Assembly (NCBI RefSeq): GCF_033097365.1
Contig: NZ_AP028461.1
Coordinates: forward strand, 2,666,001-2,730,000
DNA: 64,000 nt
Direction: 5' to 3'
Source: Actinoplanes sichuanensis
GTDB lineage: Bacteria; Actinomycetota; Actinomycetes; Mycobacteriales; Micromonosporaceae
The number at the start of each line of letters is the position of its first letter. The stretch's first letter is position 1. The translations under genes and the position numbers were made by a program. This document shows, in pieces, positions 1-64,000 of the stretch. The notes beneath the pieces were generated by a model. That model did no database searches, was not told the DNA's origin, and saw nothing but the letters and a program-made list of their open reading frames with translations.

Positions 1-533
1 CCGAAGACCAGGTAGCGGTCGAGTCGGGTGGCCAGCTCGGCGATCACCGGCGGCCAGCGGTCGGGGTGCGGCGCCCAGGCGGCGGACATCGCCGCGTACG
101 TCTGGGCGCAGCCCTTGGGGTCGCCCGTGCTCCCGCTCGTGTAGATGATCCGCGCGACGTCCGTGGGCCGGCCGGCCGCGGTGATCGCGGCCGGCGGGAA
201 CGTCAGCAGATCGGCCACCGTCGTGTCGTCGATCAGGGTGGCGTCGTCGCGTTCCAGCAGATGATCCACCCGGCCCGGGGCGAGCCCGGACGGGATGCCG
301 GAGACCCGTGCGCCGACCGCGAAGGCCGCGATCGTCGCCGCGAAGGCCTCGGCGTTGATCCCGAGCCGCAGCGCGACCCCGCGGCCCGGTCCGAAACCGT
401 GGTGCCGCAGGCCCGCTGCGATCCGCCGAACCAGCGTGTCCATCTGCGACGCGGTCACCACCCGGTCGCCGTCCTCGAAGACCGGGCGGTCGCCGCCGGT
501 GGCGAGCAGTTCCAGGATCGGCGCGGGCCACAT
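1..533 (-). CDS. Acyl-CoA ligase / adenylation enzyme, N-terminal part (runs off the window edge)
   Basis: The reverse strand reads an open frame from an ATG at 533 to base 1 without a stop. The translation begins MWPAPILELLATGG and contains the A3 phosphate-binding motif of the ANL superfamily (YTSGSTGDPKG) near residue 140, so it should activate a carboxylic acid as the acyl-AMP and pass it to CoA or a carrier protein. Only about 177 residues are present, so the substrate pocket and the C-terminal lid are missing. The start lies one base after the stop of the monooxygenase gene, so the two are cotranscribed. With an ammonia-lyase of tyrosine type next door, a 4-coumarate:CoA ligase-like role is attractive, but this is inferred from context. 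Confidence 0.85.
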   Translation of the reverse strand, partial: MWPAPILELLATGGDRPVFEDGDRVVTASQMDTLVRRIAAGLRHHGFGPGRGVALRLGINAEAFAATIAAFAVGARVSGIPSGLAPGRVDHLLERDDATLIDDTTVADLLTFPPAAITAAGRPTDVARIIYTSGSTGDPKGCAQTYAAMSAAWAPHPDRWPPVIAELATRLDRYLVF

Positions 534-534
534 G

Positions 535-2061
535 TCAGAGCAGGCCCTTGATGAACCGGGCCAGCGGCTCCTGATGCACGGACGGGATGTCCCAGTGGTT
601 CTCCAGGTTCTCGGCCAGATGGTGCACGGCCACCACCTCGCCGTCACGGCGGGCCCGGACCACCGGATGCAGGTAGCCGGCCAGGTGGGCGGTGGCGGCG
701 TCGTTCTCGGCGATCCGCGGGACGGCGATGTCGAACGGGTCGACCTGGTCGTGGTCGGGCCCGTATTCGAGAGTGACCACGAACGCGAGCGGCTCCGGTT
801 GGAGATGGGCGACCGGGATCTCCTGGTAGTAGTGGGCCCGACCGTCGGCCACGGTCACCACGTCGGCCAGTACGGCGAACTGCTGCCACAACGCGGACGT
901 GACGTTGATGCGGCTGATGATCGCGTCGGTGATCGCCTCCGGGGTGGCGTCGACGGGCGTGGACGGCCACGGGATGTCGTGGTGACGGCTGCGCAGAATC
1001 CGGTGGAGGGCGCGTACGCCGTACCGGAAACCGTGAATGAAGCCGTTTGTGGACTTCTTGAAATCGCGCTGCTGGGAGAGCGTGCCGGCGAAGTAGAGGC
1101 CGGGTACGTTGACCGATTCGAATGCCGGGGTCTGCGCCGGGAACCGGTCGTTGATGACGAGCCGGGGCCGGGCCGAATCGTCGAAGATGGACGCGTCGAA
1201 CCGGAAACCGGTGGCCAGGATGATCCGGTCGTAGTCGATCTCGCGCAGGCGTTCGACGGTCCGGGCATAACGGAAGAGGATCCGGAAACCGCCGTCGTCG
1301 CGCCTGGTGATCCGTTCGACGGTGCCGTCCAACACCGCGTTCTGCGACTTCAGCTGGTACGTGTCGAGGAAGTTGTTGTTGACCGCCCGCAGATGCCCGA
1401 CGTAATGGGTCTGCCAGGCCAGCCGAATCGAGTGCGGCCCGGCCACGTGAATCGTCGACGCCGTCTCGACCAGGGCGTCGGCGGTCTCGAAGGCCGAGTT
1501 CCCCTTGCCGATGATGAGCACCCGCTGGTTCTCGAAATCGGCCGGATTCACGCTGACCGTGTCGTAACGTTCGCACAGTTCGGCGCCCTCGATCGGCGGC
1601 ACGTAGAGCTGCGACACCCCGGTGGCGACGACGATGCGGCGGGCCTGCCACGAGCGGTCGCCGGCCACGACGGTGAACACCTCGTCCGCGTGGGAGATGC
1701 GGTCGACGTGCGTACCGAAGACGATGTTGAGACCGTGCGCGAAATCGGCCAGATAGCGCACCAGATCGTCGGCATCCGGGAAATATCTGCGGCTGTAGTT
1801 CTTGAAAACCAGCGCCGGGTCGTCGGTGAGCAGCGAATTCCAGTCCGACCGCAGGTTGAACTCCGGATCGTCGGAACCGGTGAACACCTTGTTGATGGAG
1901 ATCAGCGTCCGATGCCGCGGATAGCGGGTGAAGAAGGTGCCCGGCGCGGCACCGGCCTCCAGGACCAGATAGTCATGACCGTCGCGCTCCATCAGGGAGG
2001 CGAGCTGCAGGCCGGCCGGCCCGGCTCCGATGATGAGGTAGTCGTGCGTCATGCGCCGCAA
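535..2061 (-). CDS. FAD-dependent NAD(P)-binding monooxygenase / oxidoreductase
   Basis: A 508-residue flavoprotein. The N-terminus carries an FAD Rossmann motif (IIGAGPAGLQLASLM), a second dinucleotide motif (IIGKGNSAFETAD) lies near residue 190, and an ATGFRFD motif typical of flavin monooxygenases and FOXRED-like oxidoreductases follows near residue 280. This fits a cytoplasmic class B-type monooxygenase or hydroxylase acting on a small molecule or a carrier-bound acyl group; the substrate cannot be read from the sequence. Translation may start at the first Met or at Met4 (MTHDYLIIG), which places the GxGxxG loop closer to the usual position. It is the first gene of the leftward operon with the acyl-CoA ligase and diverges from the ammonia-lyase gene 54 bp away. 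Confidence 0.85.
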   Translation of the reverse strand: MRRMTHDYLIIGAGPAGLQLASLMERDGHDYLVLEAGAAPGTFFTRYPRHRTLISINKVFTGSDDPEFNLRSDWNSLLTDDPALVFKNYSRRYFPDADDLVRYLADFAHGLNIVFGTHVDRISHADEVFTVVAGDRSWQARRIVVATGVSQLYVPPIEGAELCERYDTVSVNPADFENQRVLIIGKGNSAFETADALVETASTIHVAGPHSIRLAWQTHYVGHLRAVNNNFLDTYQLKSQNAVLDGTVERITRRDDGGFRILFRYARTVERLREIDYDRIILATGFRFDASIFDDSARPRLVINDRFPAQTPAFESVNVPGLYFAGTLSQQRDFKKSTNGFIHGFRYGVRALHRILRSRHHDIPWPSTPVDATPEAITDAIISRINVTSALWQQFAVLADVVTVADGRAHYYQEIPVAHLQPEPLAFVVTLEYGPDHDQVDPFDIAVPRIAENDAATAHLAGYLHPVVRARRDGEVVAVHHLAENLENHWDIPSVHQEPLARFIKGLL

Positions 2062-2115
2062 GCTACCGACCCGATTTCAGAGGGTTCTGAGAAGTCGTGA
2101 TTAGCGTCGGCGGTC
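2062..2115. promoter_or_regulatory. Divergent promoter region between monooxygenase and ammonia-lyase genes
   Basis: Only 54 bases separate the two divergent starts, so both promoters must overlap here or in the coding ends. I see a locally AT-richer stretch (around 2073-2105) but no convincing -35/-10 pair. Confidence 0.4.
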
Positions 2116-3603
2116 ATGACGATCGAGGTGGATCTGGCGGCCCCGTTACGCATCGCGGACCTGCGCGCCGCCCGCGAGCCGATCTCCGTCCGGGTCGGCC
2201 CGGCGGTCCGCGAGCGGGTGACGGCCGGGCGTGTCTTCCTGGCCAAGGTGCTCGGCGACGACCGGGCGGTCTACGGCGCGACCACCGGGTTCGGGGCGCT
2301 GGTGGGCTACGCGGGCCGCGCCGACCAGCGCGATCAGGCCGACAACACGCTCGCCCATCTGGGTGCCGGTCAGGGGCCGGATCTCGACCCCGATCTGGCC
2401 CGGGCCACCATGCTGGTCCGTGCGCACTCGCTGGCCCGGGGCGACTCGGGCGTGTCGCCGCACGTCGTCGACGCGCTCGCGGCCGCGCTGGGCACCACGT
2501 TCGCGCCGGCGATGCCACGCCTGGGGTCGGTCGGCGCGAGCGGCGATCTCATTCCGCTGGGAGCCACGGCGCAGGCCCTGCGCGGGCGGGGCGACGCCTA
2601 CCTGCACGGCCGGCGGCTCCCCGCCGCGCAAGCCCTCCAACAGGCCGGGCTCGAACCACTGCCGCTGGACGGCCGGGACGCGCTCGCCCTGGTCAACGGC
2701 ACCTCACTGACCACCGCCGCGGCCGCGCTCGCCCTCGATCGGATCCGCGCCTCGCACCGGGTGATCCAGTTGCTCACGTGTGTGCTGGCCGACCTGCTCG
2801 GCTGTGACCCGCAGTTCCTCGACGCGGGGTTGTTCGACGCGTACGGCCACGCCGGGGCGATCACGGTGGCGGCCCGGATGCGCGTGACACTCGACGGGAC
2901 GACGCCGTCCGGGACGCGGCCGTTGCAGGAGCCGTACTCGATCCGCTGTACACCCCAGCTGCTCGGCGCGGCCGAGGACGCGCTGCGCTACGTCGACGGT
3001 GTGGTCACCGCCGACCTGGCCGGTGTCAGCGACAACCCGCTGTTCTTCCCGGCCGCCGACAAGGTGGTGCACGGCGGCAACTTCTTCGGGCAGCCGGCCG
3101 CCTTCGCGTCGGACGTCCTCACCATGGTCCTGGCGCAGCTCGGCAACCTGGCCGAACGCCAGCTGGACCTGCTCGTCGACCCGGTCCGCAACGGCGGACT
3201 CCCGCCGATGCTGGCCGCCGGGCCCGGCCGGCAGCACGGTCTGCAGGGGGTTCAGCTGGCGTCGACCGCTCTGATCGCGGAGATCCGCCGCGACGCGATG
3301 CCGGCGAGCATCCAATCCCTGCCGACAAACCTTCACAATCAAGACATCATTCCGTTGGGTACGCAGTCCGCGCTCCGTGCCTTGGATCAGTCCCGGCTGC
3401 TCGCGCTGATCACCGGCTCGCTGGCCCTCGGTCTGCGCCAGGCCGTCCACGTCGGAGCGCGTATCCCCACCGCGTCCGCGTGCGCTCGGGTGGTGGTGGC
3501 GCTCGCCGAGGCGATCCCGCCGATCGACCCGGACCGCCCGCTGGAGGCCGAGGTCCGGTTGGCCGCCGAGATCGCCGAATCGCTGGCCGAGCCGTGCCCG
3601 TAA
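2116..3603 (+). CDS. MIO-type aromatic amino acid ammonia-lyase, probably tyrosine ammonia-lyase
   Basis: A 495-residue member of the HAL/PAL/TAL superfamily, which eliminates ammonia from aromatic amino acids. The Ala-Ser-Gly triad that cyclises to the MIO electrophile is at residues 141-143 (GSVGASGDLIPL). The catalytic Tyr loop reads YGATTGFG, and NGTS, YSIRCTPQ and HGGNFFG follow as in bacterial members. The substrate-selectivity position reads AHL (His81-Leu82), which aligns with the His-Leu pair that selects tyrosine in Rhodobacter TAL, whereas histidine lyases have Ser-His there. The expected product is 4-coumarate. A tyrosine 2,3-aminomutase, which shares the fold, cannot be excluded. 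The neighbouring CoA ligase and monooxygenase suggest a hydroxycinnamoyl branch of a specialised pathway. Confidence 0.85.
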   Translation: MTIEVDLAAPLRIADLRAAREPISVRVGPAVRERVTAGRVFLAKVLGDDRAVYGATTGFGALVGYAGRADQRDQADNTLAHLGAGQGPDLDPDLARATMLVRAHSLARGDSGVSPHVVDALAAALGTTFAPAMPRLGSVGASGDLIPLGATAQALRGRGDAYLHGRRLPAAQALQQAGLEPLPLDGRDALALVNGTSLTTAAAALALDRIRASHRVIQLLTCVLADLLGCDPQFLDAGLFDAYGHAGAITVAARMRVTLDGTTPSGTRPLQEPYSIRCTPQLLGAAEDALRYVDGVVTADLAGVSDNPLFFPAADKVVHGGNFFGQPAAFASDVLTMVLAQLGNLAERQLDLLVDPVRNGGLPPMLAAGPGRQHGLQGVQLASTALIAEIRRDAMPASIQSLPTNLHNQDIIPLGTQSALRALDQSRLLALITGSLALGLRQAVHVGARIPTASACARVVVALAEAIPPIDPDRPLEAEVRLAAEIAESLAEPCP

Positions 3604-3672
3604 ACCTACCGGCATGCTGGTCAGCCGCCATGACCGGCGACGGGTGACCTTCCGGGAGCCGTTCGAGCCGAG

Positions 3673-3678
3673 TAGCTT
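3673..3678 (+). promoter_or_regulatory. Possible -10 element of a leaderless promoter
   Basis: TAGCTT fits the actinobacterial TAnnnT -10 consensus and ends six bases before the GTG start at 3685, the spacing expected for a leaderless transcript. No ribosome binding site is visible before that GTG, which agrees. No clear -35 is seen. Confidence 0.4.
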
Positions 3679-3684
3679 CGATAC

Positions 3685-4572
3685 GTGGTGAAGCGCGATC
3701 CGGGTCCCATCCGTGCCGCGCGTATGCTGCGCGCCGACCTGCGACGTGCCCGTGAAGCATCCGGGATCACCCAGCAGGAGGTCGCCGAGCGGATGTCGTG
3801 GTCGCTGTCCAAAGTCACTCGGATCGAGAGCGGCGACGTCGGCATCACCTCCGTCGACCTGCGCGCCCTCGCCCGGCTTCTCGGGATGGGCGAGACGGCG
3901 ATTCGGGAGGTGGTGCGCCGGAACGAGGCCTCGCGTGCCCGCGGCTGGTGGTACGACTATCGGACGGTCATGTCGTCGACCTATGTCGATCTCGTCGGCA
4001 TGGAGTCCGATGCGGAGCAGTTGCGGGAGTACGCGGTGAGCGTGGTTCCGGGTCTGCTCCAGACGCCCGCCTATGCCACGTCGGTGGTCAGCAGTGTTGG
4101 TGACCACTTCTCACCGGAGGATCCCGAGAAGTTCGAATCGGACCTTCGGGTGGAAATTCGGCTGCGACGCCAGCAGAACGTCCTCGACGGATCCGATCCA
4201 CCTGAACTGATGGTCATCCTTGACGAGTCCGTCCTGTACCGCGCGGTCGGTGACTTCGAGACGATGGCGGGACAGGTTCGGCGTCTGGCGGAGCTGGCCA
4301 GACGACCACAGGTGCGGATCGGGATACTTCCGTTCGAGCGCCGGTGTCACTGCCCGCACAACTACCTGATCGTGGATCTCGACCTGGTCTACGCCGAGAT
4401 GATGACCGACGAGATCCGGTTCGACGACCCGTCCCACGTGGAGGTCTACCGGAGACTCTTCGACTCGGCCTGGGCCGAGGTGCTCGACGCGGATCGGACC
4501 GGACAGTTGCTTCAGCGGGTCGCCGGCGACTACGAGAGCGGCCGGTGGCCGCGCCCGTGGTTATGGGAGTGA
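3685..4572 (+). CDS. XRE-family helix-turn-helix regulator with DUF5753 domain
   Basis: A 295-residue protein of the scr1 family common in filamentous actinomycetes. Residues about 15-70 form a Cro/CI-type helix-turn-helix (GITQQEVAERMSWSLSKVTRIESG), and the rest matches the DUF5753 region with its typical segments (YAVSVVPGLLQTPAYA, RIGILPF, WAEVLD). Such proteins regulate development or antibiotic production and usually sit next to a short DUF397 gene; no DUF397 partner is seen here. The GTG start (or the next codon, also GTG) lacks a Shine-Dalgarno sequence and is probably leaderless. The 3' end faces the NACHT gene tail-to-tail with about 65 bp between the annotated stops. Confidence 0.9.
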   Translation: MVKRDPGPIRAARMLRADLRRAREASGITQQEVAERMSWSLSKVTRIESGDVGITSVDLRALARLLGMGETAIREVVRRNEASRARGWWYDYRTVMSSTYVDLVGMESDAEQLREYAVSVVPGLLQTPAYATSVVSSVGDHFSPEDPEKFESDLRVEIRLRRQQNVLDGSDPPELMVILDESVLYRAVGDFETMAGQVRRLAELARRPQVRIGILPFERRCHCPHNYLIVDLDLVYAEMMTDEIRFDDPSHVEVYRRLFDSAWAEVLDADRTGQLLQRVAGDYESGRWPRPWLWE

Positions 4573-4668
4573 TCCGAGCGCCAGTTCCAGGCCGCTGACG
4601 TTGATCTGCTTGCGGTCGCGGACGCTGGTGGAGAGGGTCAGCCGCCCGATCCGCAGGTGTTCTCCAAG
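4561..4668 (-). other. Coding-looking extension of the NACHT gene in a shifted frame
   Basis: Just before the annotated stop of the NACHT gene (4638), a different reverse-strand frame stays open to a TAA at 4561-4563 and reads EHLRIGRLTLSTSVRDRKQ followed by INVSGLELALGS. Nearly every codon in it ends in G or C, as in real genes of this window. A single-base frameshift around 4660-4668 would join it to the NACHT protein and add about 33 residues. The extension would overlap the last 12 bases of the XRE gene. It may be a natural frameshift, a sequencing error, or chance. Confidence 0.4.
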
Positions 4669-7163
4669 CTCTCCCACGCTTCCTCGTCCAACCCGGCCTG
4701 CCACAGCCGTACGGTCGAGCGCCACCACCGGCGGACGTCGGCATCCGGTGGAGCGAGCGACTCCAGCACGACCATGTCGTCGGCCAGCAGCACTCCGAGG
4801 ATCGTCAGGTTCGCGGTGTAGGCGGCGGCCCCGTCGACCACGTCCGGCGGTACCGGTTCGTAAACGAGGCAGCCGAAGGCCCTGGTACGGGCCTGTGCAA
4901 GCAGCGCCCGGGTGGCCCCGCGCATCGCCGGGAGACGGGACACCGGGTGGTGCGTGACGAGGCCACGGGCGAACTCCACGATCGGCCGGCGGAGGCTCAG
5001 CGGCTGGTAGGAGAGCAGCGCCCGCAGCATGCTGTCGTCCGGCGCCTCATGAGCGGACGGGTCCGACCGGTACAGCTCGCGCCGCTGGGCGTACCCGTCG
5101 AGCAGGATGAGAGCCCGCTCCGCGATGAGGTATTCGCTGAAGGTGGCGTGCAGGAACTCGTAGGTGCGACGAGCGTGTTCGGTGTGCTCGTCGGCCCGGG
5201 CGACGTGTACGAAGAAGAAGCCGGCCACGGTCTGCCGGGCCTGTTCGGCCGGCCGGTCGAAGCCCTGTGCCAGGTCGCGTCTCCGGCCCAGGAACACCTC
5301 GAGGTCCCGCTCCAGGTCCTGGTCGCCGACGTACTGGCGGCGCCGGTTGAACATGGCGAACGCGGCGATGCTCAGCCGCCACCGGGCCTCGCCGAGGAGT
5401 GGCGGGAGCTGCTCCTCGCCGGGCGGCCGTCCGGGTTTGTCGGCGACCTGTCGGTGGATGAAGTTGTCGAGGAGCATCCGATAGAGCGTCGCCGTGGAGA
5501 TGCCGTCGGCGTCGATTCGAGCCGCCGAGGGGTCCGCGTGGTAAATGCTCAACAGCGTGAGTAGCAGAGGCTGCCGCGCCAGGCCACCGTGCCGCAGGAT
5601 CTCGGTGGTGGTGAGTTTGCGGAACCGTGGTGTTCGGGCGTTCGCACGGTTCCACGCAGTCAGCCACTGCCCGATCTGCTGGTCGGAGAACTCCTCCAGT
5701 TTGATCACCAGCGAGCCGTCCGGCACCCGTGCGCGGTCCAGCACGATCGTCCGCGAAGTCACGATGACCGCGACCGATCGGCCCAGCGCCAGTTCCTCGG
5801 CCTGGAATCGCGCGATCTCGGTGAGATAACTCGACTGCGTGGTCCCGGTCGCCTGGATGAGCTCGTCGAAGCCGTCGAGGATCACCACCCGGGTCACGTC
5901 GGCGCACTCCTGGGCCAGCGCACCCCAGGAGATCTGCTCGTGGAGGACATCGTGCAGCGCGGTCTCGGCCTGAACCAGCAAGCGGTCGTCGGCGTTGACC
6001 CGCCGCAGCTGCACCGGGACCACGGCGAACCGCTCGCTCGGCAGCCGAGCCGCCAGAATCTCGCTGAGCAGGGACTTCCCGGCCCCCGGATGGCCCAGCA
6101 CGACCAGCGGCAGCCGGGCCGAGTCGGGGTGGGCGAGGCATGCGGCAAGGAAGACATCGAGCCCGTCCCGGATCGGGCGGTCGGTCCACCACGGCTCCTG
6201 GGACATGGCCGACGCCGACGGGCCGTGCACCACCGCGTACCGGAAACTCGGCGTCACGAAGCCCTCGGCGACCGACGGCAGTGACACACCACCCGGTGGC
6301 TTCGACGAACGCAGGAGCGGCTGGTCGAGTACGGCGGAAGCGGTCCGGGCCAGAGCGGCCCGGATGGTGCCGCGCCGGGGCCGGTCGATGGTGGCGCCGG
6401 CGACGAGGATGTCGTGCAGTTGGCCCATCGCCTCGGACGTACGATCGAGCACCTCGGACAGTCGTCGGTTGACCCGGCGCAGCTCGTCGCGGGTGGCGGC
6501 GTGCTCGCCGTACGAGGCCCAGACGAAGAACTCCGGCACGTCCGAGCTCAGCCGTAGGTAGAGGTCGCGGTAGAGCTCACGCCATCGGGCGACGGTCCGG
6601 GGCACGACGTCACCTGCCCCGGTGTGCCAGGCGCGGAGCCCTTCGAAGAACGCGAGGGCACCGTCGGTCAGCCCGGCCACCTGCGGAGCGAGCCGGTCGT
6701 TCAGGTTCTCCTCGAAACCGGCGGCCGGTGACGGGAGGGGTAGGTCGGCACCCGCGAGCTGATCGACCCAGGCAGACTGCGAGATCATCTCACCGCGGGC
6801 GGTCGCGAGCCGAAGCTTCTCGGCGTCGGTCACCTCCAGCGCGTCGTAGAGCGGCCCGATCGTCTGCCGTAACGCGTCGAAGAGGGCGGCCACCACGATC
6901 GTGGTGTGAGCGGCGGCGATCAGTTCGTGCCGGCCGCGCCCATGTGTGCCTCGGACCCGTTCCAGCGCGGGGGACAACAGATCCCTGACCAGACGGCCGG
7001 CCTCCTGCTTGCCGTCGACCAGACCGAGCGCCGGAGGATGGACGACGGCACCCAGCAGGATCCCCGCCCCGGCGACCCGGTCGAGCACCTCGACGATCAC
7101 CGGCGAGTGGCGGCCGAGGAGGGCGAGGGCACCAGGGTAGGTCAACGGCGTGGCTCGGACCAT
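4638..7163 (-). CDS. NACHT-domain STAND NTPase (putative conflict/defence protein)
   Basis: The open frame reaches further upstream, but the coding part starts at the ATG at 7163 (MVRATPLTYPGALALLG), giving 841 residues. Residues 1 to about 230 are a helical region resembling the N-terminal helical domains that precede NACHT in actinobacterial proteins. The ATPase has a Walker A loop GHPGAGKS near residues 357-364 and a Walker B of NACHT type (VVILDGFDEL) near 425. The C-terminal 350 residues are helical and show no repeats or named effector domain. STAND ATPases of this type act as oligomerising switches, and bacterial NACHT proteins have been linked to phage defence. It diverges from a membrane protein and a WD40 gene that may be its partners. 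The extreme C-terminus may be frameshifted. Confidence 0.85.
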   Translation of the reverse strand: MVRATPLTYPGALALLGRHSPVIVEVLDRVAGAGILLGAVVHPPALGLVDGKQEAGRLVRDLLSPALERVRGTHGRGRHELIAAAHTTIVVAALFDALRQTIGPLYDALEVTDAEKLRLATARGEMISQSAWVDQLAGADLPLPSPAAGFEENLNDRLAPQVAGLTDGALAFFEGLRAWHTGAGDVVPRTVARWRELYRDLYLRLSSDVPEFFVWASYGEHAATRDELRRVNRRLSEVLDRTSEAMGQLHDILVAGATIDRPRRGTIRAALARTASAVLDQPLLRSSKPPGGVSLPSVAEGFVTPSFRYAVVHGPSASAMSQEPWWTDRPIRDGLDVFLAACLAHPDSARLPLVVLGHPGAGKSLLSEILAARLPSERFAVVPVQLRRVNADDRLLVQAETALHDVLHEQISWGALAQECADVTRVVILDGFDELIQATGTTQSSYLTEIARFQAEELALGRSVAVIVTSRTIVLDRARVPDGSLVIKLEEFSDQQIGQWLTAWNRANARTPRFRKLTTTEILRHGGLARQPLLLTLLSIYHADPSAARIDADGISTATLYRMLLDNFIHRQVADKPGRPPGEEQLPPLLGEARWRLSIAAFAMFNRRRQYVGDQDLERDLEVFLGRRRDLAQGFDRPAEQARQTVAGFFFVHVARADEHTEHARRTYEFLHATFSEYLIAERALILLDGYAQRRELYRSDPSAHEAPDDSMLRALLSYQPLSLRRPIVEFARGLVTHHPVSRLPAMRGATRALLAQARTRAFGCLVYEPVPPDVVDGAAAYTANLTILGVLLADDMVVLESLAPPDADVRRWWRSTVRLWQAGLDEEAWESLENTCGSGG

Positions 7164-7191
7164 GCACCCGACCGTACGGCACGGCCGGCCC

Positions 7192-7292
7192 GGGAATCCG
7201 GGTCGAGTGGTATCGGCAGAGGGAATCCAGGGCATCGATAGAGGTACAGCCCGGCCCCGAGACGGTGTCCGGTCTACCCCGCAGGCGGGTAG
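7192..7292. promoter_or_regulatory. Intergenic control region with direct and inverted repeats
   Basis: The 138 bp between the NACHT start (7163) and the membrane-protein gene (7302) contain two copies of GGGAATCC (7192-7199 and 7221-7228, 29 bp apart) and a 6-bp inverted repeat CTACCC/GGGTAG (7274-7279 and 7287-7292). They may bind a regulator shared by both directions. No clean promoter motif was found. Confidence 0.3.
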
Positions 7293-7301
7293 GAACCGCA
7301 G

Positions 7302-7760
7302 GTGAAGCCGGGTTGCGGCAGGTCGCGGCCGGCTGCTGCCCGGGCGGCGGTGACGGGCCATGATGCGGCGGTGTCCGGTAGACGATGGGTGATCACTGCG
7401 GCGGTGTTGTTCGTGGCGGCCCTGAGCGGCTGGGCGGTGTTCCTGTCCGGTCGAGGGCCGGCGAACGCCGACCGGTGGGTGACGGTCGTCGGATTCTTCG
7501 GCACCACGGTGCTCGCAGCGGGATCGTTCGCCGCGGGCTGGTCGGCGTCGCGGTCGCCCGCATCGGCACGGCAGGCGGCGGCCGCGGATCGGGTGGCCGC
7601 TAGCGGTGCGGCGGACGCCTCCGGTGGCGGGCGGGCCAACACCGGGATCGAGGGGTACGGCGACGGCCGTACCGCTCAGGTGAATCGGTCCGGAGATGCG
7701 ACCGCGAGGGGACCGGGATCGGTGGCCAACACGGGCGTCTCCCGAACGCCCCGGACGTGA
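7302..7760 (+). CDS. Small two-helix membrane protein with a C-terminal Gly/Asn motif
   Basis: A 152-residue protein starting at GTG 7302, which has AGGA seven bases upstream. Two hydrophobic segments (about residues 29-49 and 58-79) predict a membrane hairpin. The last 45 residues are low in hydrophobics and carry ANTGI (112-116) and then SGDATARGPGSVANTGV (130-146). A related motif occurs at the N-terminus of the next protein. I do not recognise a family. The stop overlaps the start of the WD40 gene by four bases, so the pair is translationally coupled. It could be a membrane anchor or effector that recruits the WD40 protein through the shared motif; this is inference. Confidence 0.75.
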   Translation: MKPGCGRSRPAAARAAVTGHDAAVSGRRWVITAAVLFVAALSGWAVFLSGRGPANADRWVTVVGFFGTTVLAAGSFAAGWSASRSPASARQAAAADRVAASGAADASGGGRANTGIEGYGDGRTAQVNRSGDATARGPGSVANTGVSRTPRT

Positions 7761-8995
7761 CCGTCGACGAGACGCCGCCACCCGGGTCGGCCGTGTCCGA
7801 ATCCGGCGATGGCCGGGCCGAGCAGGGCGCGATCGCCAACACCGGGGTCATCCACGGCGATGTCCGATCCGAATTCCACGTGCACCATCACCATCAGCGA
7901 CCGAGATTGTCGCGGCGCCTGATGATGCGGACGGTCGCGGTGATCGGTCTCGGGGCTGCCGGCGCGGCTGCCGCCTGGCGGTACGAGCCCGAGGTCACCC
8001 GCCGGAGCACGCCGGAGCCGTCGGAGTCACCCGAGCCGGTGATGTTCGGGCCGGACGCCTCGTACCACGAGAGGGGCCGGCGGCTCAGCCCGAAGGGCGA
8101 GACGGTCTGGTCGGTCGCCCTCGGCATGCTGCGGGACGAGCCGTTGGCCGTGGTCGGGCGGGAGAACGGCCGGATTCAACTGTGGGATCCGGTCACCGGG
8201 AAAGCCCGCAGCGATCCCCTTCCCGGGCACCGGTCGCAGGTGTACGGCCTGGCCCTGCACGGCACGATGGCCGTGTCCGCGAGCACCGACGGCACCCTGC
8301 GGATCTGGGACCTGACGGCCGATCCGCCGCGGAGCACCCCCACGACCGACGGGATCGCCGGCGGCATCAACGGGGTCGCGCTGACCACGGTCGAGGGCCG
8401 GACCGTCGCCGTGTCCGCCTGTCACGACCGGACCGTGCGGGTCTGGGATCCCACGAACCCCAGACTCAGTGGAAAGGTCATGGGCTCGAAGCTCGGCGCG
8501 CCGGTCCGGAGCATCGCGGTCGGCGTCGTCGACGGGCGGACCGTCGCGGTCACCGGCTGCGAGGACGGCGACGTCTCGCTCTGGGACGTGCAGGGCGAGC
8601 GCCTCGTGGGCAGACTCGGTGCGCACCAGAGGGAAGTGGGGGCACTGGCGGTCGGCGCCGTGGGAGGGAAGCCGGTCGCCGTCTCCGGCAGCGAGGACGG
8701 CGTGGTGCGCAGATGGGATCTGAGCACCGCGCGGCCCGCGGGGGAGACGCTCATGGACCTTCCGAAAGCCGTCAAGTCCATGGCGATCGGTGAGCTGGCC
8801 GGGCGGACCGTCGCCGTGTCCGGCTGCGACGACAGTGGTGTCCGCCTCTGGGATCTCGGTGCCGGGCAGCCGTACGGCAGTGGTCTGACCGGCCCGGAGA
8901 AGACCGCCGAAGCCATCGCGTTCGGTTACTTCGGCGGTCGGCCGACCGTCGTCTCCGGTCATTGGGACGGCACCATCTGGGCCTGGACCCTGTGA
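7757..8995 (+). CDS. Membrane-anchored seven-bladed WD40 protein
   Basis: A 412-residue protein with a GTG start inside the stop of the upstream gene. Residues 16-36 carry a Gly/Asn motif (SGDGRAEQGAIANTGVIHGD) like the one at the end of the upstream protein. It is followed by a His cluster (HVHHHH, 41-46), an arginine-rich stretch and one transmembrane segment (about 58-74). Residues about 100-412 contain seven WD40 repeats, each with an aliphatic Ala-Val core and a terminal WD or WT pair, which is exactly one closed propeller. The topology would put the motif inside and the propeller outside, or the reverse. WD40 propellers act as sensors or scaffolds in STAND-based systems, which fits the divergent NACHT gene. 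Confidence 0.85.
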   Translation: MTVDETPPPGSAVSESGDGRAEQGAIANTGVIHGDVRSEFHVHHHHQRPRLSRRLMMRTVAVIGLGAAGAAAAWRYEPEVTRRSTPEPSESPEPVMFGPDASYHERGRRLSPKGETVWSVALGMLRDEPLAVVGRENGRIQLWDPVTGKARSDPLPGHRSQVYGLALHGTMAVSASTDGTLRIWDLTADPPRSTPTTDGIAGGINGVALTTVEGRTVAVSACHDRTVRVWDPTNPRLSGKVMGSKLGAPVRSIAVGVVDGRTVAVTGCEDGDVSLWDVQGERLVGRLGAHQREVGALAVGAVGGKPVAVSGSEDGVVRRWDLSTARPAGETLMDLPKAVKSMAIGELAGRTVAVSGCDDSGVRLWDLGAGQPYGSGLTGPEKTAEAIAFGYFGGRPTVVSGHWDGTIWAWTL

Positions 8996-9008
8996 ACCGG
9001 GGCCGGCA

Positions 9009-9785
9009 TCAGGGTTTGCGGCCCACCGCGCAGAACTGGTCGATCTCCGGGGCGTCGTCCTCGGGCCGCCAGCGGGTGACCGGGACGACACCGGGCTCGA
9101 CCAGTTCCAGGCCGTCGAAGAACTGTGCCAGCCGGGCCGGGCTGCGCAGATGGTAGGGCTGGGCGGCCGACTCGTTCCAGATCCGGGCCGCCTCGACGTT
9201 GGCCGGGGTGATGTCGGTGCCGTCGTAGACGGCCAGATGGCTGCCGGACGGGACGGCGGCCAGCGCCCGACGCACGATGGCCTGCGCGACGGCGTCGTCC
9301 TCGACGTGCCCGAGCACGCCCATGAACAGCACCGCCACCGGCCGGCTGAAGTCGAGAGCGCGGCCCGCCTCACGCAGCACCAGGTCCATGTCGTGCATGT
9401 CGGCGTCGATGTAGGTGATCGCGCCCTCGGAGGTCCCGGCCAGCAGGGTACGCGCGTGCGCCAGCACCATCGGGTCGTTGTCGACGTACACGACCCGGCT
9501 GGACGGCGCCACCGACTGCGCGACCTGATGGGTGTTGTTCGCCGCCGGCAGGCCGGTGCCGATGTCCAGGAACTGCCGGATCCCGGCCTCGCCGGCCAGG
9601 TACTTCACGGCCCGGATCAGGTAGGCGCGGCTGAGGCGGGCGTTTTCCGCCAGTTCCGGCCGGCTGGCGAGGATCTGCTCACCGACCGCCCGGTCGACGG
9701 CGAAATTGTCGGTGCCACCCAGCAGGTAGTTCCAGATCCGCGCGGTCTGCGGGACCGTCGAGTCGAGCGCGTCATCGTCCGGCAC
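9009..9785 (-). CDS. SAM-dependent methyltransferase, DUF574 (PF04672) family
   Basis: The open frame begins at GTG 9833, but the GTG at 9785 has AGGAG five bases upstream and gives the usual family start (MPDDDALDSTVPQTARIWNYLLGG), so 258 residues are proposed. Family hallmarks include IWNYLLGGTDNFAVDR, RQFLDIGTGLP (the SAM-binding loop), VVYVDNDP and VAVLFMGVLGHV. These proteins are very common in actinomycetes; most have no known substrate. It ends 13 bp from the convergent WD40 gene and diverges from the acyltransferase gene. Confidence 0.88.
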   Translation of the reverse strand: MPDDDALDSTVPQTARIWNYLLGGTDNFAVDRAVGEQILASRPELAENARLSRAYLIRAVKYLAGEAGIRQFLDIGTGLPAANNTHQVAQSVAPSSRVVYVDNDPMVLAHARTLLAGTSEGAITYIDADMHDMDLVLREAGRALDFSRPVAVLFMGVLGHVEDDAVAQAIVRRALAAVPSGSHLAVYDGTDITPANVEAARIWNESAAQPYHLRSPARLAQFFDGLELVEPGVVPVTRWRPEDDAPEIDQFCAVGRKP

Positions 9786-9868
9786 GATCACTCCTATGTG
9801 GATTGCGGCGGGGGTCGTAAGCGTAACCTTCACTTGCCCAGATCAGGACCGGACAGGCGGGGGAGCAG

Positions 9869-10738
9869 ATGATCGTGGACGGTGCGGGGCCGTACCGGAT
9901 CGGCTGGGCGGCGGTCAGCCGCCTGCCTGACCGGCCGGCGCGGGCGCTGTTCTACCTGATCGCCGAGATCGTCTGGCGACGGCAGCCCTCGGGGGTACGG
10001 CAGTTGCGCGCGAACCTAGCCCAGGTCACCGGCGCCGACCCGGACAGCGCCGAGGTCCGCCGGCTGGCGCGCCTGGGCGTGCACTCCTACCTGCGGTACT
10101 GGCGGGAGTTCTTCCAGCTGTCCGGCGCCCGACCGGCGGTGACCTTCGAAGGGCTGGACCGGCTGCCGGCGCCCGGTTCCGGCCGGGGCACGATCCTGGC
10201 GCTGCCGCACAGCGGGAACTGGGATCTCGCCGGGGCCGCGCTCGCCGAACTCGGGCATCCGATCACCACGGTCGGCCAGCGGTTACGTCCGGAGGCGCTG
10301 TACCAGCGGTTCGTCGCGGCCCGGGCCGCCGTCGGCATCGAGGTGCTGCCGGTGGACGAGCCGCGGCGCACGGTGCCCGCGCTGGGCCGGCGGCTGGCCG
10401 AGGGCGGTGTGGTCTGCCTGCTCGCCGACCGGGACATCACCGGAGGTGGGCTGCCGGTGCGGTTGCACGGCCGGGCCACGACGATGCCGCCCGGCCCGGC
10501 CCGGCTGGCGCTGTCCAGCGGTGCGGCCCTGATCCCGGTGAGTCTCTGGTACAGCGGCCGGGGCCTGTTCGTCCACATGCACGAGGAGATCGTCGCGCCA
10601 CCGGCGGTGGAGGGCCGGCGGGTGCAGGCGGCGGCCATGACGCAGGCACTGGCCGACGTGTTCACCGACGCCATCCGCCGGCATCCGCAGGACTGGCACG
10701 TTCTGCAGCCGGTCTGGCCGCCGGCGGATGCTCCGTGA
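9869..10738 (+). CDS. Lysophospholipid acyltransferase of the LpxL/HtrB-PatA family
   Basis: A 289-residue protein with a GGGGGAG ribosome site before its ATG. It shows the HX4D acyltransferase motif (LPHSGNWDLAGAA, about residue 110), a second conserved block (VCLLADRDITGGG) and GPARLALSSGAALIPV. In actinobacteria such enzymes acylate phosphatidylinositol mannosides (PatA) or related glycolipids at the inner membrane face. This copy lies outside the usual pgsA-patA-pimA cluster, so it may be a second paralogue with another acceptor. The N-terminus lacks a strong transmembrane anchor. Confidence 0.82.
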   Translation: MIVDGAGPYRIGWAAVSRLPDRPARALFYLIAEIVWRRQPSGVRQLRANLAQVTGADPDSAEVRRLARLGVHSYLRYWREFFQLSGARPAVTFEGLDRLPAPGSGRGTILALPHSGNWDLAGAALAELGHPITTVGQRLRPEALYQRFVAARAAVGIEVLPVDEPRRTVPALGRRLAEGGVVCLLADRDITGGGLPVRLHGRATTMPPGPARLALSSGAALIPVSLWYSGRGLFVHMHEEIVAPPAVEGRRVQAAAMTQALADVFTDAIRRHPQDWHVLQPVWPPADAP

Positions 10739-10746
10739 CGCATGCG

Positions 10747-11493
10747 TCAGTCGTCGGTTGCGCCGGGGTCGGCTTTCACCTGCAGGTAGCGGCGGACCGA
10801 GCCGCCGCCGAGTTCGTGCACCTCCTGCGCCACCTGGGGTAGCTCGCGGACCAGGGAACGCAGGTAGGCCAGGATCTGCGTGGTGTCCACGCGCTGGTCG
10901 ATCTGGTACCAGCGGCCGCCGTTGTCCTCGGCCCACCGGCGGTAGCCGGGCAGGTCGGGCGACGCGACGAAGCAGATCGCCTCCCGGATCGTGATCTGCT
11001 GCCCGACCTCGGCCTCGGTCAGATCCTCGGTCAGTGGCGGCTCGTCGGTCAGCACGACCAGGATCGGTACGGCGTAGGGGCGGAACGGTTTGCCGAGCGC
11101 CGCGGTCACCGCTTCCAGGGTGGACTCGCCGCGGTTGCTGCCACCGCTGAACCGGGGCATCGAACGGAGCTGCCGGACCGCGTCGTCGTAGCTGCGCACG
11201 AACGGCAGGTCCGCGACGACCTTGTCGCCGCTGACGGTCAGGTCACCGTACGGCACGGTGGTGATCTGCCAGTTGAGCTGCAGCTCGGCGAGCTCGCCGA
11301 CGAAGTCGACCATGCAGGTGATCAGGCCGTTGATCTTGCCGGACATGGAGCCGGTGGTGTCGAAGACGAAACACACGTCGACCGCGCTGCGGCTCTCGTC
11401 GTCGGGATTGCTGTCGGGGCCGAAAACCCTTGGGCTCGGCGCGGGTGTTGCGGAACGGCGCCTGCGAAACCATGACCGCTTACCTGTGTCCAT
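10747..11493 (-). CDS. von Willebrand factor type A domain protein
   Basis: A 248-residue protein; the ATG at 11493 is preferred because GAGG lies eight bases upstream, although the frame extends to 11526. The vWA domain begins near residue 40 with the complete MIDAS motif DTTGSMSGK, and later segments give the conserved Thr (around GESTLEAV) and Asp (VVLTDEPP). No signal peptide or transmembrane segment is seen, and an arginine-rich N-terminus (SWFRRRRSA) precedes the domain. It probably is a cytoplasmic metal-dependent protein-binding module. No MoxR-type ATPase partner lies beside it. It converges with the acyltransferase gene. Confidence 0.85.
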   Translation of the reverse strand: MDTGKRSWFRRRRSATPAPSPRVFGPDSNPDDESRSAVDVCFVFDTTGSMSGKINGLITCMVDFVGELAELQLNWQITTVPYGDLTVSGDKVVADLPFVRSYDDAVRQLRSMPRFSGGSNRGESTLEAVTAALGKPFRPYAVPILVVLTDEPPLTEDLTEAEVGQQITIREAICFVASPDLPGYRRWAEDNGGRWYQIDQRVDTTQILAYLRSLVRELPQVAQEVHELGGGSVRRYLQVKADPGATDD

Positions 11494-11580
11494 CTGCGGA
11501 TCCTCAATCGGTCCTAGGTGGTGCACACTCGTCCGGTTGAATTTCGAGGCTAACGATCCGCCGCAAACTGCGATGATGAG

Positions 11581-12390
11581 CTATTTGACCGCGCCCTTGA
11601 CGGCGTCGCCGATGAAGTTGCGGGCGAAGAGCACGAACATCACGACCAGCGGGAGTACGCCGATCAGGGCGCCCGCCATCAGCACCGAGTAGTCCTGTTT
11701 GAGGCCGACGTTGAGCTGGGAGAGCGCCACCTGGAGGGTGACCTTGTTCGGGTCGAGCAGGACGATCAGGGGCCAGACGTAGTCGTTCCAGGCGGCGATG
11801 AACGTGAAGATGCCGAGGAAGGCCAGGCCGGGCCGGATCACCGGCAGGATGACGCTGCGGTAGATCCGGAAGAAGCCGGCGCCGTCGAGTTTCGCGGCGT
11901 CGAGCATCTCGTCGGGCACCGCGCTGCTGATGTACTGCCGCATCCAGAAGATGCCGAAGGCGTTGGCCGCGGCCGGGACGACCAGTGCCTTGAGGGTGCC
12001 CACCCAGCCGAGCTCGGCCATGATCACGAACTGCGGGATCAGGGCCAGTTGGGTGGGCACCATGAACATCAGCAGGAGCAGGCCGAACAGCACCTTGCGG
12101 CCGGGGAAGTCGTACTTGGCGAAGGCGAACGCCGCGAGCGAGTCGAAGAACAGCACCAGGACGGTGGTGGCGATGGCGACCAGGACGGTGTTCACGATGG
12201 GCGCGATCAGGTCGACGCTCTGCAGCACCTTCTGTACGTTGTCGGCCAGGTGCGGACCGATCGTCAGCTTGGGTGGGTTGCGGAACACGTCCTGGGTGGT
12301 GTTCGTGGCCATGACCACGGTCCAGTAGAACGGGAACAGCGAGAGCAGTACCGCCACGCCCAGGCTGCCATGGAGCAGGATCTTGCGCAC
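11581..12390 (-). CDS. Carbohydrate ABC transporter permease, MalG-like
   Basis: A 269-residue inner-membrane permease with about six hydrophobic segments and the EAA loop that docks the ATPase (DEMLDAAKLDGAGFFRIYR). It is the last gene of the leftward sugar-uptake operon, ten bases after the first permease. The operon has no ATPase gene, as in most actinomycete sugar importers that share one MsiK-type ATPase. Confidence 0.92.
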   Translation of the reverse strand: MRKILLHGSLGVAVLLSLFPFYWTVVMATNTTQDVFRNPPKLTIGPHLADNVQKVLQSVDLIAPIVNTVLVAIATTVLVLFFDSLAAFAFAKYDFPGRKVLFGLLLLMFMVPTQLALIPQFVIMAELGWVGTLKALVVPAAANAFGIFWMRQYISSAVPDEMLDAAKLDGAGFFRIYRSVILPVIRPGLAFLGIFTFIAAWNDYVWPLIVLLDPNKVTLQVALSQLNVGLKQDYSVLMAGALIGVLPLVVMFVLFARNFIGDAVKGAVK

Positions 12391-12399
12391 AGCGCCCCC

Positions 12400-13305
12400 T
12401 CAGTCGGCCCGGCGCTGGACGAGGCGCCAGTTCAGGATGGTGAACACCATGACGATGAGGAACACCGCCCACGCGATGGCGGCGCCGTATCCGTAGTCGT
12501 TCTGCCCGAACGCGGTCCGATAGAAGTAGAGGACCATGGTCAGGCCGGCCTGTCCGGGGCCGCCGGAGTTGGCGTTGACCGCCGAGTTGTTGCCGAACAG
12601 CACCTGCGGTTCGGTGAAGCTCTGCATGCCGGTGATGGTGGAGACCACCACGGTGAACAGGATGATCGGACGCAGCATCGGGACGGTGACGGAGAAGAAC
12701 GCGCGGACCGGCCCGGCGCCGTCGATCTTCGCGGCCTCGTACAGCTCACTCGGGATGGATTGCATGCCGGCGAGGTAGATCAGCGCGTTGTAGCCGGTCC
12801 ACTGCCAGGTCATCAGCATCGCGATCACGATCTTGATGGCCCAGGGATCGGTCAGCCACGGCACGCCGGGCAGGCCGATGCCCTGCAGGGTGATGTTGAC
12901 CAGGCCGGAGTTGGTGGCGAACAGCGCGCCGAAGACGATGGCCACCGCGACGACCGAGGTGATGTTCGGGATGAACAGGGCCACCCGGTAGAAGCCGACG
13001 AGTCGTTTGGTGCTGTTCAGCAGGGCCGCCAGCACCAGGGCCAACAACAGCATCGGTACGGTGCTCAGCACCCAGATGATCAGGGTGTTGCGGACCGACA
13101 GCCAGAACGTCTGGTCCTCGATCAGGAACCGGAACTGGTCCAGTCCGACGTACTGCATCTCGCCGATGCCGTCCCAGCGGTGGAATGCCAGATACAGCGA
13201 GAACAGCGTCGGTCCGAGCAGGAACACCGTGAACAGCAGATAGAACGGTGAGATGGCCAGGTACTGCGGCCAGGCCGACCGCAGTGCCCGGGCGCGTGCG
13301 GTCAC
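12400..13305 (-). CDS. Carbohydrate ABC transporter permease, MalF-like
   Basis: A 301-residue permease. The open frame runs further upstream but that part is antisense noise over the binding-protein gene; the real start is the GTG at 13305, which overlaps the stop of the binding-protein gene by four bases. Six transmembrane segments are visible, starting with YLAISPFYLLFTVFLLGP, and the EAA loop reads SELYEAAKIDGAGPVRAFF. It pairs with the MalG-like permease downstream. Confidence 0.92.
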   Translation of the reverse strand: MTARARALRSAWPQYLAISPFYLLFTVFLLGPTLFSLYLAFHRWDGIGEMQYVGLDQFRFLIEDQTFWLSVRNTLIIWVLSTVPMLLLALVLAALLNSTKRLVGFYRVALFIPNITSVVAVAIVFGALFATNSGLVNITLQGIGLPGVPWLTDPWAIKIVIAMLMTWQWTGYNALIYLAGMQSIPSELYEAAKIDGAGPVRAFFSVTVPMLRPIILFTVVVSTITGMQSFTEPQVLFGNNSAVNANSGGPGQAGLTMVLYFYRTAFGQNDYGYGAAIAWAVFLIVMVFTILNWRLVQRRAD

Positions 13306-14591
13306 TTCACCCCCTGTCGCTCGCCGATCTGCTTGGCCTCTTTGATCGCGGCGGCCCACGCCTCGTCGGCGTTCTGTCCCTGCTCGACGTTGCCGAGCTG
13401 GTTGAAGTACGGGGCCGAGACCGCGGCGTCGGCGGCGGCCTCGTACGCGATCGGGATCTTCTGGGCGGCCGGGCCGAAGACGTCGATGGTCTTCTGGCCG
13501 CCGAAGAAGTCGTCGCCGGCGGTGAGTGCGGTCGAGGTGTAGGTGGCCGGGCTGGCCGGGAAGAGCGACGCGTCGGTGAAGTTCTTGGCGGCGTTGTCCG
13601 GGCTGAGGATCCACTTGACGATGTCGAACGCGAGCTGCGGATTCGCGGCCTGTTTGGTGATGGCCAGGAACGAGCCGCCGAAGTTGCCCGGCCCGCCGGG
13701 TGCGGCCGCGACCCGCCACTTGCCGGAGGTGTCGGCGGCGTTGTTGCGGATGTCGATGCCCGCCCACGCGGCGCCGATGATCGACGGCAGGGTGCCCTTG
13801 GTGATCCCGGCGGTCCAGTCGGCGGACCCGTCCTCGATCTTGGCCGAGATGCCCAGGGTGTGTGCCTTCACCGCGAGGTCCCAGGCGGCCTTCACGTGCG
13901 GCTGGTCGCCGATGAAGGTGTTGTTCTCGTCGATGAACCGCCTGGTGCCCTGTCCGATGACCAGGTTGAAGATGGCCCCCGCGTTGATCACCAGGAAGGT
14001 GCCCGGGGCCTTGGCCTTGGCCGCGACGGCCGCGTCGTAGAAGGCGTCCCAGCTGTTCAGCTTGGCGCTGACCTCGGCCGGGTCGGTGGGCAGCCCGGCC
14101 TTGGCGAAGACGTCCTCACGGTAGAACATGCCGGTCGGGCCGATGTCGATCGGGAAGCCGATGACCTTGCCGTCGGCGGTGGTGGCCTGCTTGACCTTCC
14201 ACTCCAGGTATTGCGACGACAGGTCCTTGAACCCGTACTCGTTCAGGTCGGCGAACTGGTCGGCGTTGGCCCGGAAGTTGGCCATGTCCTCGCCCTTGAT
14301 GCCGGTGATGGCCGGGACGAACTGCCGGGACGACAGGGTGGTGGTGAGTTTCTGCTTGAAGTCGCCGCCGACCTTGGTGGGTTCCAGGGTGGTCTGCGAG
14401 GCGAACTGGGTCTTGGCGGCGTCGACCACCTTGTCGCTGAGGCCGTCGCCCCAGTACCAGAGGGCGGTGGTCCCGGTGTCCGCCGAGCCGGTGGTGGCGG
14501 TGCTGGAGGTGCAGGCGGCGAGTCCGGGGACGGCCACGGCGGCGAGACCGGCGGTGCCGTACCGGAGGAAGTCGCGTCGGGAAAGGGCCAT
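13302..14591 (-). CDS. Extracellular sugar-binding lipoprotein of an ABC transporter
   Basis: A 429-residue family 1 solute-binding protein. The ATG at 14591 has AAGGA six bases upstream and gives a Tat-type signal (MALSRRDFLRYGTAGLAAVA) ending in the lipobox LAAC, so the protein should be exported folded and lipid-anchored. The mature part shows typical features such as ALWYWGDGLSDKVVDAAK and PIDIGPTGMFYR. The sugar is not readable. Context (GH38, GH2 and GH4 enzymes across the divergent promoter) suggests an oligosaccharide with mannose or galactose units. Confidence 0.92.
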   Translation of the reverse strand: MALSRRDFLRYGTAGLAAVAVPGLAACTSSTATTGSADTGTTALWYWGDGLSDKVVDAAKTQFASQTTLEPTKVGGDFKQKLTTTLSSRQFVPAITGIKGEDMANFRANADQFADLNEYGFKDLSSQYLEWKVKQATTADGKVIGFPIDIGPTGMFYREDVFAKAGLPTDPAEVSAKLNSWDAFYDAAVAAKAKAPGTFLVINAGAIFNLVIGQGTRRFIDENNTFIGDQPHVKAAWDLAVKAHTLGISAKIEDGSADWTAGITKGTLPSIIGAAWAGIDIRNNAADTSGKWRVAAAPGGPGNFGGSFLAITKQAANPQLAFDIVKWILSPDNAAKNFTDASLFPASPATYTSTALTAGDDFFGGQKTIDVFGPAAQKIPIAYEAAADAAVSAPYFNQLGNVEQGQNADEAWAAAIKEAKQIGERQGVK

Positions 14592-14619
14592 GGTGATTCC
14601 TTCCAAACAGAGGGGAGTG

Positions 14620-15591
14620 TCAGAGGGATTCCAGGAAGCTGTACTCGTGTCGAAGATCAAGGGGGGCGGTCTGCCACCAGTGCCGCAGCCGGGGCCGGTC
14701 CGGTGCCGAGTTGGCGCCGCCCGGGCCCTGCACGGACAGTGCGGCGCAGAGGTTCGCGAAGCGGAGCCGGTCGGCGAGTGGCCGTCCGGCGAGGGTGGCG
14801 GCGATCATCGCCGCGCCGAAGACGTCGCCGGCGCCGGTGGTGTCGACGGCGTCGACGGGCAGTCCGGGGACTTCGGCGACCTCGCCGGTGGTGGCGTCGA
14901 TCGCGAGGGCGCCCCGGCTGCCGCGGGTGACCACGGCGAGGGGGACGAGTTCGGCGATCCGGGCCAGGGCCGCCTGCGGCGTCGAGGTTCGGGTGTAGGC
15001 CATCGCCTCGTGCTCGTTGGGCATGAAGGCGTGGCAGTGGTGCAGCAGGTCGAGCAGCTCTTCGGGCCAGCGGCCGGCCGGGTCCCAGCCGACGTCGGCG
15101 AAGACCAGCCCGCCGGCCGCGGCGACCGGGGCCGGCCACTGCGGTGGGTCCTGGCCGAGGTGGACCATCGCCGCGCGGCAGGCCGGCGGGTCGCCGATCA
15201 TCTCGTTGAGGGTGATCGGTGCCGGTTGCTCGTGGGTGACCAGGGCGCGGTCTCCGTCGTAGGCCAGGGCCGCGGTCACCGGCATCGGCCAGCCGGGGAA
15301 GCGGCGTGAGCGGGACAGGTCGATGTCCTCGCCGGTGCTGAGGGTCTCCCAGCAGTAGTCGCCGTAGAAGTCGTCGCCGAATGCCGCGGCCAGTGTGGTG
15401 TGCAGCCCGAGGCGGCGGACCGCGACGGCGAGGTTGGCGATGCCGCCGGGTCCGGTGTCGAAGCCGGTCGCCCAGGTCTCGGTGCCCGATGCCGGCGCTT
15501 TCGGCAGGCCGCTGAAGACGACGTCCACGAACAGCAGTCCGGACAGGAACACATCGGTGACCGGAGTGGACGCGGGACCGGAGGCTTCCAC
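14620..15591 (-). CDS. PfkB-family carbohydrate kinase
   Basis: A 323-residue ribokinase-like enzyme starting at the GTG at 15591, which has AGGAG five bases before it. The N-terminal glycine motif (GPGGIANLAVAVRRLG) and the C-terminal catalytic signature (DTTGAGDVFGAAM, with the Asp base) are complete. It is expected to phosphorylate a sugar released from the imported oligosaccharide. It is the first gene of the leftward operon, 29 bp ahead of the binding-protein gene, and shares its promoter region with the DeoR regulator. Confidence 0.9.
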   Translation of the reverse strand: MEASGPASTPVTDVFLSGLLFVDVVFSGLPKAPASGTETWATGFDTGPGGIANLAVAVRRLGLHTTLAAAFGDDFYGDYCWETLSTGEDIDLSRSRRFPGWPMPVTAALAYDGDRALVTHEQPAPITLNEMIGDPPACRAAMVHLGQDPPQWPAPVAAAGGLVFADVGWDPAGRWPEELLDLLHHCHAFMPNEHEAMAYTRTSTPQAALARIAELVPLAVVTRGSRGALAIDATTGEVAEVPGLPVDAVDTTGAGDVFGAAMIAATLAGRPLADRLRFANLCAALSVQGPGGANSAPDRPRLRHWWQTAPLDLRHEYSFLESL

Positions 15592-15666
15592 GACGGCTCC
15601 TTTCCGGGGTGATGACCCGAGGTTTCGAGCTGATGTCTGCAAAGGTAAGCACGATCGTGGAGCAGC

Positions 15667-15716
15667 TGATCGTTTTTATCAATAGTCAATCAAAAGTGAG
15701 CATGGAAATGATCGAA
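15667..15716. promoter_or_regulatory. AT-rich operator region of the divergent sugar regulon
   Basis: In a GC-rich background this 50-bp stretch is strikingly AT-rich. It holds two TCAAT units 7 bp apart (15679-15683 and 15686-15690) followed by TCAAAAG, and TGATCG occurs on both sides (15668-15673 and 15709-15714). It lies between the PfkB operon and the DeoR gene and is the natural binding site for that DeoR-type repressor. Confidence 0.5.
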
Positions 15717-15725
15717 TCTGCTGTG

Positions 15726-15731
15726 TAGGCT
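15726..15731 (+). promoter_or_regulatory. Possible leaderless -10 element of the DeoR operon
   Basis: TAGGCT fits TAnnnT and ends six bases before the ATG at 15738. No Shine-Dalgarno sequence precedes that ATG, so the transcript may be leaderless. Confidence 0.35.
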
Positions 15732-15737
15732 CACGGC

Positions 15738-16487
15738 ATGCTTCAGCAGCAACGACACGATCTGATCTTGCGAGGCCTCCGCGACGGCCCGCTGTCGGTG
15801 GTCACGCTCGCCGACCGGTTGGGTGCCAGCCAGGCCACGATCCGCCGTGACCTGCTGATGCTCGACAATCAGGGCCTGCTGCGCCGGGTGCACGGCGGCG
15901 CCGCCCTGGTGCAGGACGCCGACGATCCGTTCGCCGAGGTCGCCGCCGTGCGCACCGCGGAGAAGGAGGCCGTCGCGCAGCGCTGCGCCGAGCTGATCAG
16001 GGACGGCGAGACCGTGCTCCTGGACGTCGGCACCACCACCCACCAGGTGGCGAAACTGCTGCACGGCCGTTCGCTGACGGTCATCACCAGCAGCCTCGCC
16101 GTCCAGGAGGAGCTGGCCGACGACCCCACCGTGCAGCTGATCATGCTCGGCGGGGTGGTGCGCCGCGACTACCGCTGCGTGGTCGGCTTCCTCACCGAGG
16201 ACAACCTGCGCCAGGTGCACGCCGACCGGCTCATCCTCGGCACCAGCGGCATCAAGCCGGACGGCCAGATCGTGGACACGACGGTGATCCAGGTCCCGAT
16301 CAAACGCGCCATGATCGCGGCCAGTGACCAGGTGGTGCTGGTCGCCGACGCGGCCAAGTTCCCCGGTTCCGGCGTGGCGCGCATCTGCGGTCCGGACGAT
16401 CTGAACGTCGTGGTCACCAACCACGACGCCGACCCGACGACGTGTGCCGCCCTGCGTGAGGCCGGCGTGGAGGTGCTCACCACATGA
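15738..16487 (+). CDS. DeoR/GlpR-family transcriptional regulator
   Basis: A 249-residue repressor. Residues 1-57 are the DeoR winged helix-turn-helix (LADRLGASQATIRRDLLMLD, then LLRRVHGGA), and the rest is the sensor domain with the phosphosugar-binding loop (DVGTTTHQVA). Members respond to phosphorylated sugar intermediates, which suits control of the PfkB kinase operon. Its stop overlaps the GH4 start (ATGA), so it heads an operon DeoR-GH4-GH38-GH2. Confidence 0.92.
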   Translation: MLQQQRHDLILRGLRDGPLSVVTLADRLGASQATIRRDLLMLDNQGLLRRVHGGAALVQDADDPFAEVAAVRTAEKEAVAQRCAELIRDGETVLLDVGTTTHQVAKLLHGRSLTVITSSLAVQEELADDPTVQLIMLGGVVRRDYRCVVGFLTEDNLRQVHADRLILGTSGIKPDGQIVDTTVIQVPIKRAMIAASDQVVLVADAAKFPGSGVARICGPDDLNVVVTNHDADPTTCAALREAGVEVLTT

Positions 16488-17824
16488 AACTGACGATCCT
16501 CGGCGGTGGTGGTTTCCGGGTTCCGCTGGTCTACCGGGCCCTGCTCGCCGACCACGAGCCCGGCCGGGTCACCCGGGTCACCCTGCACGACCTGGACGCC
16601 GGGCGGCTGGCCGCGATCGGCCGGGTGCTCGCCGAGCAGGCCGAGGGGGTGCCCGACGCCCCGGTCGTCGACACCACCACCGATCTCGACGACGCCATCC
16701 GCGACGCCGACTTCGTCTTCTCCGCGATCCGGGTGCACGGTCTCGAAGGCCGCGTCATCGACGAGCGGGTCGCGCTCGCCGAGGGGGTGCTCGGGCAGGA
16801 GACTGTCGGGGCCGGCGGTGTCGCGTACGGGCTGCGGACCCTGCCGGTCGCCCTGCACATAGCCGAGCGGATCGCCGCGGTCGCGCCGCAGGCGTGGGTC
16901 ATCAACTTCACCAACCCGGCCGGCATGGTCACCGAGGCCATGTCCCGGCACCTCGGCGACCGGGTGATCGGCATCTGTGACTCCCCGTCCGGACTCGGCA
17001 AGCGGGTGGCGCGGGCGCTGGGCGCCGACCCGCGGACGGTCCGGCTGGACTACGCCGGGCTCAACCATCTCGGCTGGCTGCGGCGCGTGGAGGTGGACGG
17101 CGTCGACCGGCTTCCCGGGCTGCTGGCCGACGACACGGCGCTGCTCTCGCTGGAGGAGGGCAAGCTGTTCGGCGCCGACTGGATCCGCACGCTCGGCGCC
17201 ATCCCGAACGAGTACCTGCACTACTACTACTTCGGCCGGGAGGGGGTGGCCGCCACCCGGGACGCCGCGCAGACCCGCGGATCGTTCCTGCTCGACCAGC
17301 AGAGCCGGTTCTACCGGACGGTGGCAGGCTGCGACACCGGCGCCCTGTCCGCCTGGCAGTCCACCCTGCTGGAGCGGGAGACCACCTACATGGCGGAGAA
17401 CCGGCACGCGGCCGGTGCCGGAGACCGCGACGAGAGCGACCTGGAGTCCGGTGGCTACGAACAGATCGCGCTGGCACTGATGCGGGCGATCGCCCTGGAC
17501 CAGCGGGCGAGCCTGATCCTGAACGTCCGTAACCAGGGCACCCTGCCCGGCCTCGACGAGGACGCGGTGATCGAGGTGCCCTGCACGGTCGGGGCCGGCG
17601 GGGCCCGAGCCGCCGTCGTGGACCCGTTGCCGGATCACGCGGCCGCACTGGTCGCCAGCGTGAAGGCGGTCGAGCGCGCGGTCATCGAGGCGGCCAACAC
17701 CGGCAGCCGGCAGGCGGCGTTGCGGGCCTTCGCCGTGCACCCCCTGGTCGACTCGGTCGCGGTGGCCCGACGCCTGCTCGACGAATACCAGAACCAGCTG
17801 CCGCAACTCGGCTACCTGAGCTAG
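16484..17824 (+). CDS. GH4 family NAD-dependent glycosidase (6-phospho-beta-glucosidase-like)
   Basis: A 446-residue GH4 enzyme, which cleaves glycosides by a redox-elimination route using NAD and a divalent metal. The dinucleotide loop is at the N-terminus (ILGGGGFRVP), followed by NFTNPAG, the metal-ligand region GICDSPSG (Cys) and the GLNHLGW motif (His). Length and motifs match 6-phospho-beta-glucosidases. The locus has no PTS, and import is by an ABC system, so the true substrate may be unphosphorylated or phosphorylated later by the PfkB kinase. It overlaps the DeoR stop and lies 10 bp before the mannosidase gene. Confidence 0.88.
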   Translation: MKLTILGGGGFRVPLVYRALLADHEPGRVTRVTLHDLDAGRLAAIGRVLAEQAEGVPDAPVVDTTTDLDDAIRDADFVFSAIRVHGLEGRVIDERVALAEGVLGQETVGAGGVAYGLRTLPVALHIAERIAAVAPQAWVINFTNPAGMVTEAMSRHLGDRVIGICDSPSGLGKRVARALGADPRTVRLDYAGLNHLGWLRRVEVDGVDRLPGLLADDTALLSLEEGKLFGADWIRTLGAIPNEYLHYYYFGREGVAATRDAAQTRGSFLLDQQSRFYRTVAGCDTGALSAWQSTLLERETTYMAENRHAAGAGDRDESDLESGGYEQIALALMRAIALDQRASLILNVRNQGTLPGLDEDAVIEVPCTVGAGGARAAVVDPLPDHAAALVASVKAVERAVIEAANTGSRQAALRAFAVHPLVDSVAVARRLLDEYQNQLPQLGYLS

Positions 17825-17834
17825 GAGTGGGTAC

Positions 17835-26626
<8,792 letters not shown>

Positions 26627-26759
26627 GAGTCCACTGTGGCATGTGCCGGACTCGTTGCCGGGCAGGCGTTCTGTCGGGTTCCTGCCGGTCGGGAATCGGC
26701 GGTCCGGTGTCGATCCGAACGACCGACCCCGGACGAGATCGCGACGGCGGTGAACACGC

Positions 26760-26788
26760 CGGACGGCACGTACCGTCGGGACCGTCCG
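26760..26788. promoter_or_regulatory. Inverted repeat in the SARP/EccC divergent region
   Basis: CGGACGG (26760-26766) and CCGTCCG (26782-26788) form a 7-bp dyad with a 15-bp spacer, 25 bp ahead of the EccC start. It could be an operator or the foot of an RNA hairpin. The rest of the 187-bp spacer shows no clear promoter. Confidence 0.3.
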
Positions 26789-26813
26789 TTCCTACCAGTA
26801 CCAGAGAAGCCGC

Positions 26814-29800
26814 ATGTGGATTCCCCTGACCGTGGTCGCCGGCGACCGGCGGGCCGACCTGCACGTCCGCTGCACACCGACGGCCACTGTCGACGATCTG
26901 CGTGCGGCTCTGGCCGAGCGGCTGCAACTCGCCGACCCCGGCGAGCTCAGCGTCGACGGCAGGCGTCCGGCAGCCGGTGACCGGCTCGCCGCGGCCGGTG
27001 TACGGGCCGGCGCCACCGTGTGCCTCGGCCCCGCCCGTCAGCTCGCGCGGGCGCCGGAGCCACGGCGGGTGCTCGAAGGGGTCGCGGGCCCCGACGGCGG
27101 GCTGATCATCGCCCTCCCGGAGACCGGAACGATCTCGATCGGCCGGGATGCGTCGAACACCGTGGTGCTCGCCGACACCGCGGTCAGCCGCCGCCACGCC
27201 ATTGTCGCCTGCACACCGGGCGAGGTCGTGGTGCGCGACGCCGGGTCGGCCAACGGCACCGAGGTGAACGGTACGGTGCTGATCGACGCGCAGCCGCTCA
27301 CCGCGGGCGCGGTGGTCCAGGTCGGCGACAACCAGCTGCGTTTCCGGGCCGGGCCGGACGCTGCGCCCGCGGCGAAGCTGGTGCGGCAACCGGATGGCAG
27401 TGACCGCCTCGATCGGCCGCAACGCTTCACCGAGCCGCCGGTCGTGCGGGAGGTGCGGCTGCCCCGCAAACCGCCCGATCGCAGCCGCAGTTCAGCCGGC
27501 ATCGGCTGGGCGGCCCTGTCCAGTCTGGTGCTGGGCGTGGTCGCGTACTTCGTGTTCCACAGCTTCACCTTCCTGCTGCTCGCCGCGGCCAGCACGGCGA
27601 CGCTGCTGATCTCGGCGCTGGTGTCCTATGTGAGGGCCCGTAGGGAGCAGGCCCGGGCCGCCGGCCGGCACGCGGCGGAACACGCCGCCGCTGAGGCCGA
27701 GATCGAGGCGCTCGTGGTGGCCGAGCGGACGGCCCGCCGCCGGGCGACGCCCGGCCCGGCCGACGTGGTGGCCATCGCCCGGCGGCCGGGGCCGACGCTC
27801 TGGGAACGCCGGCCCACTCACCCCGACTTCCTCGAGGTGCGGATCGGCATCGCCGCGCTGCCGTCGAGGGTGACCGTCCGCGATCCAGACGGCGGCACCA
27901 CCGTGCCGGACGTGCGTGACGTGCCGCTGACCGTGTCACTGACCGTGGCCGGGACGGTCGGGCTGGCCGGCCCGTTCCCGGCGGCGCGGGCGGTGGCCCG
28001 CTGGATCGTGCTGCAGGCGGTGGTCCAGAGCGGGCCGGCTGATCTGCGGGTGGTGGTGCTCACCGCCCCCGGCGACCGGGCCGCGCAGGCCGGTTGGGAC
28101 TGGGTGCGCTGGCTACCGCACGCCCGGCCGGAGAACGGGCCGCTCGCGTCGGTCGGCGCCGACGCCCTGTCGTTGCAGGGCCGGATCGATGAGCTCGCCG
28201 CGCTGGTGGCGCAGCGGCGTCAGGCCGGCGACGGCGGTACGGCGGCGCCGCGCCGGCTGCTGGTGGTCGACGGACTGTCCGCCAACGATGTGCCCGGGCT
28301 GGCCGAGTTGTTGCAGGCCGGTCCGGACGCGGGAATCAGTGTGGTGGCGGTCGGTGAGTTGCCGTATCGATGTCCGGTGACGGTCACCTTCCAGGACAGT
28401 GCCAACGTCACCGTGCAGCGGGCCGGTGAGTCGCCGCGGCCCGACGTGGTCGCCGACCAGATCGGCGTCGAACCGGCCGAGACCGCGGCGCGGGGTATCG
28501 CCGCGTTGCGTGACCCGCAGTCGGCCGGTGGCATGAGTGGTCTGCCCGAGCGGGTCGCGCTGCTCGACGATCACGACGGCGCCGGCGACCCGGCCGCGAT
28601 CGCCCGGCGATGGCGGGGCGTTCCGCGCCGTACCGACATCGTGGTGGGTCGGGCCGCAGACGGCCCACTCGCCATCGACCTCGCCGCCAACGGGCCGCAC
28701 GCGATCGTGGCCGGGGCCACCGGCTGGGGCAAGTCGGCGTTCCTGCAGACGCTGGTCGCCGGGTTGGCGCTGGCCAACCGGCCGGACGAACTCGGCTTCC
28801 TGCTCATCGACTTCAAGGGCGGGGCGGCGTTTGCGCCGTTTGTGACTCTGCCGCACGTGATGGGCATGATCACCAACCTGGACGGGCGGGCGGTGATGCG
28901 TGCGCTCGACTCGCTGGCCGGCGAGATCCTGCGCCGGCAGGTCTACCTGCGGGAGGCCGGTGTCGAGAAGCTGGCCGAGTATCAGCGGCTGGCCGCCGCC
29001 GGCGCGCTCCCCGACGGCTGCCCGCCGCGGCTGCCGCGGATGTGCATCGTGGTCGACGAGTTCGCCATCCTGCGCGAGAAACTGTCCGACGACATCCTGC
29101 GGCGATTGGTGCACGTCGCCACCCAGGGACGGTCGATCGGGCTGCATCTGATCCTGGGTACGCAGACGCCGCGGGGCGCGGTGCCGCCGGAGATCGCCGA
29201 GAACGCCAAACTGCGCATCGCGTTGCACCTGAGCGCCGACCACTCGCAGGACGTCGTGGGTACGCCGGACGCGCGGCTGATCACCGTGCCGGGCCGCGGT
29301 CTGGTGCGGCGTGGCCAGGAGGCGGACGTCGTGGTGTTCCAGTCCGCCTACGTGGGCGGCCGGACCCGCCGGGTCGGTGGGCCGCCGGTGCGGGTGCTGC
29401 GCGCCGCTTTCGACGAGCTCGGGCGTGAGCCGGCGGGGGAGGAGGTGGCCGAGGTGCGCGACGCCGACATCCTGGTGCGGGCGGTCGCGGAGGCGGCGGC
29501 AGCAGCGGGCATCGGCCGGCCGGAGCTGCCGTGGCTGCCTGAGCTGCCCGCCCGGCTGGACGCGGCGGGCCTGTCGAGTTCGTCGGCGCCGGCTCTGCCG
29601 TACGGCCGGGAGGATCGCCCGGAGGAGCGGCGGCAGCCGGTCGCCGAATGGGATCTCGACGCGGGCACGCATCTGCTGGCCGCCGGGCGGCCCCGGTCGG
29701 GCCGCAGCACACTGCTCCGGACCCTCGCCGCGGCGATCGCGAAGCAGCCCGCCGACCGGGTTCACCTCTATGTGATGGACTGCGGTGGCGCGCTCGCCGA

Positions 29801-31220
29801 CCTGCGTGATCTTCCGCAGTGCGGCGCCTACCTGGATCAGAGCGAACTGGCTCGGGGCGCCCGTCTGCTGGACCGTCTCGAAGCGCTGGTGTCGGGCGGT
29901 CCGGCGGCGGCCCGGACGGTGCTGTTCATCGACGACTGGGACAGCTGGGTGCAGACGTTCGGTGAGGTCGACGGCGGGGCGTTGCACGAGCAGTTGATGC
30001 GTGTCGTACGAAAGGGGCCGGCGGCCGGGCTGCACGTGGCGGTCACCGGCGGCAGCACGCTGTTCACGTCGGCGCGGGCTCGTGCGCTCAACGAGGCGAG
30101 TCAGGATCGGCTGGCGCTGGCGTTCGACGCCGAGGACTACGGGTGGATCGGGGTGCCGGCCACCGCCCGGCCGGCGGAGCCGCGGCCCGGTCTGGCCGTC
30201 CGGCTCGGCGCGCCGCACCGGGCGGTGCAGGTGGCCGTCTTGTCGCAGCCACTGCGGGCGCCGGCCCGAGGTCCGGAGAAGGGCGGGCCCTGGCCGGTCG
30301 ACGCGTTGCCGTCGCGGGTCGGCTACCCGGAGGCCGCGGTGTTGCCGCGAGGTACCGGTCCCGCGTGGATCGGGCTCGGCGTGGGCGGAGACCGGTTGCA
30401 GTGGCTGGGTGCCGATGCCGTTCGGGAGGGGCCGGCCGTGTTCGTCGCCGGTGAGCGCCACAGCGGCCGGAGCACCACGCTGCTGGCGATCGCGCTGGAC
30501 GCCCTGGACCGTGGGGTGCCGGTGGTCGCGGTCGCGCCGTCGCGGGGTTCGGTGTTGCACGAGCTGACCGGGGTGGCCGGGGTCGCCGCGGTGCTGGGTG
30601 CCCGGCAGCCGACCGACCGGCAGATCGGGCTGGCGATCGCCGCCGCCGGGGCGGGGCCGTGCCTGGTGGTGATCGACGACGCCGAACAGTTGCAGAACTC
30701 CGACGGCGGTCGGGCGCTGCACCGGATGATGCTGGCGGAGGACGCCGGCCGTGCCTTCGTGGTGGCCGCCGACCTGGCGGTGCTCAGTGCGCCGGCGCCG
30801 AACTCGCTGCTCGGTGAGGCCGGTCGCGGCGGTACCGGGCTGGTGCTGACGCCGAGGTCGGCGCGGGTGCACCTGTTCGGGGTGCTCACCCGGCTGCCCG
30901 AGGCGTACGTCAGCAGCGAGCCGCCGGGGCGTGCGGTGCTGCTGCGCCGATCGGCGGCGGCGCCGGTGCAGGTGCCGTACGCGTCGAGTGCCGATGTGCG
31001 CGGGCGGGCTCGCCGGTCGGGGTCGGTGGCGGCCCTGCTGCAGGTGACCGACGTGCTGGCGGGGCCCGCGCCGACGCCGGCCGGGCGGCTGTGTGAGCTG
31101 ATCGACCGGCTGCGGGCTGCGGGTTTCGACGAGCTCGCCCCGGATGCGGCGCAGCGGGCGGTCGCGTGGGCGCCGGGGTGGGACGGAACGCCGGAGGATC
31201 TGGTCGCGGCGGCCCGGTAG
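26814..31220 (+). CDS. eccC: Type VII secretion ATPase EccC with an N-terminal FHA domain
   Basis: A 1468-residue FtsK/SpoIIIE-type motor. The N-terminal 185 residues contain a ubiquitin-like start and an FHA domain (ISIGRDASNTVVLAD, SRRHA, GSANGTEVNG), which binds phosphothreonine. Two transmembrane helices follow (about 228-270). ATPase domain 1 has a full Walker A (GATGWGKS, about 634-641) and Walker B (LGFLLIDFKGG). Domains 2 and 3 have GRPRSGRS (about 958) and GERHSGRS (about 1212), where the P-loop Lys is Arg, so only domain 1 looks catalytically standard. FHA modules are typical of EssC-like forms. No eccB, eccD, eccE or mycosin gene is in the window. It converges with a WXG100 operon. 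Confidence 0.9.
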   Translation: MWIPLTVVAGDRRADLHVRCTPTATVDDLRAALAERLQLADPGELSVDGRRPAAGDRLAAAGVRAGATVCLGPARQLARAPEPRRVLEGVAGPDGGLIIALPETGTISIGRDASNTVVLADTAVSRRHAIVACTPGEVVVRDAGSANGTEVNGTVLIDAQPLTAGAVVQVGDNQLRFRAGPDAAPAAKLVRQPDGSDRLDRPQRFTEPPVVREVRLPRKPPDRSRSSAGIGWAALSSLVLGVVAYFVFHSFTFLLLAAASTATLLISALVSYVRARREQARAAGRHAAEHAAAEAEIEALVVAERTARRRATPGPADVVAIARRPGPTLWERRPTHPDFLEVRIGIAALPSRVTVRDPDGGTTVPDVRDVPLTVSLTVAGTVGLAGPFPAARAVARWIVLQAVVQSGPADLRVVVLTAPGDRAAQAGWDWVRWLPHARPENGPLASVGADALSLQGRIDELAALVAQRRQAGDGGTAAPRRLLVVDGLSANDVPGLAELLQAGPDAGISVVAVGELPYRCPVTVTFQDSANVTVQRAGESPRPDVVADQIGVEPAETAARGIAALRDPQSAGGMSGLPERVALLDDHDGAGDPAAIARRWRGVPRRTDIVVGRAADGPLAIDLAANGPHAIVAGATGWGKSAFLQTLVAGLALANRPDELGFLLIDFKGGAAFAPFVTLPHVMGMITNLDGRAVMRALDSLAGEILRRQVYLREAGVEKLAEYQRLAAAGALPDGCPPRLPRMCIVVDEFAILREKLSDDILRRLVHVATQGRSIGLHLILGTQTPRGAVPPEIAENAKLRIALHLSADHSQDVVGTPDARLITVPGRGLVRRGQEADVVVFQSAYVGGRTRRVGGPPVRVLRAAFDELGREPAGEEVAEVRDADILVRAVAEAAAAAGIGRPELPWLPELPARLDAAGLSSSSAPALPYGREDRPEERRQPVAEWDLDAGTHLLAAGRPRSGRSTLLRTLAAAIAKQPADRVHLYVMDCGGALADLRDLPQCGAYLDQSELARGARLLDRLEALVSGGPAAARTVLFIDDWDSWVQTFGEVDGGALHEQLMRVVRKGPAAGLHVAVTGGSTLFTSARARALNEASQDRLALAFDAEDYGWIGVPATARPAEPRPGLAVRLGAPHRAVQVAVLSQPLRAPARGPEKGGPWPVDALPSRVGYPEAAVLPRGTGPAWIGLGVGGDRLQWLGADAVREGPAVFVAGERHSGRSTTLLAIALDALDRGVPVVAVAPSRGSVLHELTGVAGVAAVLGARQPTDRQIGLAIAAAGAGPCLVVIDDAEQLQNSDGGRALHRMMLAEDAGRAFVVAADLAVLSAPAPNSLLGEAGRGGTGLVLTPRSARVHLFGVLTRLPEAYVSSEPPGRAVLLRRSAAAPVQVPYASSADVRGRARRSGSVAALLQVTDVLAGPAPTPAGRLCELIDRLRAAGFDELAPDAAQRAVAWAPGWDGTPEDLVAAAR

Positions 31221-31226
31221 CCGATC

Positions 31227-31799
31227 TCAGCCGAAGACGGCGTTTTCGCCGGGTGGGGGCGTGATGTGCAGGGTGGCGGCGACGCCGTCGAACACGTCGA
31301 GCAGTTGCATGGCGTGTGTCATCGCCGGGGTCTGGAAGGACAACAGCCAGGGGCGTGCGTGGGCCACGGCGTATTGGGCCTTGAGTTCCCAGAGGTCACC
31401 GAGCGGGCTGGCAGCGATGCCGCGGAAGAGTCGTCGGACGGTGACGCCGGCCGGCAGGTCCAGGCGTGCCGACGGCCCCTCGTCGATGCCGTCGGTCGGT
31501 GTGGTGTCTCCGGTGTCGTCCATGATCACCATCAGGGACGCGGACACCACCTGCCCGGTCTCGTCGTCGGCGGCCGCGCCGCCGGCCATCAGGATCGTGC
31601 CGGCCGACGCACCGACTCGGGCCAGCTGGATCAGCTCGTCGGCGATGCCGGGGAACGGGGCCGGCCGGTTGTCGGCGATGCCGTGGGCGCGGGCGGTGAG
31701 GTCCGGCTCGTCGGTCGGCAGAGACCACCAGCCCGGGGGCAGCGCGATGTCGAGCACGGTGCCGTCGTCGGCTCGAACCGTCGTCTGCTGCCAGGTCAT
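31227..31799 (-). CDS. Hypothetical protein of the WXG100 operon
   Basis: A 190-residue protein starting at ATG 31799, which overlaps the stop of the preceding gene (ATGA). It has no signal peptide or transmembrane helix and shows segments such as LDIALPPGWWSLPTDEP and DLPAGVTVRRLFRGIA, with a probable mixed alpha/beta fold. I do not recognise a family. Being last in a type VII operon and coupled to the 380-residue protein, it could be that protein's chaperone or immunity partner; this is a guess from position. Confidence 0.7.
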   Translation of the reverse strand: MTWQQTTVRADDGTVLDIALPPGWWSLPTDEPDLTARAHGIADNRPAPFPGIADELIQLARVGASAGTILMAGGAAADDETGQVVSASLMVIMDDTGDTTPTDGIDEGPSARLDLPAGVTVRRLFRGIAASPLGDLWELKAQYAVAHARPWLLSFQTPAMTHAMQLLDVFDGVAATLHITPPPGENAVFG

Positions 31800-32938
31800 C
31801 GCTTGTCGCCGCCGATCCACCCTTGAACGTTCTTGCGTACCTCATTCGCCTCGTGGGTCTGCACGAGGGCGTCACCCACCACCCAGCGCCGGTTGTCGGG
31901 TGGCAGCCACCGTTGCATCGACGGCAGCGGCGCATGCTGTCTCGCCTCCTGCACCACTGCGGTCATCTGCTGCTCGTTGCGAAAGGCGGTGACGGGGTGC
32001 AGGATCTCGCGGCGTGCGGCGGCAGTGAAACCGACCGCCAGTTCATCGGCTGCCTCGGCGGCTCCGGTCGCGAACCTCGCCCCGCCCGCGGTCTCAGCGG
32101 CGGTACGGAGTTGGTGTTCGGCTTTGGCGGCCTTGGCCATCGGTCTGAACCCGGCGCCGAGACCACCCGTGGCCACATCGACGGTGTCGCCGCCGACGGT
32201 GCTCCAGCTCGCGTCGCCGTCGGCCACCAGTTTCAGGTCGACTCCGAGTTTGGCCACATCGACCGCCAGCAGCAGTCCGCGACCGGCCGCCGCCGCCGGC
32301 AGGGCGAGCGGTGCGAGCGGTGGAAACGCGGAGGCCACCGTAAGGACCAGGACGGCGGTGCCGAGCACGTCGCTGACGTCGTGCAGGACGTCGCCGATGT
32401 TCTGCCAACGGGAGTGCCTGAACTTCTCGACGATGTCGCTGGCGTGGCCGAGGGCCACGGCACAGGTCTTCGCCGCCGCCGTCGCCTGTGCCGCTACGTC
32501 GTCGTGCCGGCGCTGCAGGGCGGCGAGCCCGGGCACGTTCGGCGTCGCGGGGGAGGCGAACACGGTCAGCGCGTTGTTCGTCTCGGCCGATCGTTGCAGG
32601 TCGTTGGCTTCGCGGGCGATCTGCGCGGCGGTGGCCTGCAGTGCCCCGAGCGTCTGCAGCCAGCGCGTGAGATCCTCGGCCGCGCCGGTGTACGCCGACT
32701 CCGCGGCCTGCAGTCGGCGTACGATCTCGTCCCGCCGCCGGCCGCAGGCGTCGGCCGCCGGGCCGGTCCACAGTGTGACGTCGGCACCGATCCGGCCCAG
32801 CAGCACCACCGCGTCACCGGCTGTTCGGGCGGCGTCGCGGAGCCGGGCGATCACCGCGGCGATCACCTCGGAATCGCCCGGCGCCGGGTCACCGCGGCGC
32901 AGTAGCGGCGCAGTCCGTGGGAACGAACCGGGCAGCAT
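31796..32938 (-). CDS. Putative type VII secretion substrate with central hydrophobic region
   Basis: The start is ATG 32938, which shares one base with the stop of the upstream gene, giving 380 residues (the frame runs further upstream without coding character). The first 190 residues are helical with a WTG turn (TLWTGPAADAC) like WXG100/LXG secretion modules. A hydrophobic stretch (about 190-250; AVLVLTVASAFPPLAPLALP) follows, then a 130-residue C-terminal region with no recognisable catalytic motif. This layout fits a large type VII cargo. Alternatively it is a structural ESX-associated protein. Confidence 0.65.
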   Translation of the reverse strand: MLPGSFPRTAPLLRRGDPAPGDSEVIAAVIARLRDAARTAGDAVVLLGRIGADVTLWTGPAADACGRRRDEIVRRLQAAESAYTGAAEDLTRWLQTLGALQATAAQIAREANDLQRSAETNNALTVFASPATPNVPGLAALQRRHDDVAAQATAAAKTCAVALGHASDIVEKFRHSRWQNIGDVLHDVSDVLGTAVLVLTVASAFPPLAPLALPAAAAGRGLLLAVDVAKLGVDLKLVADGDASWSTVGGDTVDVATGGLGAGFRPMAKAAKAEHQLRTAAETAGGARFATGAAEAADELAVGFTAAARREILHPVTAFRNEQQMTAVVQEARQHAPLPSMQRWLPPDNRRWVVGDALVQTHEANEVRKNVQGWIGGDKR

Positions 32939-33225
32939 CACGGACCGCTCCGGAAATAGCGCACCATGGATTGTTCCAAACCGTCGTAGATCTGCGCCGC
33001 CTGACGCATCTTCTGGCTCAGCGCCGTTGTCTCCTCGTCGATATCGGAGATCATGTCGCTGCCGTTGCGAGCCAATTCGTCGAGTGCCTGATCGACAATT
33101 CGCGGACACGCACCGGAGGGAATCCCTCGGAGCGCGGATTCGATTTCGGCCAGCGACGCGGCGGTCCGGCTGATCTGATCGGCCGACGACCGCAGGCCGT
33201 CGGTGTCGAAGCTGCCACGCACCAT
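32938..33225 (-). CDS. Small ESX-like helical protein (type VII target candidate)
   Basis: A 95-residue protein from ATG 33225 (the frame is open further upstream, but the WXG100 gene lies there). It is predicted to form a helical hairpin, with SADQISRTAASLAEIESALRG then DISDIDEETTALSQKMRQAAQIYDG-type helices, and lacks the Trp-X-Gly turn. This is the pattern of DUF2580/EspC-like partners of WXG100 proteins, with which it would form a heterodimer. It sits 8 bp after the WXG100 gene. Confidence 0.7.
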   Translation of the reverse strand: MVRGSFDTDGLRSSADQISRTAASLAEIESALRGIPSGACPRIVDQALDELARNGSDMISDIDEETTALSQKMRQAAQIYDGLEQSMVRYFRSGP

Positions 33226-33233
33226 CGCGGTCC

Positions 33234-33524
33234 TCAGCCGCCGAAGGCGCGGGCGATCGAACTCTCGTTCGTCTCGTAGGCCGAACTGGCCTGGTTCAGC
33301 ACCAGGCCCATCTGCTGCAGGCTCTCCAGCAGCGGCTGGACGGCCCGTTCCCACTGCTCACGAGTGCTCTGGAAAGCGGCCGCACCGGGGCCGGTCCACA
33401 CTGCGGAGAGCTGTCCGGCAGCCGAGCGCAACGCGGCGATGGCCTGCTCCAGTTCGTCCGACCGCTGCCGGGTCAGGTTGGCGTGATTGGCGATCTCCGC
33501 ACTGTCGAACGTGCCCTGGGCCAT
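33234..33524 (-). CDS. WXG100 family protein (ESAT-6/CFP-10-like)
   Basis: A 96-residue protein starting at ATG 33524. It has the family size and the central Trp-X-Gly turn (LSAVWTGPGAAAF, about residues 41-53) between two amphipathic helices, ending in ARAFGG. Such proteins are exported as folded dimers by type VII systems via an EccC ATPase. It heads a four-gene leftward operon and is divergent from a Ser/Thr kinase gene. Confidence 0.9.
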   Translation of the reverse strand: MAQGTFDSAEIANHANLTRQRSDELEQAIAALRSAAGQLSAVWTGPGAAAFQSTREQWERAVQPLLESLQQMGLVLNQASSAYETNESSIARAFGG

Positions 33525-33712
33525 GATCCGAACCTTTCTGAGAATCGACTTTGATGTCGTCGACAATAGCCAGAATGGGCCGGAAATCGTCTGGCGGTGA
33601 CACTCGAACGGGGGACGACTTCCGGTCATCAGTTCCGTACGTCCGGGGGGTGTGAGTGAGCCCGAATTGCCGGTATTAATGGGATACCCACAAGTCACGC
33701 GGAGGCACTAAC

Positions 33713-35221
33713 ATGGGCGGCGAAACGCCATTCGGCCGCGATTACCTGCTGCACGAGAAGGTGGGCAGCGGCAGTTGGGCGGTCGTTCACCGGGCGACCC
33801 GCCGGGCCGGTGGGCCGCCCCTGGCGGCGAAGGTGCTGCGCCCTGAGGTGGCCGCCGACCGGCGCGTACGCGAGCTGTTTCTCGGTGAGGAGCTGGCGCT
33901 GCGCGAACTCGACCACGAGTCGATCGTCGCGGTGCACGACCTCGTCGTCGAGGGCGGCCGGATGGCGCTGCTGATCGAGTTCGTCGACGGCCGGGACCTG
34001 CGAACGCATCTGAGCGCCCACGGCGGTCGCCTGCCGGAGGCGCAGGTCGCCGACATCGGCGCGCAGCTGGCCGGAGCGCTGGCCTACGCGCATACCCAGG
34101 GTGTCGTGCACCTGGACGTCAAACCGGAGAACGTCCTGCTGACCGCGGCCGGAACGGTGAAACTCGGCGACTCCGGGGTGGCGTCGATCCTGCGCGAGGC
34201 GAAGCCGCCCGCCGGGGGAACGGCCGCGTACGCCGCACCGGAACTGGACGCCGGCCACCCGCCGACCGGGGCCGCCGACGTCTGGTCGCTGGGTGTGCTG
34301 CTCGCCGAGCTCGTCACCGGCGCCCGCCCGGCGTCGCACGCCGACGTGGCGGCGCTGCCGCCCATCCTCGGCGGGATCCTCGCCGACTGCCTGAACCTCA
34401 TGCCCCGCGACCGGCCGTCGGCCCGTCGGGTCGCCGCCGCTCTCCGCGCGGCCGACATCCCGGACGGCCGGGATTTCGTGCCCGCCGCACAGCGCACCCG
34501 GCTGCGGCGGTCCGGCGCCGCACCGCCACCCCCACCGGCGGCGTCACGGCCGCACCGCCGACGCCGGGCGGTGGCATCGGCCGCCGCCGCGGCCGTCCTG
34601 GCCGGGGCGCTCGCCGGCGTGGCCGTCACCGCGAGCGCCGACGAGCCACCCGCACCCGCGCCCACGGCCTCGTCCGCGGCACCGTCCACCTTCACGGCGT
34701 CGGTGGCCGCGGCACCCGCTCCCGTCGTGCCGTCGATCCCGACCCGGATCACCTATGCCGCCCACCTCGTCGAGGACGCCGGCACGCTCTACCTCGCGGT
34801 ACGCGACGGAACCGCGATCGCCTATCTCTGCGACGGCGAGCGAGTCGAGGCATGGTTCGCCGGCACCGCCGACGCCGGCGAGCTCGACCTGACCAGTAAG
34901 AAGGGCGACACCCTGTCCGGCACGTACGACGCCGACGCGGCCCGTGGCTCGGTGACGGTCGGCGACGACACCACCGAGTTCACGCTACCGCCGGCGGGCG
35001 GCCGAGCCGGGCTCTTCCGGTCGCTGACCAGGGTGAACGGAGCGCGGGTCAAGGGCTCCTGGATCGTGCTGCCCGACGGCCGCCAGGTCGGCGTCGTCAC
35101 CGTCGACGAGGCCGCCGAACCAGCCCCGCAACTCGACCTGACCACGGAGACGGCCGTCATCGGCGGCGTCGCCGTCGACACCACCCGCATCGATGTGGAG
35201 TCCGGTGCGGGCTTCGAGTGA
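33713..35221 (+). CDS. Transmembrane Ser/Thr protein kinase
   Basis: A 502-residue kinase. The glycine loop (VGSGSWAVVHRA), ATP-binding Lys40 (LAAKVLRP), the catalytic loop HLDVKPEN (about 133-140) and a DSG in place of DFG are all seen, so the catalytic Asp residues are kept but the HRD Arg and DFG Phe are replaced. APE is present (YAAPELDAG). A transmembrane helix near residue 290 separates an Ala/Pro-rich linker and a probable extracytoplasmic beta-rich domain of about 170 residues. Divergent from the WXG100 operon, it may phosphorylate a ligand of the FHA domain on EccC. Confidence 0.88.
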   Translation: MGGETPFGRDYLLHEKVGSGSWAVVHRATRRAGGPPLAAKVLRPEVAADRRVRELFLGEELALRELDHESIVAVHDLVVEGGRMALLIEFVDGRDLRTHLSAHGGRLPEAQVADIGAQLAGALAYAHTQGVVHLDVKPENVLLTAAGTVKLGDSGVASILREAKPPAGGTAAYAAPELDAGHPPTGAADVWSLGVLLAELVTGARPASHADVAALPPILGGILADCLNLMPRDRPSARRVAAALRAADIPDGRDFVPAAQRTRLRRSGAAPPPPPAASRPHRRRRAVASAAAAAVLAGALAGVAVTASADEPPAPAPTASSAAPSTFTASVAAAPAPVVPSIPTRITYAAHLVEDAGTLYLAVRDGTAIAYLCDGERVEAWFAGTADAGELDLTSKKGDTLSGTYDADAARGSVTVGDDTTEFTLPPAGGRAGLFRSLTRVNGARVKGSWIVLPDGRQVGVVTVDEAAEPAPQLDLTTETAVIGGVAVDTTRIDVESGAGFE

Positions 35222-35261
35222 CTCTGCCGCCGCGACTTTCCCGAACACAGGAGATCACCAC

Positions 35262-37043
<1,782 letters not shown>

Positions 37044-37079
37044 CCAGGGCGAAGGTCACCACTTCGGTACGGGTGGACG

Positions 37080-37101
37080 CCCGCCACCCGCGGCCGGCGG
37101 G
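37080..37101. terminator. Possible hairpin between convergent genes
   Basis: CCCGCC (37080-37085) and GGCGGG (37096-37101) can form a six-pair stem with a 10-base loop, placed exactly between the kinase gene and the convergent alcohol dehydrogenase stop. There is no U-tract. Confidence 0.35.
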
Positions 37102-38214
37102 TCACAGGTGGGTGAACCGGAGGACCGGCTTGATGGTGTCGCCGGTGATGACGTCGGTGACGGCCTGCTGGATGTCCTCGAAGGCGTAGTGGCGGATCAG
37201 CCGGTCGATCGGCAGGCGCCCGGCGGTGACCAGGTCGACCAGGACCGGGATGAGGGACTGGGTCTCGCTGTCGCCGAGGGTGAGGCCGGTGATCGTACGG
37301 CCGCCGAGCATGTGGTTGACGTCGACCGGCACGGTCGTGCCGAAGGCGGGTGCACCGACGACGACAGCGGTGCCGCGCGCGGCGAGAACGCCGATGCCGG
37401 CCTGTAGGACTCCGGTGGCGCCGGTGGTCTCGACGACGCCGTCGACACCGTGGCCGCCGGTCAGTTCGGCGACGGCGTCGGCCAGGTCGACGGCCGTGGT
37501 GTCGACGACGTCGGTGGCGCCGAGTTCGGTGGCCAGTTCGAGACGGCCGGGGACCCGGTCGACGACGATGATCCGTCCGGCCGGGCTGAGCCGGGCGGCC
37601 ATCACTGCGGACAGGCCGACCGCGCCGGCGCCGGTGATCATCAGGGTGGCGCCGGGCCGGGGTTGCAGGACGTTCCAGATGGCGCCGGCGCCGGTCTGCA
37701 CGCCGCAGCCGAGCGGGGCGAGCAGGTCCAGTGGCGCGTCCGGGGCGACCTTGACGACGCTGCGTTCGTCGGCGAGGGCGTGTCCGGCGAACGAGGACTG
37801 GCCGAAGAAGTGACCGCCGACCGGATGCCCGCCGCGGGTGAGGGTGGCGGTGCCGTCGCCGCGGCGGCCGCCGAGCAGGTTGTCCGGCAGCCACGTGGCG
37901 CAGTAGGCGGGATGGCCGTCGCGGCAGTTTCCGCAGGCCCCACACGAGGTGAAGGACAGCAGTACCCGGTCGCCGGGTGCGACCGAGGTGACGGCCGAGC
38001 CGACGGCTTCCACGATGCCGGCGCCTTCGTGGCCGAGGACGCCGGGCAGCGGGAACGGCAGGGCCCCGGCGGCCACGCCGAGGTCGGTGTGGCAGAGCCC
38101 GGCCGCGACGACCCGGACCAGTACCTCGCCGGGTCGGGGCGCGTCCAGGTCGACGCGGGTGAGGGAGAACGGGGCGCCGGCGGACTCGACGATCGCCGCG
38201 GTGGTCGTGGTCAA
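37102..38214 (-). CDS. Zinc-dependent alcohol dehydrogenase, aryl/benzyl-alcohol type
   Basis: A 370-residue MDR-family enzyme. Catalytic zinc ligands appear in AAGLCHTDLG and LGHEGAGIVE, the structural zinc lobe has four Cys (SCGACGNCRDGHPAYC), and the NAD-binding loop is GAGAVGLSAVMAA. The pattern matches aryl-alcohol dehydrogenases such as XylB. The start is a TTG at 38214, chosen because GGAGG lies six bases before it, at the very end of the aldehyde dehydrogenase gene. The pair would oxidise an alcohol to the acid in two steps. Confidence 0.9.
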   Translation of the reverse strand: MTTTTAAIVESAGAPFSLTRVDLDAPRPGEVLVRVVAAGLCHTDLGVAAGALPFPLPGVLGHEGAGIVEAVGSAVTSVAPGDRVLLSFTSCGACGNCRDGHPAYCATWLPDNLLGGRRGDGTATLTRGGHPVGGHFFGQSSFAGHALADERSVVKVAPDAPLDLLAPLGCGVQTGAGAIWNVLQPRPGATLMITGAGAVGLSAVMAARLSPAGRIIVVDRVPGRLELATELGATDVVDTTAVDLADAVAELTGGHGVDGVVETTGATGVLQAGIGVLAARGTAVVVGAPAFGTTVPVDVNHMLGGRTITGLTLGDSETQSLIPVLVDLVTAGRLPIDRLIRHYAFEDIQQAVTDVITGDTIKPVLRFTHL

Positions 38215-38215
38215 C

Positions 38216-39673
38216 TCAGGCCTCCAGGGAGATCAGAACGGATTTGGTACGGGTATAGGGCTCGAGTCCTTCCGGGCCGTATTCGCGGCCGAAGCCGGAG
38301 GCCTTCACCCCGCCGAACGGCATGGCCGGGTCGAGCATCGCCCAGTCGTTGACCCACACGATCCCGGCGTCCAGGCGGGCGGCGACCCGGTGGGCGCGGG
38401 CGATGTCGCGGGTCTGCACACCGGCGGCCAGGCCGTACGGGGTGCCGTTGGCCAGTGCGATCGCCTCGTCCTCGGTGTCGAACGCCTGCACGGTCAGCAC
38501 CGGGCCGAAGATCTCCTCCTGGACGACCGGGGAGCTGTCGGGCAGACCGGCGATGACGGTCGGCTGGTGGTAGAAGCCGGGGCGGTCGACACGGTCGCCG
38601 CCGATGACGATGCGGGCGCCCTCGGCGCGGGCCCGGTCGATGTGGTCGCGCACCTTGGCCAGGTGTCGTTCCCCGGCCATCGGCCCGATCACGGTGGCCG
38701 GGTCGAACGGGTCGCCGAGCGGGACGCCGGGCAGTGCCTGGGCGAGGATGCCGAGGAGGGTGTCGTACAGCGGGCGGGCTACCAGCAGCCGGGGGCCGCC
38801 CATGCAGAACTGGCCGGTGTTGAAGACGAACGCCTTGATCACCGTGCCGACGGCCTTCTCCACGTCGGCGTCGTCGAACACGATGTTCGCCGCGTTGCCG
38901 CCGAGTTCCATGGTCACCGGTTTGAGGGCGGCTCCGGCGGTGGCCGCGGCGTGTCGGCCGACCGCGGTGGAGCCGGTGAACGCGACCTTGTCGACGCCGG
39001 GGTGACGCAGCAGTGGCTCCCCGGCGTCGGGTCCGCGGCCGGTGACCACGTTGAGGACACCGGCCGGCACCCCGGCTTCGGTCAGCAGTCTCGCCATGAA
39101 CAGGGCGGACAGCGGGGTGTCGTCGGCCGGTTTGTGGACGACGGTGTTGCCGGCGGCCAGCGCGGGGGCGAGCTTGGAACTGCTCAGGATCAGCGGGAAG
39201 TTGAACGGCGTGATGGCCGCGACCACGCCGACCGGTTCGCGGCGGGTGTAGGCGTGCGCGGGCATGGCGACGGTACGGTGCTCACCGCCGACGGTCTGGA
39301 TCAGGGCGGCGTAGTACTCGTAGACGTCGGCGGCGGTGTCCACGTCGACCGGCCGGCAGAGGCTGACCGGTTTGCCGACGTCGAGGCTCTCCAGGGCGGT
39401 GAGTTCGTCGGCGTGTTCGCGGATCAGCGCGGCGACCCGGTTCAGGATCCGGCCGCGTTCCCGGACCGGGGTGTCGCGCCAGGCCGGGAGGGCGGCGCGG
39501 GCCGCGGTCACCGCGTCCTCGACGTCTTTCGCGGTGCCGGCGGCGACCGTGGTGACGATCGTGCCGGTGGACGGGTCGAGCACGTCGAGGCGCCCGCCGT
39601 CGGCGGCGTCACGCCACCGGCCGTCGATGAACAGCTGTCCGGGGGCCGGCTCGGGCCGGGTGATGGGGGTCAT
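38216..39673 (-). CDS. NAD(P)-dependent aldehyde dehydrogenase
   Basis: A 485-residue ALDH-superfamily enzyme with the general-base Glu motif (VTMELGGNAANIVFDDAD, about residue 250) and the nucleophilic Cys (NTGQFCMGG, about residue 285). FNFPL and the C-terminal PFGGVKASGFGREYG are also typical. It belongs near benzaldehyde and vanillin dehydrogenases by context, but the family is broad. It is followed by the alcohol dehydrogenase with one base between stop and start, and preceded by a LuxR-type regulator 46 bp upstream. Confidence 0.92.
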   Translation of the reverse strand: MTPITRPEPAPGQLFIDGRWRDAADGGRLDVLDPSTGTIVTTVAAGTAKDVEDAVTAARAALPAWRDTPVRERGRILNRVAALIREHADELTALESLDVGKPVSLCRPVDVDTAADVYEYYAALIQTVGGEHRTVAMPAHAYTRREPVGVVAAITPFNFPLILSSSKLAPALAAGNTVVHKPADDTPLSALFMARLLTEAGVPAGVLNVVTGRGPDAGEPLLRHPGVDKVAFTGSTAVGRHAAATAGAALKPVTMELGGNAANIVFDDADVEKAVGTVIKAFVFNTGQFCMGGPRLLVARPLYDTLLGILAQALPGVPLGDPFDPATVIGPMAGERHLAKVRDHIDRARAEGARIVIGGDRVDRPGFYHQPTVIAGLPDSSPVVQEEIFGPVLTVQAFDTEDEAIALANGTPYGLAAGVQTRDIARAHRVAARLDAGIVWVNDWAMLDPAMPFGGVKASGFGREYGPEGLEPYTRTKSVLISLEA

Positions 39674-39719
39674 AGTGCTGAGACGGTAGGGACGCGTGGC
39701 CCTTTCGGGACCGGTGAGG

Positions 39720-41996
39720 TTACGGGGGTGTTACCCGGTCCGGTCCGGAAACGGGTACCCGGGCGACCCAGGCGGCGACCTGCGAGCGGGACGAGAATCC
39801 GAGCTTGGCCAGCAGGTTCTGCACGTGCCCGTCGACGGTGCGGGTGGACAGGACCAGACGTTGGGCGATGGCCCGGTTGCTGAGGCCCTCGGCGATCAGG
39901 TCGGCGATCTCCCGTTCGCGGCGGGTCAGGCCGGGGTCGTCGCCGGCGGGCGCCGGTGCCACGGCGGTGGGCTGTCGCAGGGCGTAGCCGATGGCGGCTT
40001 CGAGGGTGGGCTGGACACCCTGCTCGAAGGCGGCCCGGTAGGCGGCCGGCCGCAGCGCGCGGGTGGCGGCCGCCGCGCACCGGTCGTGGTGGACACCCAG
40101 CGGCGGGCCGAAGACGCCGACGTGGGTGCCGATGCTGCGCCAGATCGAGTACGCCGTACCCAGCAGCTGGGCGGCCCGTTCCGGCCGGCCGGCCGAACCG
40201 GCGATCCACCCCAGCGTCTCGATCATCAGGCCGGCGCCGACCGCGTCGCGGAACCCGGACTGCAGACCGAGCGCGGCCAGCACCAGGTGGTGGGCCTGTT
40301 CCGGGTCGCCGCGGCGCCAGGTGTCGAAGGCCAGGACCCAGCGGGCGTACGACTGGGACAGATGCTCGCCGCGGGCCTCGCCGACGTCGATGGCCCGCCG
40401 GGCGATGGCGGTGGCCTGCTCGTGTTCGCCGCAGTGCGACAGTGTGATCGCCAGCTGGAACTGGGCGTGCAGGACGCCGGCGGTCTCACCGGCGGTCTCC
40501 AGCGCGTCGACGGCCGCCCGGAATTCGGTGATGGCGGCCGGCATGTCGCCGCGGAACAGGTTCGCCGTTCCGGCCTGGCTGGCGGCGTGCGCGGCGGGCA
40601 CCGGGTCGCCGGTGGCCGCGGCGACCCGCCGGCACTCGGCCAGCCGTTCGCGGGCGGTCTCCTGGTCGCCCTGCAACAGCGGCACCCACGCGCCGACCCA
40701 GAGCGCGTCGGCGCGGGCCCGGCCGTCCGGGGCGGGCCGGGCCAGGGCTCGCTCCAGCCATTCGCGGCCCTCGCTGATCAGCCCGTCCGCGGACCAGTGC
40801 CAGCGCAGCGCCGCGGCCAGGGTCAGGGCCGGTTCGGCGCCGTCCGGGTCGGTGAGGAACTCCTCGAACGCGGCCCGCAGGTTGCCGTGCTCGGCGCGGA
40901 CCCGGGCGAGGGTCTGCTCCTGGCCGGGGCCGCACCAGTCGCGCTCCCCGCGGACGGCCAGGTCCAGGTAATACGCCCGGTGGCGGCGGCGCAGGGTGTC
41001 CTGTTCGCCGAGTTCCGCGAGCCGGCTCTGGCCGTACTCCCGAATGGTCTCCAGCATGCCGAACCGCGCGCCGCGGTGGGTGACCAGGGACTGTGTCGCG
41101 AGTTGGTCGAGAAGGTCGAGGATGTCGGCGCGTTCCAGGCCGTCGCCGGCGCAGACGGCCTCGGCGGCGTCCAGGTCGAAGCCGCCGGTGAAGACCGACA
41201 GCCGGGCCCACAGTCGCTGCTCGGCCGGGGTGCACAGGCCGTAGCTCCAGTCGACGGTGGCCCGTAGCGTGCGCTGTCGGGGTGCGGCGACCCGGCTGCC
41301 GACGCTCAGCAGGGCGAACCGGTCTTCGAGGCGTTGCAGGAGCTGGTCGATGGAGAGGGTGCGCAGTCGGGTCGCGGCCAGCTCGATGGCGAGCGGGATG
41401 CCGTCGAGGCGGGTGCACAGCCGGGCCACGGCTTCGCTGTTGACGCCGGTGACGGTGAAGCCGGGTGCGACGGCGGCGGCCCGATCGGTCAGCAACGTCA
41501 CCGACTCGACCGGGCTCAAGGGTGGTACGGGCAGGACGTGCTCGCCGTCGATGCCGAGGCTCTGCCGGCTGGTGGCCAGGATCCGGGTGCCCGGGGCGTG
41601 CCGTAGGACGGTGTCGGCGAGGGTGGCGCAGGCGTCCAGGACGTGTTCGCAGTTGTCCAGCAGGAGCAGCGCCTGCCGGTCGGTGAGGAACTCGGTCAGC
41701 CGGTCGAGGGCGGGCCGGGCCGACTGGTCGCGGATGGCCAGGGCGGCGGCGACCGCGGACGCGACCCGGCCGTCCTCGGTGAGCGCGGCCAGGTCGACGA
41801 ACCACACCCCGTCCGGGAAGGCGCGGCGGGCCTCGCCGGCCGCCTCGACGGCCAGCCGGGTCTTGCCCGCGCCGCCCGGCCCGGTCAGGGTGACCAGCCG
41901 TGACGTGGCCAGCCGCTCCCGGACCTGGCCGATCTCTCGCCGCCGCCCGACGAAGCTGGTCACGGCAGCGGAGAGGTTACCCACCGTTCGCACCAT
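39720..41996 (-). CDS. LAL-type LuxR regulator with STAND ATPase domain
   Basis: The ATG at 41996 is the proper start (MVRTVGNLSAAVTSFVGRRREI), giving 758 residues; the frame extends upstream as noise over the divergent gene. The ATPase has Walker A GPGGAGKT (about residue 40) and Walker B QALLLLDNCEHVL. A helical, TPR-like middle follows, and the C-terminus is a LuxR helix-turn-helix (LTRREREIADLIAEGLSNRA, TVDGHVQNLLAKL). It probably activates the downstream aldehyde and alcohol dehydrogenase genes in response to a ligand. Confidence 0.92.
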   Translation of the reverse strand: MVRTVGNLSAAVTSFVGRRREIGQVRERLATSRLVTLTGPGGAGKTRLAVEAAGEARRAFPDGVWFVDLAALTEDGRVASAVAAALAIRDQSARPALDRLTEFLTDRQALLLLDNCEHVLDACATLADTVLRHAPGTRILATSRQSLGIDGEHVLPVPPLSPVESVTLLTDRAAAVAPGFTVTGVNSEAVARLCTRLDGIPLAIELAATRLRTLSIDQLLQRLEDRFALLSVGSRVAAPRQRTLRATVDWSYGLCTPAEQRLWARLSVFTGGFDLDAAEAVCAGDGLERADILDLLDQLATQSLVTHRGARFGMLETIREYGQSRLAELGEQDTLRRRHRAYYLDLAVRGERDWCGPGQEQTLARVRAEHGNLRAAFEEFLTDPDGAEPALTLAAALRWHWSADGLISEGREWLERALARPAPDGRARADALWVGAWVPLLQGDQETARERLAECRRVAAATGDPVPAAHAASQAGTANLFRGDMPAAITEFRAAVDALETAGETAGVLHAQFQLAITLSHCGEHEQATAIARRAIDVGEARGEHLSQSYARWVLAFDTWRRGDPEQAHHLVLAALGLQSGFRDAVGAGLMIETLGWIAGSAGRPERAAQLLGTAYSIWRSIGTHVGVFGPPLGVHHDRCAAAATRALRPAAYRAAFEQGVQPTLEAAIGYALRQPTAVAPAPAGDDPGLTRREREIADLIAEGLSNRAIAQRLVLSTRTVDGHVQNLLAKLGFSSRSQVAAWVARVPVSGPDRVTPP

Positions 41997-42002
41997 AAGA
42001 GG

Positions 42003-42545
42003 GTGAACCTTGCGCTTGTACGGGCGGAATACGATCGCGGCATGCCGGCGCGAGTTCGGCGGACGTGGATCCGCCGGCCCAGGGTAGCTGAGTTCATTCT
42101 TCTCGCGGTCCTTCTGGTGGTGGTCGCTTTCGTCGCCCTGCCACTGGTCTGGGTGGTCCTGGTGGCGTTCGTGTTCTGGACGTACCTGCGGATGTTCTGC
42201 TTTCCGTTGTTGACCGAGCAGTACCGCAACGTGTGGCGCAGGCGGCTGCACGGCGTCTCCACGCAGGGGACGGTGGTGGGCGTGGACGTCCGCACCGACG
42301 AGGACCCGGAGTGGGCGCAGGTCCGGGTGGACGCCTCGGACGTGGTGGTCCTGGTGTCGCTGGGACGGCTACGGGTGGGTGACCGGGTCGGTGTCCGCTA
42401 CTACCCGCCGGACCCCCGTTCGGCGGTCCGGCTCGATCGTTCGTTCGGCACGCTGCTGGGCCTGGCGGTCCTGGAGGTGCTGCTCGTCGCCTACCAGGTG
42501 GCGGTCCTGGCGTACGCGGGCCGGCTGGTCTACGCCCTGATCTGA
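42003..42545 (+). CDS. Membrane protein, DUF3592-like
   Basis: Up to 180 residues from GTG 42003; an ATG at 42042 (MPARVRRTW) is an equally good start. Two hydrophobic helices lie at about 33-65, a soluble beta-rich domain follows (GTVVGVDVRTDEDPEW ... VGDRVGVRYYPPDPRSA), and a last helix spans about 148-175. This layout resembles DUF3592-type membrane proteins of unknown role. It diverges from the LuxR regulator by 6 bp and converges with the COG0523 gene. Confidence 0.75.
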   Translation: MNLALVRAEYDRGMPARVRRTWIRRPRVAEFILLAVLLVVVAFVALPLVWVVLVAFVFWTYLRMFCFPLLTEQYRNVWRRRLHGVSTQGTVVGVDVRTDEDPEWAQVRVDASDVVVLVSLGRLRVGDRVGVRYYPPDPRSAVRLDRSFGTLLGLAVLEVLLVAYQVAVLAYAGRLVYALI

Positions 42546-42547
42546 GG

Positions 42548-43799
42548 TCAGTCGGTGAGCGGGAAGCAGCCGGCGAACGGATCGGGTAGCGCGCGCCAGG
42601 CGTCGGATCCGTCGGCGAGTTCGGGGTCGGTGAGCAGGCAGGCGTTCAGGAGTTCGGTGATCGCCCGGTGGTCGAGGTGCAGGCCGATCAGGGCGAGCAC
42701 GGTCCGCCGGTCGCCGTAGTAGGGGGTCCCAGTCGAGGTCGGCGGCGAGTCGACGTTCGTCGCTGGTCTCGGTCCACCGGTCGGCGGGCAGGGCGGCCAG
42801 CCAGTAACCGAGGCTGCCGAGGCTGGTGCCGCCACCGGCGAATTCGAAGGCGATGGCGGTGTCCGGCTGACTGGCGATCCACAGTTGGCCGCGGCCGCGT
42901 AGCGCGTGTTCGGTCAGGTCCTCCAGGGCGTCGTGCAGGCGATCCGGGTGGAACGGTCGGCGGGTCCGGAAGACGATCGAGGTGACCCCGTGGTCGTCGT
43001 CCGGATCGTGTACGGCGATCGGCCGACCCTCGAGGGCGAGTCCGAGCAGGCCGGGGCGGCCGGGGTCGTGTCGGCCGGTGCCGCGGACGAGCGTGGACAG
43101 GGCGGTGCAGTCGAGGTTCGGTGAGGTGCCGGTGTCGACCTGGATCGCCCACGGGGCGAGGCGGTGGATCAGGGTGCCGAGCCGGCTGATGTCGGTGCCG
43201 TCGGCGCCGGGGCGGCTCCAGATGACGACGGTGTCGCTGAACTCGACCTGGTGCACGACCACTTCGGCGACCGCCCGGTGGTCGTCGTCGGCCGCGTGCA
43301 GGTCGCGGTCGCGCAGGTCGTCGGGGCTGGCCAGGTCGTCGAGGAAGGTGTCGGCGTCGACGACGGTGACGTAGGAGTCGAAGCGCACCGCGTCGGTCAC
43401 CGCCGTGCCGTCGACCACGCAGTGGACACAGGCGGCGGCGACGGCCTCGGGTTCCACCACGGTCGGCAGGACCAGCAGCAGGTCGCGGCCGGGGTGCTCG
43501 CGGGCCAGCCGGACCAGGGTGGGCAGCACGTCCTCGCGCAGGGTGCAGGAGACGCATCCGTGCACCAGTTCGACGGCGGTGTGTTCCAGCACCGCGGCGG
43601 CGGACTCGACGGTACGGCTGACCAGTCCGTGCCGGAGGCCGGTGAGGTCGTGGCGGACCGCGATCAGGGTGTCGTCGGCGATGAGCAGGGCCCGCGCGGT
43701 GGCTTGGACGGCGCTGGTCGAGAAGCCGGACAACACGGTGACGGCGGGCCGCTGATCCACGGGCACGGGCAGGACGGAGGTGATCGGGTTGGCACTCAC
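42548..43799 (-). pseudogene. COG0523 (CobW-like) protein without P-loop, interrupted by a frameshift
   Basis: Coding starts at GTG 43799 (MSANPITSVLPVP; an ATG at 43844 is also in frame but would read through the Zur box). The frame is clear to about 42727, where a run of five G on the forward strand (42722-42726) shifts it; the second frame continues WDPYYGDRRTVLALIG and ends at 42548. Removing one base gives about 416 residues, the usual length. The P-loop region reads LSGFSTSAVQATARALL, with no GKT, so GTP binding in the normal way is unlikely, while a Cys motif (GCVSCT) is kept. The frameshift may be real or a homopolymer sequencing error. Confidence 0.75.
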
Positions 43800-43825
43800 C
43801 CGCTCATCTTGTCGCGCCCACTTGG

Positions 43826-43846
43826 TAATGACAACGGTTTTCATTA
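43826..43846. promoter_or_regulatory. Zur box between divergent zinc-response genes
   Basis: A 21-bp palindrome with outer arms TAATGA and TCATTA and core TGACAACGGTTTTCA; nine of the ten base pairs around the central G match. It fits the zinc uptake regulator consensus of actinobacteria. It covers the start region of both the leftward COG0523 gene and the rightward rpmB-rpmG-rpsN operon, so zinc-bound Zur should repress both. Confidence 0.85.
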
Positions 43847-43850
43847 TAGA
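43843..43850. promoter_or_regulatory. Overlapping divergent -10 elements at the Zur box
   Basis: On the reverse strand 43848-43843 reads a perfect TATAAT for the COG0523 gene. On the forward strand 43845-43850 reads TATAGA, eight bases before the rpmB ATG, suggesting a leaderless rpmB transcript. Both overlap or abut the Zur box. Confidence 0.6.
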
Positions 43851-43858
43851 GTTTCGGC

Positions 43859-44092
43859 ATGTCCTTCGTCTGTGACGTGACAGGCGCGAAGCCGAGCTTC
43901 GGCAACGCCGTGTCACATTCCCACCGCCGCACCCGACGCCGCTGGAACCCGAACGTCCAGCGCCGCCGCTTCCGGCTCGCCGACGGCACCACCGTCCGCC
44001 TCCACGTCAGCACCACCGGAATCAAGATCATCGACCGGGACGGCATCGACTCGGTCGTCGCCCGCCTGCGCGCCAAGGGGGTACGGCTCTGA
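43859..44092 (+). CDS. rpmB: Ribosomal protein bL28, zinc-independent paralogue
   Basis: A 77-residue bL28 ([32 protein letters not shown]). Only one of the four zinc-ribbon cysteines remains, so this is the C-minus form that replaces the zinc-binding protein during zinc starvation. It is the first gene of the Zur-controlled operon and overlaps rpmG by one base. Confidence 0.93.
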
Positions 44093-44259
44093 TGGCCAGG
44101 AGCACCGACATCCGCCCCGTGATCAAGCTGAAGAGCACCGCCGGCACCGGGTACACCTACGTCACCCGCAAGAACCGCCGCAACGACCCGGACCGCCTGG
44201 TGCTGCGCAAATTCGACCCGCTCGCCCGGGCCCACGTCGACTTCCGGGAGGACCGCTGA
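44092..44259 (+). CDS. rpmG: Ribosomal protein bL33, zinc-independent paralogue
   Basis: A 55-residue bL33 ([20 protein letters not shown]) that has the typical [14 protein letters not shown] segment and no cysteine at all, i.e. the C-minus form. Its start shares one base with the rpmB stop and its stop shares one base with the rpsN start, showing tight coupling. Confidence 0.93.
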
Positions 44260-44564
44260 TGGCCCGCCTCAGCCTCACCCTGCGCGAGAGACGACGCACC
44301 GAACTCGCCGAGCGGTACGCCGACCGCCGCGCCGCACTGAAGACGACGATCTCCGCGCCGTCGACCGATCCGGACGAGCGCGCGGCCGCCGTACGGGCAC
44401 TGGCGGCGCTGCCCCGCGACTCGAGCCGCTGCCGGCAGCGCAGCCGCGACCAGATCGACGGCCGGCCCCGCGGCGTGCTGACCCGGTTCGGCCTGTCCCG
44501 GGTCCGGTTCCGCGAGCTGGCCCATCGCGGCGAACTCCCGGGCATCCGAAAAGCGTCCTGGTGA
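44259..44564 (+). CDS. rpsN: Ribosomal protein uS14, zinc-independent paralogue
   Basis: A 101-residue uS14 of the long, zinc-free type, with the conserved block [20 protein letters not shown] and the end [11 protein letters not shown]. The zinc-binding form is about 61 residues with two CxxC pairs, which are absent here. Last gene of the Zur-controlled cassette; a strong hairpin follows. Confidence 0.95.
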
Positions 44565-44623
44565 CCACCGACCGGAACACCATGCGCTGAGCCGCCGCTC
44601 GTCCGGACGGTCGGCGTCCGCGG

Positions 44624-44653
44624 CGCGGCACCGGCCCGACCACCGGTGCCGCG
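44624..44653 (+). terminator. Hairpin after the rpmB-rpmG-rpsN operon
   Basis: CGCGGCACCGG (44624-44634) and CCGGTGCCGCG (44643-44653) form a perfect 11-bp stem with an 8-base loop, 60 bp after the rpsN stop. It ends with GTT rather than a U-run, as is common for terminators in GC-rich actinomycetes. Confidence 0.65.
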
Positions 44654-44739
44654 TTCACCGGTTCCTGGCCGATGCGCGAGGATCCACGACGAACAGCCGG
44701 CGGGCGTCGGTCGGGACGGCAGGCAGGGGGTCGGACGGG

Positions 44740-45774
44740 GTGGCGGACGGGAGAAACGCCGGTCGGGTGCCGGTCATCGCGCTCACCGGTCACCTCGGTG
44801 CCGGAAAGACCAGCCTGCTCAACCATCTGCTGCGTCGCCCCGGCGCCCGCCTCGGGGTCGTGGTCAACGACTTCGGTGTGCTGAACGTGGACGCGGCGCT
44901 CGTCTCCGGGCAGGTCGACGAGGCCGCGGCGATCTCCGGTGGCTGTGTGTGCTGCCTGGACGACGCCGGTGGCCTGGACGATGCGCTCCAGCGGCTCTCC
45001 CGGCCCCGGCTCCGGCTGGACGCGATCCTGGTCGAGGCCAGCGGGGTGGCCGAGCCGGTCACGCTCAGCCGGCTCATCGGCGGCAGCGGAGCCGGCTGGA
45101 TCCGGCCGGGCGGGCTGGTCGAGGTGATCGACGCGGTGGAGCACTTCCGTACCGTCGACCTCTGGCCGGAGCCGCCGGCCCGTTACGCGGCGGCGACGCT
45201 CGTCGTCGTCAACAAGGTCGATCTGCTGCCCGCCGCCGAGCGCGATGAGGTCGTCGACCGGATCCGGGAGCGGGTCCGGCGGCGCCATCCGGCCGTGCCG
45301 ATCGTCACCGCCCGGCACGGCCGGATCGACCCGGCCCTGGTCTTCGACACCGCCGCCGACGAGGACCCGATCGACGAGCTGCCGCTCGCCCGGCTCATGC
45401 GTGAGCAGAACCGCGACCACCACGACCACGAGCACGCGCGGGCGGCCTCGGTCGAACTGGCGGGGCCGGTGTCCCCGAGCCTGCTGATCGATCTGCTCGA
45501 GGATCCACCGACCGGCGCCTACCGGCTCAAAGGTCGGGTACGGGTGCGCGGTTCCCGTTCCGAGCAGGGTTTCCTCGTCAACGTCGTCGGCACCCTGATC
45601 CATGTCGCGCCGCTACCGCAACCGCCGCCGGTCGGTGAACTCGTCGCCATCGGCATGCAGCTGGACCAACCCGCCGCACAGCGGCGTCTGGACGCCGTCG
45701 CGAGCGCCCCGGCCGCGGCACCGGACACCGCCGGACTCCGCCGGTTGCGCCGCTACCGCACGCTCAGCACCTGA
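44740..45774 (+). CDS. COG0523 (CobW-like) GTP-binding metallochaperone
   Basis: A 344-residue G3E GTPase. It has a full P-loop (GHLGAGKTSLLN), the signature metal motif GGCVCC (CxCC), the guanine-specificity motif NKVDLL and, in the linker before the C-terminal domain, a histidine-rich stretch (DHHDHEHAR) able to bind metal. This is the classic zinc or cobalt chaperone form, in contrast to the degenerate paralogue 1 kb away. No second Zur box is seen in front of it, so it may be read through from the ribosomal operon or have its own promoter. Confidence 0.92.
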   Translation: MADGRNAGRVPVIALTGHLGAGKTSLLNHLLRRPGARLGVVVNDFGVLNVDAALVSGQVDEAAAISGGCVCCLDDAGGLDDALQRLSRPRLRLDAILVEASGVAEPVTLSRLIGGSGAGWIRPGGLVEVIDAVEHFRTVDLWPEPPARYAAATLVVVNKVDLLPAAERDEVVDRIRERVRRRHPAVPIVTARHGRIDPALVFDTAADEDPIDELPLARLMREQNRDHHDHEHARAASVELAGPVSPSLLIDLLEDPPTGAYRLKGRVRVRGSRSEQGFLVNVVGTLIHVAPLPQPPPVGELVAIGMQLDQPAAQRRLDAVASAPAAAPDTAGLRRLRRYRTLST

Positions 45775-45852
45775 GTGTCTCCTTCTCATCGAGATCTCTC
45801 GTAGCGGCCGGTTCGAGCTTCGTGCGGGCTGTCATTCGCAGGGAACAGGTTG

Positions 45853-45881
45853 TTGACAATCATGTTGATGACTGCAAATGT
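45853..45881 (+). promoter_or_regulatory. Candidate sigma-70-type promoter
   Basis: TTGACA (45853-45858) is a perfect -35 box and lies 17 bp before AAATGT (45876-45881), a weak -10 preceded by TGC. It sits in a 210-bp spacer of lower GC and points to the DUF6282/ABC transporter operon. Confidence 0.45.
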
Positions 45882-45984
45882 TCGGTCAGGTAAGCGGTTT
45901 CAGCGTTTCGTCCGCTCGATGGCTGGTTTGCGCGTTTTTCCTGTTCGGTGATCCGGCCGCCGCGCTCGTTGCAGTGGAGACGCC

Positions 45985-46920
45985 ATGTCTGACACGTCGA
46001 ACGCACATCCCACCCCTACCGCCCGTGCGCGAGAGATCGTCGCCGGGGCCTACGACACGCACGTGCACGTCGCGCCGGACGTGATGAGACGCCGCATCGA
46101 CGATGTCACCCTGGCCCGGAGATTCAGTGAGGTCGGGCTGGCCGGATTCGTGCTCAAATCGCACTACGTGCCGACGGCGGAGCGGGCCGAGGTGGTTCGC
46201 GGCATCGTTCCCGGAGTCGGGGCACTGGGGGCGCTCACCCTCAACGGATCGGTCGGCGGGCTCAACCCGGTGGCCGTCGAGATCGCCGGGCGGCAAGGGG
46301 CCCGGGTCGTCTGGCTGCCCACCGTGGACTGCGCGAACGAGCGGGCCAGCCGGGCGGATCCGGCGCCGGGTACGCCGGTGCCGATGTGGGCCGCCCTGCA
46401 GGACGAGCTCGCGGAGCAGGGGATCGTCGCGCCGACCATCGAGGTCGTCGACGACCACGGTGAGATCCGGCCCGAGCTGCTGGCGGTGCTTGCGGTCATC
46501 GCCAAGCACGACCTGGTCCTGGCGACCGGCCACCTGAGCGGGCCGGAGATCGTCGAGGTGGTCGACGCGGCGGCCGACGCCGGGGTACGACACATCATCG
46601 TCACCCACCCCGAGTTCACCTCACAGCAACTGGACGTCGCGACCCAACGGCACCTGGCGGAGCGGAGTGCGCTCCTGGAACGGTGCTTCACCACCCCGTA
46701 CACCGGAAAAGTGTCCTGGGACCTGGTTTTCGAGCACATCCGGGCGACCGGTCCGGAGAACTCGATCCTCTCCAGCGACCTCGGGCAGCCGTTCAACCCG
46801 CCGGTGGAGGACGGGCTCGCACTGCTCGCGGATCGTCTGCTGGACGCGGGGTTCAGCGAGGGTGACGTGCACACCATGGCGGTCGTGAACAGCCGCCGGG
46901 TCGCCGAGCCGACGCCATGA
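45985..46920 (+). CDS. DUF6282 family protein, amidohydrolase-like metal-dependent hydrolase
   Basis: A 311-residue protein with GGAG before its ATG. The first motif YDTHVHVAPD matches metal-binding HxH sites of amidohydrolase or PHP-type TIM barrels. Other possible ligands are a Lys-Ser-His at LKSHYVP, ATGHLSGPE, IVTHPEF, and SSDLGQPFNPP near the C-terminus. The family is mostly uncharacterised. It overlaps the ABC ATPase start (ATGA), so it belongs to the transporter operon and may hydrolyse the imported compound. Confidence 0.8.
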   Translation: MSDTSNAHPTPTARAREIVAGAYDTHVHVAPDVMRRRIDDVTLARRFSEVGLAGFVLKSHYVPTAERAEVVRGIVPGVGALGALTLNGSVGGLNPVAVEIAGRQGARVVWLPTVDCANERASRADPAPGTPVPMWAALQDELAEQGIVAPTIEVVDDHGEIRPELLAVLAVIAKHDLVLATGHLSGPEIVEVVDAAADAGVRHIIVTHPEFTSQQLDVATQRHLAERSALLERCFTTPYTGKVSWDLVFEHIRATGPENSILSSDLGQPFNPPVEDGLALLADRLLDAGFSEGDVHTMAVVNSRRVAEPTP

Positions 46921-47678
46921 AGGCCGTCCTCGAGGTGAGGGAACTGGCGAAACACTTCACCAAGGACGGCACCGACCTGGTGGCGCTGCGCGGCTTCGAT
47001 CTGACCGTCGAGCCCGGCTGCTTCCTGGTGTTGCTGGGGCGCAGCGGCTGCGGCAAGTCGACGCTGCTCAACCTGCTCGCCGGGCTCGCCCCGGCGACGG
47101 CCGGGGTGATCCGCTACCACGGTACGGCGGTGACCGGGCCGCGGACCGAGATCGGCTATCTCACCCAGCACGACACCCTCATGCCGTGGCGGGACGTGCG
47201 ACGCAACGTCGAGATGCCGATGGAGCTGCGCGGGGACCCGAAGGCCGAACGGATCCGGGCGGCGCAGGAGCTGATCGAGCGGGTCGGGCTGGCCGGGTAC
47301 GAACGGCACTACCCCCGGGAGCTGTCGGGTGGAATGCGTAGACGGGCCGGCCTCGCCCGGATGCTCGCCGGGGATCCGGAGACGCTGTTGCTCGACGAGC
47401 CGTTCAGTGCCCTCGACGCGCTGCTGCGCACCGAACTGCAGGCCGACCTGTTGCGGCTCTGGTCGGGCAGCGGCAAGTCGGTGGTGTTCGTGACCCACGA
47501 CATCGACGAGGCGCTCGTGCTCGCCGACCGGGTGGTGGTGCTCGGCGCGCTCGGGCGGATCGTGCTCGACCTGGACGTAGATCTGGGCCGGCCCCGCGAC
47601 CTGGACGAGATCCGCGTCGATCCCGGCTACGTCCAGCTGCACCGGCGACTGGCCGCCGCGCTGAAGGAGGCGGCATGA
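46917..47678 (+). CDS. ABC transporter ATP-binding protein, NitT/TauT/SsuB type
   Basis: A 253-residue ATPase with Walker A GRSGCGKST, Q-loop YLTQHDTLMPW, signature LSGGMRRR, Walker B TLLLDEPFSALD and a switch His (FVTHDIDEA). The family imports nitrate, sulfonates, taurine, pyrimidine precursors or thiamine precursors. It is coupled by four-base overlaps to the DUF6282 gene and to the permease gene. Confidence 0.93.
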   Translation: MKAVLEVRELAKHFTKDGTDLVALRGFDLTVEPGCFLVLLGRSGCGKSTLLNLLAGLAPATAGVIRYHGTAVTGPRTEIGYLTQHDTLMPWRDVRRNVEMPMELRGDPKAERIRAAQELIERVGLAGYERHYPRELSGGMRRRAGLARMLAGDPETLLLDEPFSALDALLRTELQADLLRLWSGSGKSVVFVTHDIDEALVLADRVVVLGALGRIVLDLDVDLGRPRDLDEIRVDPGYVQLHRRLAAALKEAA

Positions 47679-48499
47679 CCGCGACATCCGTGTCCAGGCC
47701 ACTGCGGATCGAGAGCCGGCAGACGTGGTGGCAGCGCCACGGACGTCGTACCACCGTGTGGGGTTTGCGGGCTCTGGTCCTCGTCGTGGGACTGGTGGCG
47801 TGGCAGTTGCTGTCCGGGCCGGTCCTGGACCCGCTGTTCGTCAGCTCGCCGGCGGGCATCCTGGAACGGCTGACCCAGTGGACCACCGACGGCACGTTGT
47901 GGGAACACGCGTGGACCACGATCAAGGAGGTCGTGCTCGGGTTCACGTTCGGGGCGCTCGCCGGGGCACTCCTTGCTTATCTGATCGCGCCGGTCCGCAC
48001 CATCTGGTCGGTGCTGGACCCGTTCCTGATGGCGCTCTACTCGATCCCCAAGGTGGCCCTGGCACCGCTGTTCATCGTCTGGTTCGGCATCGGCACCCAG
48101 ATGAAGGTGCTGCTCGCCGCGGTCAGCGTGTTCTTCCTGGTCTTCCTCAACACCGCGGCCGGTGTGCGAGACGTCGACCGAGGGCTGATCGACGCGGTCC
48201 GGCTGATGGGCGGCACCCGACGCGACATCGCCGTCAAGGTGACCCTGCCGGCGTCGATGACCGGGCTGCTCACGGGGCTGCACGTGGCGATCCCGTACGC
48301 GCTCATCGGCGCCGTCATCGGTGAGCTGGTCGCCTCCAACCGCGGCCTCGGCTACCTCATCAGCGACGCGTCGGCCCGCTTCGACACCGACGGGGTGTTC
48401 GCCACCCTGGTCGTGCTGAGTGTCTTCGCGGCAGTGCTCAACCTGCTCGTCAACCTCCTCGGCGCCCGCGCCAACCGCTGGAAGCCGCTCGATCAGTGA
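47675..48499 (+). CDS. ABC transporter permease, NitT/TauT/SsuC type
   Basis: A 274-residue permease with about six transmembrane helices and the EAA loop (DAVRLMGGTRRDIAVKVTLPA). Its start overlaps the ATPase stop. The N-terminal 30 residues are basic and cytoplasmic. Confidence 0.93.
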   Translation: MTATSVSRPLRIESRQTWWQRHGRRTTVWGLRALVLVVGLVAWQLLSGPVLDPLFVSSPAGILERLTQWTTDGTLWEHAWTTIKEVVLGFTFGALAGALLAYLIAPVRTIWSVLDPFLMALYSIPKVALAPLFIVWFGIGTQMKVLLAAVSVFFLVFLNTAAGVRDVDRGLIDAVRLMGGTRRDIAVKVTLPASMTGLLTGLHVAIPYALIGAVIGELVASNRGLGYLISDASARFDTDGVFATLVVLSVFAAVLNLLVNLLGARANRWKPLDQ

Positions 48500-48514
48500 C
48501 ATCGGGAGCTCGAC

Positions 48515-49552
48515 ATGCTCATCCGTAGAAGAACCCTCCTCCTCACCGCCGGCGCCGCCCTCGCCACCGCCGCGTGCGCGGACCGTTCAAGCAGCAGCAG
48601 CGACCCGATGAAGCTCAACGTCGGGCAGGTCAGCAACTCGGTGGCGTTCCTGCCGCTGGCCATCGCCGAGAGCAAGGGCTACTTCACCGCCGAAGGGCTG
48701 AGCATGGGCGAACGGCCCCGCCTCGGCAACGGCTCCAAGGTCGCGGCGGCCCTGCAATCGGGCAGCATCGACGTGGCCGGGTCGGTGATGACCGACGCGT
48801 TCAACCTCTACCAGGCCAACAACGGGACCCGACTGATCGGGGCGCTGGTCGACACCTACTACGTCGACATCATCGCCGGGGCCACCATGCCCACCGACGG
48901 TGACGGCACACCCCTGGCAGCCCGGATCGCGACATTGAAAGGCAAGAAGATCGGGATCACCGGCCCGGGCAGTGGCACCGAGGCGCTGGTGAAATACTTG
49001 TTCGTGCAGGCCGGGATGGACGCCACCAAGGACGCCACCCTGGTCAACCTGGGCAGTGACACATCGGCGGCGCTCGGAGCACTCAGCCAGAAGCGAGTGG
49101 ATCTGCTGTCCTTCCCGCAGCCGGTGGCGCAGCTGGCGACCGCGGCCGGAGTAGGGCGGATCTACATCTCCCCGGCCGACGGGGACGTGCCGGAACTCAA
49201 GAACGCCACCCACGGCGTGATCATCACGACGCAGCGGGTGATCGACGGCAAGGGCAAGGCGGTCGCCGCATTCCTGCGGGCGATCGCGAAGTCGCAGGCG
49301 CTGATCCACAGTGATGCGGCGGCCACCGGGACGCTGCTCCAGGCTTACCAGGAGACGATGAAACCGGAGACGGTGCAGGTGCTCACGCCGATCCTGCAGC
49401 AGGAGATCCCCGAGTCACCGTTGCCGATCCAGAGCGGGTACGACGCGTCGGTCAAATTCCACCAGGGCACCGGGCTCGTCGAGCAGGCTCCGGCATTCGC
49501 CGACATCGTGCCGGTGGAGTGGATTGAATCGGCGCTCTCCGGGACCGTTTGA
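48515..49552 (+). CDS. ABC transporter substrate-binding lipoprotein, NMT1/SsuA-like
   Basis: A 345-residue binding protein. The signal (MLIRRRTLLLTAGAALATAA) ends in a lipobox-like TAAC. The mature part shows the NMT1/TauA pattern LNVGQVSNSVAFLPLAIAESKGYF, FTAEGL and GITGPGSGTEALVK. It lies 15 bp after the permease gene. The ligand is unknown; with DUF6282 as partner a cyclic amide or another organic nitrogen compound is possible but unproven. Confidence 0.9.
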   Translation: MLIRRRTLLLTAGAALATAACADRSSSSSDPMKLNVGQVSNSVAFLPLAIAESKGYFTAEGLSMGERPRLGNGSKVAAALQSGSIDVAGSVMTDAFNLYQANNGTRLIGALVDTYYVDIIAGATMPTDGDGTPLAARIATLKGKKIGITGPGSGTEALVKYLFVQAGMDATKDATLVNLGSDTSAALGALSQKRVDLLSFPQPVAQLATAAGVGRIYISPADGDVPELKNATHGVIITTQRVIDGKGKAVAAFLRAIAKSQALIHSDAAATGTLLQAYQETMKPETVQVLTPILQQEIPESPLPIQSGYDASVKFHQGTGLVEQAPAFADIVPVEWIESALSGTV

Positions 49553-49586
49553 TCATCGTCGAGGGAACTTGGCGACGATCTTGTCG

Positions 49587-50756
49587 ATGATCTCCACGCA
49601 GCGGTTCTGGCCCGCTCTCGGGCTCCACGCCATCCTGGTTCAGGCGATCAGTCACGCGTTACGGCCGGCGTTGTCGTACGCGCTCATCGACATGGGCCTC
49701 GGATCGGTGTGGCCGGCCGTGCTGGCCGCCGCGTTCGCGGTGCCGCCCTTGATCCTGGCGCTGTTCACCGGTCGGCTCGTGGACCGGCTCGGGGAACGTC
49801 CCGGCATGGTCATCGGTGGAGTCGGGTTGGTCGCGGCAGCCGTCATGTCGTACGCGGGCGCCCGATCCCTGCCCTTGTTGATCGTGGCGACGGGGCTGCT
49901 GGGCGTCGGGATCGTGTTCTCGATGGTGGGGGAGCAGTCAGCGGTCGCCGGGCGGGCCCGGCACGGTGGAATGGACGGCACGTTCGGTGTCTACACCTTC
50001 CTCACCTCGGTGGGGCAGTTGCTCGGGCCGCTGCTGCTGCTCATCCGACCGCGGCCGGGTTCGCTGACGCCGCCGGTCGAGCCGATCGCGCTGGTCTGCG
50101 CGGTCGCCGGGCTGGCCGTGACGGCGGCGTCGTTCTGGTTCGGTGACTTTCGGACCGTTGCGGAAACCGTTCCGGACGAGGGACGGCCGGTGCTGCTACT
50201 GCTGGCGCTGCCCGGCATGGGCCGGGCCATGCTGGTCAGCGGGCTGATCCTGGCGTCGGTCGACGTCGCGTTGGCGTATCTGCCGATGCTCGCGTACGGA
50301 CGGGGCCTCACACCGGTGTGGCTGAGCGCGATGCTGGTGGCGCGGGCCGCCGCACAGATGCTGTCCCGGATCAACCTCGGCCTGATGTCGCGGGTCTTCG
50401 GCCGTCGGCGGCTGACCATGACGTCGTGCGCTGTATCGGCCCTGGCGCTGTCGGGACTCACGCTGCCGGTCCCGGCCGTCGCGCTGACCGCTCTCGCCGC
50501 GGTCTACGGCTTCGCCGCCGGCGTCTGCCAGCCGATGACCATGGGCTGGGTGGCGCAGCTCGCGCCGGCCGGTACCCGTGGCACCGTGCTGTCATTGCGG
50601 CTGGCCGGCAACCGAGTCGCGCAGACCCTGATCCCGATGATCTCCGGAACGGCGGCCGCCACCACTGGCGTCTCCGGCGTCCTGGCCGTCACCGGCCTCA
50701 CCCTCGGCATCGCCACCTGGTCCGCAGCCGCCGTCCCCCGCACCGAGAACCCCTGA
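49587..50756 (+). CDS. MFS transporter
   Basis: About 389 residues from ATG 49587, with about 11-12 hydrophobic helices and the loop 2-3 motif GRLVDRLGERPG of major facilitator proteins. No good ribosome site precedes this ATG; a TTG at 49581 or a longer start is possible. It follows the ABC operon by about 35 bp and may carry the product of the DUF6282 reaction out, or be unrelated. Confidence 0.85.
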   Translation: MISTQRFWPALGLHAILVQAISHALRPALSYALIDMGLGSVWPAVLAAAFAVPPLILALFTGRLVDRLGERPGMVIGGVGLVAAAVMSYAGARSLPLLIVATGLLGVGIVFSMVGEQSAVAGRARHGGMDGTFGVYTFLTSVGQLLGPLLLLIRPRPGSLTPPVEPIALVCAVAGLAVTAASFWFGDFRTVAETVPDEGRPVLLLLALPGMGRAMLVSGLILASVDVALAYLPMLAYGRGLTPVWLSAMLVARAAAQMLSRINLGLMSRVFGRRRLTMTSCAVSALALSGLTLPVPAVALTALAAVYGFAAGVCQPMTMGWVAQLAPAGTRGTVLSLRLAGNRVAQTLIPMISGTAAATTGVSGVLAVTGLTLGIATWSAAAVPRTENP

Positions 50757-50881
50757 CCGCGTTCCGGGATGGTGTGCGGGATCCGGCGAGCCCGCGGGGA
50801 ACGCCGGTTCGCCTTCGACCCGTACGCCTTGTCGGCGGTCGAACGGTCGAGGCGTTCGGGGCCCCGCCGAGGTCTGTCGGC
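50756..50881 (-). pseudogene. IS5-family transposase remnant
   Basis: A reverse-strand frame reads GPERLDRSTADKAYGSKANRR followed by ARRIPHTIPERGQG. This matches the core block of IS5-type DDE transposases (typically RPERVLADKAYSSRANR then a few residues and IRATIPE). The frame has no start of its own and runs into the antisense of the MFS gene, so only about 40 codons of the element survive. No terminal inverted repeats were found. Confidence 0.6.
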
Positions 50882-50958
50882 CCGGCCGCCGCGCCGTCGT
50901 CCAGCAACGGCTCCCGTTTCGGGCGACCGACCCGGACAGCCGTCTGTCCAGAGCGACC

Positions 50959-52134
50959 TCATGCGGCGCACAAGGCGTGGTCGATCAGTTTCGCGGAGGC
51001 CCTGGCCTGGGCGGTCGGGTCCTGGCCCGGGTCAAGGGAACCGGCCAGGAACACCGTGACCGAGCGGCGGCCGTCTGCCGTGACGGCGTTGTCGGTGATC
51101 GCGTTCCACCAGCCGCCGCCGTGGAACCATGCCCAGCCGCCGCACGGCAGGCGGCGTCTCATCAGGCCCAAACCGTAACCCGGCTCGTCCCAGACGGCCG
51201 TGAAGGGTTCCGCGAGGCGCGTGGTCTGCATCTCGCGCAACTGGGCGGGCTTCAGCAACCCGCCGCTCAACAGCCCGCGGAGGAACCGGTTCACATCCTC
51301 GGTAGTGCTGATGATCGACGCGTCGGCGTGCCCGGCCACGCGCGTGGACACGTCTGCGGGTGGGCTCCCCGGCTGGAGCCGCTGGTAGGGCGCGAGGCGC
51401 GGGGACGGCAGGTGGGCGGAGCTGCCGGGGAGAACAGTGTCGGTCAAGCCCAGCGGTACGACGATCCGTTCGTGCACCGCCTGCTCCCACGGTGCACCGG
51501 TCACTCTTTCGATGATCATCCCGGCCAGGACATAGTTGGTGTTCGAGTAGGCCCATCCCTGCCCGGGCGCGAACAACGGCGGATGGCGCATCGCCATCGC
51601 GACCAACTGCTCAGAGGGGTACGCGCGGAACCGCTCCCGGTTGAAAGCCGCCTGTGACGTGGCCTGAGCCAGCGGCAGGTCGTCGGCGTAGTCGGGCAGC
51701 CCGCTCGTGTGGCCGAGCAGCTGCCGCACCGTGATCGCCCCGCCGTTGTGGCCGTTGCCGGCCACCAGCCCCGGCAGCCATCGCTGTACCGGGTCGTCCA
51801 GGCCGAGGCGGCCTTCGCCGACCAGCTGGAGCACCACGGTGGCGACGAACGTCTTGGTGGTGCTCTCGATCCGGTGCCGGGTGTTCCACGCGACCGGCTG
51901 CCCGATGGCGGGATCGGCGACTCCAGCGCGTGCCGCCTGCGGTCGCCCGGACCCGCTGACCTCGGCGAGCACCCCAGTCGCCCCGGTCGCGTAGAGCTCG
52001 TCCACATCCCGCTGCAGCTGTGTGAGGCCGTCGGGTTCGGGCCGGTGCGGGGCGACGGCCACCGACGGGACGGCTGTCGCGGTCACGAGCAGGACGCCGG
52101 CCAGCGGCAGTACGTATCGTGCACGAATCGTCAT
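50959..52134 (-). CDS. Secreted serine hydrolase, class C beta-lactamase / D-Ala-D-Ala carboxypeptidase fold
   Basis: A 391-residue protein from ATG 52134 (the frame is open further upstream). An N-terminal signal (MTIRARYVLPLAGVLLVTAT) precedes the catalytic domain. The SxxK motif is STTK (IESTTKTF), the Tyr motif is YSN (WAYSNTNY), and the third motif is HGG (WFHGGGWW). Also present is GHTSGLPDYADD. Such enzymes are esterases, peptidases or amidases of the cell envelope rather than true beta-lactamases. It is transcribed alone. Confidence 0.9.
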   Translation of the reverse strand: MTIRARYVLPLAGVLLVTATAVPSVAVAPHRPEPDGLTQLQRDVDELYATGATGVLAEVSGSGRPQAARAGVADPAIGQPVAWNTRHRIESTTKTFVATVVLQLVGEGRLGLDDPVQRWLPGLVAGNGHNGGAITVRQLLGHTSGLPDYADDLPLAQATSQAAFNRERFRAYPSEQLVAMAMRHPPLFAPGQGWAYSNTNYVLAGMIIERVTGAPWEQAVHERIVVPLGLTDTVLPGSSAHLPSPRLAPYQRLQPGSPPADVSTRVAGHADASIISTTEDVNRFLRGLLSGGLLKPAQLREMQTTRLAEPFTAVWDEPGYGLGLMRRRLPCGGWAWFHGGGWWNAITDNAVTADGRRSVTVFLAGSLDPGQDPTAQARASAKLIDHALCAA

Positions 52135-52267
52135 CCGTCCACTGTGGTGTGCTGCCCGGGTCGAGGGCATCGGGTGATCCCCGGGCTCGCCCCTGAGCGG
52201 ACACCCCGAGTAGTTGATCGGCCGGTCGGGCGCGCGACATCCTCCTCTGAGTCGGCATACTCGGACG

Positions 52268-53128
52268 ATGGTGACCACTGTTCCGCTGGGCAACTGGCCG
52301 ACTCCCGTCGAAGAGGCGCCGCGGCTGGCGGCCCGGCTCGGGTTGGAGGCGCTGTGGTTCAAGCGGGACGACCTGTGCGGGCTCGGTGCGGGCGGTAACA
52401 AGGTTCGTAAGCTGGAGTTTCTGCTCGGCGAGGCGGTCGCGGCCGGTGCGCGTACGGTCATCACCTCGGGTGGCCCGCAGAGCAACCACGCCCGGCTGAC
52501 CGCCGCGGCCGCCGCCCGGCTGGGGTTGGGGTGTGTGCTGGTCCTCGCCGGTGAACCGCCCGCCGCGGGCGGCGGCAACCTGCTGCTGGACCGGCTGGCC
52601 GGTGCCGAGGTCCGGTGGGCCGGTGACCGGACGCTGGCGTCGGCGGTGGAGGACGAGCGTGGCGACGCCTTCGTGATCCCGTTCGGCGGGTCGTCGCCGC
52701 TGTCGATCGAGGGCTATGCGCGCTGTGGCCGTGAGCTGCGCGAACAGGTGGGGGAGTTCGACGCCGTGATCGTGGCGCTCGGCTCCGGTGGGACGATGGC
52801 CGGGCTGGTCCGCGAGCTCGGTCCGGCGCGGGTCGTCGGTGTCGATGTCGGTGCGCTGCCTGATCCGGTGGCCGTGGTCCGGGGGCTGGTCGGCGACGAT
52901 TCGCTCGATCTGCGGGTGGACCGCGACCAGATCGGCGCGGGCTATGCGGCGTTGACCGGTCCGGTCCGGCAGGCGTTGGAGATCACCGCCCGGCTGGAGG
53001 GTGTCTTCCTGGATCCGACGTACACCGGCCGGGCGATGGCGTCACTGATCGCGGGCGGTCACGGGTCGCGCATGGTCTTCCTGCACAGCGGCGGTGTCCC
53101 GGCGCTGTTCGCGCACCCCGAGTGGTGA
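52268..53128 (+). CDS. PLP-dependent ACC deaminase / D-cysteine desulfhydrase homologue
   Basis: A 286-residue fold type II PLP enzyme starting at ATG 52268. The PLP Lys is in GGNKVRKLEFL (about residue 44), followed by SGGPQSNHARLTAAAAA, the phosphate-binding loop VALGSGGTMAGLV and FLHSGG at the C-terminus. Homologues deaminate 1-aminocyclopropane-1-carboxylate or break down D-cysteine; the sequence alone does not decide. The protein is somewhat shorter than the usual 320-340 residues. Confidence 0.88.
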   Translation: MVTTVPLGNWPTPVEEAPRLAARLGLEALWFKRDDLCGLGAGGNKVRKLEFLLGEAVAAGARTVITSGGPQSNHARLTAAAAARLGLGCVLVLAGEPPAAGGGNLLLDRLAGAEVRWAGDRTLASAVEDERGDAFVIPFGGSSPLSIEGYARCGRELREQVGEFDAVIVALGSGGTMAGLVRELGPARVVGVDVGALPDPVAVVRGLVGDDSLDLRVDRDQIGAGYAALTGPVRQALEITARLEGVFLDPTYTGRAMASLIAGGHGSRMVFLHSGGVPALFAHPEW

Positions 53129-53292
53129 GTCGGGCCGCCGGTTTCCCGGGGCTCGTCGGCGACGATCTCGGTGGTGCCGGTACCCGTCGACGCCGTGCGA
53201 CACCGTGATACTGATCTTCGGCCTTCCTGATAGGGCAAAGACAGGCGACAATCTGTGGTCGCCGAACGTCTTTGATCGCCAGGGGACCCGTA

Positions 53293-56200
53293 GTGACCTT
53301 CAACGGTTTCATCTCATACAGCCATGCCGCGGACGGCAGGCTGGCTCCCGCCGTGCAACGGGGCCTGCACCGCCTGGCCAAGCCCTGGCATCGCCGGCGC
53401 GCCCTGTGGATCTTCCGGGATCAGACCGGACTGGCGGTGACCCCGGGTCTGTGGTCCTCCATCCAGACCGCGTTGGACGGCTCGGAGTACTTCGTGCTGC
53501 TCGCCTCGCCCGAGGCCGCGCAATCGCGGTGGGTGAACCGGGAGATCGAGCACTGGATGGACACCAAGTCGGCGAACCGGATCCTGCCCGTGGTGACCGA
53601 CGGGGAGTGGGCGTGGGACCAGGACCGTCACGACTTCACCGAGGACTCGACGGCGGTGCCCGATGCGCTGCGGGGGGTGTTCGCCGAGGAGCCGCTGTTC
53701 CTGGATCTGCGGTGGGCGCGGGGCAGCGAGCATCTGAGCCTGCAGCATTCCCGCTTCCGGGACGCGATCGCCCAGTTGGCCGCCCCGATGCACGGGGTGA
53801 GCAAGGACGAACTGGAGGGTGAGGACGTCCGGCACCATCGCCGGGCGCGCCGGCTGGGGTCCGGGGCGTTGGCGATGCTGGTGGTGCTGAGCCTGTTGGC
53901 GGTGCTGACCAGCGTGTCGTCGGTGCGCAACGCGGAGCGGGCGACGGCCGCGGCCGCCGAGGCGTTGCGTCAGCAGCAGGTGGCGGAAGTGCAACGCGGC
54001 AGCGCCGAACGGTTCGAGCAGGAGGCGACCCGGCAGCAGAGGGTGGCGAAGGAGCAGCAGGCCCTGGCGGCGGCCGCGGCGACTGAGGCGCAGCGGTCGG
54101 AGCAGTCGGCGCAAGAGAAGCAATGGCAGGCGGATCAGGCGACCGCCGAGGCCCAGCGGCAGCAGCGGATCGCCGATCAGGCGGCGGATCGGACCCGACA
54201 GCTACAGCGGCTGTCGGAGGAGGCCGGCGAGCGGACGCGGCAGCTGGAGCAGGAGGCTCAGCAGCTGGAGGCGGAGGCGCGGCGGTTGACCAAGATCGCC
54301 GAGGAGAAGCAGCGGGAGGCCAAGGAGGCGACCGCGGAAGCCGCCAGGCAACAGGCCAAAGCGGACCTTCAGCAGCGGATCGCGATCAGTCGGCGGCTGA
54401 CGACCCAGGGCAAGGCCACGATCGGCAGCGACCCGAAGACGGCCCTGATGCTGAGTGCCGCAGCCCAGGAGATCGTGCCCGACGCCGCGACGCACAGCGA
54501 GGTCACCGGTGTCGTCACAGCGACGAGCTACGCCGGCACGATCAGCGACGTGGTGAAGGCCGTCTACGCGCCGGACGGCGTCTTGCTGGCTCTCGGCCCC
54601 GACGGCAAGGTGTCGCTGTGGAACACGACCGACCGGACGAATCCGACCCGCATCACCACACTCAGCGAGCCGGTCGCGGCCCACACCTCCCTGGCGCTCA
54701 GCCCGGACGGGCGAACCCTGGCCGTTGTCAACCGGGAGCACTCCGCGACCCTGTGGGATCTGACCGACCGGCCCCATCCGGTCCGGCTCGCCACGGCGGA
54801 TCCCGACGGCGGCGTGCAAACGGTGGCATTCAGCGGGGACGGGATCACCATCGCCACGGGCAACGGACGCGGGATCACGACGCTGTGGGACGTGACCGAC
54901 CGATCCCAGCCCCGGGAACTCGCCACCATGGGCGAATTCGCCCCGTATACGGCGGACGGATTCGCGTTCAGCTCCGACGGCACCATCCTGGTCGTGGACA
55001 AGATCCGATTCGTCGCGGTCTACGACCTGAGCGATCGGACCGATCCCGTCCACTTCCGCTCGATGCCCGGCTTCGAGTTTACGTCGATGGCGCCCGATCC
55101 GACCGGAAGAACACTGGCCACCGGGGACTACGACGGATTCCTGCATCTCTACCACATGCGGCGTACCGCCACCGCCCAGGTCGAGTCGGCCCAGCCGGCC
55201 CAGCCGGAACAGCAAGACCCGGAGGACCAGGAGGAGCAGGAGGACCCGGAGGACGAGGTCACACCGCCGCCGCCCCTGCCGCCCGACGACCCGGACTCCG
55301 AGCCGTACGCCCGTATGGGCGGCCTGACCGCTTCCGTCGAGGCGATCGCCTACAGCGCGGACGGAAGCCATCTGGCCGCCGGTGACGCGCAGGGCACAGC
55401 GATGGTGTGGAACATGACGTACGCGGAGGGACCCGGGGCGGTCGTCACCGTGCGGGCCAACGGCGCCATCAATTCCGTCTCCTTGGCTCCGGACGCGGAA
55501 ACCCTGGTCACCATCGACAGTTCGGAGACGGCGATCCTCTGGAACGTCAAACCCGTCGGGACTCCGGATCCGCTCGCCGCGCTCCCCGTCCAGGGCGGGC
55601 AGATCAAGGCGGCGGCGATCCGGCCGGACGGACGTTCCCTGGTCGCCGCCGGCCCCGACGGCACGGCGCGCTCCTGGGACGTGACCGACCCGGCCCGGCC
55701 CGTCCAGGGCGCCGACCTGTCCATCCGCAGCGCAGCGGTGCGGGCGGTGGCGTTCAGCCCCGACGGCCGTACGGCGGCGGCCATCGGCAGCCAGGACGGG
55801 CAGTTGACGCTGACGGATGTGACCCGCCCGGACCAGCCGGTCGCGCTCCCGGGCCGGACCGAGGCCATGTACGGGACCAACCCGATGGTGTTCAGCCCGG
55901 ACGGGCGCACCCTCGCCGTCGTCGCCGACTCCACCCGGCTGCTGCTGTGGAACGTGGCCGACCGGACCCGTCCCACCCTGCTGGCCACGCTGAGCGGCAT
56001 GACCTTCGGGACGGCGGTGGCCTTCAGCCCGGACGGGCACACGCTGGCCACCAGCGGCCTCCATCGCGGCCTGACGCTGTGGGACGTGACCGACCGCGCC
56101 ACCCCCGTGCAGCTCGGCACGCTGGCCGGCCACAACGGTCAGGTGACCGCGATGGCCTTCAGCCCGGACGGGCACACCGTGGCGAGCGGCGGCGTCGACA

Positions 56201-56634
56201 CCCTGGCGATGCTGTGGGACATCACCGACCGAGCCCGTCCGCTCCGGCTCACCACGCTGACCAGCCACAGCGGCAACGTGGCCACGATGGCCTTCAGCCC
56301 CGACGGGCGCACCCTGGCAACCGGGGACTCGGACTCCGAATTGTTCCTGTGGGACACCGCCAACCCGGCCGGACCGATCCGGCTCGTCTCGTTGCGTGGC
56401 CTCGGTGGCCAGGCGCGGGCGGTGATGTTCCAGCGCGACGGGCGCACCCTGGCCGTCGCCGCCCAGACCACGAGCCGAGGCGCGACCGTCAAGCTGTGGG
56501 ACTACTCGAAGCTGAACAAGCTCCGCGCTGACCCGGCCGCCTACGCCTGCGCCATCACCGGCCGCGGCCTCGGTGCCGACGAATGGGCCCGCTACATTCC
56601 GGAGGTTCCGTACCGGCGTACCTGCACCGGCTGA
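53293..56634 (+). CDS. TIR / transmembrane / coiled-coil / double WD40 protein
   Basis: The GTG at 53293 has AGGGGA six bases upstream and is preferred, giving 1113 residues. Residues 1 to about 130 are a TIR domain (FNGFISYSHAADG; LASPEAAQSRWVNREIEHWM), with Glu84 at the position of the catalytic NADase Glu of SARM1-like TIRs. A transmembrane helix (about 187-208) follows, then a Gln/Glu/Ala-rich coiled coil (about 208-360). Residues about 415-1085 hold 14 WD40 repeats (FSPDGRTLA...LWDVTDR type), enough for two seven-bladed propellers, with an acidic Pro-rich insert (about 626-672). A signalling or defence protein anchored in the membrane is likely. Confidence 0.85.
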   Translation: MTFNGFISYSHAADGRLAPAVQRGLHRLAKPWHRRRALWIFRDQTGLAVTPGLWSSIQTALDGSEYFVLLASPEAAQSRWVNREIEHWMDTKSANRILPVVTDGEWAWDQDRHDFTEDSTAVPDALRGVFAEEPLFLDLRWARGSEHLSLQHSRFRDAIAQLAAPMHGVSKDELEGEDVRHHRRARRLGSGALAMLVVLSLLAVLTSVSSVRNAERATAAAAEALRQQQVAEVQRGSAERFEQEATRQQRVAKEQQALAAAAATEAQRSEQSAQEKQWQADQATAEAQRQQRIADQAADRTRQLQRLSEEAGERTRQLEQEAQQLEAEARRLTKIAEEKQREAKEATAEAARQQAKADLQQRIAISRRLTTQGKATIGSDPKTALMLSAAAQEIVPDAATHSEVTGVVTATSYAGTISDVVKAVYAPDGVLLALGPDGKVSLWNTTDRTNPTRITTLSEPVAAHTSLALSPDGRTLAVVNREHSATLWDLTDRPHPVRLATADPDGGVQTVAFSGDGITIATGNGRGITTLWDVTDRSQPRELATMGEFAPYTADGFAFSSDGTILVVDKIRFVAVYDLSDRTDPVHFRSMPGFEFTSMAPDPTGRTLATGDYDGFLHLYHMRRTATAQVESAQPAQPEQQDPEDQEEQEDPEDEVTPPPPLPPDDPDSEPYARMGGLTASVEAIAYSADGSHLAAGDAQGTAMVWNMTYAEGPGAVVTVRANGAINSVSLAPDAETLVTIDSSETAILWNVKPVGTPDPLAALPVQGGQIKAAAIRPDGRSLVAAGPDGTARSWDVTDPARPVQGADLSIRSAAVRAVAFSPDGRTAAAIGSQDGQLTLTDVTRPDQPVALPGRTEAMYGTNPMVFSPDGRTLAVVADSTRLLLWNVADRTRPTLLATLSGMTFGTAVAFSPDGHTLATSGLHRGLTLWDVTDRATPVQLGTLAGHNGQVTAMAFSPDGHTVASGGVDTLAMLWDITDRARPLRLTTLTSHSGNVATMAFSPDGRTLATGDSDSELFLWDTANPAGPIRLVSLRGLGGQARAVMFQRDGRTLAVAAQTTSRGATVKLWDYSKLNKLRADPAAYACAITGRGLGADEWARYIPEVPYRRTCTG

Positions 56635-56693
56635 CCGGCCTTCGGTGCCGGGGCGCAGACCCAGCGGCCGTCCTTCCAACCGCAGATCTGCTC
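56635..56693 (-). other. Short coding-looking remnant between the IS element and the TIR gene
   Basis: Reading leftward from the IS end, one frame gives QICGWKDGRWVCAPAPKAG and stops at 56592 inside the antisense of the TIR gene. Codons favour G/C in the third position. It may be the last codons of a gene cut by the IS, but it does not look like the tannase gene on the other side. I do not recognise it. Confidence 0.3.
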
Positions 56694-56695
56694 TT

Positions 56696-56738
56696 GACAT
56701 CCTCTCCGTCCTAAGGGGCGGGGATTCCCTCCACGCTG
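56696..56738 (-). ncRNA. Right-end hairpin, probable 3' part of the TnpB omega RNA
   Basis: On the reverse strand the stretch after the tnpB catalytic region holds CCCCGCCCCTTAGGACGGAG, which folds into a GC-rich hairpin typical of IS605 right ends in actinomycetes. In this family the same segment forms the scaffold of the guide RNA, and the guide is copied from DNA beyond the end, here leftward from about 56693. Confidence 0.6.
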
Positions 56739-57943
56739 CGTGTGGAACGCGCAGCGTCCGGGTGGGTTACCGCTTCGCCGCGCGGTGCCGGGACGAGTCC
56801 TGGTCTTACCTGCGCTCCACGGTCGTTTCGACTCTCCGCCCGTCCGGCGGCGAGCACGTTGATGGCGGCGTTGACGTCCCGGTCGTGGGCTGCTCCGCAG
56901 GGGCAGTGCCATGCTCGGACGTTGAGTGCCATCTTCTCGTTGATGTGGCCGCACTGCGAGCACAGGCGGGTGGAGGGGAAGAACCGATCCACCCGGCCGA
57001 AGGCCCGGCCGTACCGGGCGGCCTTGTATTCCAGCATCGCGGTGAAGCCGGCCCACCCGGCATCGTGTACGGACTTCGCGAGCCGGGTCCGGCCGAGACC
57101 GACGACGCACAGGTCCTCGACGTACACCGCTTGGCTCTCGCGGATGATCGCCGTGGACAGCTTGTGCTGCCAGTCGCGCCGGGTGTCGGCCACCCGGGCG
57201 TGTGCCCTGGCGACCCTCTCGACGGCCTTCTTGCGGTTGGCCGAGCCTTTCTGCTTGCGTGAGAGGGCCTGTTGCAGCCGCTTGAGCTTGCGCGCCGCGC
57301 GGCGCAGGAACTTCGGCGCGGCCACCTTCGTGCCGTCGGAGAGGACCGCGAAGTGGGTCAGGCCCAGGTCGATGCCGATCTCGGACTCGACCGGCGGCAA
57401 CGCCTCGTCGGTGGTGTGGACGACGAACGAGGCGAAGTACCGCCCGGCCGCGTCCCGGATGATCGCCACGGACGACGGGTCCGACGGCAGGGTCCTCGAC
57501 CAGCGCACCGTCAGGTCGCCGATCTTCGGCAGCCGCAGGCGGCCGTCGTCGAGAACCTTGAACCGGCTGTTCTTGGTGAACCGGATCGCCTGCCGGTTGT
57601 CCTTACGCGACCGGAACCGGGGCGGGGCCACCTTGCGGCCCTTGCGCTTGCCGGTGATCGAGGCGAAGAAGTTGCGGTAGGCGGTGTTCAGATCGGCGAG
57701 GGCCTGCTGCAACACCACGGCCGACACCTCGCCGAGCCACGCCCGTTCCGGGGTCAGTTTCGCCTCGGTGATCAGACGCCGGGACAACTCGGCGTCGGAA
57801 ACGTACTTCTCGCCCGCCTCCCGCGCCGCCTGGCGCAGGCGCAGCCCGTCGTTGAACACCACCCGCGCGCACCCGAACGCCCTGGCCAGCTCGATCTGCT
57901 GGCCGGGCGTCGGGTAGACGCGGAAGTTGTAACGGAGCTGCAC
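56711..57943 (-). CDS. tnpB: TnpB RNA-guided nuclease of the IS605 element
   Basis: A 410-residue protein from GTG 57943 (VQLRYNFRVYPT, the usual N-terminus). The split RuvC site is complete: Asp in IGIDLGLTHFAVL, Glu in VYVEDLCVVG and Asp in HDRDVNAAINVLAAG. The zinc ribbon is CSQCG ... CPCG. Length and order match active TnpB proteins, ancestors of Cas12. The last codons overlap the right-end RNA scaffold. Because tnpA is broken, this copy could act only on its target site or be mobilised in trans. Confidence 0.93.
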   Translation of the reverse strand: MQLRYNFRVYPTPGQQIELARAFGCARVVFNDGLRLRQAAREAGEKYVSDAELSRRLITEAKLTPERAWLGEVSAVVLQQALADLNTAYRNFFASITGKRKGRKVAPPRFRSRKDNRQAIRFTKNSRFKVLDDGRLRLPKIGDLTVRWSRTLPSDPSSVAIIRDAAGRYFASFVVHTTDEALPPVESEIGIDLGLTHFAVLSDGTKVAAPKFLRRAARKLKRLQQALSRKQKGSANRKKAVERVARAHARVADTRRDWQHKLSTAIIRESQAVYVEDLCVVGLGRTRLAKSVHDAGWAGFTAMLEYKAARYGRAFGRVDRFFPSTRLCSQCGHINEKMALNVRAWHCPCGAAHDRDVNAAINVLAAGRAESRNDRGAQVRPGLVPAPRGEAVTHPDAARSTRSVEGIPAP

Positions 57944-57967
57944 GAGACAAAACGTACCATTTGGTCG

Positions 57968-58437
57968 ATGGTTGATCTTGCAGGCATTCGCACTGGCAGA
58001 CACTGTGTTTTCGCGATGCACGTCCACTTGGTCTTCGTGACGAAGTTCGGCGCGAGGTGTTCACCGATCGGCACCTGACCCGGATGGAGGCGGTCATGCG
58101 GGACGTGTGCGCCGACTTCGAGGCCGAGCTGATCGAGTTCAACGGCGAGAACAGCCACGTGCACCTGCTGGTCGACTTCCCGCCGGAGGTCGCCGTGACC
58201 CGGCTGGTCAACTCCCTCAAGGGCGTCTCCTCGCGCCGCCTGCGGCAGGAGTTCCCCGACCTCGTGCAGCACTACTACCGGGCCAATAAGCTATGGTCGG
58301 GCTCGTACTTCGCGGGCTCCGCCGGCGGCGCACCACTGAGCGTCGCAAAGCAGTACATCGAGCAGCAGAACCGTCCCGGTCAAGGCACCGCCCGGGCCTC
58401 GCGGCCCTCCCAACGCGGCCCTTCACCCCCGACCTGA
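57968..58437 (+). pseudogene. tnpA: TnpA Y1 (HUH) transposase, frameshifted
   Basis: The N-terminal part from ATG 57968 reads MVDLAGIRTGRHCVFAMHVHLVFVTKF, the usual IS200 TnpA start, then leaves frame near 58045 where one base seems lost from the expected FRREVFTDRH sequence. The second frame continues VFTDRHLTRMEAVMRDVCADF and has the HUH pair (HVHLL) and the catalytic Tyr (VAKQYIEQQNRP). The stop lies in the left-end hairpin. As it stands no full-length transposase is made unless frameshifting occurs. Confidence 0.8.
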
Positions 58438-58442
58438 AGGCC
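58417..58442. repeat. Left-end hairpin of the IS605 element
   Basis: GGCCCTTCA and TGAAGGCC pair, with one bulged C, around a 9-base loop. Subterminal hairpins of this kind are the TnpA recognition structures of IS200/IS605 elements. Confidence 0.6.
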
Positions 58443-59042
58443 GAAGCGCTGGTCCGCACCCCGGTAGCGGGCGATGAGTTGTTTGGCGACGACCGCGACG
58501 ACGTGGTCGGCCCGGTGGCCGAAGTCGACCCGCAGTTGCGGGTCGGCCCCGAAGGCGGCGTCGAAGCCGTAGGCGCCGACGTGTCCCTGATTGCCGGTGG
58601 CGACGGCGAAGTCGCCACGGTCCAGCGGTACGCACCCGTCGGCGGCGTCGGCGAAGAAGTCGACACTGCCGCAGAACGCCCCGCATCCGGTCTGCAGATA
58701 CCGCTGCCGCCACGTCTCGGTGGGCAGCAGCACGTCGAACTGGATCTGTGGCGCCGCGATCCCCTTGACCTCGCAGGCGGGCCGGCCGCTCGGTGAGGTG
58801 GTCTCGGTCGCGGATGCGATGACCGCCGGGGCGTCGGGGGTGCCCGACAGGTCCTGCCCGGCGAGGGCGGCGCAGTCGATCTTCGGCAGGACGACGGCCG
58901 GGCCGTCCGCCGTGAGCGCCGCGGTCACCGGCGTCCGGGGTGCGGCCTGGCTGCCACCGGCCACCACGAGGACGGCGAGGACGACCGACAGGGCCTGGAT
59001 TCCGGCGGTACGGATGGCGCGTAGCGGAGCGGGTGTACGCAT
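58443..59042 (-). pseudogene. Tannase/feruloyl esterase-family hydrolase, 3' end lost at the IS
   Basis: Starts at ATG 59042 with GGGAGG upstream and a signal peptide (IQALSVVLAVLVVAGGSQAA). The reading frame shows the family pattern: PKIDCAALAGQDLSG, ACEVKGIAAPQIQFDVLLP, RYLQTGCGAFCG, GDFAVATGNQGH and VDFGHRADHV. It breaks after YRGADQRFG at the IS left end, before the expected GCSDGGR nucleophile block. About 200 residues remain of a usual 500 or more, so the enzyme is inactive. The missing part is not on the other side of the element. Confidence 0.8.
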
Positions 59043-59145
59043 GGTGTCCTCCCGTGATCGTGGGATTTCGAGCACGGACGCTAGATCCGGCCGTCGACGG
59101 GCGTCAATCAGAAACCCGACGAGGGCCCTCCACTATGGCCGATCA

Positions 59146-59174
59146 TTGCGCTGACGTGACGGTGTCCGTACGAT
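59146..59174 (+). promoter_or_regulatory. Promoter of the GH78 gene
   Basis: TTGCGC (59146-59151) and TACGAT (59169-59174) are separated by exactly 17 bp, a good housekeeping-type promoter. The start point would fall near 59181, just before the operator palindrome. Confidence 0.6.
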
Positions 59175-59190
59175 CGTGTTAACAGCCGCC

Positions 59191-59204
59191 CTGAAACGTT
59201 TCAG
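59191..59204. promoter_or_regulatory. LacI-family operator upstream of the GH78 gene
   Basis: CTGAAACGTTTCAG is a perfect 14-bp palindrome with the central CG typical of LacI/GalR-type repressor sites. It lies about 10 bp after the predicted transcription start, where a bound repressor would block elongation or clearance. A partial second copy (ATCGTTTCC) follows. No LacI gene is in the window. Confidence 0.75.
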
Positions 59205-59275
59205 CAATCGTTTCCACCCGCTCGGCACGCCTCTCCGTGCCGCACTTCGGCGTGCCCGATTCAGAAGGGCGAAAC

Positions 59276-62200
59276 ATGAACCGAGAAACGAGACCGCTCC
59301 GCGCCGCCTGCCTGGCGGCCCTCCTCCTGCTCACCATCGTCGGCCTCCCCACCCCGGCGACCGCCGCCGCTCCCGCACCGACCGTGACCGGCCTGACCGT
59401 CGAGGGCGTTCCCGGCGCCCTCGGCATCGACACCCCGGCACCCCGGCTCGGCTGGCAGATCGCCTCGGCCCGGCGCGGCGTCACCCAGTCGGCCTACCAG
59501 GTACGGGTCGCGTCCGCCGCCGCCCGACTGGCGGCCGGAAAACCCGACGTCTGGGACAGCGGCCGCACCACCGGCACCGACTCCACCCAGGTGCCGTACG
59601 GCGGCCCCGCACCGACCTCCGCCACCCGCTACCACTGGCAGGTCCGGATCTGGGACGCCGCCGGCCGCGCCTCGGCCTGGAGCACCCCGTCCTGGTGGGA
59701 GACCGGCCTGCTGAACACCGGCGACTGGCAGGCGAAGTGGATCGGCCGGGAACGGCCCAGCGCCACCTGGTCGGACTACACCCTCGACGTCCGCCTGACC
59801 GTGACCCGCGACGCCGCCGGGATCTTCTTCAGGGCGCGCGGCGTCAACGACGCCTACATGTGGCAGCTCGCCAACTTCGGCAACGCACCCGTCCTGCGCC
59901 CGCACGTGCGCACCGGCGGCACCTGGCAGCTGCTCAAACAGGTCCCGATCGACGCCGTGATCGCGCCCGCCGACTTCAACAAGCCCCACGACCTGCGCAT
60001 CGAGACGGCCGGCAGCACCATCCGGACGTTCGTCGACGGCGCGCTGGTCGACACCACCGTCGACACCAGACGCACGAGCGGCACCATCGGCCTGCGCACC
60101 TCGAATCCCGAATCGGCGATCGTCCACTCGGTGCGACTCACCGTCGCCGGGAAGGTCGAGGTCGACGCCGACCTCACCCGGGGCGCCAACCCGTTCACCG
60201 CCGGCACTCCGACCCCGCAGGGACTGGCCGTCTCCGGCTCGACCGAGACGCTGCTGGCCGACCCGGGCGGCAAGCCGCTGCTGCGCCGTGAGTTCCGCGT
60301 CGACCGCAAGGTCAGCCGGGCCCGGATCCACGCGACCGCGCTCGGCGTCTACGAGCTGTCGCTCAACGGTTCACGCGTCGGCGACCACCAGCTGGCACCG
60401 GGCTGGACCGACTACGCCAAGCGGATCCAGTACCAGAGCTTCGACGTCACCGACCAGCTCGTCACCGGGGACAACACCATCGGGGCGATGCTCGGCGACG
60501 GCTGGTACTCCGGTTCCATCGCCTGGCTCGGCGACAAGCTCTACGGCGAACGGCCCGAACTGCTCGCGCAGCTGCGCATCGACTACACCGACGGCACCTC
60601 GCAGATCATCGGCAGCGACGGAACCTGGCGGTCCGCCGACGGGCCGGTGCTGCGCGGCGACAACATCCACGGCGAGACGTACGACGCACGACTCGACCCG
60701 CCGGGCTGGCGTACCTCCGCCTTCGACGACAGCACCTGGTCGGCGGCGACCGTGCGCGACACCTCCACCGACGACCCGACGAGTCGCCTGGTCGCGCAGG
60801 TCGACCCGCCGGTCAAGGTGACCGGCGAACTCGCCGCCAAGACGGTCACCCAGGTCAAGCCCGGGGTGTGGGTGTTCGACCTCGGCCAGAACATGGTCGG
60901 CTCGACCCGGCTCGAGGTCACCGGCGAGGCCGGGCAGACCGTGCGGATCCGGCACGCCGAGGTCCTCAACCCGGACGGCACGGTCTACACCGCCAACCTG
61001 CGCACCGCCCAGGCCACCGACTACTACACCCTGGCCGGCACCGGCACCGAGGTGTACGAGCCGCGGTTCACCTTCCACGGCTTCCGTTACGTGGAGCTGA
61101 CCGGCTACCCCGGCACGCCCGACCTGTCCACGGTGACCGGCCGGGTGATCGGGACGGCGGCACCCTTCACCGGCGAACTGACCACCTCCGACCCGATGGT
61201 CAACCAGCTGCAGAGCAACATCGTCTGGGGCCAGCGCGGCAACTTCCTGTCGGTGCCGACCGACACCCCGGCCCGCGACGAGCGGCTCGGTTGGACCGGT
61301 GACATCAACGTGTTCGCCGAGACCGCGACGTTCAACATGGATTCGCTGAGCTTCCTCACCAAGTGGCTGGCCGACATGCGCGACGCCCAGTCCGCCAACG
61401 GCGCCTACCCCGACGTGGCGCCCCGCAGCTGCTGCGGCGAGGGGGTCTCCGGCTGGGCCGACGCCGGCATCACGGTGCCGTACACGCTGTGGAAACGCTA
61501 CGGCGACACGAAGGTGTTGACCGACCATTACGACTCGATGCGCCGGTACGTCGACTACGTGCAGGCCACCAGCGACGGACTGCTCCGGCCGAACGCGGGC
61601 CCGTACCTGGACTGGCTGAACCTGGACGACCCGACTCCGGCCGGCGTGGTCGGGACCGCCTACGCCGCGTACAGCACCAGGCTCTTCGCCGAGATGGCCG
61701 CGGCCCTGGGCCGCACCGCGGACGCCGAGCGGTACGGCGCTCGCGCCACCGCCGTCACCCGGGCGTTCGCCGACGCCTACATCTCCGCCGACGGCCGGAT
61801 CCAGGGCGACAGCCAGACCGCGTACGTCCTGGCCCTGAGCATGAACCTGGTCCCGGCCACCCTGCGTGACGCCGCCGGCAAGCGCCTCGCCGAGCGGGTC
61901 GCGTCGCGCGGCCACCACCTGTCCACCGGCTTCCTCGGCACCCCCGACCTGCTGCCGGCGCTCACCGACACCGGCAACCTGGACATCGCCTACCGGCTGC
62001 TGACCAACCGGGACTATCCCTCGTGGGGCTACGAGATCGCGCGCGGCGCCACCACGATCTGGGAACGCTGGGACTCGATCAAACCCGACGGCACCTTCGG
62101 CGACGTCGGCATGAATTCCTTCAACCACTATGCGTACGGGGCGGTCGGCGACTGGATGTACCGGACCATCGGCGGCATCCGCCCGGACGACGGCGCGCCC

Positions 62201-63844
62201 GGATACCGGCACGTCACCATCGCGCCGAAACCCGGCGGCGGCCTCACCTCGGCCACGGCCGCCTATCGTTCCCGGTACGGCCGGTTCGTCAGTGACTGGA
62301 GTCTCGACGCGGCCGGGCAGATGTCGCTGAACGTGACCGTGCCCGGTAACACCACGGCCACCGTGGAGATCCCGGCGGTGAGCCGCTGGGCCGTCACCGA
62401 GGGCGGCCGTCCCGCCGCCGACGCCGACGGCGTCACGTTCGTGCGGATGGACGGGCCCACGGCGGTGTTCACCGTGGGCGCGGGCAGCTACCGGTTCGCC
62501 GTCGACACCGTCCGTGGTGACCTCGGCGAGGCCCGGGTCGCCGCCGCGACGCTGGCGTCCGGCACACCGTCGGCTCGGGCTCTGGCGCTCACGATCGCGG
62601 CCGCCGACCGTGGCTACGGTGTCGTGTCGCCGCCGGCCACCGCCGCCACCGTGCACGTCGCGCTGGCCGCGGCGGCCGACCTCGACCGCCGGATCGGCCC
62701 CGACCGGCGACCCGTGCTGGCCGACATCCGTACCCGCCTGTCCCGGGTCTCGGCCGCCCTGGTCGGCGCGGTCGCGGCGATGAACCCACCGGCCGGGGAC
62801 CTGCTTCCCGGGGCGGTCGTCCGGGTCGAGGCGACACTGCAGAACCGGGGCGACACGCCCCTGACCGACGTCCGGATCACCGTGCCGGCACCCATCGGCT
62901 GGACCGTGACACCGGTCGCCCCGGCACCGGCGACCACGGTCCGGCCCGGCGGCACGGTGACCGCCCGGTACGACGTCCGGATCGGCGCCGACCAGAGACC
63001 CGGAACCGTCGACCTGACCGGCACCGTCGCCTACCGGCGGCCGGTCGGCACCGCCACCCTGCCGATCAGCGCGGCACTCACCGTCGCACCATCCGTCGAG
63101 ATCACCGCGGTCGACCCGGACCGCGACACCCTGGACCCGGGCGACACCACACAGGTCAGCGTGACGTTGCGTAACCGATCGACGGTTCCGGCGCGAGGAG
63201 ACCTCACCCTCACCGCCCCGGCCGACTGGACGGCCGGTCCGGCACAGCGCTATGACCTGGGCGCCGGGCAGGAACGGACGGTGACGATGCCGGCCACCGC
63301 GCCGGTGACCGTCACCGAGGGCGCCGCCACCCTGACCGCCGCCACCGGCCCCGGTACGGCGGAACGGGCCACCGCCGAGGTCCGGGTCGTCGTCGCGGTG
63401 CCGCCGCCCGGTGCCGTCGACCACGCCGACCTGGGCGACGGCACCTCGGAGCAGGCGCACCGTCTGACCGCCTCGGCGACGTCGGGCACCAACACCGAGG
63501 CCGGGAAGACCCGGCGCTACACCCAGCAGGGCGTCGCCGGCGCCCACTTCGAGTTCGACCTCGCGGTCACCCCCGGGAAGCCGTTCATCCTCCGCGTCGT
63601 CGAGACCTACAACCAGGCACAGATCAAGGACTACGACATTCTCATCGACGGCGTCCTCCTCCACTCCCGCTCCCACCGGCGTACCGCGGGCGGCGAGGGC
63701 ACGGTCGGCTACCAGATCCTGGTCGACCGGGCCGACCTGACAAGCGACGGCACGGTACGTGTCCGTTTCCAGGAGGACACCGACGGCCGTAACTACGACC
63801 CGTCCATCGCCGACGTCTGGTCCCTGCCGGCGACCACCGGCTGA
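59276..63844 (+). CDS. Secreted GH78 alpha-L-rhamnosidase with C-terminal accessory domains
   Basis: A 1522-residue exoenzyme from ATG 59276 (AAGGG upstream). A signal peptide ends near ATAAAP (about residue 32). Then come fibronectin-like and beta-sandwich modules (about 35-640), including DPGGKPLLRREFRVDRKV and GDGWYSGSIAWLG of GH78 N-domains. The alpha/alpha barrel has TDTPARDERLGWTGD (about 660-675, with the general acid Glu) and IWERWDSIKPDG (about 928). After it lie an unassigned helical part, two NEW3-like beta domains (about 1175-1380) and a last DUF6805-like carbohydrate-binding module. It removes terminal rhamnose from plant polysaccharides or flavonoids. Confidence 0.92.
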   Translation: MNRETRPLRAACLAALLLLTIVGLPTPATAAAPAPTVTGLTVEGVPGALGIDTPAPRLGWQIASARRGVTQSAYQVRVASAAARLAAGKPDVWDSGRTTGTDSTQVPYGGPAPTSATRYHWQVRIWDAAGRASAWSTPSWWETGLLNTGDWQAKWIGRERPSATWSDYTLDVRLTVTRDAAGIFFRARGVNDAYMWQLANFGNAPVLRPHVRTGGTWQLLKQVPIDAVIAPADFNKPHDLRIETAGSTIRTFVDGALVDTTVDTRRTSGTIGLRTSNPESAIVHSVRLTVAGKVEVDADLTRGANPFTAGTPTPQGLAVSGSTETLLADPGGKPLLRREFRVDRKVSRARIHATALGVYELSLNGSRVGDHQLAPGWTDYAKRIQYQSFDVTDQLVTGDNTIGAMLGDGWYSGSIAWLGDKLYGERPELLAQLRIDYTDGTSQIIGSDGTWRSADGPVLRGDNIHGETYDARLDPPGWRTSAFDDSTWSAATVRDTSTDDPTSRLVAQVDPPVKVTGELAAKTVTQVKPGVWVFDLGQNMVGSTRLEVTGEAGQTVRIRHAEVLNPDGTVYTANLRTAQATDYYTLAGTGTEVYEPRFTFHGFRYVELTGYPGTPDLSTVTGRVIGTAAPFTGELTTSDPMVNQLQSNIVWGQRGNFLSVPTDTPARDERLGWTGDINVFAETATFNMDSLSFLTKWLADMRDAQSANGAYPDVAPRSCCGEGVSGWADAGITVPYTLWKRYGDTKVLTDHYDSMRRYVDYVQATSDGLLRPNAGPYLDWLNLDDPTPAGVVGTAYAAYSTRLFAEMAAALGRTADAERYGARATAVTRAFADAYISADGRIQGDSQTAYVLALSMNLVPATLRDAAGKRLAERVASRGHHLSTGFLGTPDLLPALTDTGNLDIAYRLLTNRDYPSWGYEIARGATTIWERWDSIKPDGTFGDVGMNSFNHYAYGAVGDWMYRTIGGIRPDDGAPGYRHVTIAPKPGGGLTSATAAYRSRYGRFVSDWSLDAAGQMSLNVTVPGNTTATVEIPAVSRWAVTEGGRPAADADGVTFVRMDGPTAVFTVGAGSYRFAVDTVRGDLGEARVAAATLASGTPSARALALTIAAADRGYGVVSPPATAATVHVALAAAADLDRRIGPDRRPVLADIRTRLSRVSAALVGAVAAMNPPAGDLLPGAVVRVEATLQNRGDTPLTDVRITVPAPIGWTVTPVAPAPATTVRPGGTVTARYDVRIGADQRPGTVDLTGTVAYRRPVGTATLPISAALTVAPSVEITAVDPDRDTLDPGDTTQVSVTLRNRSTVPARGDLTLTAPADWTAGPAQRYDLGAGQERTVTMPATAPVTVTEGAATLTAATGPGTAERATAEVRVVVAVPPPGAVDHADLGDGTSEQAHRLTASATSGTNTEAGKTRRYTQQGVAGAHFEFDLAVTPGKPFILRVVETYNQAQIKDYDILIDGVLLHSRSHRRTAGGEGTVGYQILVDRADLTSDGTVRVRFQEDTDGRNYDPSIADVWSLPATTG

Positions 63845-63849
63845 GCCGC

Positions 63850-63886
63850 GACGGCCGCGGTCGTCGTGGTGACGACCGCGGCCGTC
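63850..63886 (+). terminator. Strong hairpin after the GH78 gene
   Basis: A perfect 16-bp stem (63850-63865 with 63871-63886; arms begin GACGGCCGCGG and GACGACCGCGG) around the loop GTGGT, six bases after the stop codon. No U-run follows. Confidence 0.75.
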
Positions 63887-63951
63887 TGCACACGTATGGC
63901 GAACGGATGGCGTACGTGTCAACGGCGTGGCCGATGATCGGAGGACCACAG

Positions 63952-64000
63952 GTGCAGTCGCACTCCGGTTCGGTAGGGGCACGGGGCCCAACCGCGGCGG
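63952..64000 (+). CDS. Start of a gene cut by the window edge
   Basis: A GTG at 63952 has a perfect GGAGG (63940-63944) seven bases upstream and opens a frame (MQSHSGSVGARGPTAA) to the end of the window. The 16 residues do not allow a family call. Confidence 0.45.
   Translation, partial: MQSHSGSVGARGPTAA

Follow-up and report, generated by a model that had tools for sequence, protein, structure and literature searches.

Two plus-strand genes of the soil actinobacterium Actinoplanes sichuanensis, whose predicted products are a small protein of the membrane and a propeller sensor anchored in it, on balance appear to form a self-contained effector/receptor pair that would signal through a shared, probably amyloid-forming, BASS-like motif. 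BASS bacterial amyloid signalling pairs were reportedly described by Dyrka et al. 2020. The window, i.e., the whole stretch of DNA analysed (64,000 nucleotides of contig NZ_AP028461.1), supplies the coordinates given below. The pair itself, its recurrence, the motif matching between types, the fusions, the missing P-loop and the conserved twin-arginine (RR) anchor are read from the predicted proteins. As judged from them, the pair is a member of a Micromonosporaceae family in which a two-transmembrane (2TM) protein with a doubled tail motif is followed by a gene opening with that motif.

The effector and receptor genes

The candidate effector gene (7371..7760, plus strand) encodes a protein of 129 aa, with two membrane helices and a tail carrying two motif copies. 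An alternative GTG start at 7302 (plus strand) would give 152 aa; the start at 7371 is favoured by the relatives P0098-P0101 and the record P0097. Residues 2-60 (7374..7550, plus strand) were predicted by the structure model and hydropathy to form a two-helix hydrophobic hairpin, the helices being modelled at residues 2-27 and 30-60 (effector model: pLDDT 67.9, pTM 0.31). When Pfam, PADLOC and NCBIfam were searched up to E 1, the effector and its hairpin obtained no match. SLATT and other known effector families were considered for the window effector and rejected, no Pfam family having matched at E values up to 1.

The first tail copy, R1 (RVAASGAADASGGGRANTGIEGYGD; 7590..7664, plus strand; motif model E 2.1e-6), has modelled strands at effector residues 81-84 and 88-90, and the second, R2 (QVNRSGDATARGPGSVANTGVSRTP; 7677..7751, plus strand; E 1.9e-10), at residues 110-113 and 118-120. 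Each repeat was modelled as strand-turn-strand, with block pLDDT values of 78 and 81. R2 was the best-conserved part of the effector, with a mean pairwise identity of 80.8% among 16 effectors compared to 42.1% for the 2TM part.

The effector and receptor genes share a 4-base start/stop overlap, GTGA (7757..7760, plus strand), as the sequence-only reading had stated, and the identical overlap was found in 14 of the 23 related loci having a downstream ORF, with the starts set by a fixed rule. The candidate receptor gene (7757..8995, plus strand) encodes 412 aa. Its motif (AVSESGDGRAEQGAIANTGVIHGDV; 7790..7864, plus strand; motif model E 1.2e-10) is followed by a His-rich RSEFHVHHHH stretch, and the protein continues with a twin-arginine (SRRLMMR) hydrophobic anchor segment (7910..7978, plus strand) and a WD40 beta-propeller at about residues 107-412 (8075..8992, plus strand; Pfam WD40 E 8.4e-25). 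No Walker A pattern was found in the window receptor. The propeller was modelled with pLDDT blocks of 87-98; its top Foldseek match was the designed propeller Tako8 (E 4.2e-19), followed by propellers of LIS1 and Gbeta (E about 1e-17 to 1e-16), and in PADLOC the receptor had a single, generic match of the propeller type (PDLC02919, E 4.1e-11). The doubling of the motif in the effector tail and the receptor's own hydrophobic anchor with its twin arginine are features beyond the earlier reading.

In WD40-family proteins, RR immediately preceded the hydrophobic segment in 37 of the 37 that were testable (7 of 44 were untestable by script). The WD40 family matches, by sequence, the pattern of a Tat substrate, in which a twin arginine stands ahead of a segment of moderate hydrophobicity. 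The anchor hydrophobicity was only moderate, 1.58 for the window receptor and 1.43 for that of locus L110, values not far above the maximum for P-loop receptors (1.36).

That the C-terminus of the first product and the N-terminus of the second have a motif in common, as had been claimed, was borne out by local alignment: the score was 50, compared to 26.0 on average for shuffled sequences (sd 5.0), and was reached by 1 of 5000 shuffles; the highest score among 41 other called window genes was 43. The 25-aa motif model found three places at E <= 0.01 in the 12.1 Mb genome, all in the window pair (127 of the 180 first-look candidates scored). Since these three matches had gone into the model, the information lies in the lack of any further place above the threshold. 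At most 127, 24 and 21 candidates per genome were scored in the genus, family and phylum searches, respectively. A scan of the genome contigs with the single pattern GPGSVANTG gave four loci, and receptor residues 1-60 had P0003 as their sole match in a large protein set. The RHIM/PP core is of the Q-containing (I/V)Q(I/V)G type. Membership in this group was rejected for the window motif, AIANTGVIHG, in which no such core was seen by reading; the motif of the L144 pair is nearer to the RHIM-type core.

Recurrence, motif matching and fusions

Among 354 family genomes, the motif search gave at least 62 matches in at least 30 genomes, which correspond to at least 33 loci. Of 33 loci, 27 were paired (15 with motif matches in two ORFs, and 12 more on reading), one had a remnant, four had no visible partner and one was unread; the motif is therefore largely not widespread without pairing, an outcome on which the sequence-only reading had made itself depend. 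Partners at 24 of the 33 loci carried a P-loop (Walker A pattern), and Pfam named NB-ARC in three of the six Walker A receptors scanned (L065, L066 and L144). Residues 4-46 of the window receptor were 56% identical (E 4e-10) to the N-terminus of the NB-ARC/TPR receptor of L065 in genome G010, and the N-terminal module is common to the window receptor and NB-ARC receptors. Five of the 33 receptors (window, L110, L111, L112 and L188) had no Walker A pattern and carried a hydrophobic segment directly after the motif. This segment was clear in L111, L112 and L188 (2.41-2.81), and L111 and L112 each have, in their outer parts, four cysteines at corresponding positions. The WD40 version was rare, with full-length matches in 2 of the 67 genus genomes. 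At L066 (genome G023), a window-type tail sits on a soluble helical domain that seems to resemble BELL; neither this BELL-like protein nor the window effector gave a BELL profile match.

Tails and receptor N-termini were matched. The mean cognate score was 59.1, compared to 45.8 (sd 1.9) for re-dealt partners, and was reached in 0 of 20,000 permutations, which ignore relatedness. The test comprised 23 of 28 loci, those having a downstream ORF. L114 and L142, whose downstream ORFs are probably spurious, were kept, which lowered the cognate mean; L067, L117, L140, L141 and L148 had no receptor ORF by the rule and were left out. On later reading, L140 was a fusion, L141 had its motif match in a divergent ORF and L067 held a motif-bearing remnant. 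The window tail's own partner ranked 13th of 23, and the matching thus holds between motif types and not within the window type. Moreover, 2TM effectors with other motifs go with receptors of matching motif, as at L144 (GAQVNLGGTNTQHNSF and GLQINVGGTNTQHNTF), L113 and L115.

Three natural effector-receptor fusions were found. P0005 joins a 2TM part, 53% identical to the window effector (alignment A5), to one motif copy, an RR-anchor and a propeller. In L140, a 2TM part (E 2.5e-34) is fused to a receptor that shares 69% identity with the separately encoded receptor of L188. The third is a paralogue in genome G000, whose 2TM part was recognised by eye and hydropathy only, the effector query giving no match to L063 at E 1e-6. 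The motif was degraded in two of the three (L140 and the G000 paralogue). Tethering by fusion seems to make the motif dispensable, and a mere docking role would explain this likewise.

Proposed mechanism, alternatives and the NACHT neighbour

In the best reading, which we hold with somewhat more than even confidence, a transmembrane propeller would take the place of the NLR in the pair. The folded propeller would be exported by the Tat route and remain anchored, leaving the N-terminal motif module of about 50 residues in the cytoplasm. A multivalent outside ligand may then cluster the receptors, and the clustered motifs would nucleate a cross-beta fold, which would template both of the copies that the two-helix effector carries in its cytosolic tail. 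The assembled hairpins could permeabilise or depolarise the membrane, by which the cell would be killed or arrested. A broader version, to which we give slightly less than an even chance, is that NTPase-free bacterial transmembrane receptors pass an outside signal by nucleating a prion-like amyloid, each combining an exported sensor, one helix and a cytosolic motif with a two-helix effector. The motif module would then have moved between NLRs and surface receptors, which would make amyloid signalling a general plug and no NLR feature. The sensors in question are the WD40 propeller of the window, a small four-cysteine domain (L111, L112) and another short domain (L188).

The motif may instead be a plain homotypic docking peptide of non-amyloid nature that keeps both proteins in a stable membrane complex, with the 2TM protein under direct control of the propeller and without templating. 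Matched motifs and fusions require binding only, and a degraded motif in two of three fusions is what one would expect if it served for tethering alone; however, NLRs with the effector in one chain would likewise lose the motif. The module, moreover, has the placement of known amyloid motifs, which lie at the C-terminus of effectors and the N-terminus of NLRs encoded by overlapping genes. It occurs twice in the effector, as it does in HET-S, and was modelled as strand-turn-strand with the block confidence given above; we regard docking as rather unlikely. Similarly doubtful is a cytosolic propeller, with the hydrophobic stretch peripheral or uninserted and an internal cue sensed in the manner of an NLR, an arrangement compatible with the amyloid reading and overlapping it in probability. 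The moderate hydrophobicity of the anchor and the short broken helices modelled there with low confidence would suit it. Nevertheless, RR stands ahead of the segment in all 37 testable relatives, and the clear hydrophobic segments of L111, L112 and L188 lie at the corresponding position. Furthermore, relatives that are named as kinases (e.g., P0045 and P0050) and an HTH-like start in relatives (HTH_31 E 0.028 in one of two tested) point to a cytosolic module at the N-terminus.

The sequence-only reading had also given the neighbouring NACHT protein a part in the system, as a sensor for the motif-linked pair or as its trigger. The gene is present as claimed (4638..7163, minus strand; 841 aa). 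Its longest ORF opens at 7781, within the pair, and the domain-supported start is 7163, counted from which the NNH7 match (Pfam E 8.2e-57, 193 bits) begins at residue 5. The NACHT domain scored 24.7 bits, slightly below the Pfam cut-off of 26.7, and the translation holds a readable P-loop, GHPGAGKS, and VVILDGFDEL; the gene fits, by its NNH7 and NACHT domains, an NNH-NACHT bacterial NLR. PADLOC gave no match for the NACHT protein and HTH matches for the DUF5753 regulator beside it (3685-4572). The NACHT gene and the pair are divergent and adjacent, with 138 or 207 bases between the starts. However, 2TM or WD40 relatives adjoined only one of the 33 NACHT loci, the window itself (30 distinct places, 27 with only 1.5 kb flanks), and NACHT relatives were found in none of the 32 2TM/motif-family loci apart from the window (30 distinct; tblastn E <= 1e-6). 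The nearest NACHT relative (68%, G016) has the DUF5753 regulator and no pair in the 16 kb read, the A. philippinensis pair has no NACHT gene, and no motif copy was found in the NACHT protein by reading or by the motif model. The absence of a conserved neighbourhood refutes the three-gene arrangement as it had been put forward; the partnership was rejected on synteny, and we consider it highly improbable. The NACHT gene is probably a bystander, a separate locus outside the system. What stands of the earlier interpretation is a BASS-like motif linking anchor and propeller, in line with the matching, the fusions and the mostly paired motif.

Whether signalling amyloids exist without NLRs is, in the accessible part of PMC7889193, a published open question, which the pair makes testable. 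The locus and its relatives offer small expressible candidates, namely an effector of 129 aa and P-loop-free receptors of 260-412 aa. If the preferred transmembrane reading is true, bacteria can connect sensing at their surface with prion-like signalling. No paper listed by searches of an open-access collection, from which most subscription papers and preprints are absent, described such receptors in its title or abstract.

Comparison with known systems

Actinobacterial WD40 proteins P0007-P0042 have a propeller related to that of the window (alignment identities of 45-53% for most) and, where testable, the RR-anchor, whereas their N-terminal module differs from the window motif and is HTH-like at best. 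SLATT proteins are 2TM pore-forming effectors (PMC7159879, in excerpt) and are, like the window effector, two-helix membrane proteins in bacterial conflict loci. The window protein differs in having no Pfam match up to E 1, and the excerpted text of PMC7159879 mentions no motif tail for SLATT.

HET-S of Podospora, as excerpted from PMC12881547, has two pseudo-repeats in the tail of a membrane-active effector and a receptor motif. The window pair is alike in its doubled tail motif, its receptor motif and its predicted membrane effector, a likeness by description and not by sequence, but the fungal receptor is an NLR.

BASS pairs of filamentous actinobacteria carry the motif at the effector C-terminus and the receptor N-terminus, encoded by adjacent or overlapping genes (PMC7889193, PMC8086366 and PMC9815663, each in part). 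According to the accessible text of PMC9815663, the BASS screen looked for neighbouring Bell and NLR genes in which a motif recurs; confined to such neighbours, it would let the window pair escape. The BASS receptor in these sources is an NLR (STAND NTPase), whereas in the window pair its place is taken by a WD40 propeller protein that lacks a P-loop and is predicted to be anchored in the membrane, and the window effector is modelled as a hairpin of two helices, about 60 residues long. Nevertheless, the window pair shares with BASS, so far as these excerpts describe it, the placement of the motif in adjacent genes, C-terminal in the effector and N-terminal in the receptor, and most relatives of the window pair have P-loop partners, as in BASS.

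The effector and receptor candidates

The genes described in the sequence-only reading were borne out on ORF reading. A NACHT gene, also identified by its domains, occupies 7163-4638 of the minus strand, and the 129-aa effector candidate gene (7371-7760, +) and the 412-aa receptor candidate gene (7757-8995, +) overlap by four bases. The window covers positions 2,666,001 to 2,730,000 of its own genome, which is a single contig of 12.1 Mb, and the nearest named relatives of both candidates are Actinoplanes proteins.

In the effector candidate, two hydrophobic helices precede a tail of approximately 70 residues, in which the motif model placed the motif twice, as copies R1 (7590-7664, +) and R2 (7677-7751, +). 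Over 16 effector relatives, the named ones being from Actinoplanes, Micromonospora, Verrucosispora, Frankia, and Pseudofrankia, the mean identity was 80.8% for R2 and 70.7% for R1, compared with 42.1% for the two-transmembrane (2TM) part and 27.0% for the linker; it is thus the tail that is constrained. The AlphaFold model, which was of modest confidence (pLDDT 67.9, pTM 0.31), displayed two helices and a strand-turn-strand for each repeat. At another locus (L066, 6069-6539, +), the same tail motif was carried by a soluble helical domain, presumably BELL-like, in place of the 2TM hairpin.

The receptor candidate carries the motif at residues 12-36; behind it lie a stretch rich in His, an anchor with a twin arginine, and the WD40 propeller. 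The propeller block was modelled with a pLDDT of 87-98 and the first 100 residues with 26-46. Residues 4-46 were 56% identical (E 4e-10) to the N-terminal end of an NB-ARC/TPR receptor of genome G010 (domains by Pfam), so the window receptor has its N-terminal module in common with an NLR-type receptor. Among four motif-bearing receptors (P0002, P0003, P0004, and that of the A. philippinensis pair, L110), the identity was 77.3% in the motif region (14-46), 66.1% in the propeller, and 23.3% in the linker (76-97). Furthermore, a scripted test found the twin arginine directly ahead of a hydrophobic segment in all 37 testable WD40-family proteins, the other 7 of the 44 being outside the reach of the script (4 of these too short). 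An xEFHxHHHH-type stretch was observed after the motif in the receptor N-termini of the window, L065, L109, and L135, which include WD40 and NB-ARC types, and none was seen in the effector tails.

Pairing of the motif and types of receptor

Among the candidates scored, the 25-aa motif model gave 32 matches in 13 of the 67 genus genomes at E ≤ 0.01; R1, R2, and the receptor motif were all found at one locus in seven genus genomes, all of which had supplied segments to the model. Scoring in the 354 family genomes gave 62 matches, spread over 30 genomes and 33 loci, and 15 of these loci had matches in two ORFs. Twelve of the other 18 were paired on reading, the partner motif being under the threshold (L138, L139, L146, L182, L188, L191, L192, L193, L195, L196, L197, and L199; the last eight belong to nine single-ORF loci read in one round). 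L067 held a motif-bearing remnant with the long ORF absent, no partner was seen on reading L183, L185, L186, and L198, and G728:C96 was outside the loci read. The sequence-only reading had named a motif widespread in unrelated proteins, with no pairing, as evidence against its proposal; for the most part this was not so, since the motif was paired at 27 of the 33 family loci. Among the candidates scored in 396 phylum genomes, only two had the motif at E ≤ 0.001, the window's own being one.

The 2TM/motif profile, with the own genome counted, matched 43/67 genus genomes at E ≤ 0.001, many partially, and 28/300 family genomes at E ≤ 1e-12. Twenty-eight loci, the window among them, were read; a fixed rule assigned a downstream ORF to 23, and 14 of the 23 had the four-base overlap of the window. 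The mean motif score between cognate tail and N-terminus was 59.1, compared to 45.8 (sd 1.9) for re-dealt partners, and was never reached in 20,000 re-deals, a control that ignores relatedness. The window tail placed its own partner no higher than 13th of 23, which would follow if one motif type is common to many pairs. The match was kept in pairs with other motifs (L144, L113, and L115). At L144 (5571-7982, with an upstream 2TM gene), the same 2TM fold accompanies an NB-ARC-TPR receptor and a quite different common motif (VNLGGTNTQHN type), which looks nearer to the PP/RHIM class. A second 2TM/receptor pair is present in the own genome (L064, G000:C1:4584000-4596000; genes 7055-7402 and 2967-7040, minus strand); its motif differs from that of the window yet matches internally (RRTGRAEARDGGRAVSGE / RDTGDAQATNGGIAVTGK), and its 1357-aa receptor has a P-loop. 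At L141 (genome G093, around 4689-5219), a motif-bearing effector was seen with a motif match in a long opposite-strand ORF, in a divergent and non-overlapping arrangement.

After 10 further loci were added, a receptor ORF was found in 33 of 38. The Walker A pattern was present in 24 receptors, including L194, where the printed match was spurious but APAWAGKS comes after it, and absent from nine; the search of the window receptor found none. Five of the nine (window, L110, L111, L112, and L188) had a hydrophobic segment right after the motif, with a hydrophobicity of 1.43-2.81 versus 0.59-1.36 in the 24 Walker A receptors; L114, L142, L198, and L199 were not placed in this group. The receptors of L111 (6571-7353, -), L112 (7657-8445, +), and L188 are short and P-loop-free, with the motif, one hydrophobic segment, and a small domain. 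In L111 and L112, the outer part of the receptor has four cysteines each, with positions that match between the two, and no Pfam family was assigned to either receptor.

The NACHT gene and other genes of the window

The NACHT gene had been proposed as the third member of the system. NACHT relatives were common (36/60 genomes searched, including the own genome with 6 matches), and the neighbourhood with the pair was not conserved: the pair lay beside NACHT at one of 33 NACHT loci (30 distinct), the window itself, and no NACHT match at E ≤ 1e-6 was found in 32 2TM/motif-family loci (30 distinct). At 27 of the 30 NACHT places the search took in flanks of 1.5 kb; each locus of the 2TM/motif set spanned 6-15 kb. 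In genome G016, a 68% NACHT relative still lies beside a DUF5753 regulator (47%), and no TM or WD40 match was present nearby in the 16 kb read.

Elsewhere in the window, a 1113-aa protein (53293-56634, +) has WD40 repeats (Pfam) and, by eye, a TIR-like N-terminus. A type VII secretion cluster-like region (26814-33524; large FtsK/EssC-like and small WXG100-like ORFs) and an IS200/IS605-type element (56711-58437; TnpB-like and TnpA-like ORFs) were also recognized by eye.

Fusions and the putative signalling mode

The 2TM and WD40 genes were adjacent in A. philippinensis on reading of the locus, and both proteins were also listed, as co-presence rather than gene adjacency, for A. subglobosus and for Actinoplanes sp. 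CA-252034; the full-length WD40 version was rare (2/67 genus genomes). In P0005 of Actinoplanes sp. NPDC026670 (467 aa), the 2TM part and a single copy of the motif are fused to the RR-anchor and propeller; this protein aligned with the window effector at 53% identity. In a 462-aa minus-strand ORF at L140 (genome G315), a 2TM part whose motifs are degraded is fused to a membrane segment and to an outer domain 69% identical to the free-standing L188 receptor. A diverged paralogue in the own genome, 58% identical to the receptor, is a single ORF that holds the RR-anchor and the propeller together with two hydrophobic segments and a motif that has degraded; its 2TM part was assigned by eye and gave no match from the effector query. 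Since the effector and receptor parts are found as separate or fused genes, there is good evidence that they work together. The degraded motif in two of the three fusions indicates that it serves to connect the two proteins. This decay does not by itself distinguish plain docking from amyloid signalling, being compatible with both.

Amyloid-type signalling, as proposed for BASS pairs, would be the most economical reading, with a propeller at the cell surface taking the place of the NLR. This orientation is suggested by the twin arginines and by relatives named as kinases or beginning with an HTH-like module, on the assumption that the kinases have the same anchor; the HTH match was weak (E 0.028, one of two tested). 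From the two-helix fold and precedent, we infer that the effector could have a membrane-damaging output. NLR-independent signalling amyloids are named as an open question in PMC7889193. Unlike the receptors of BASS pairs, the window receptor is not an NLR.
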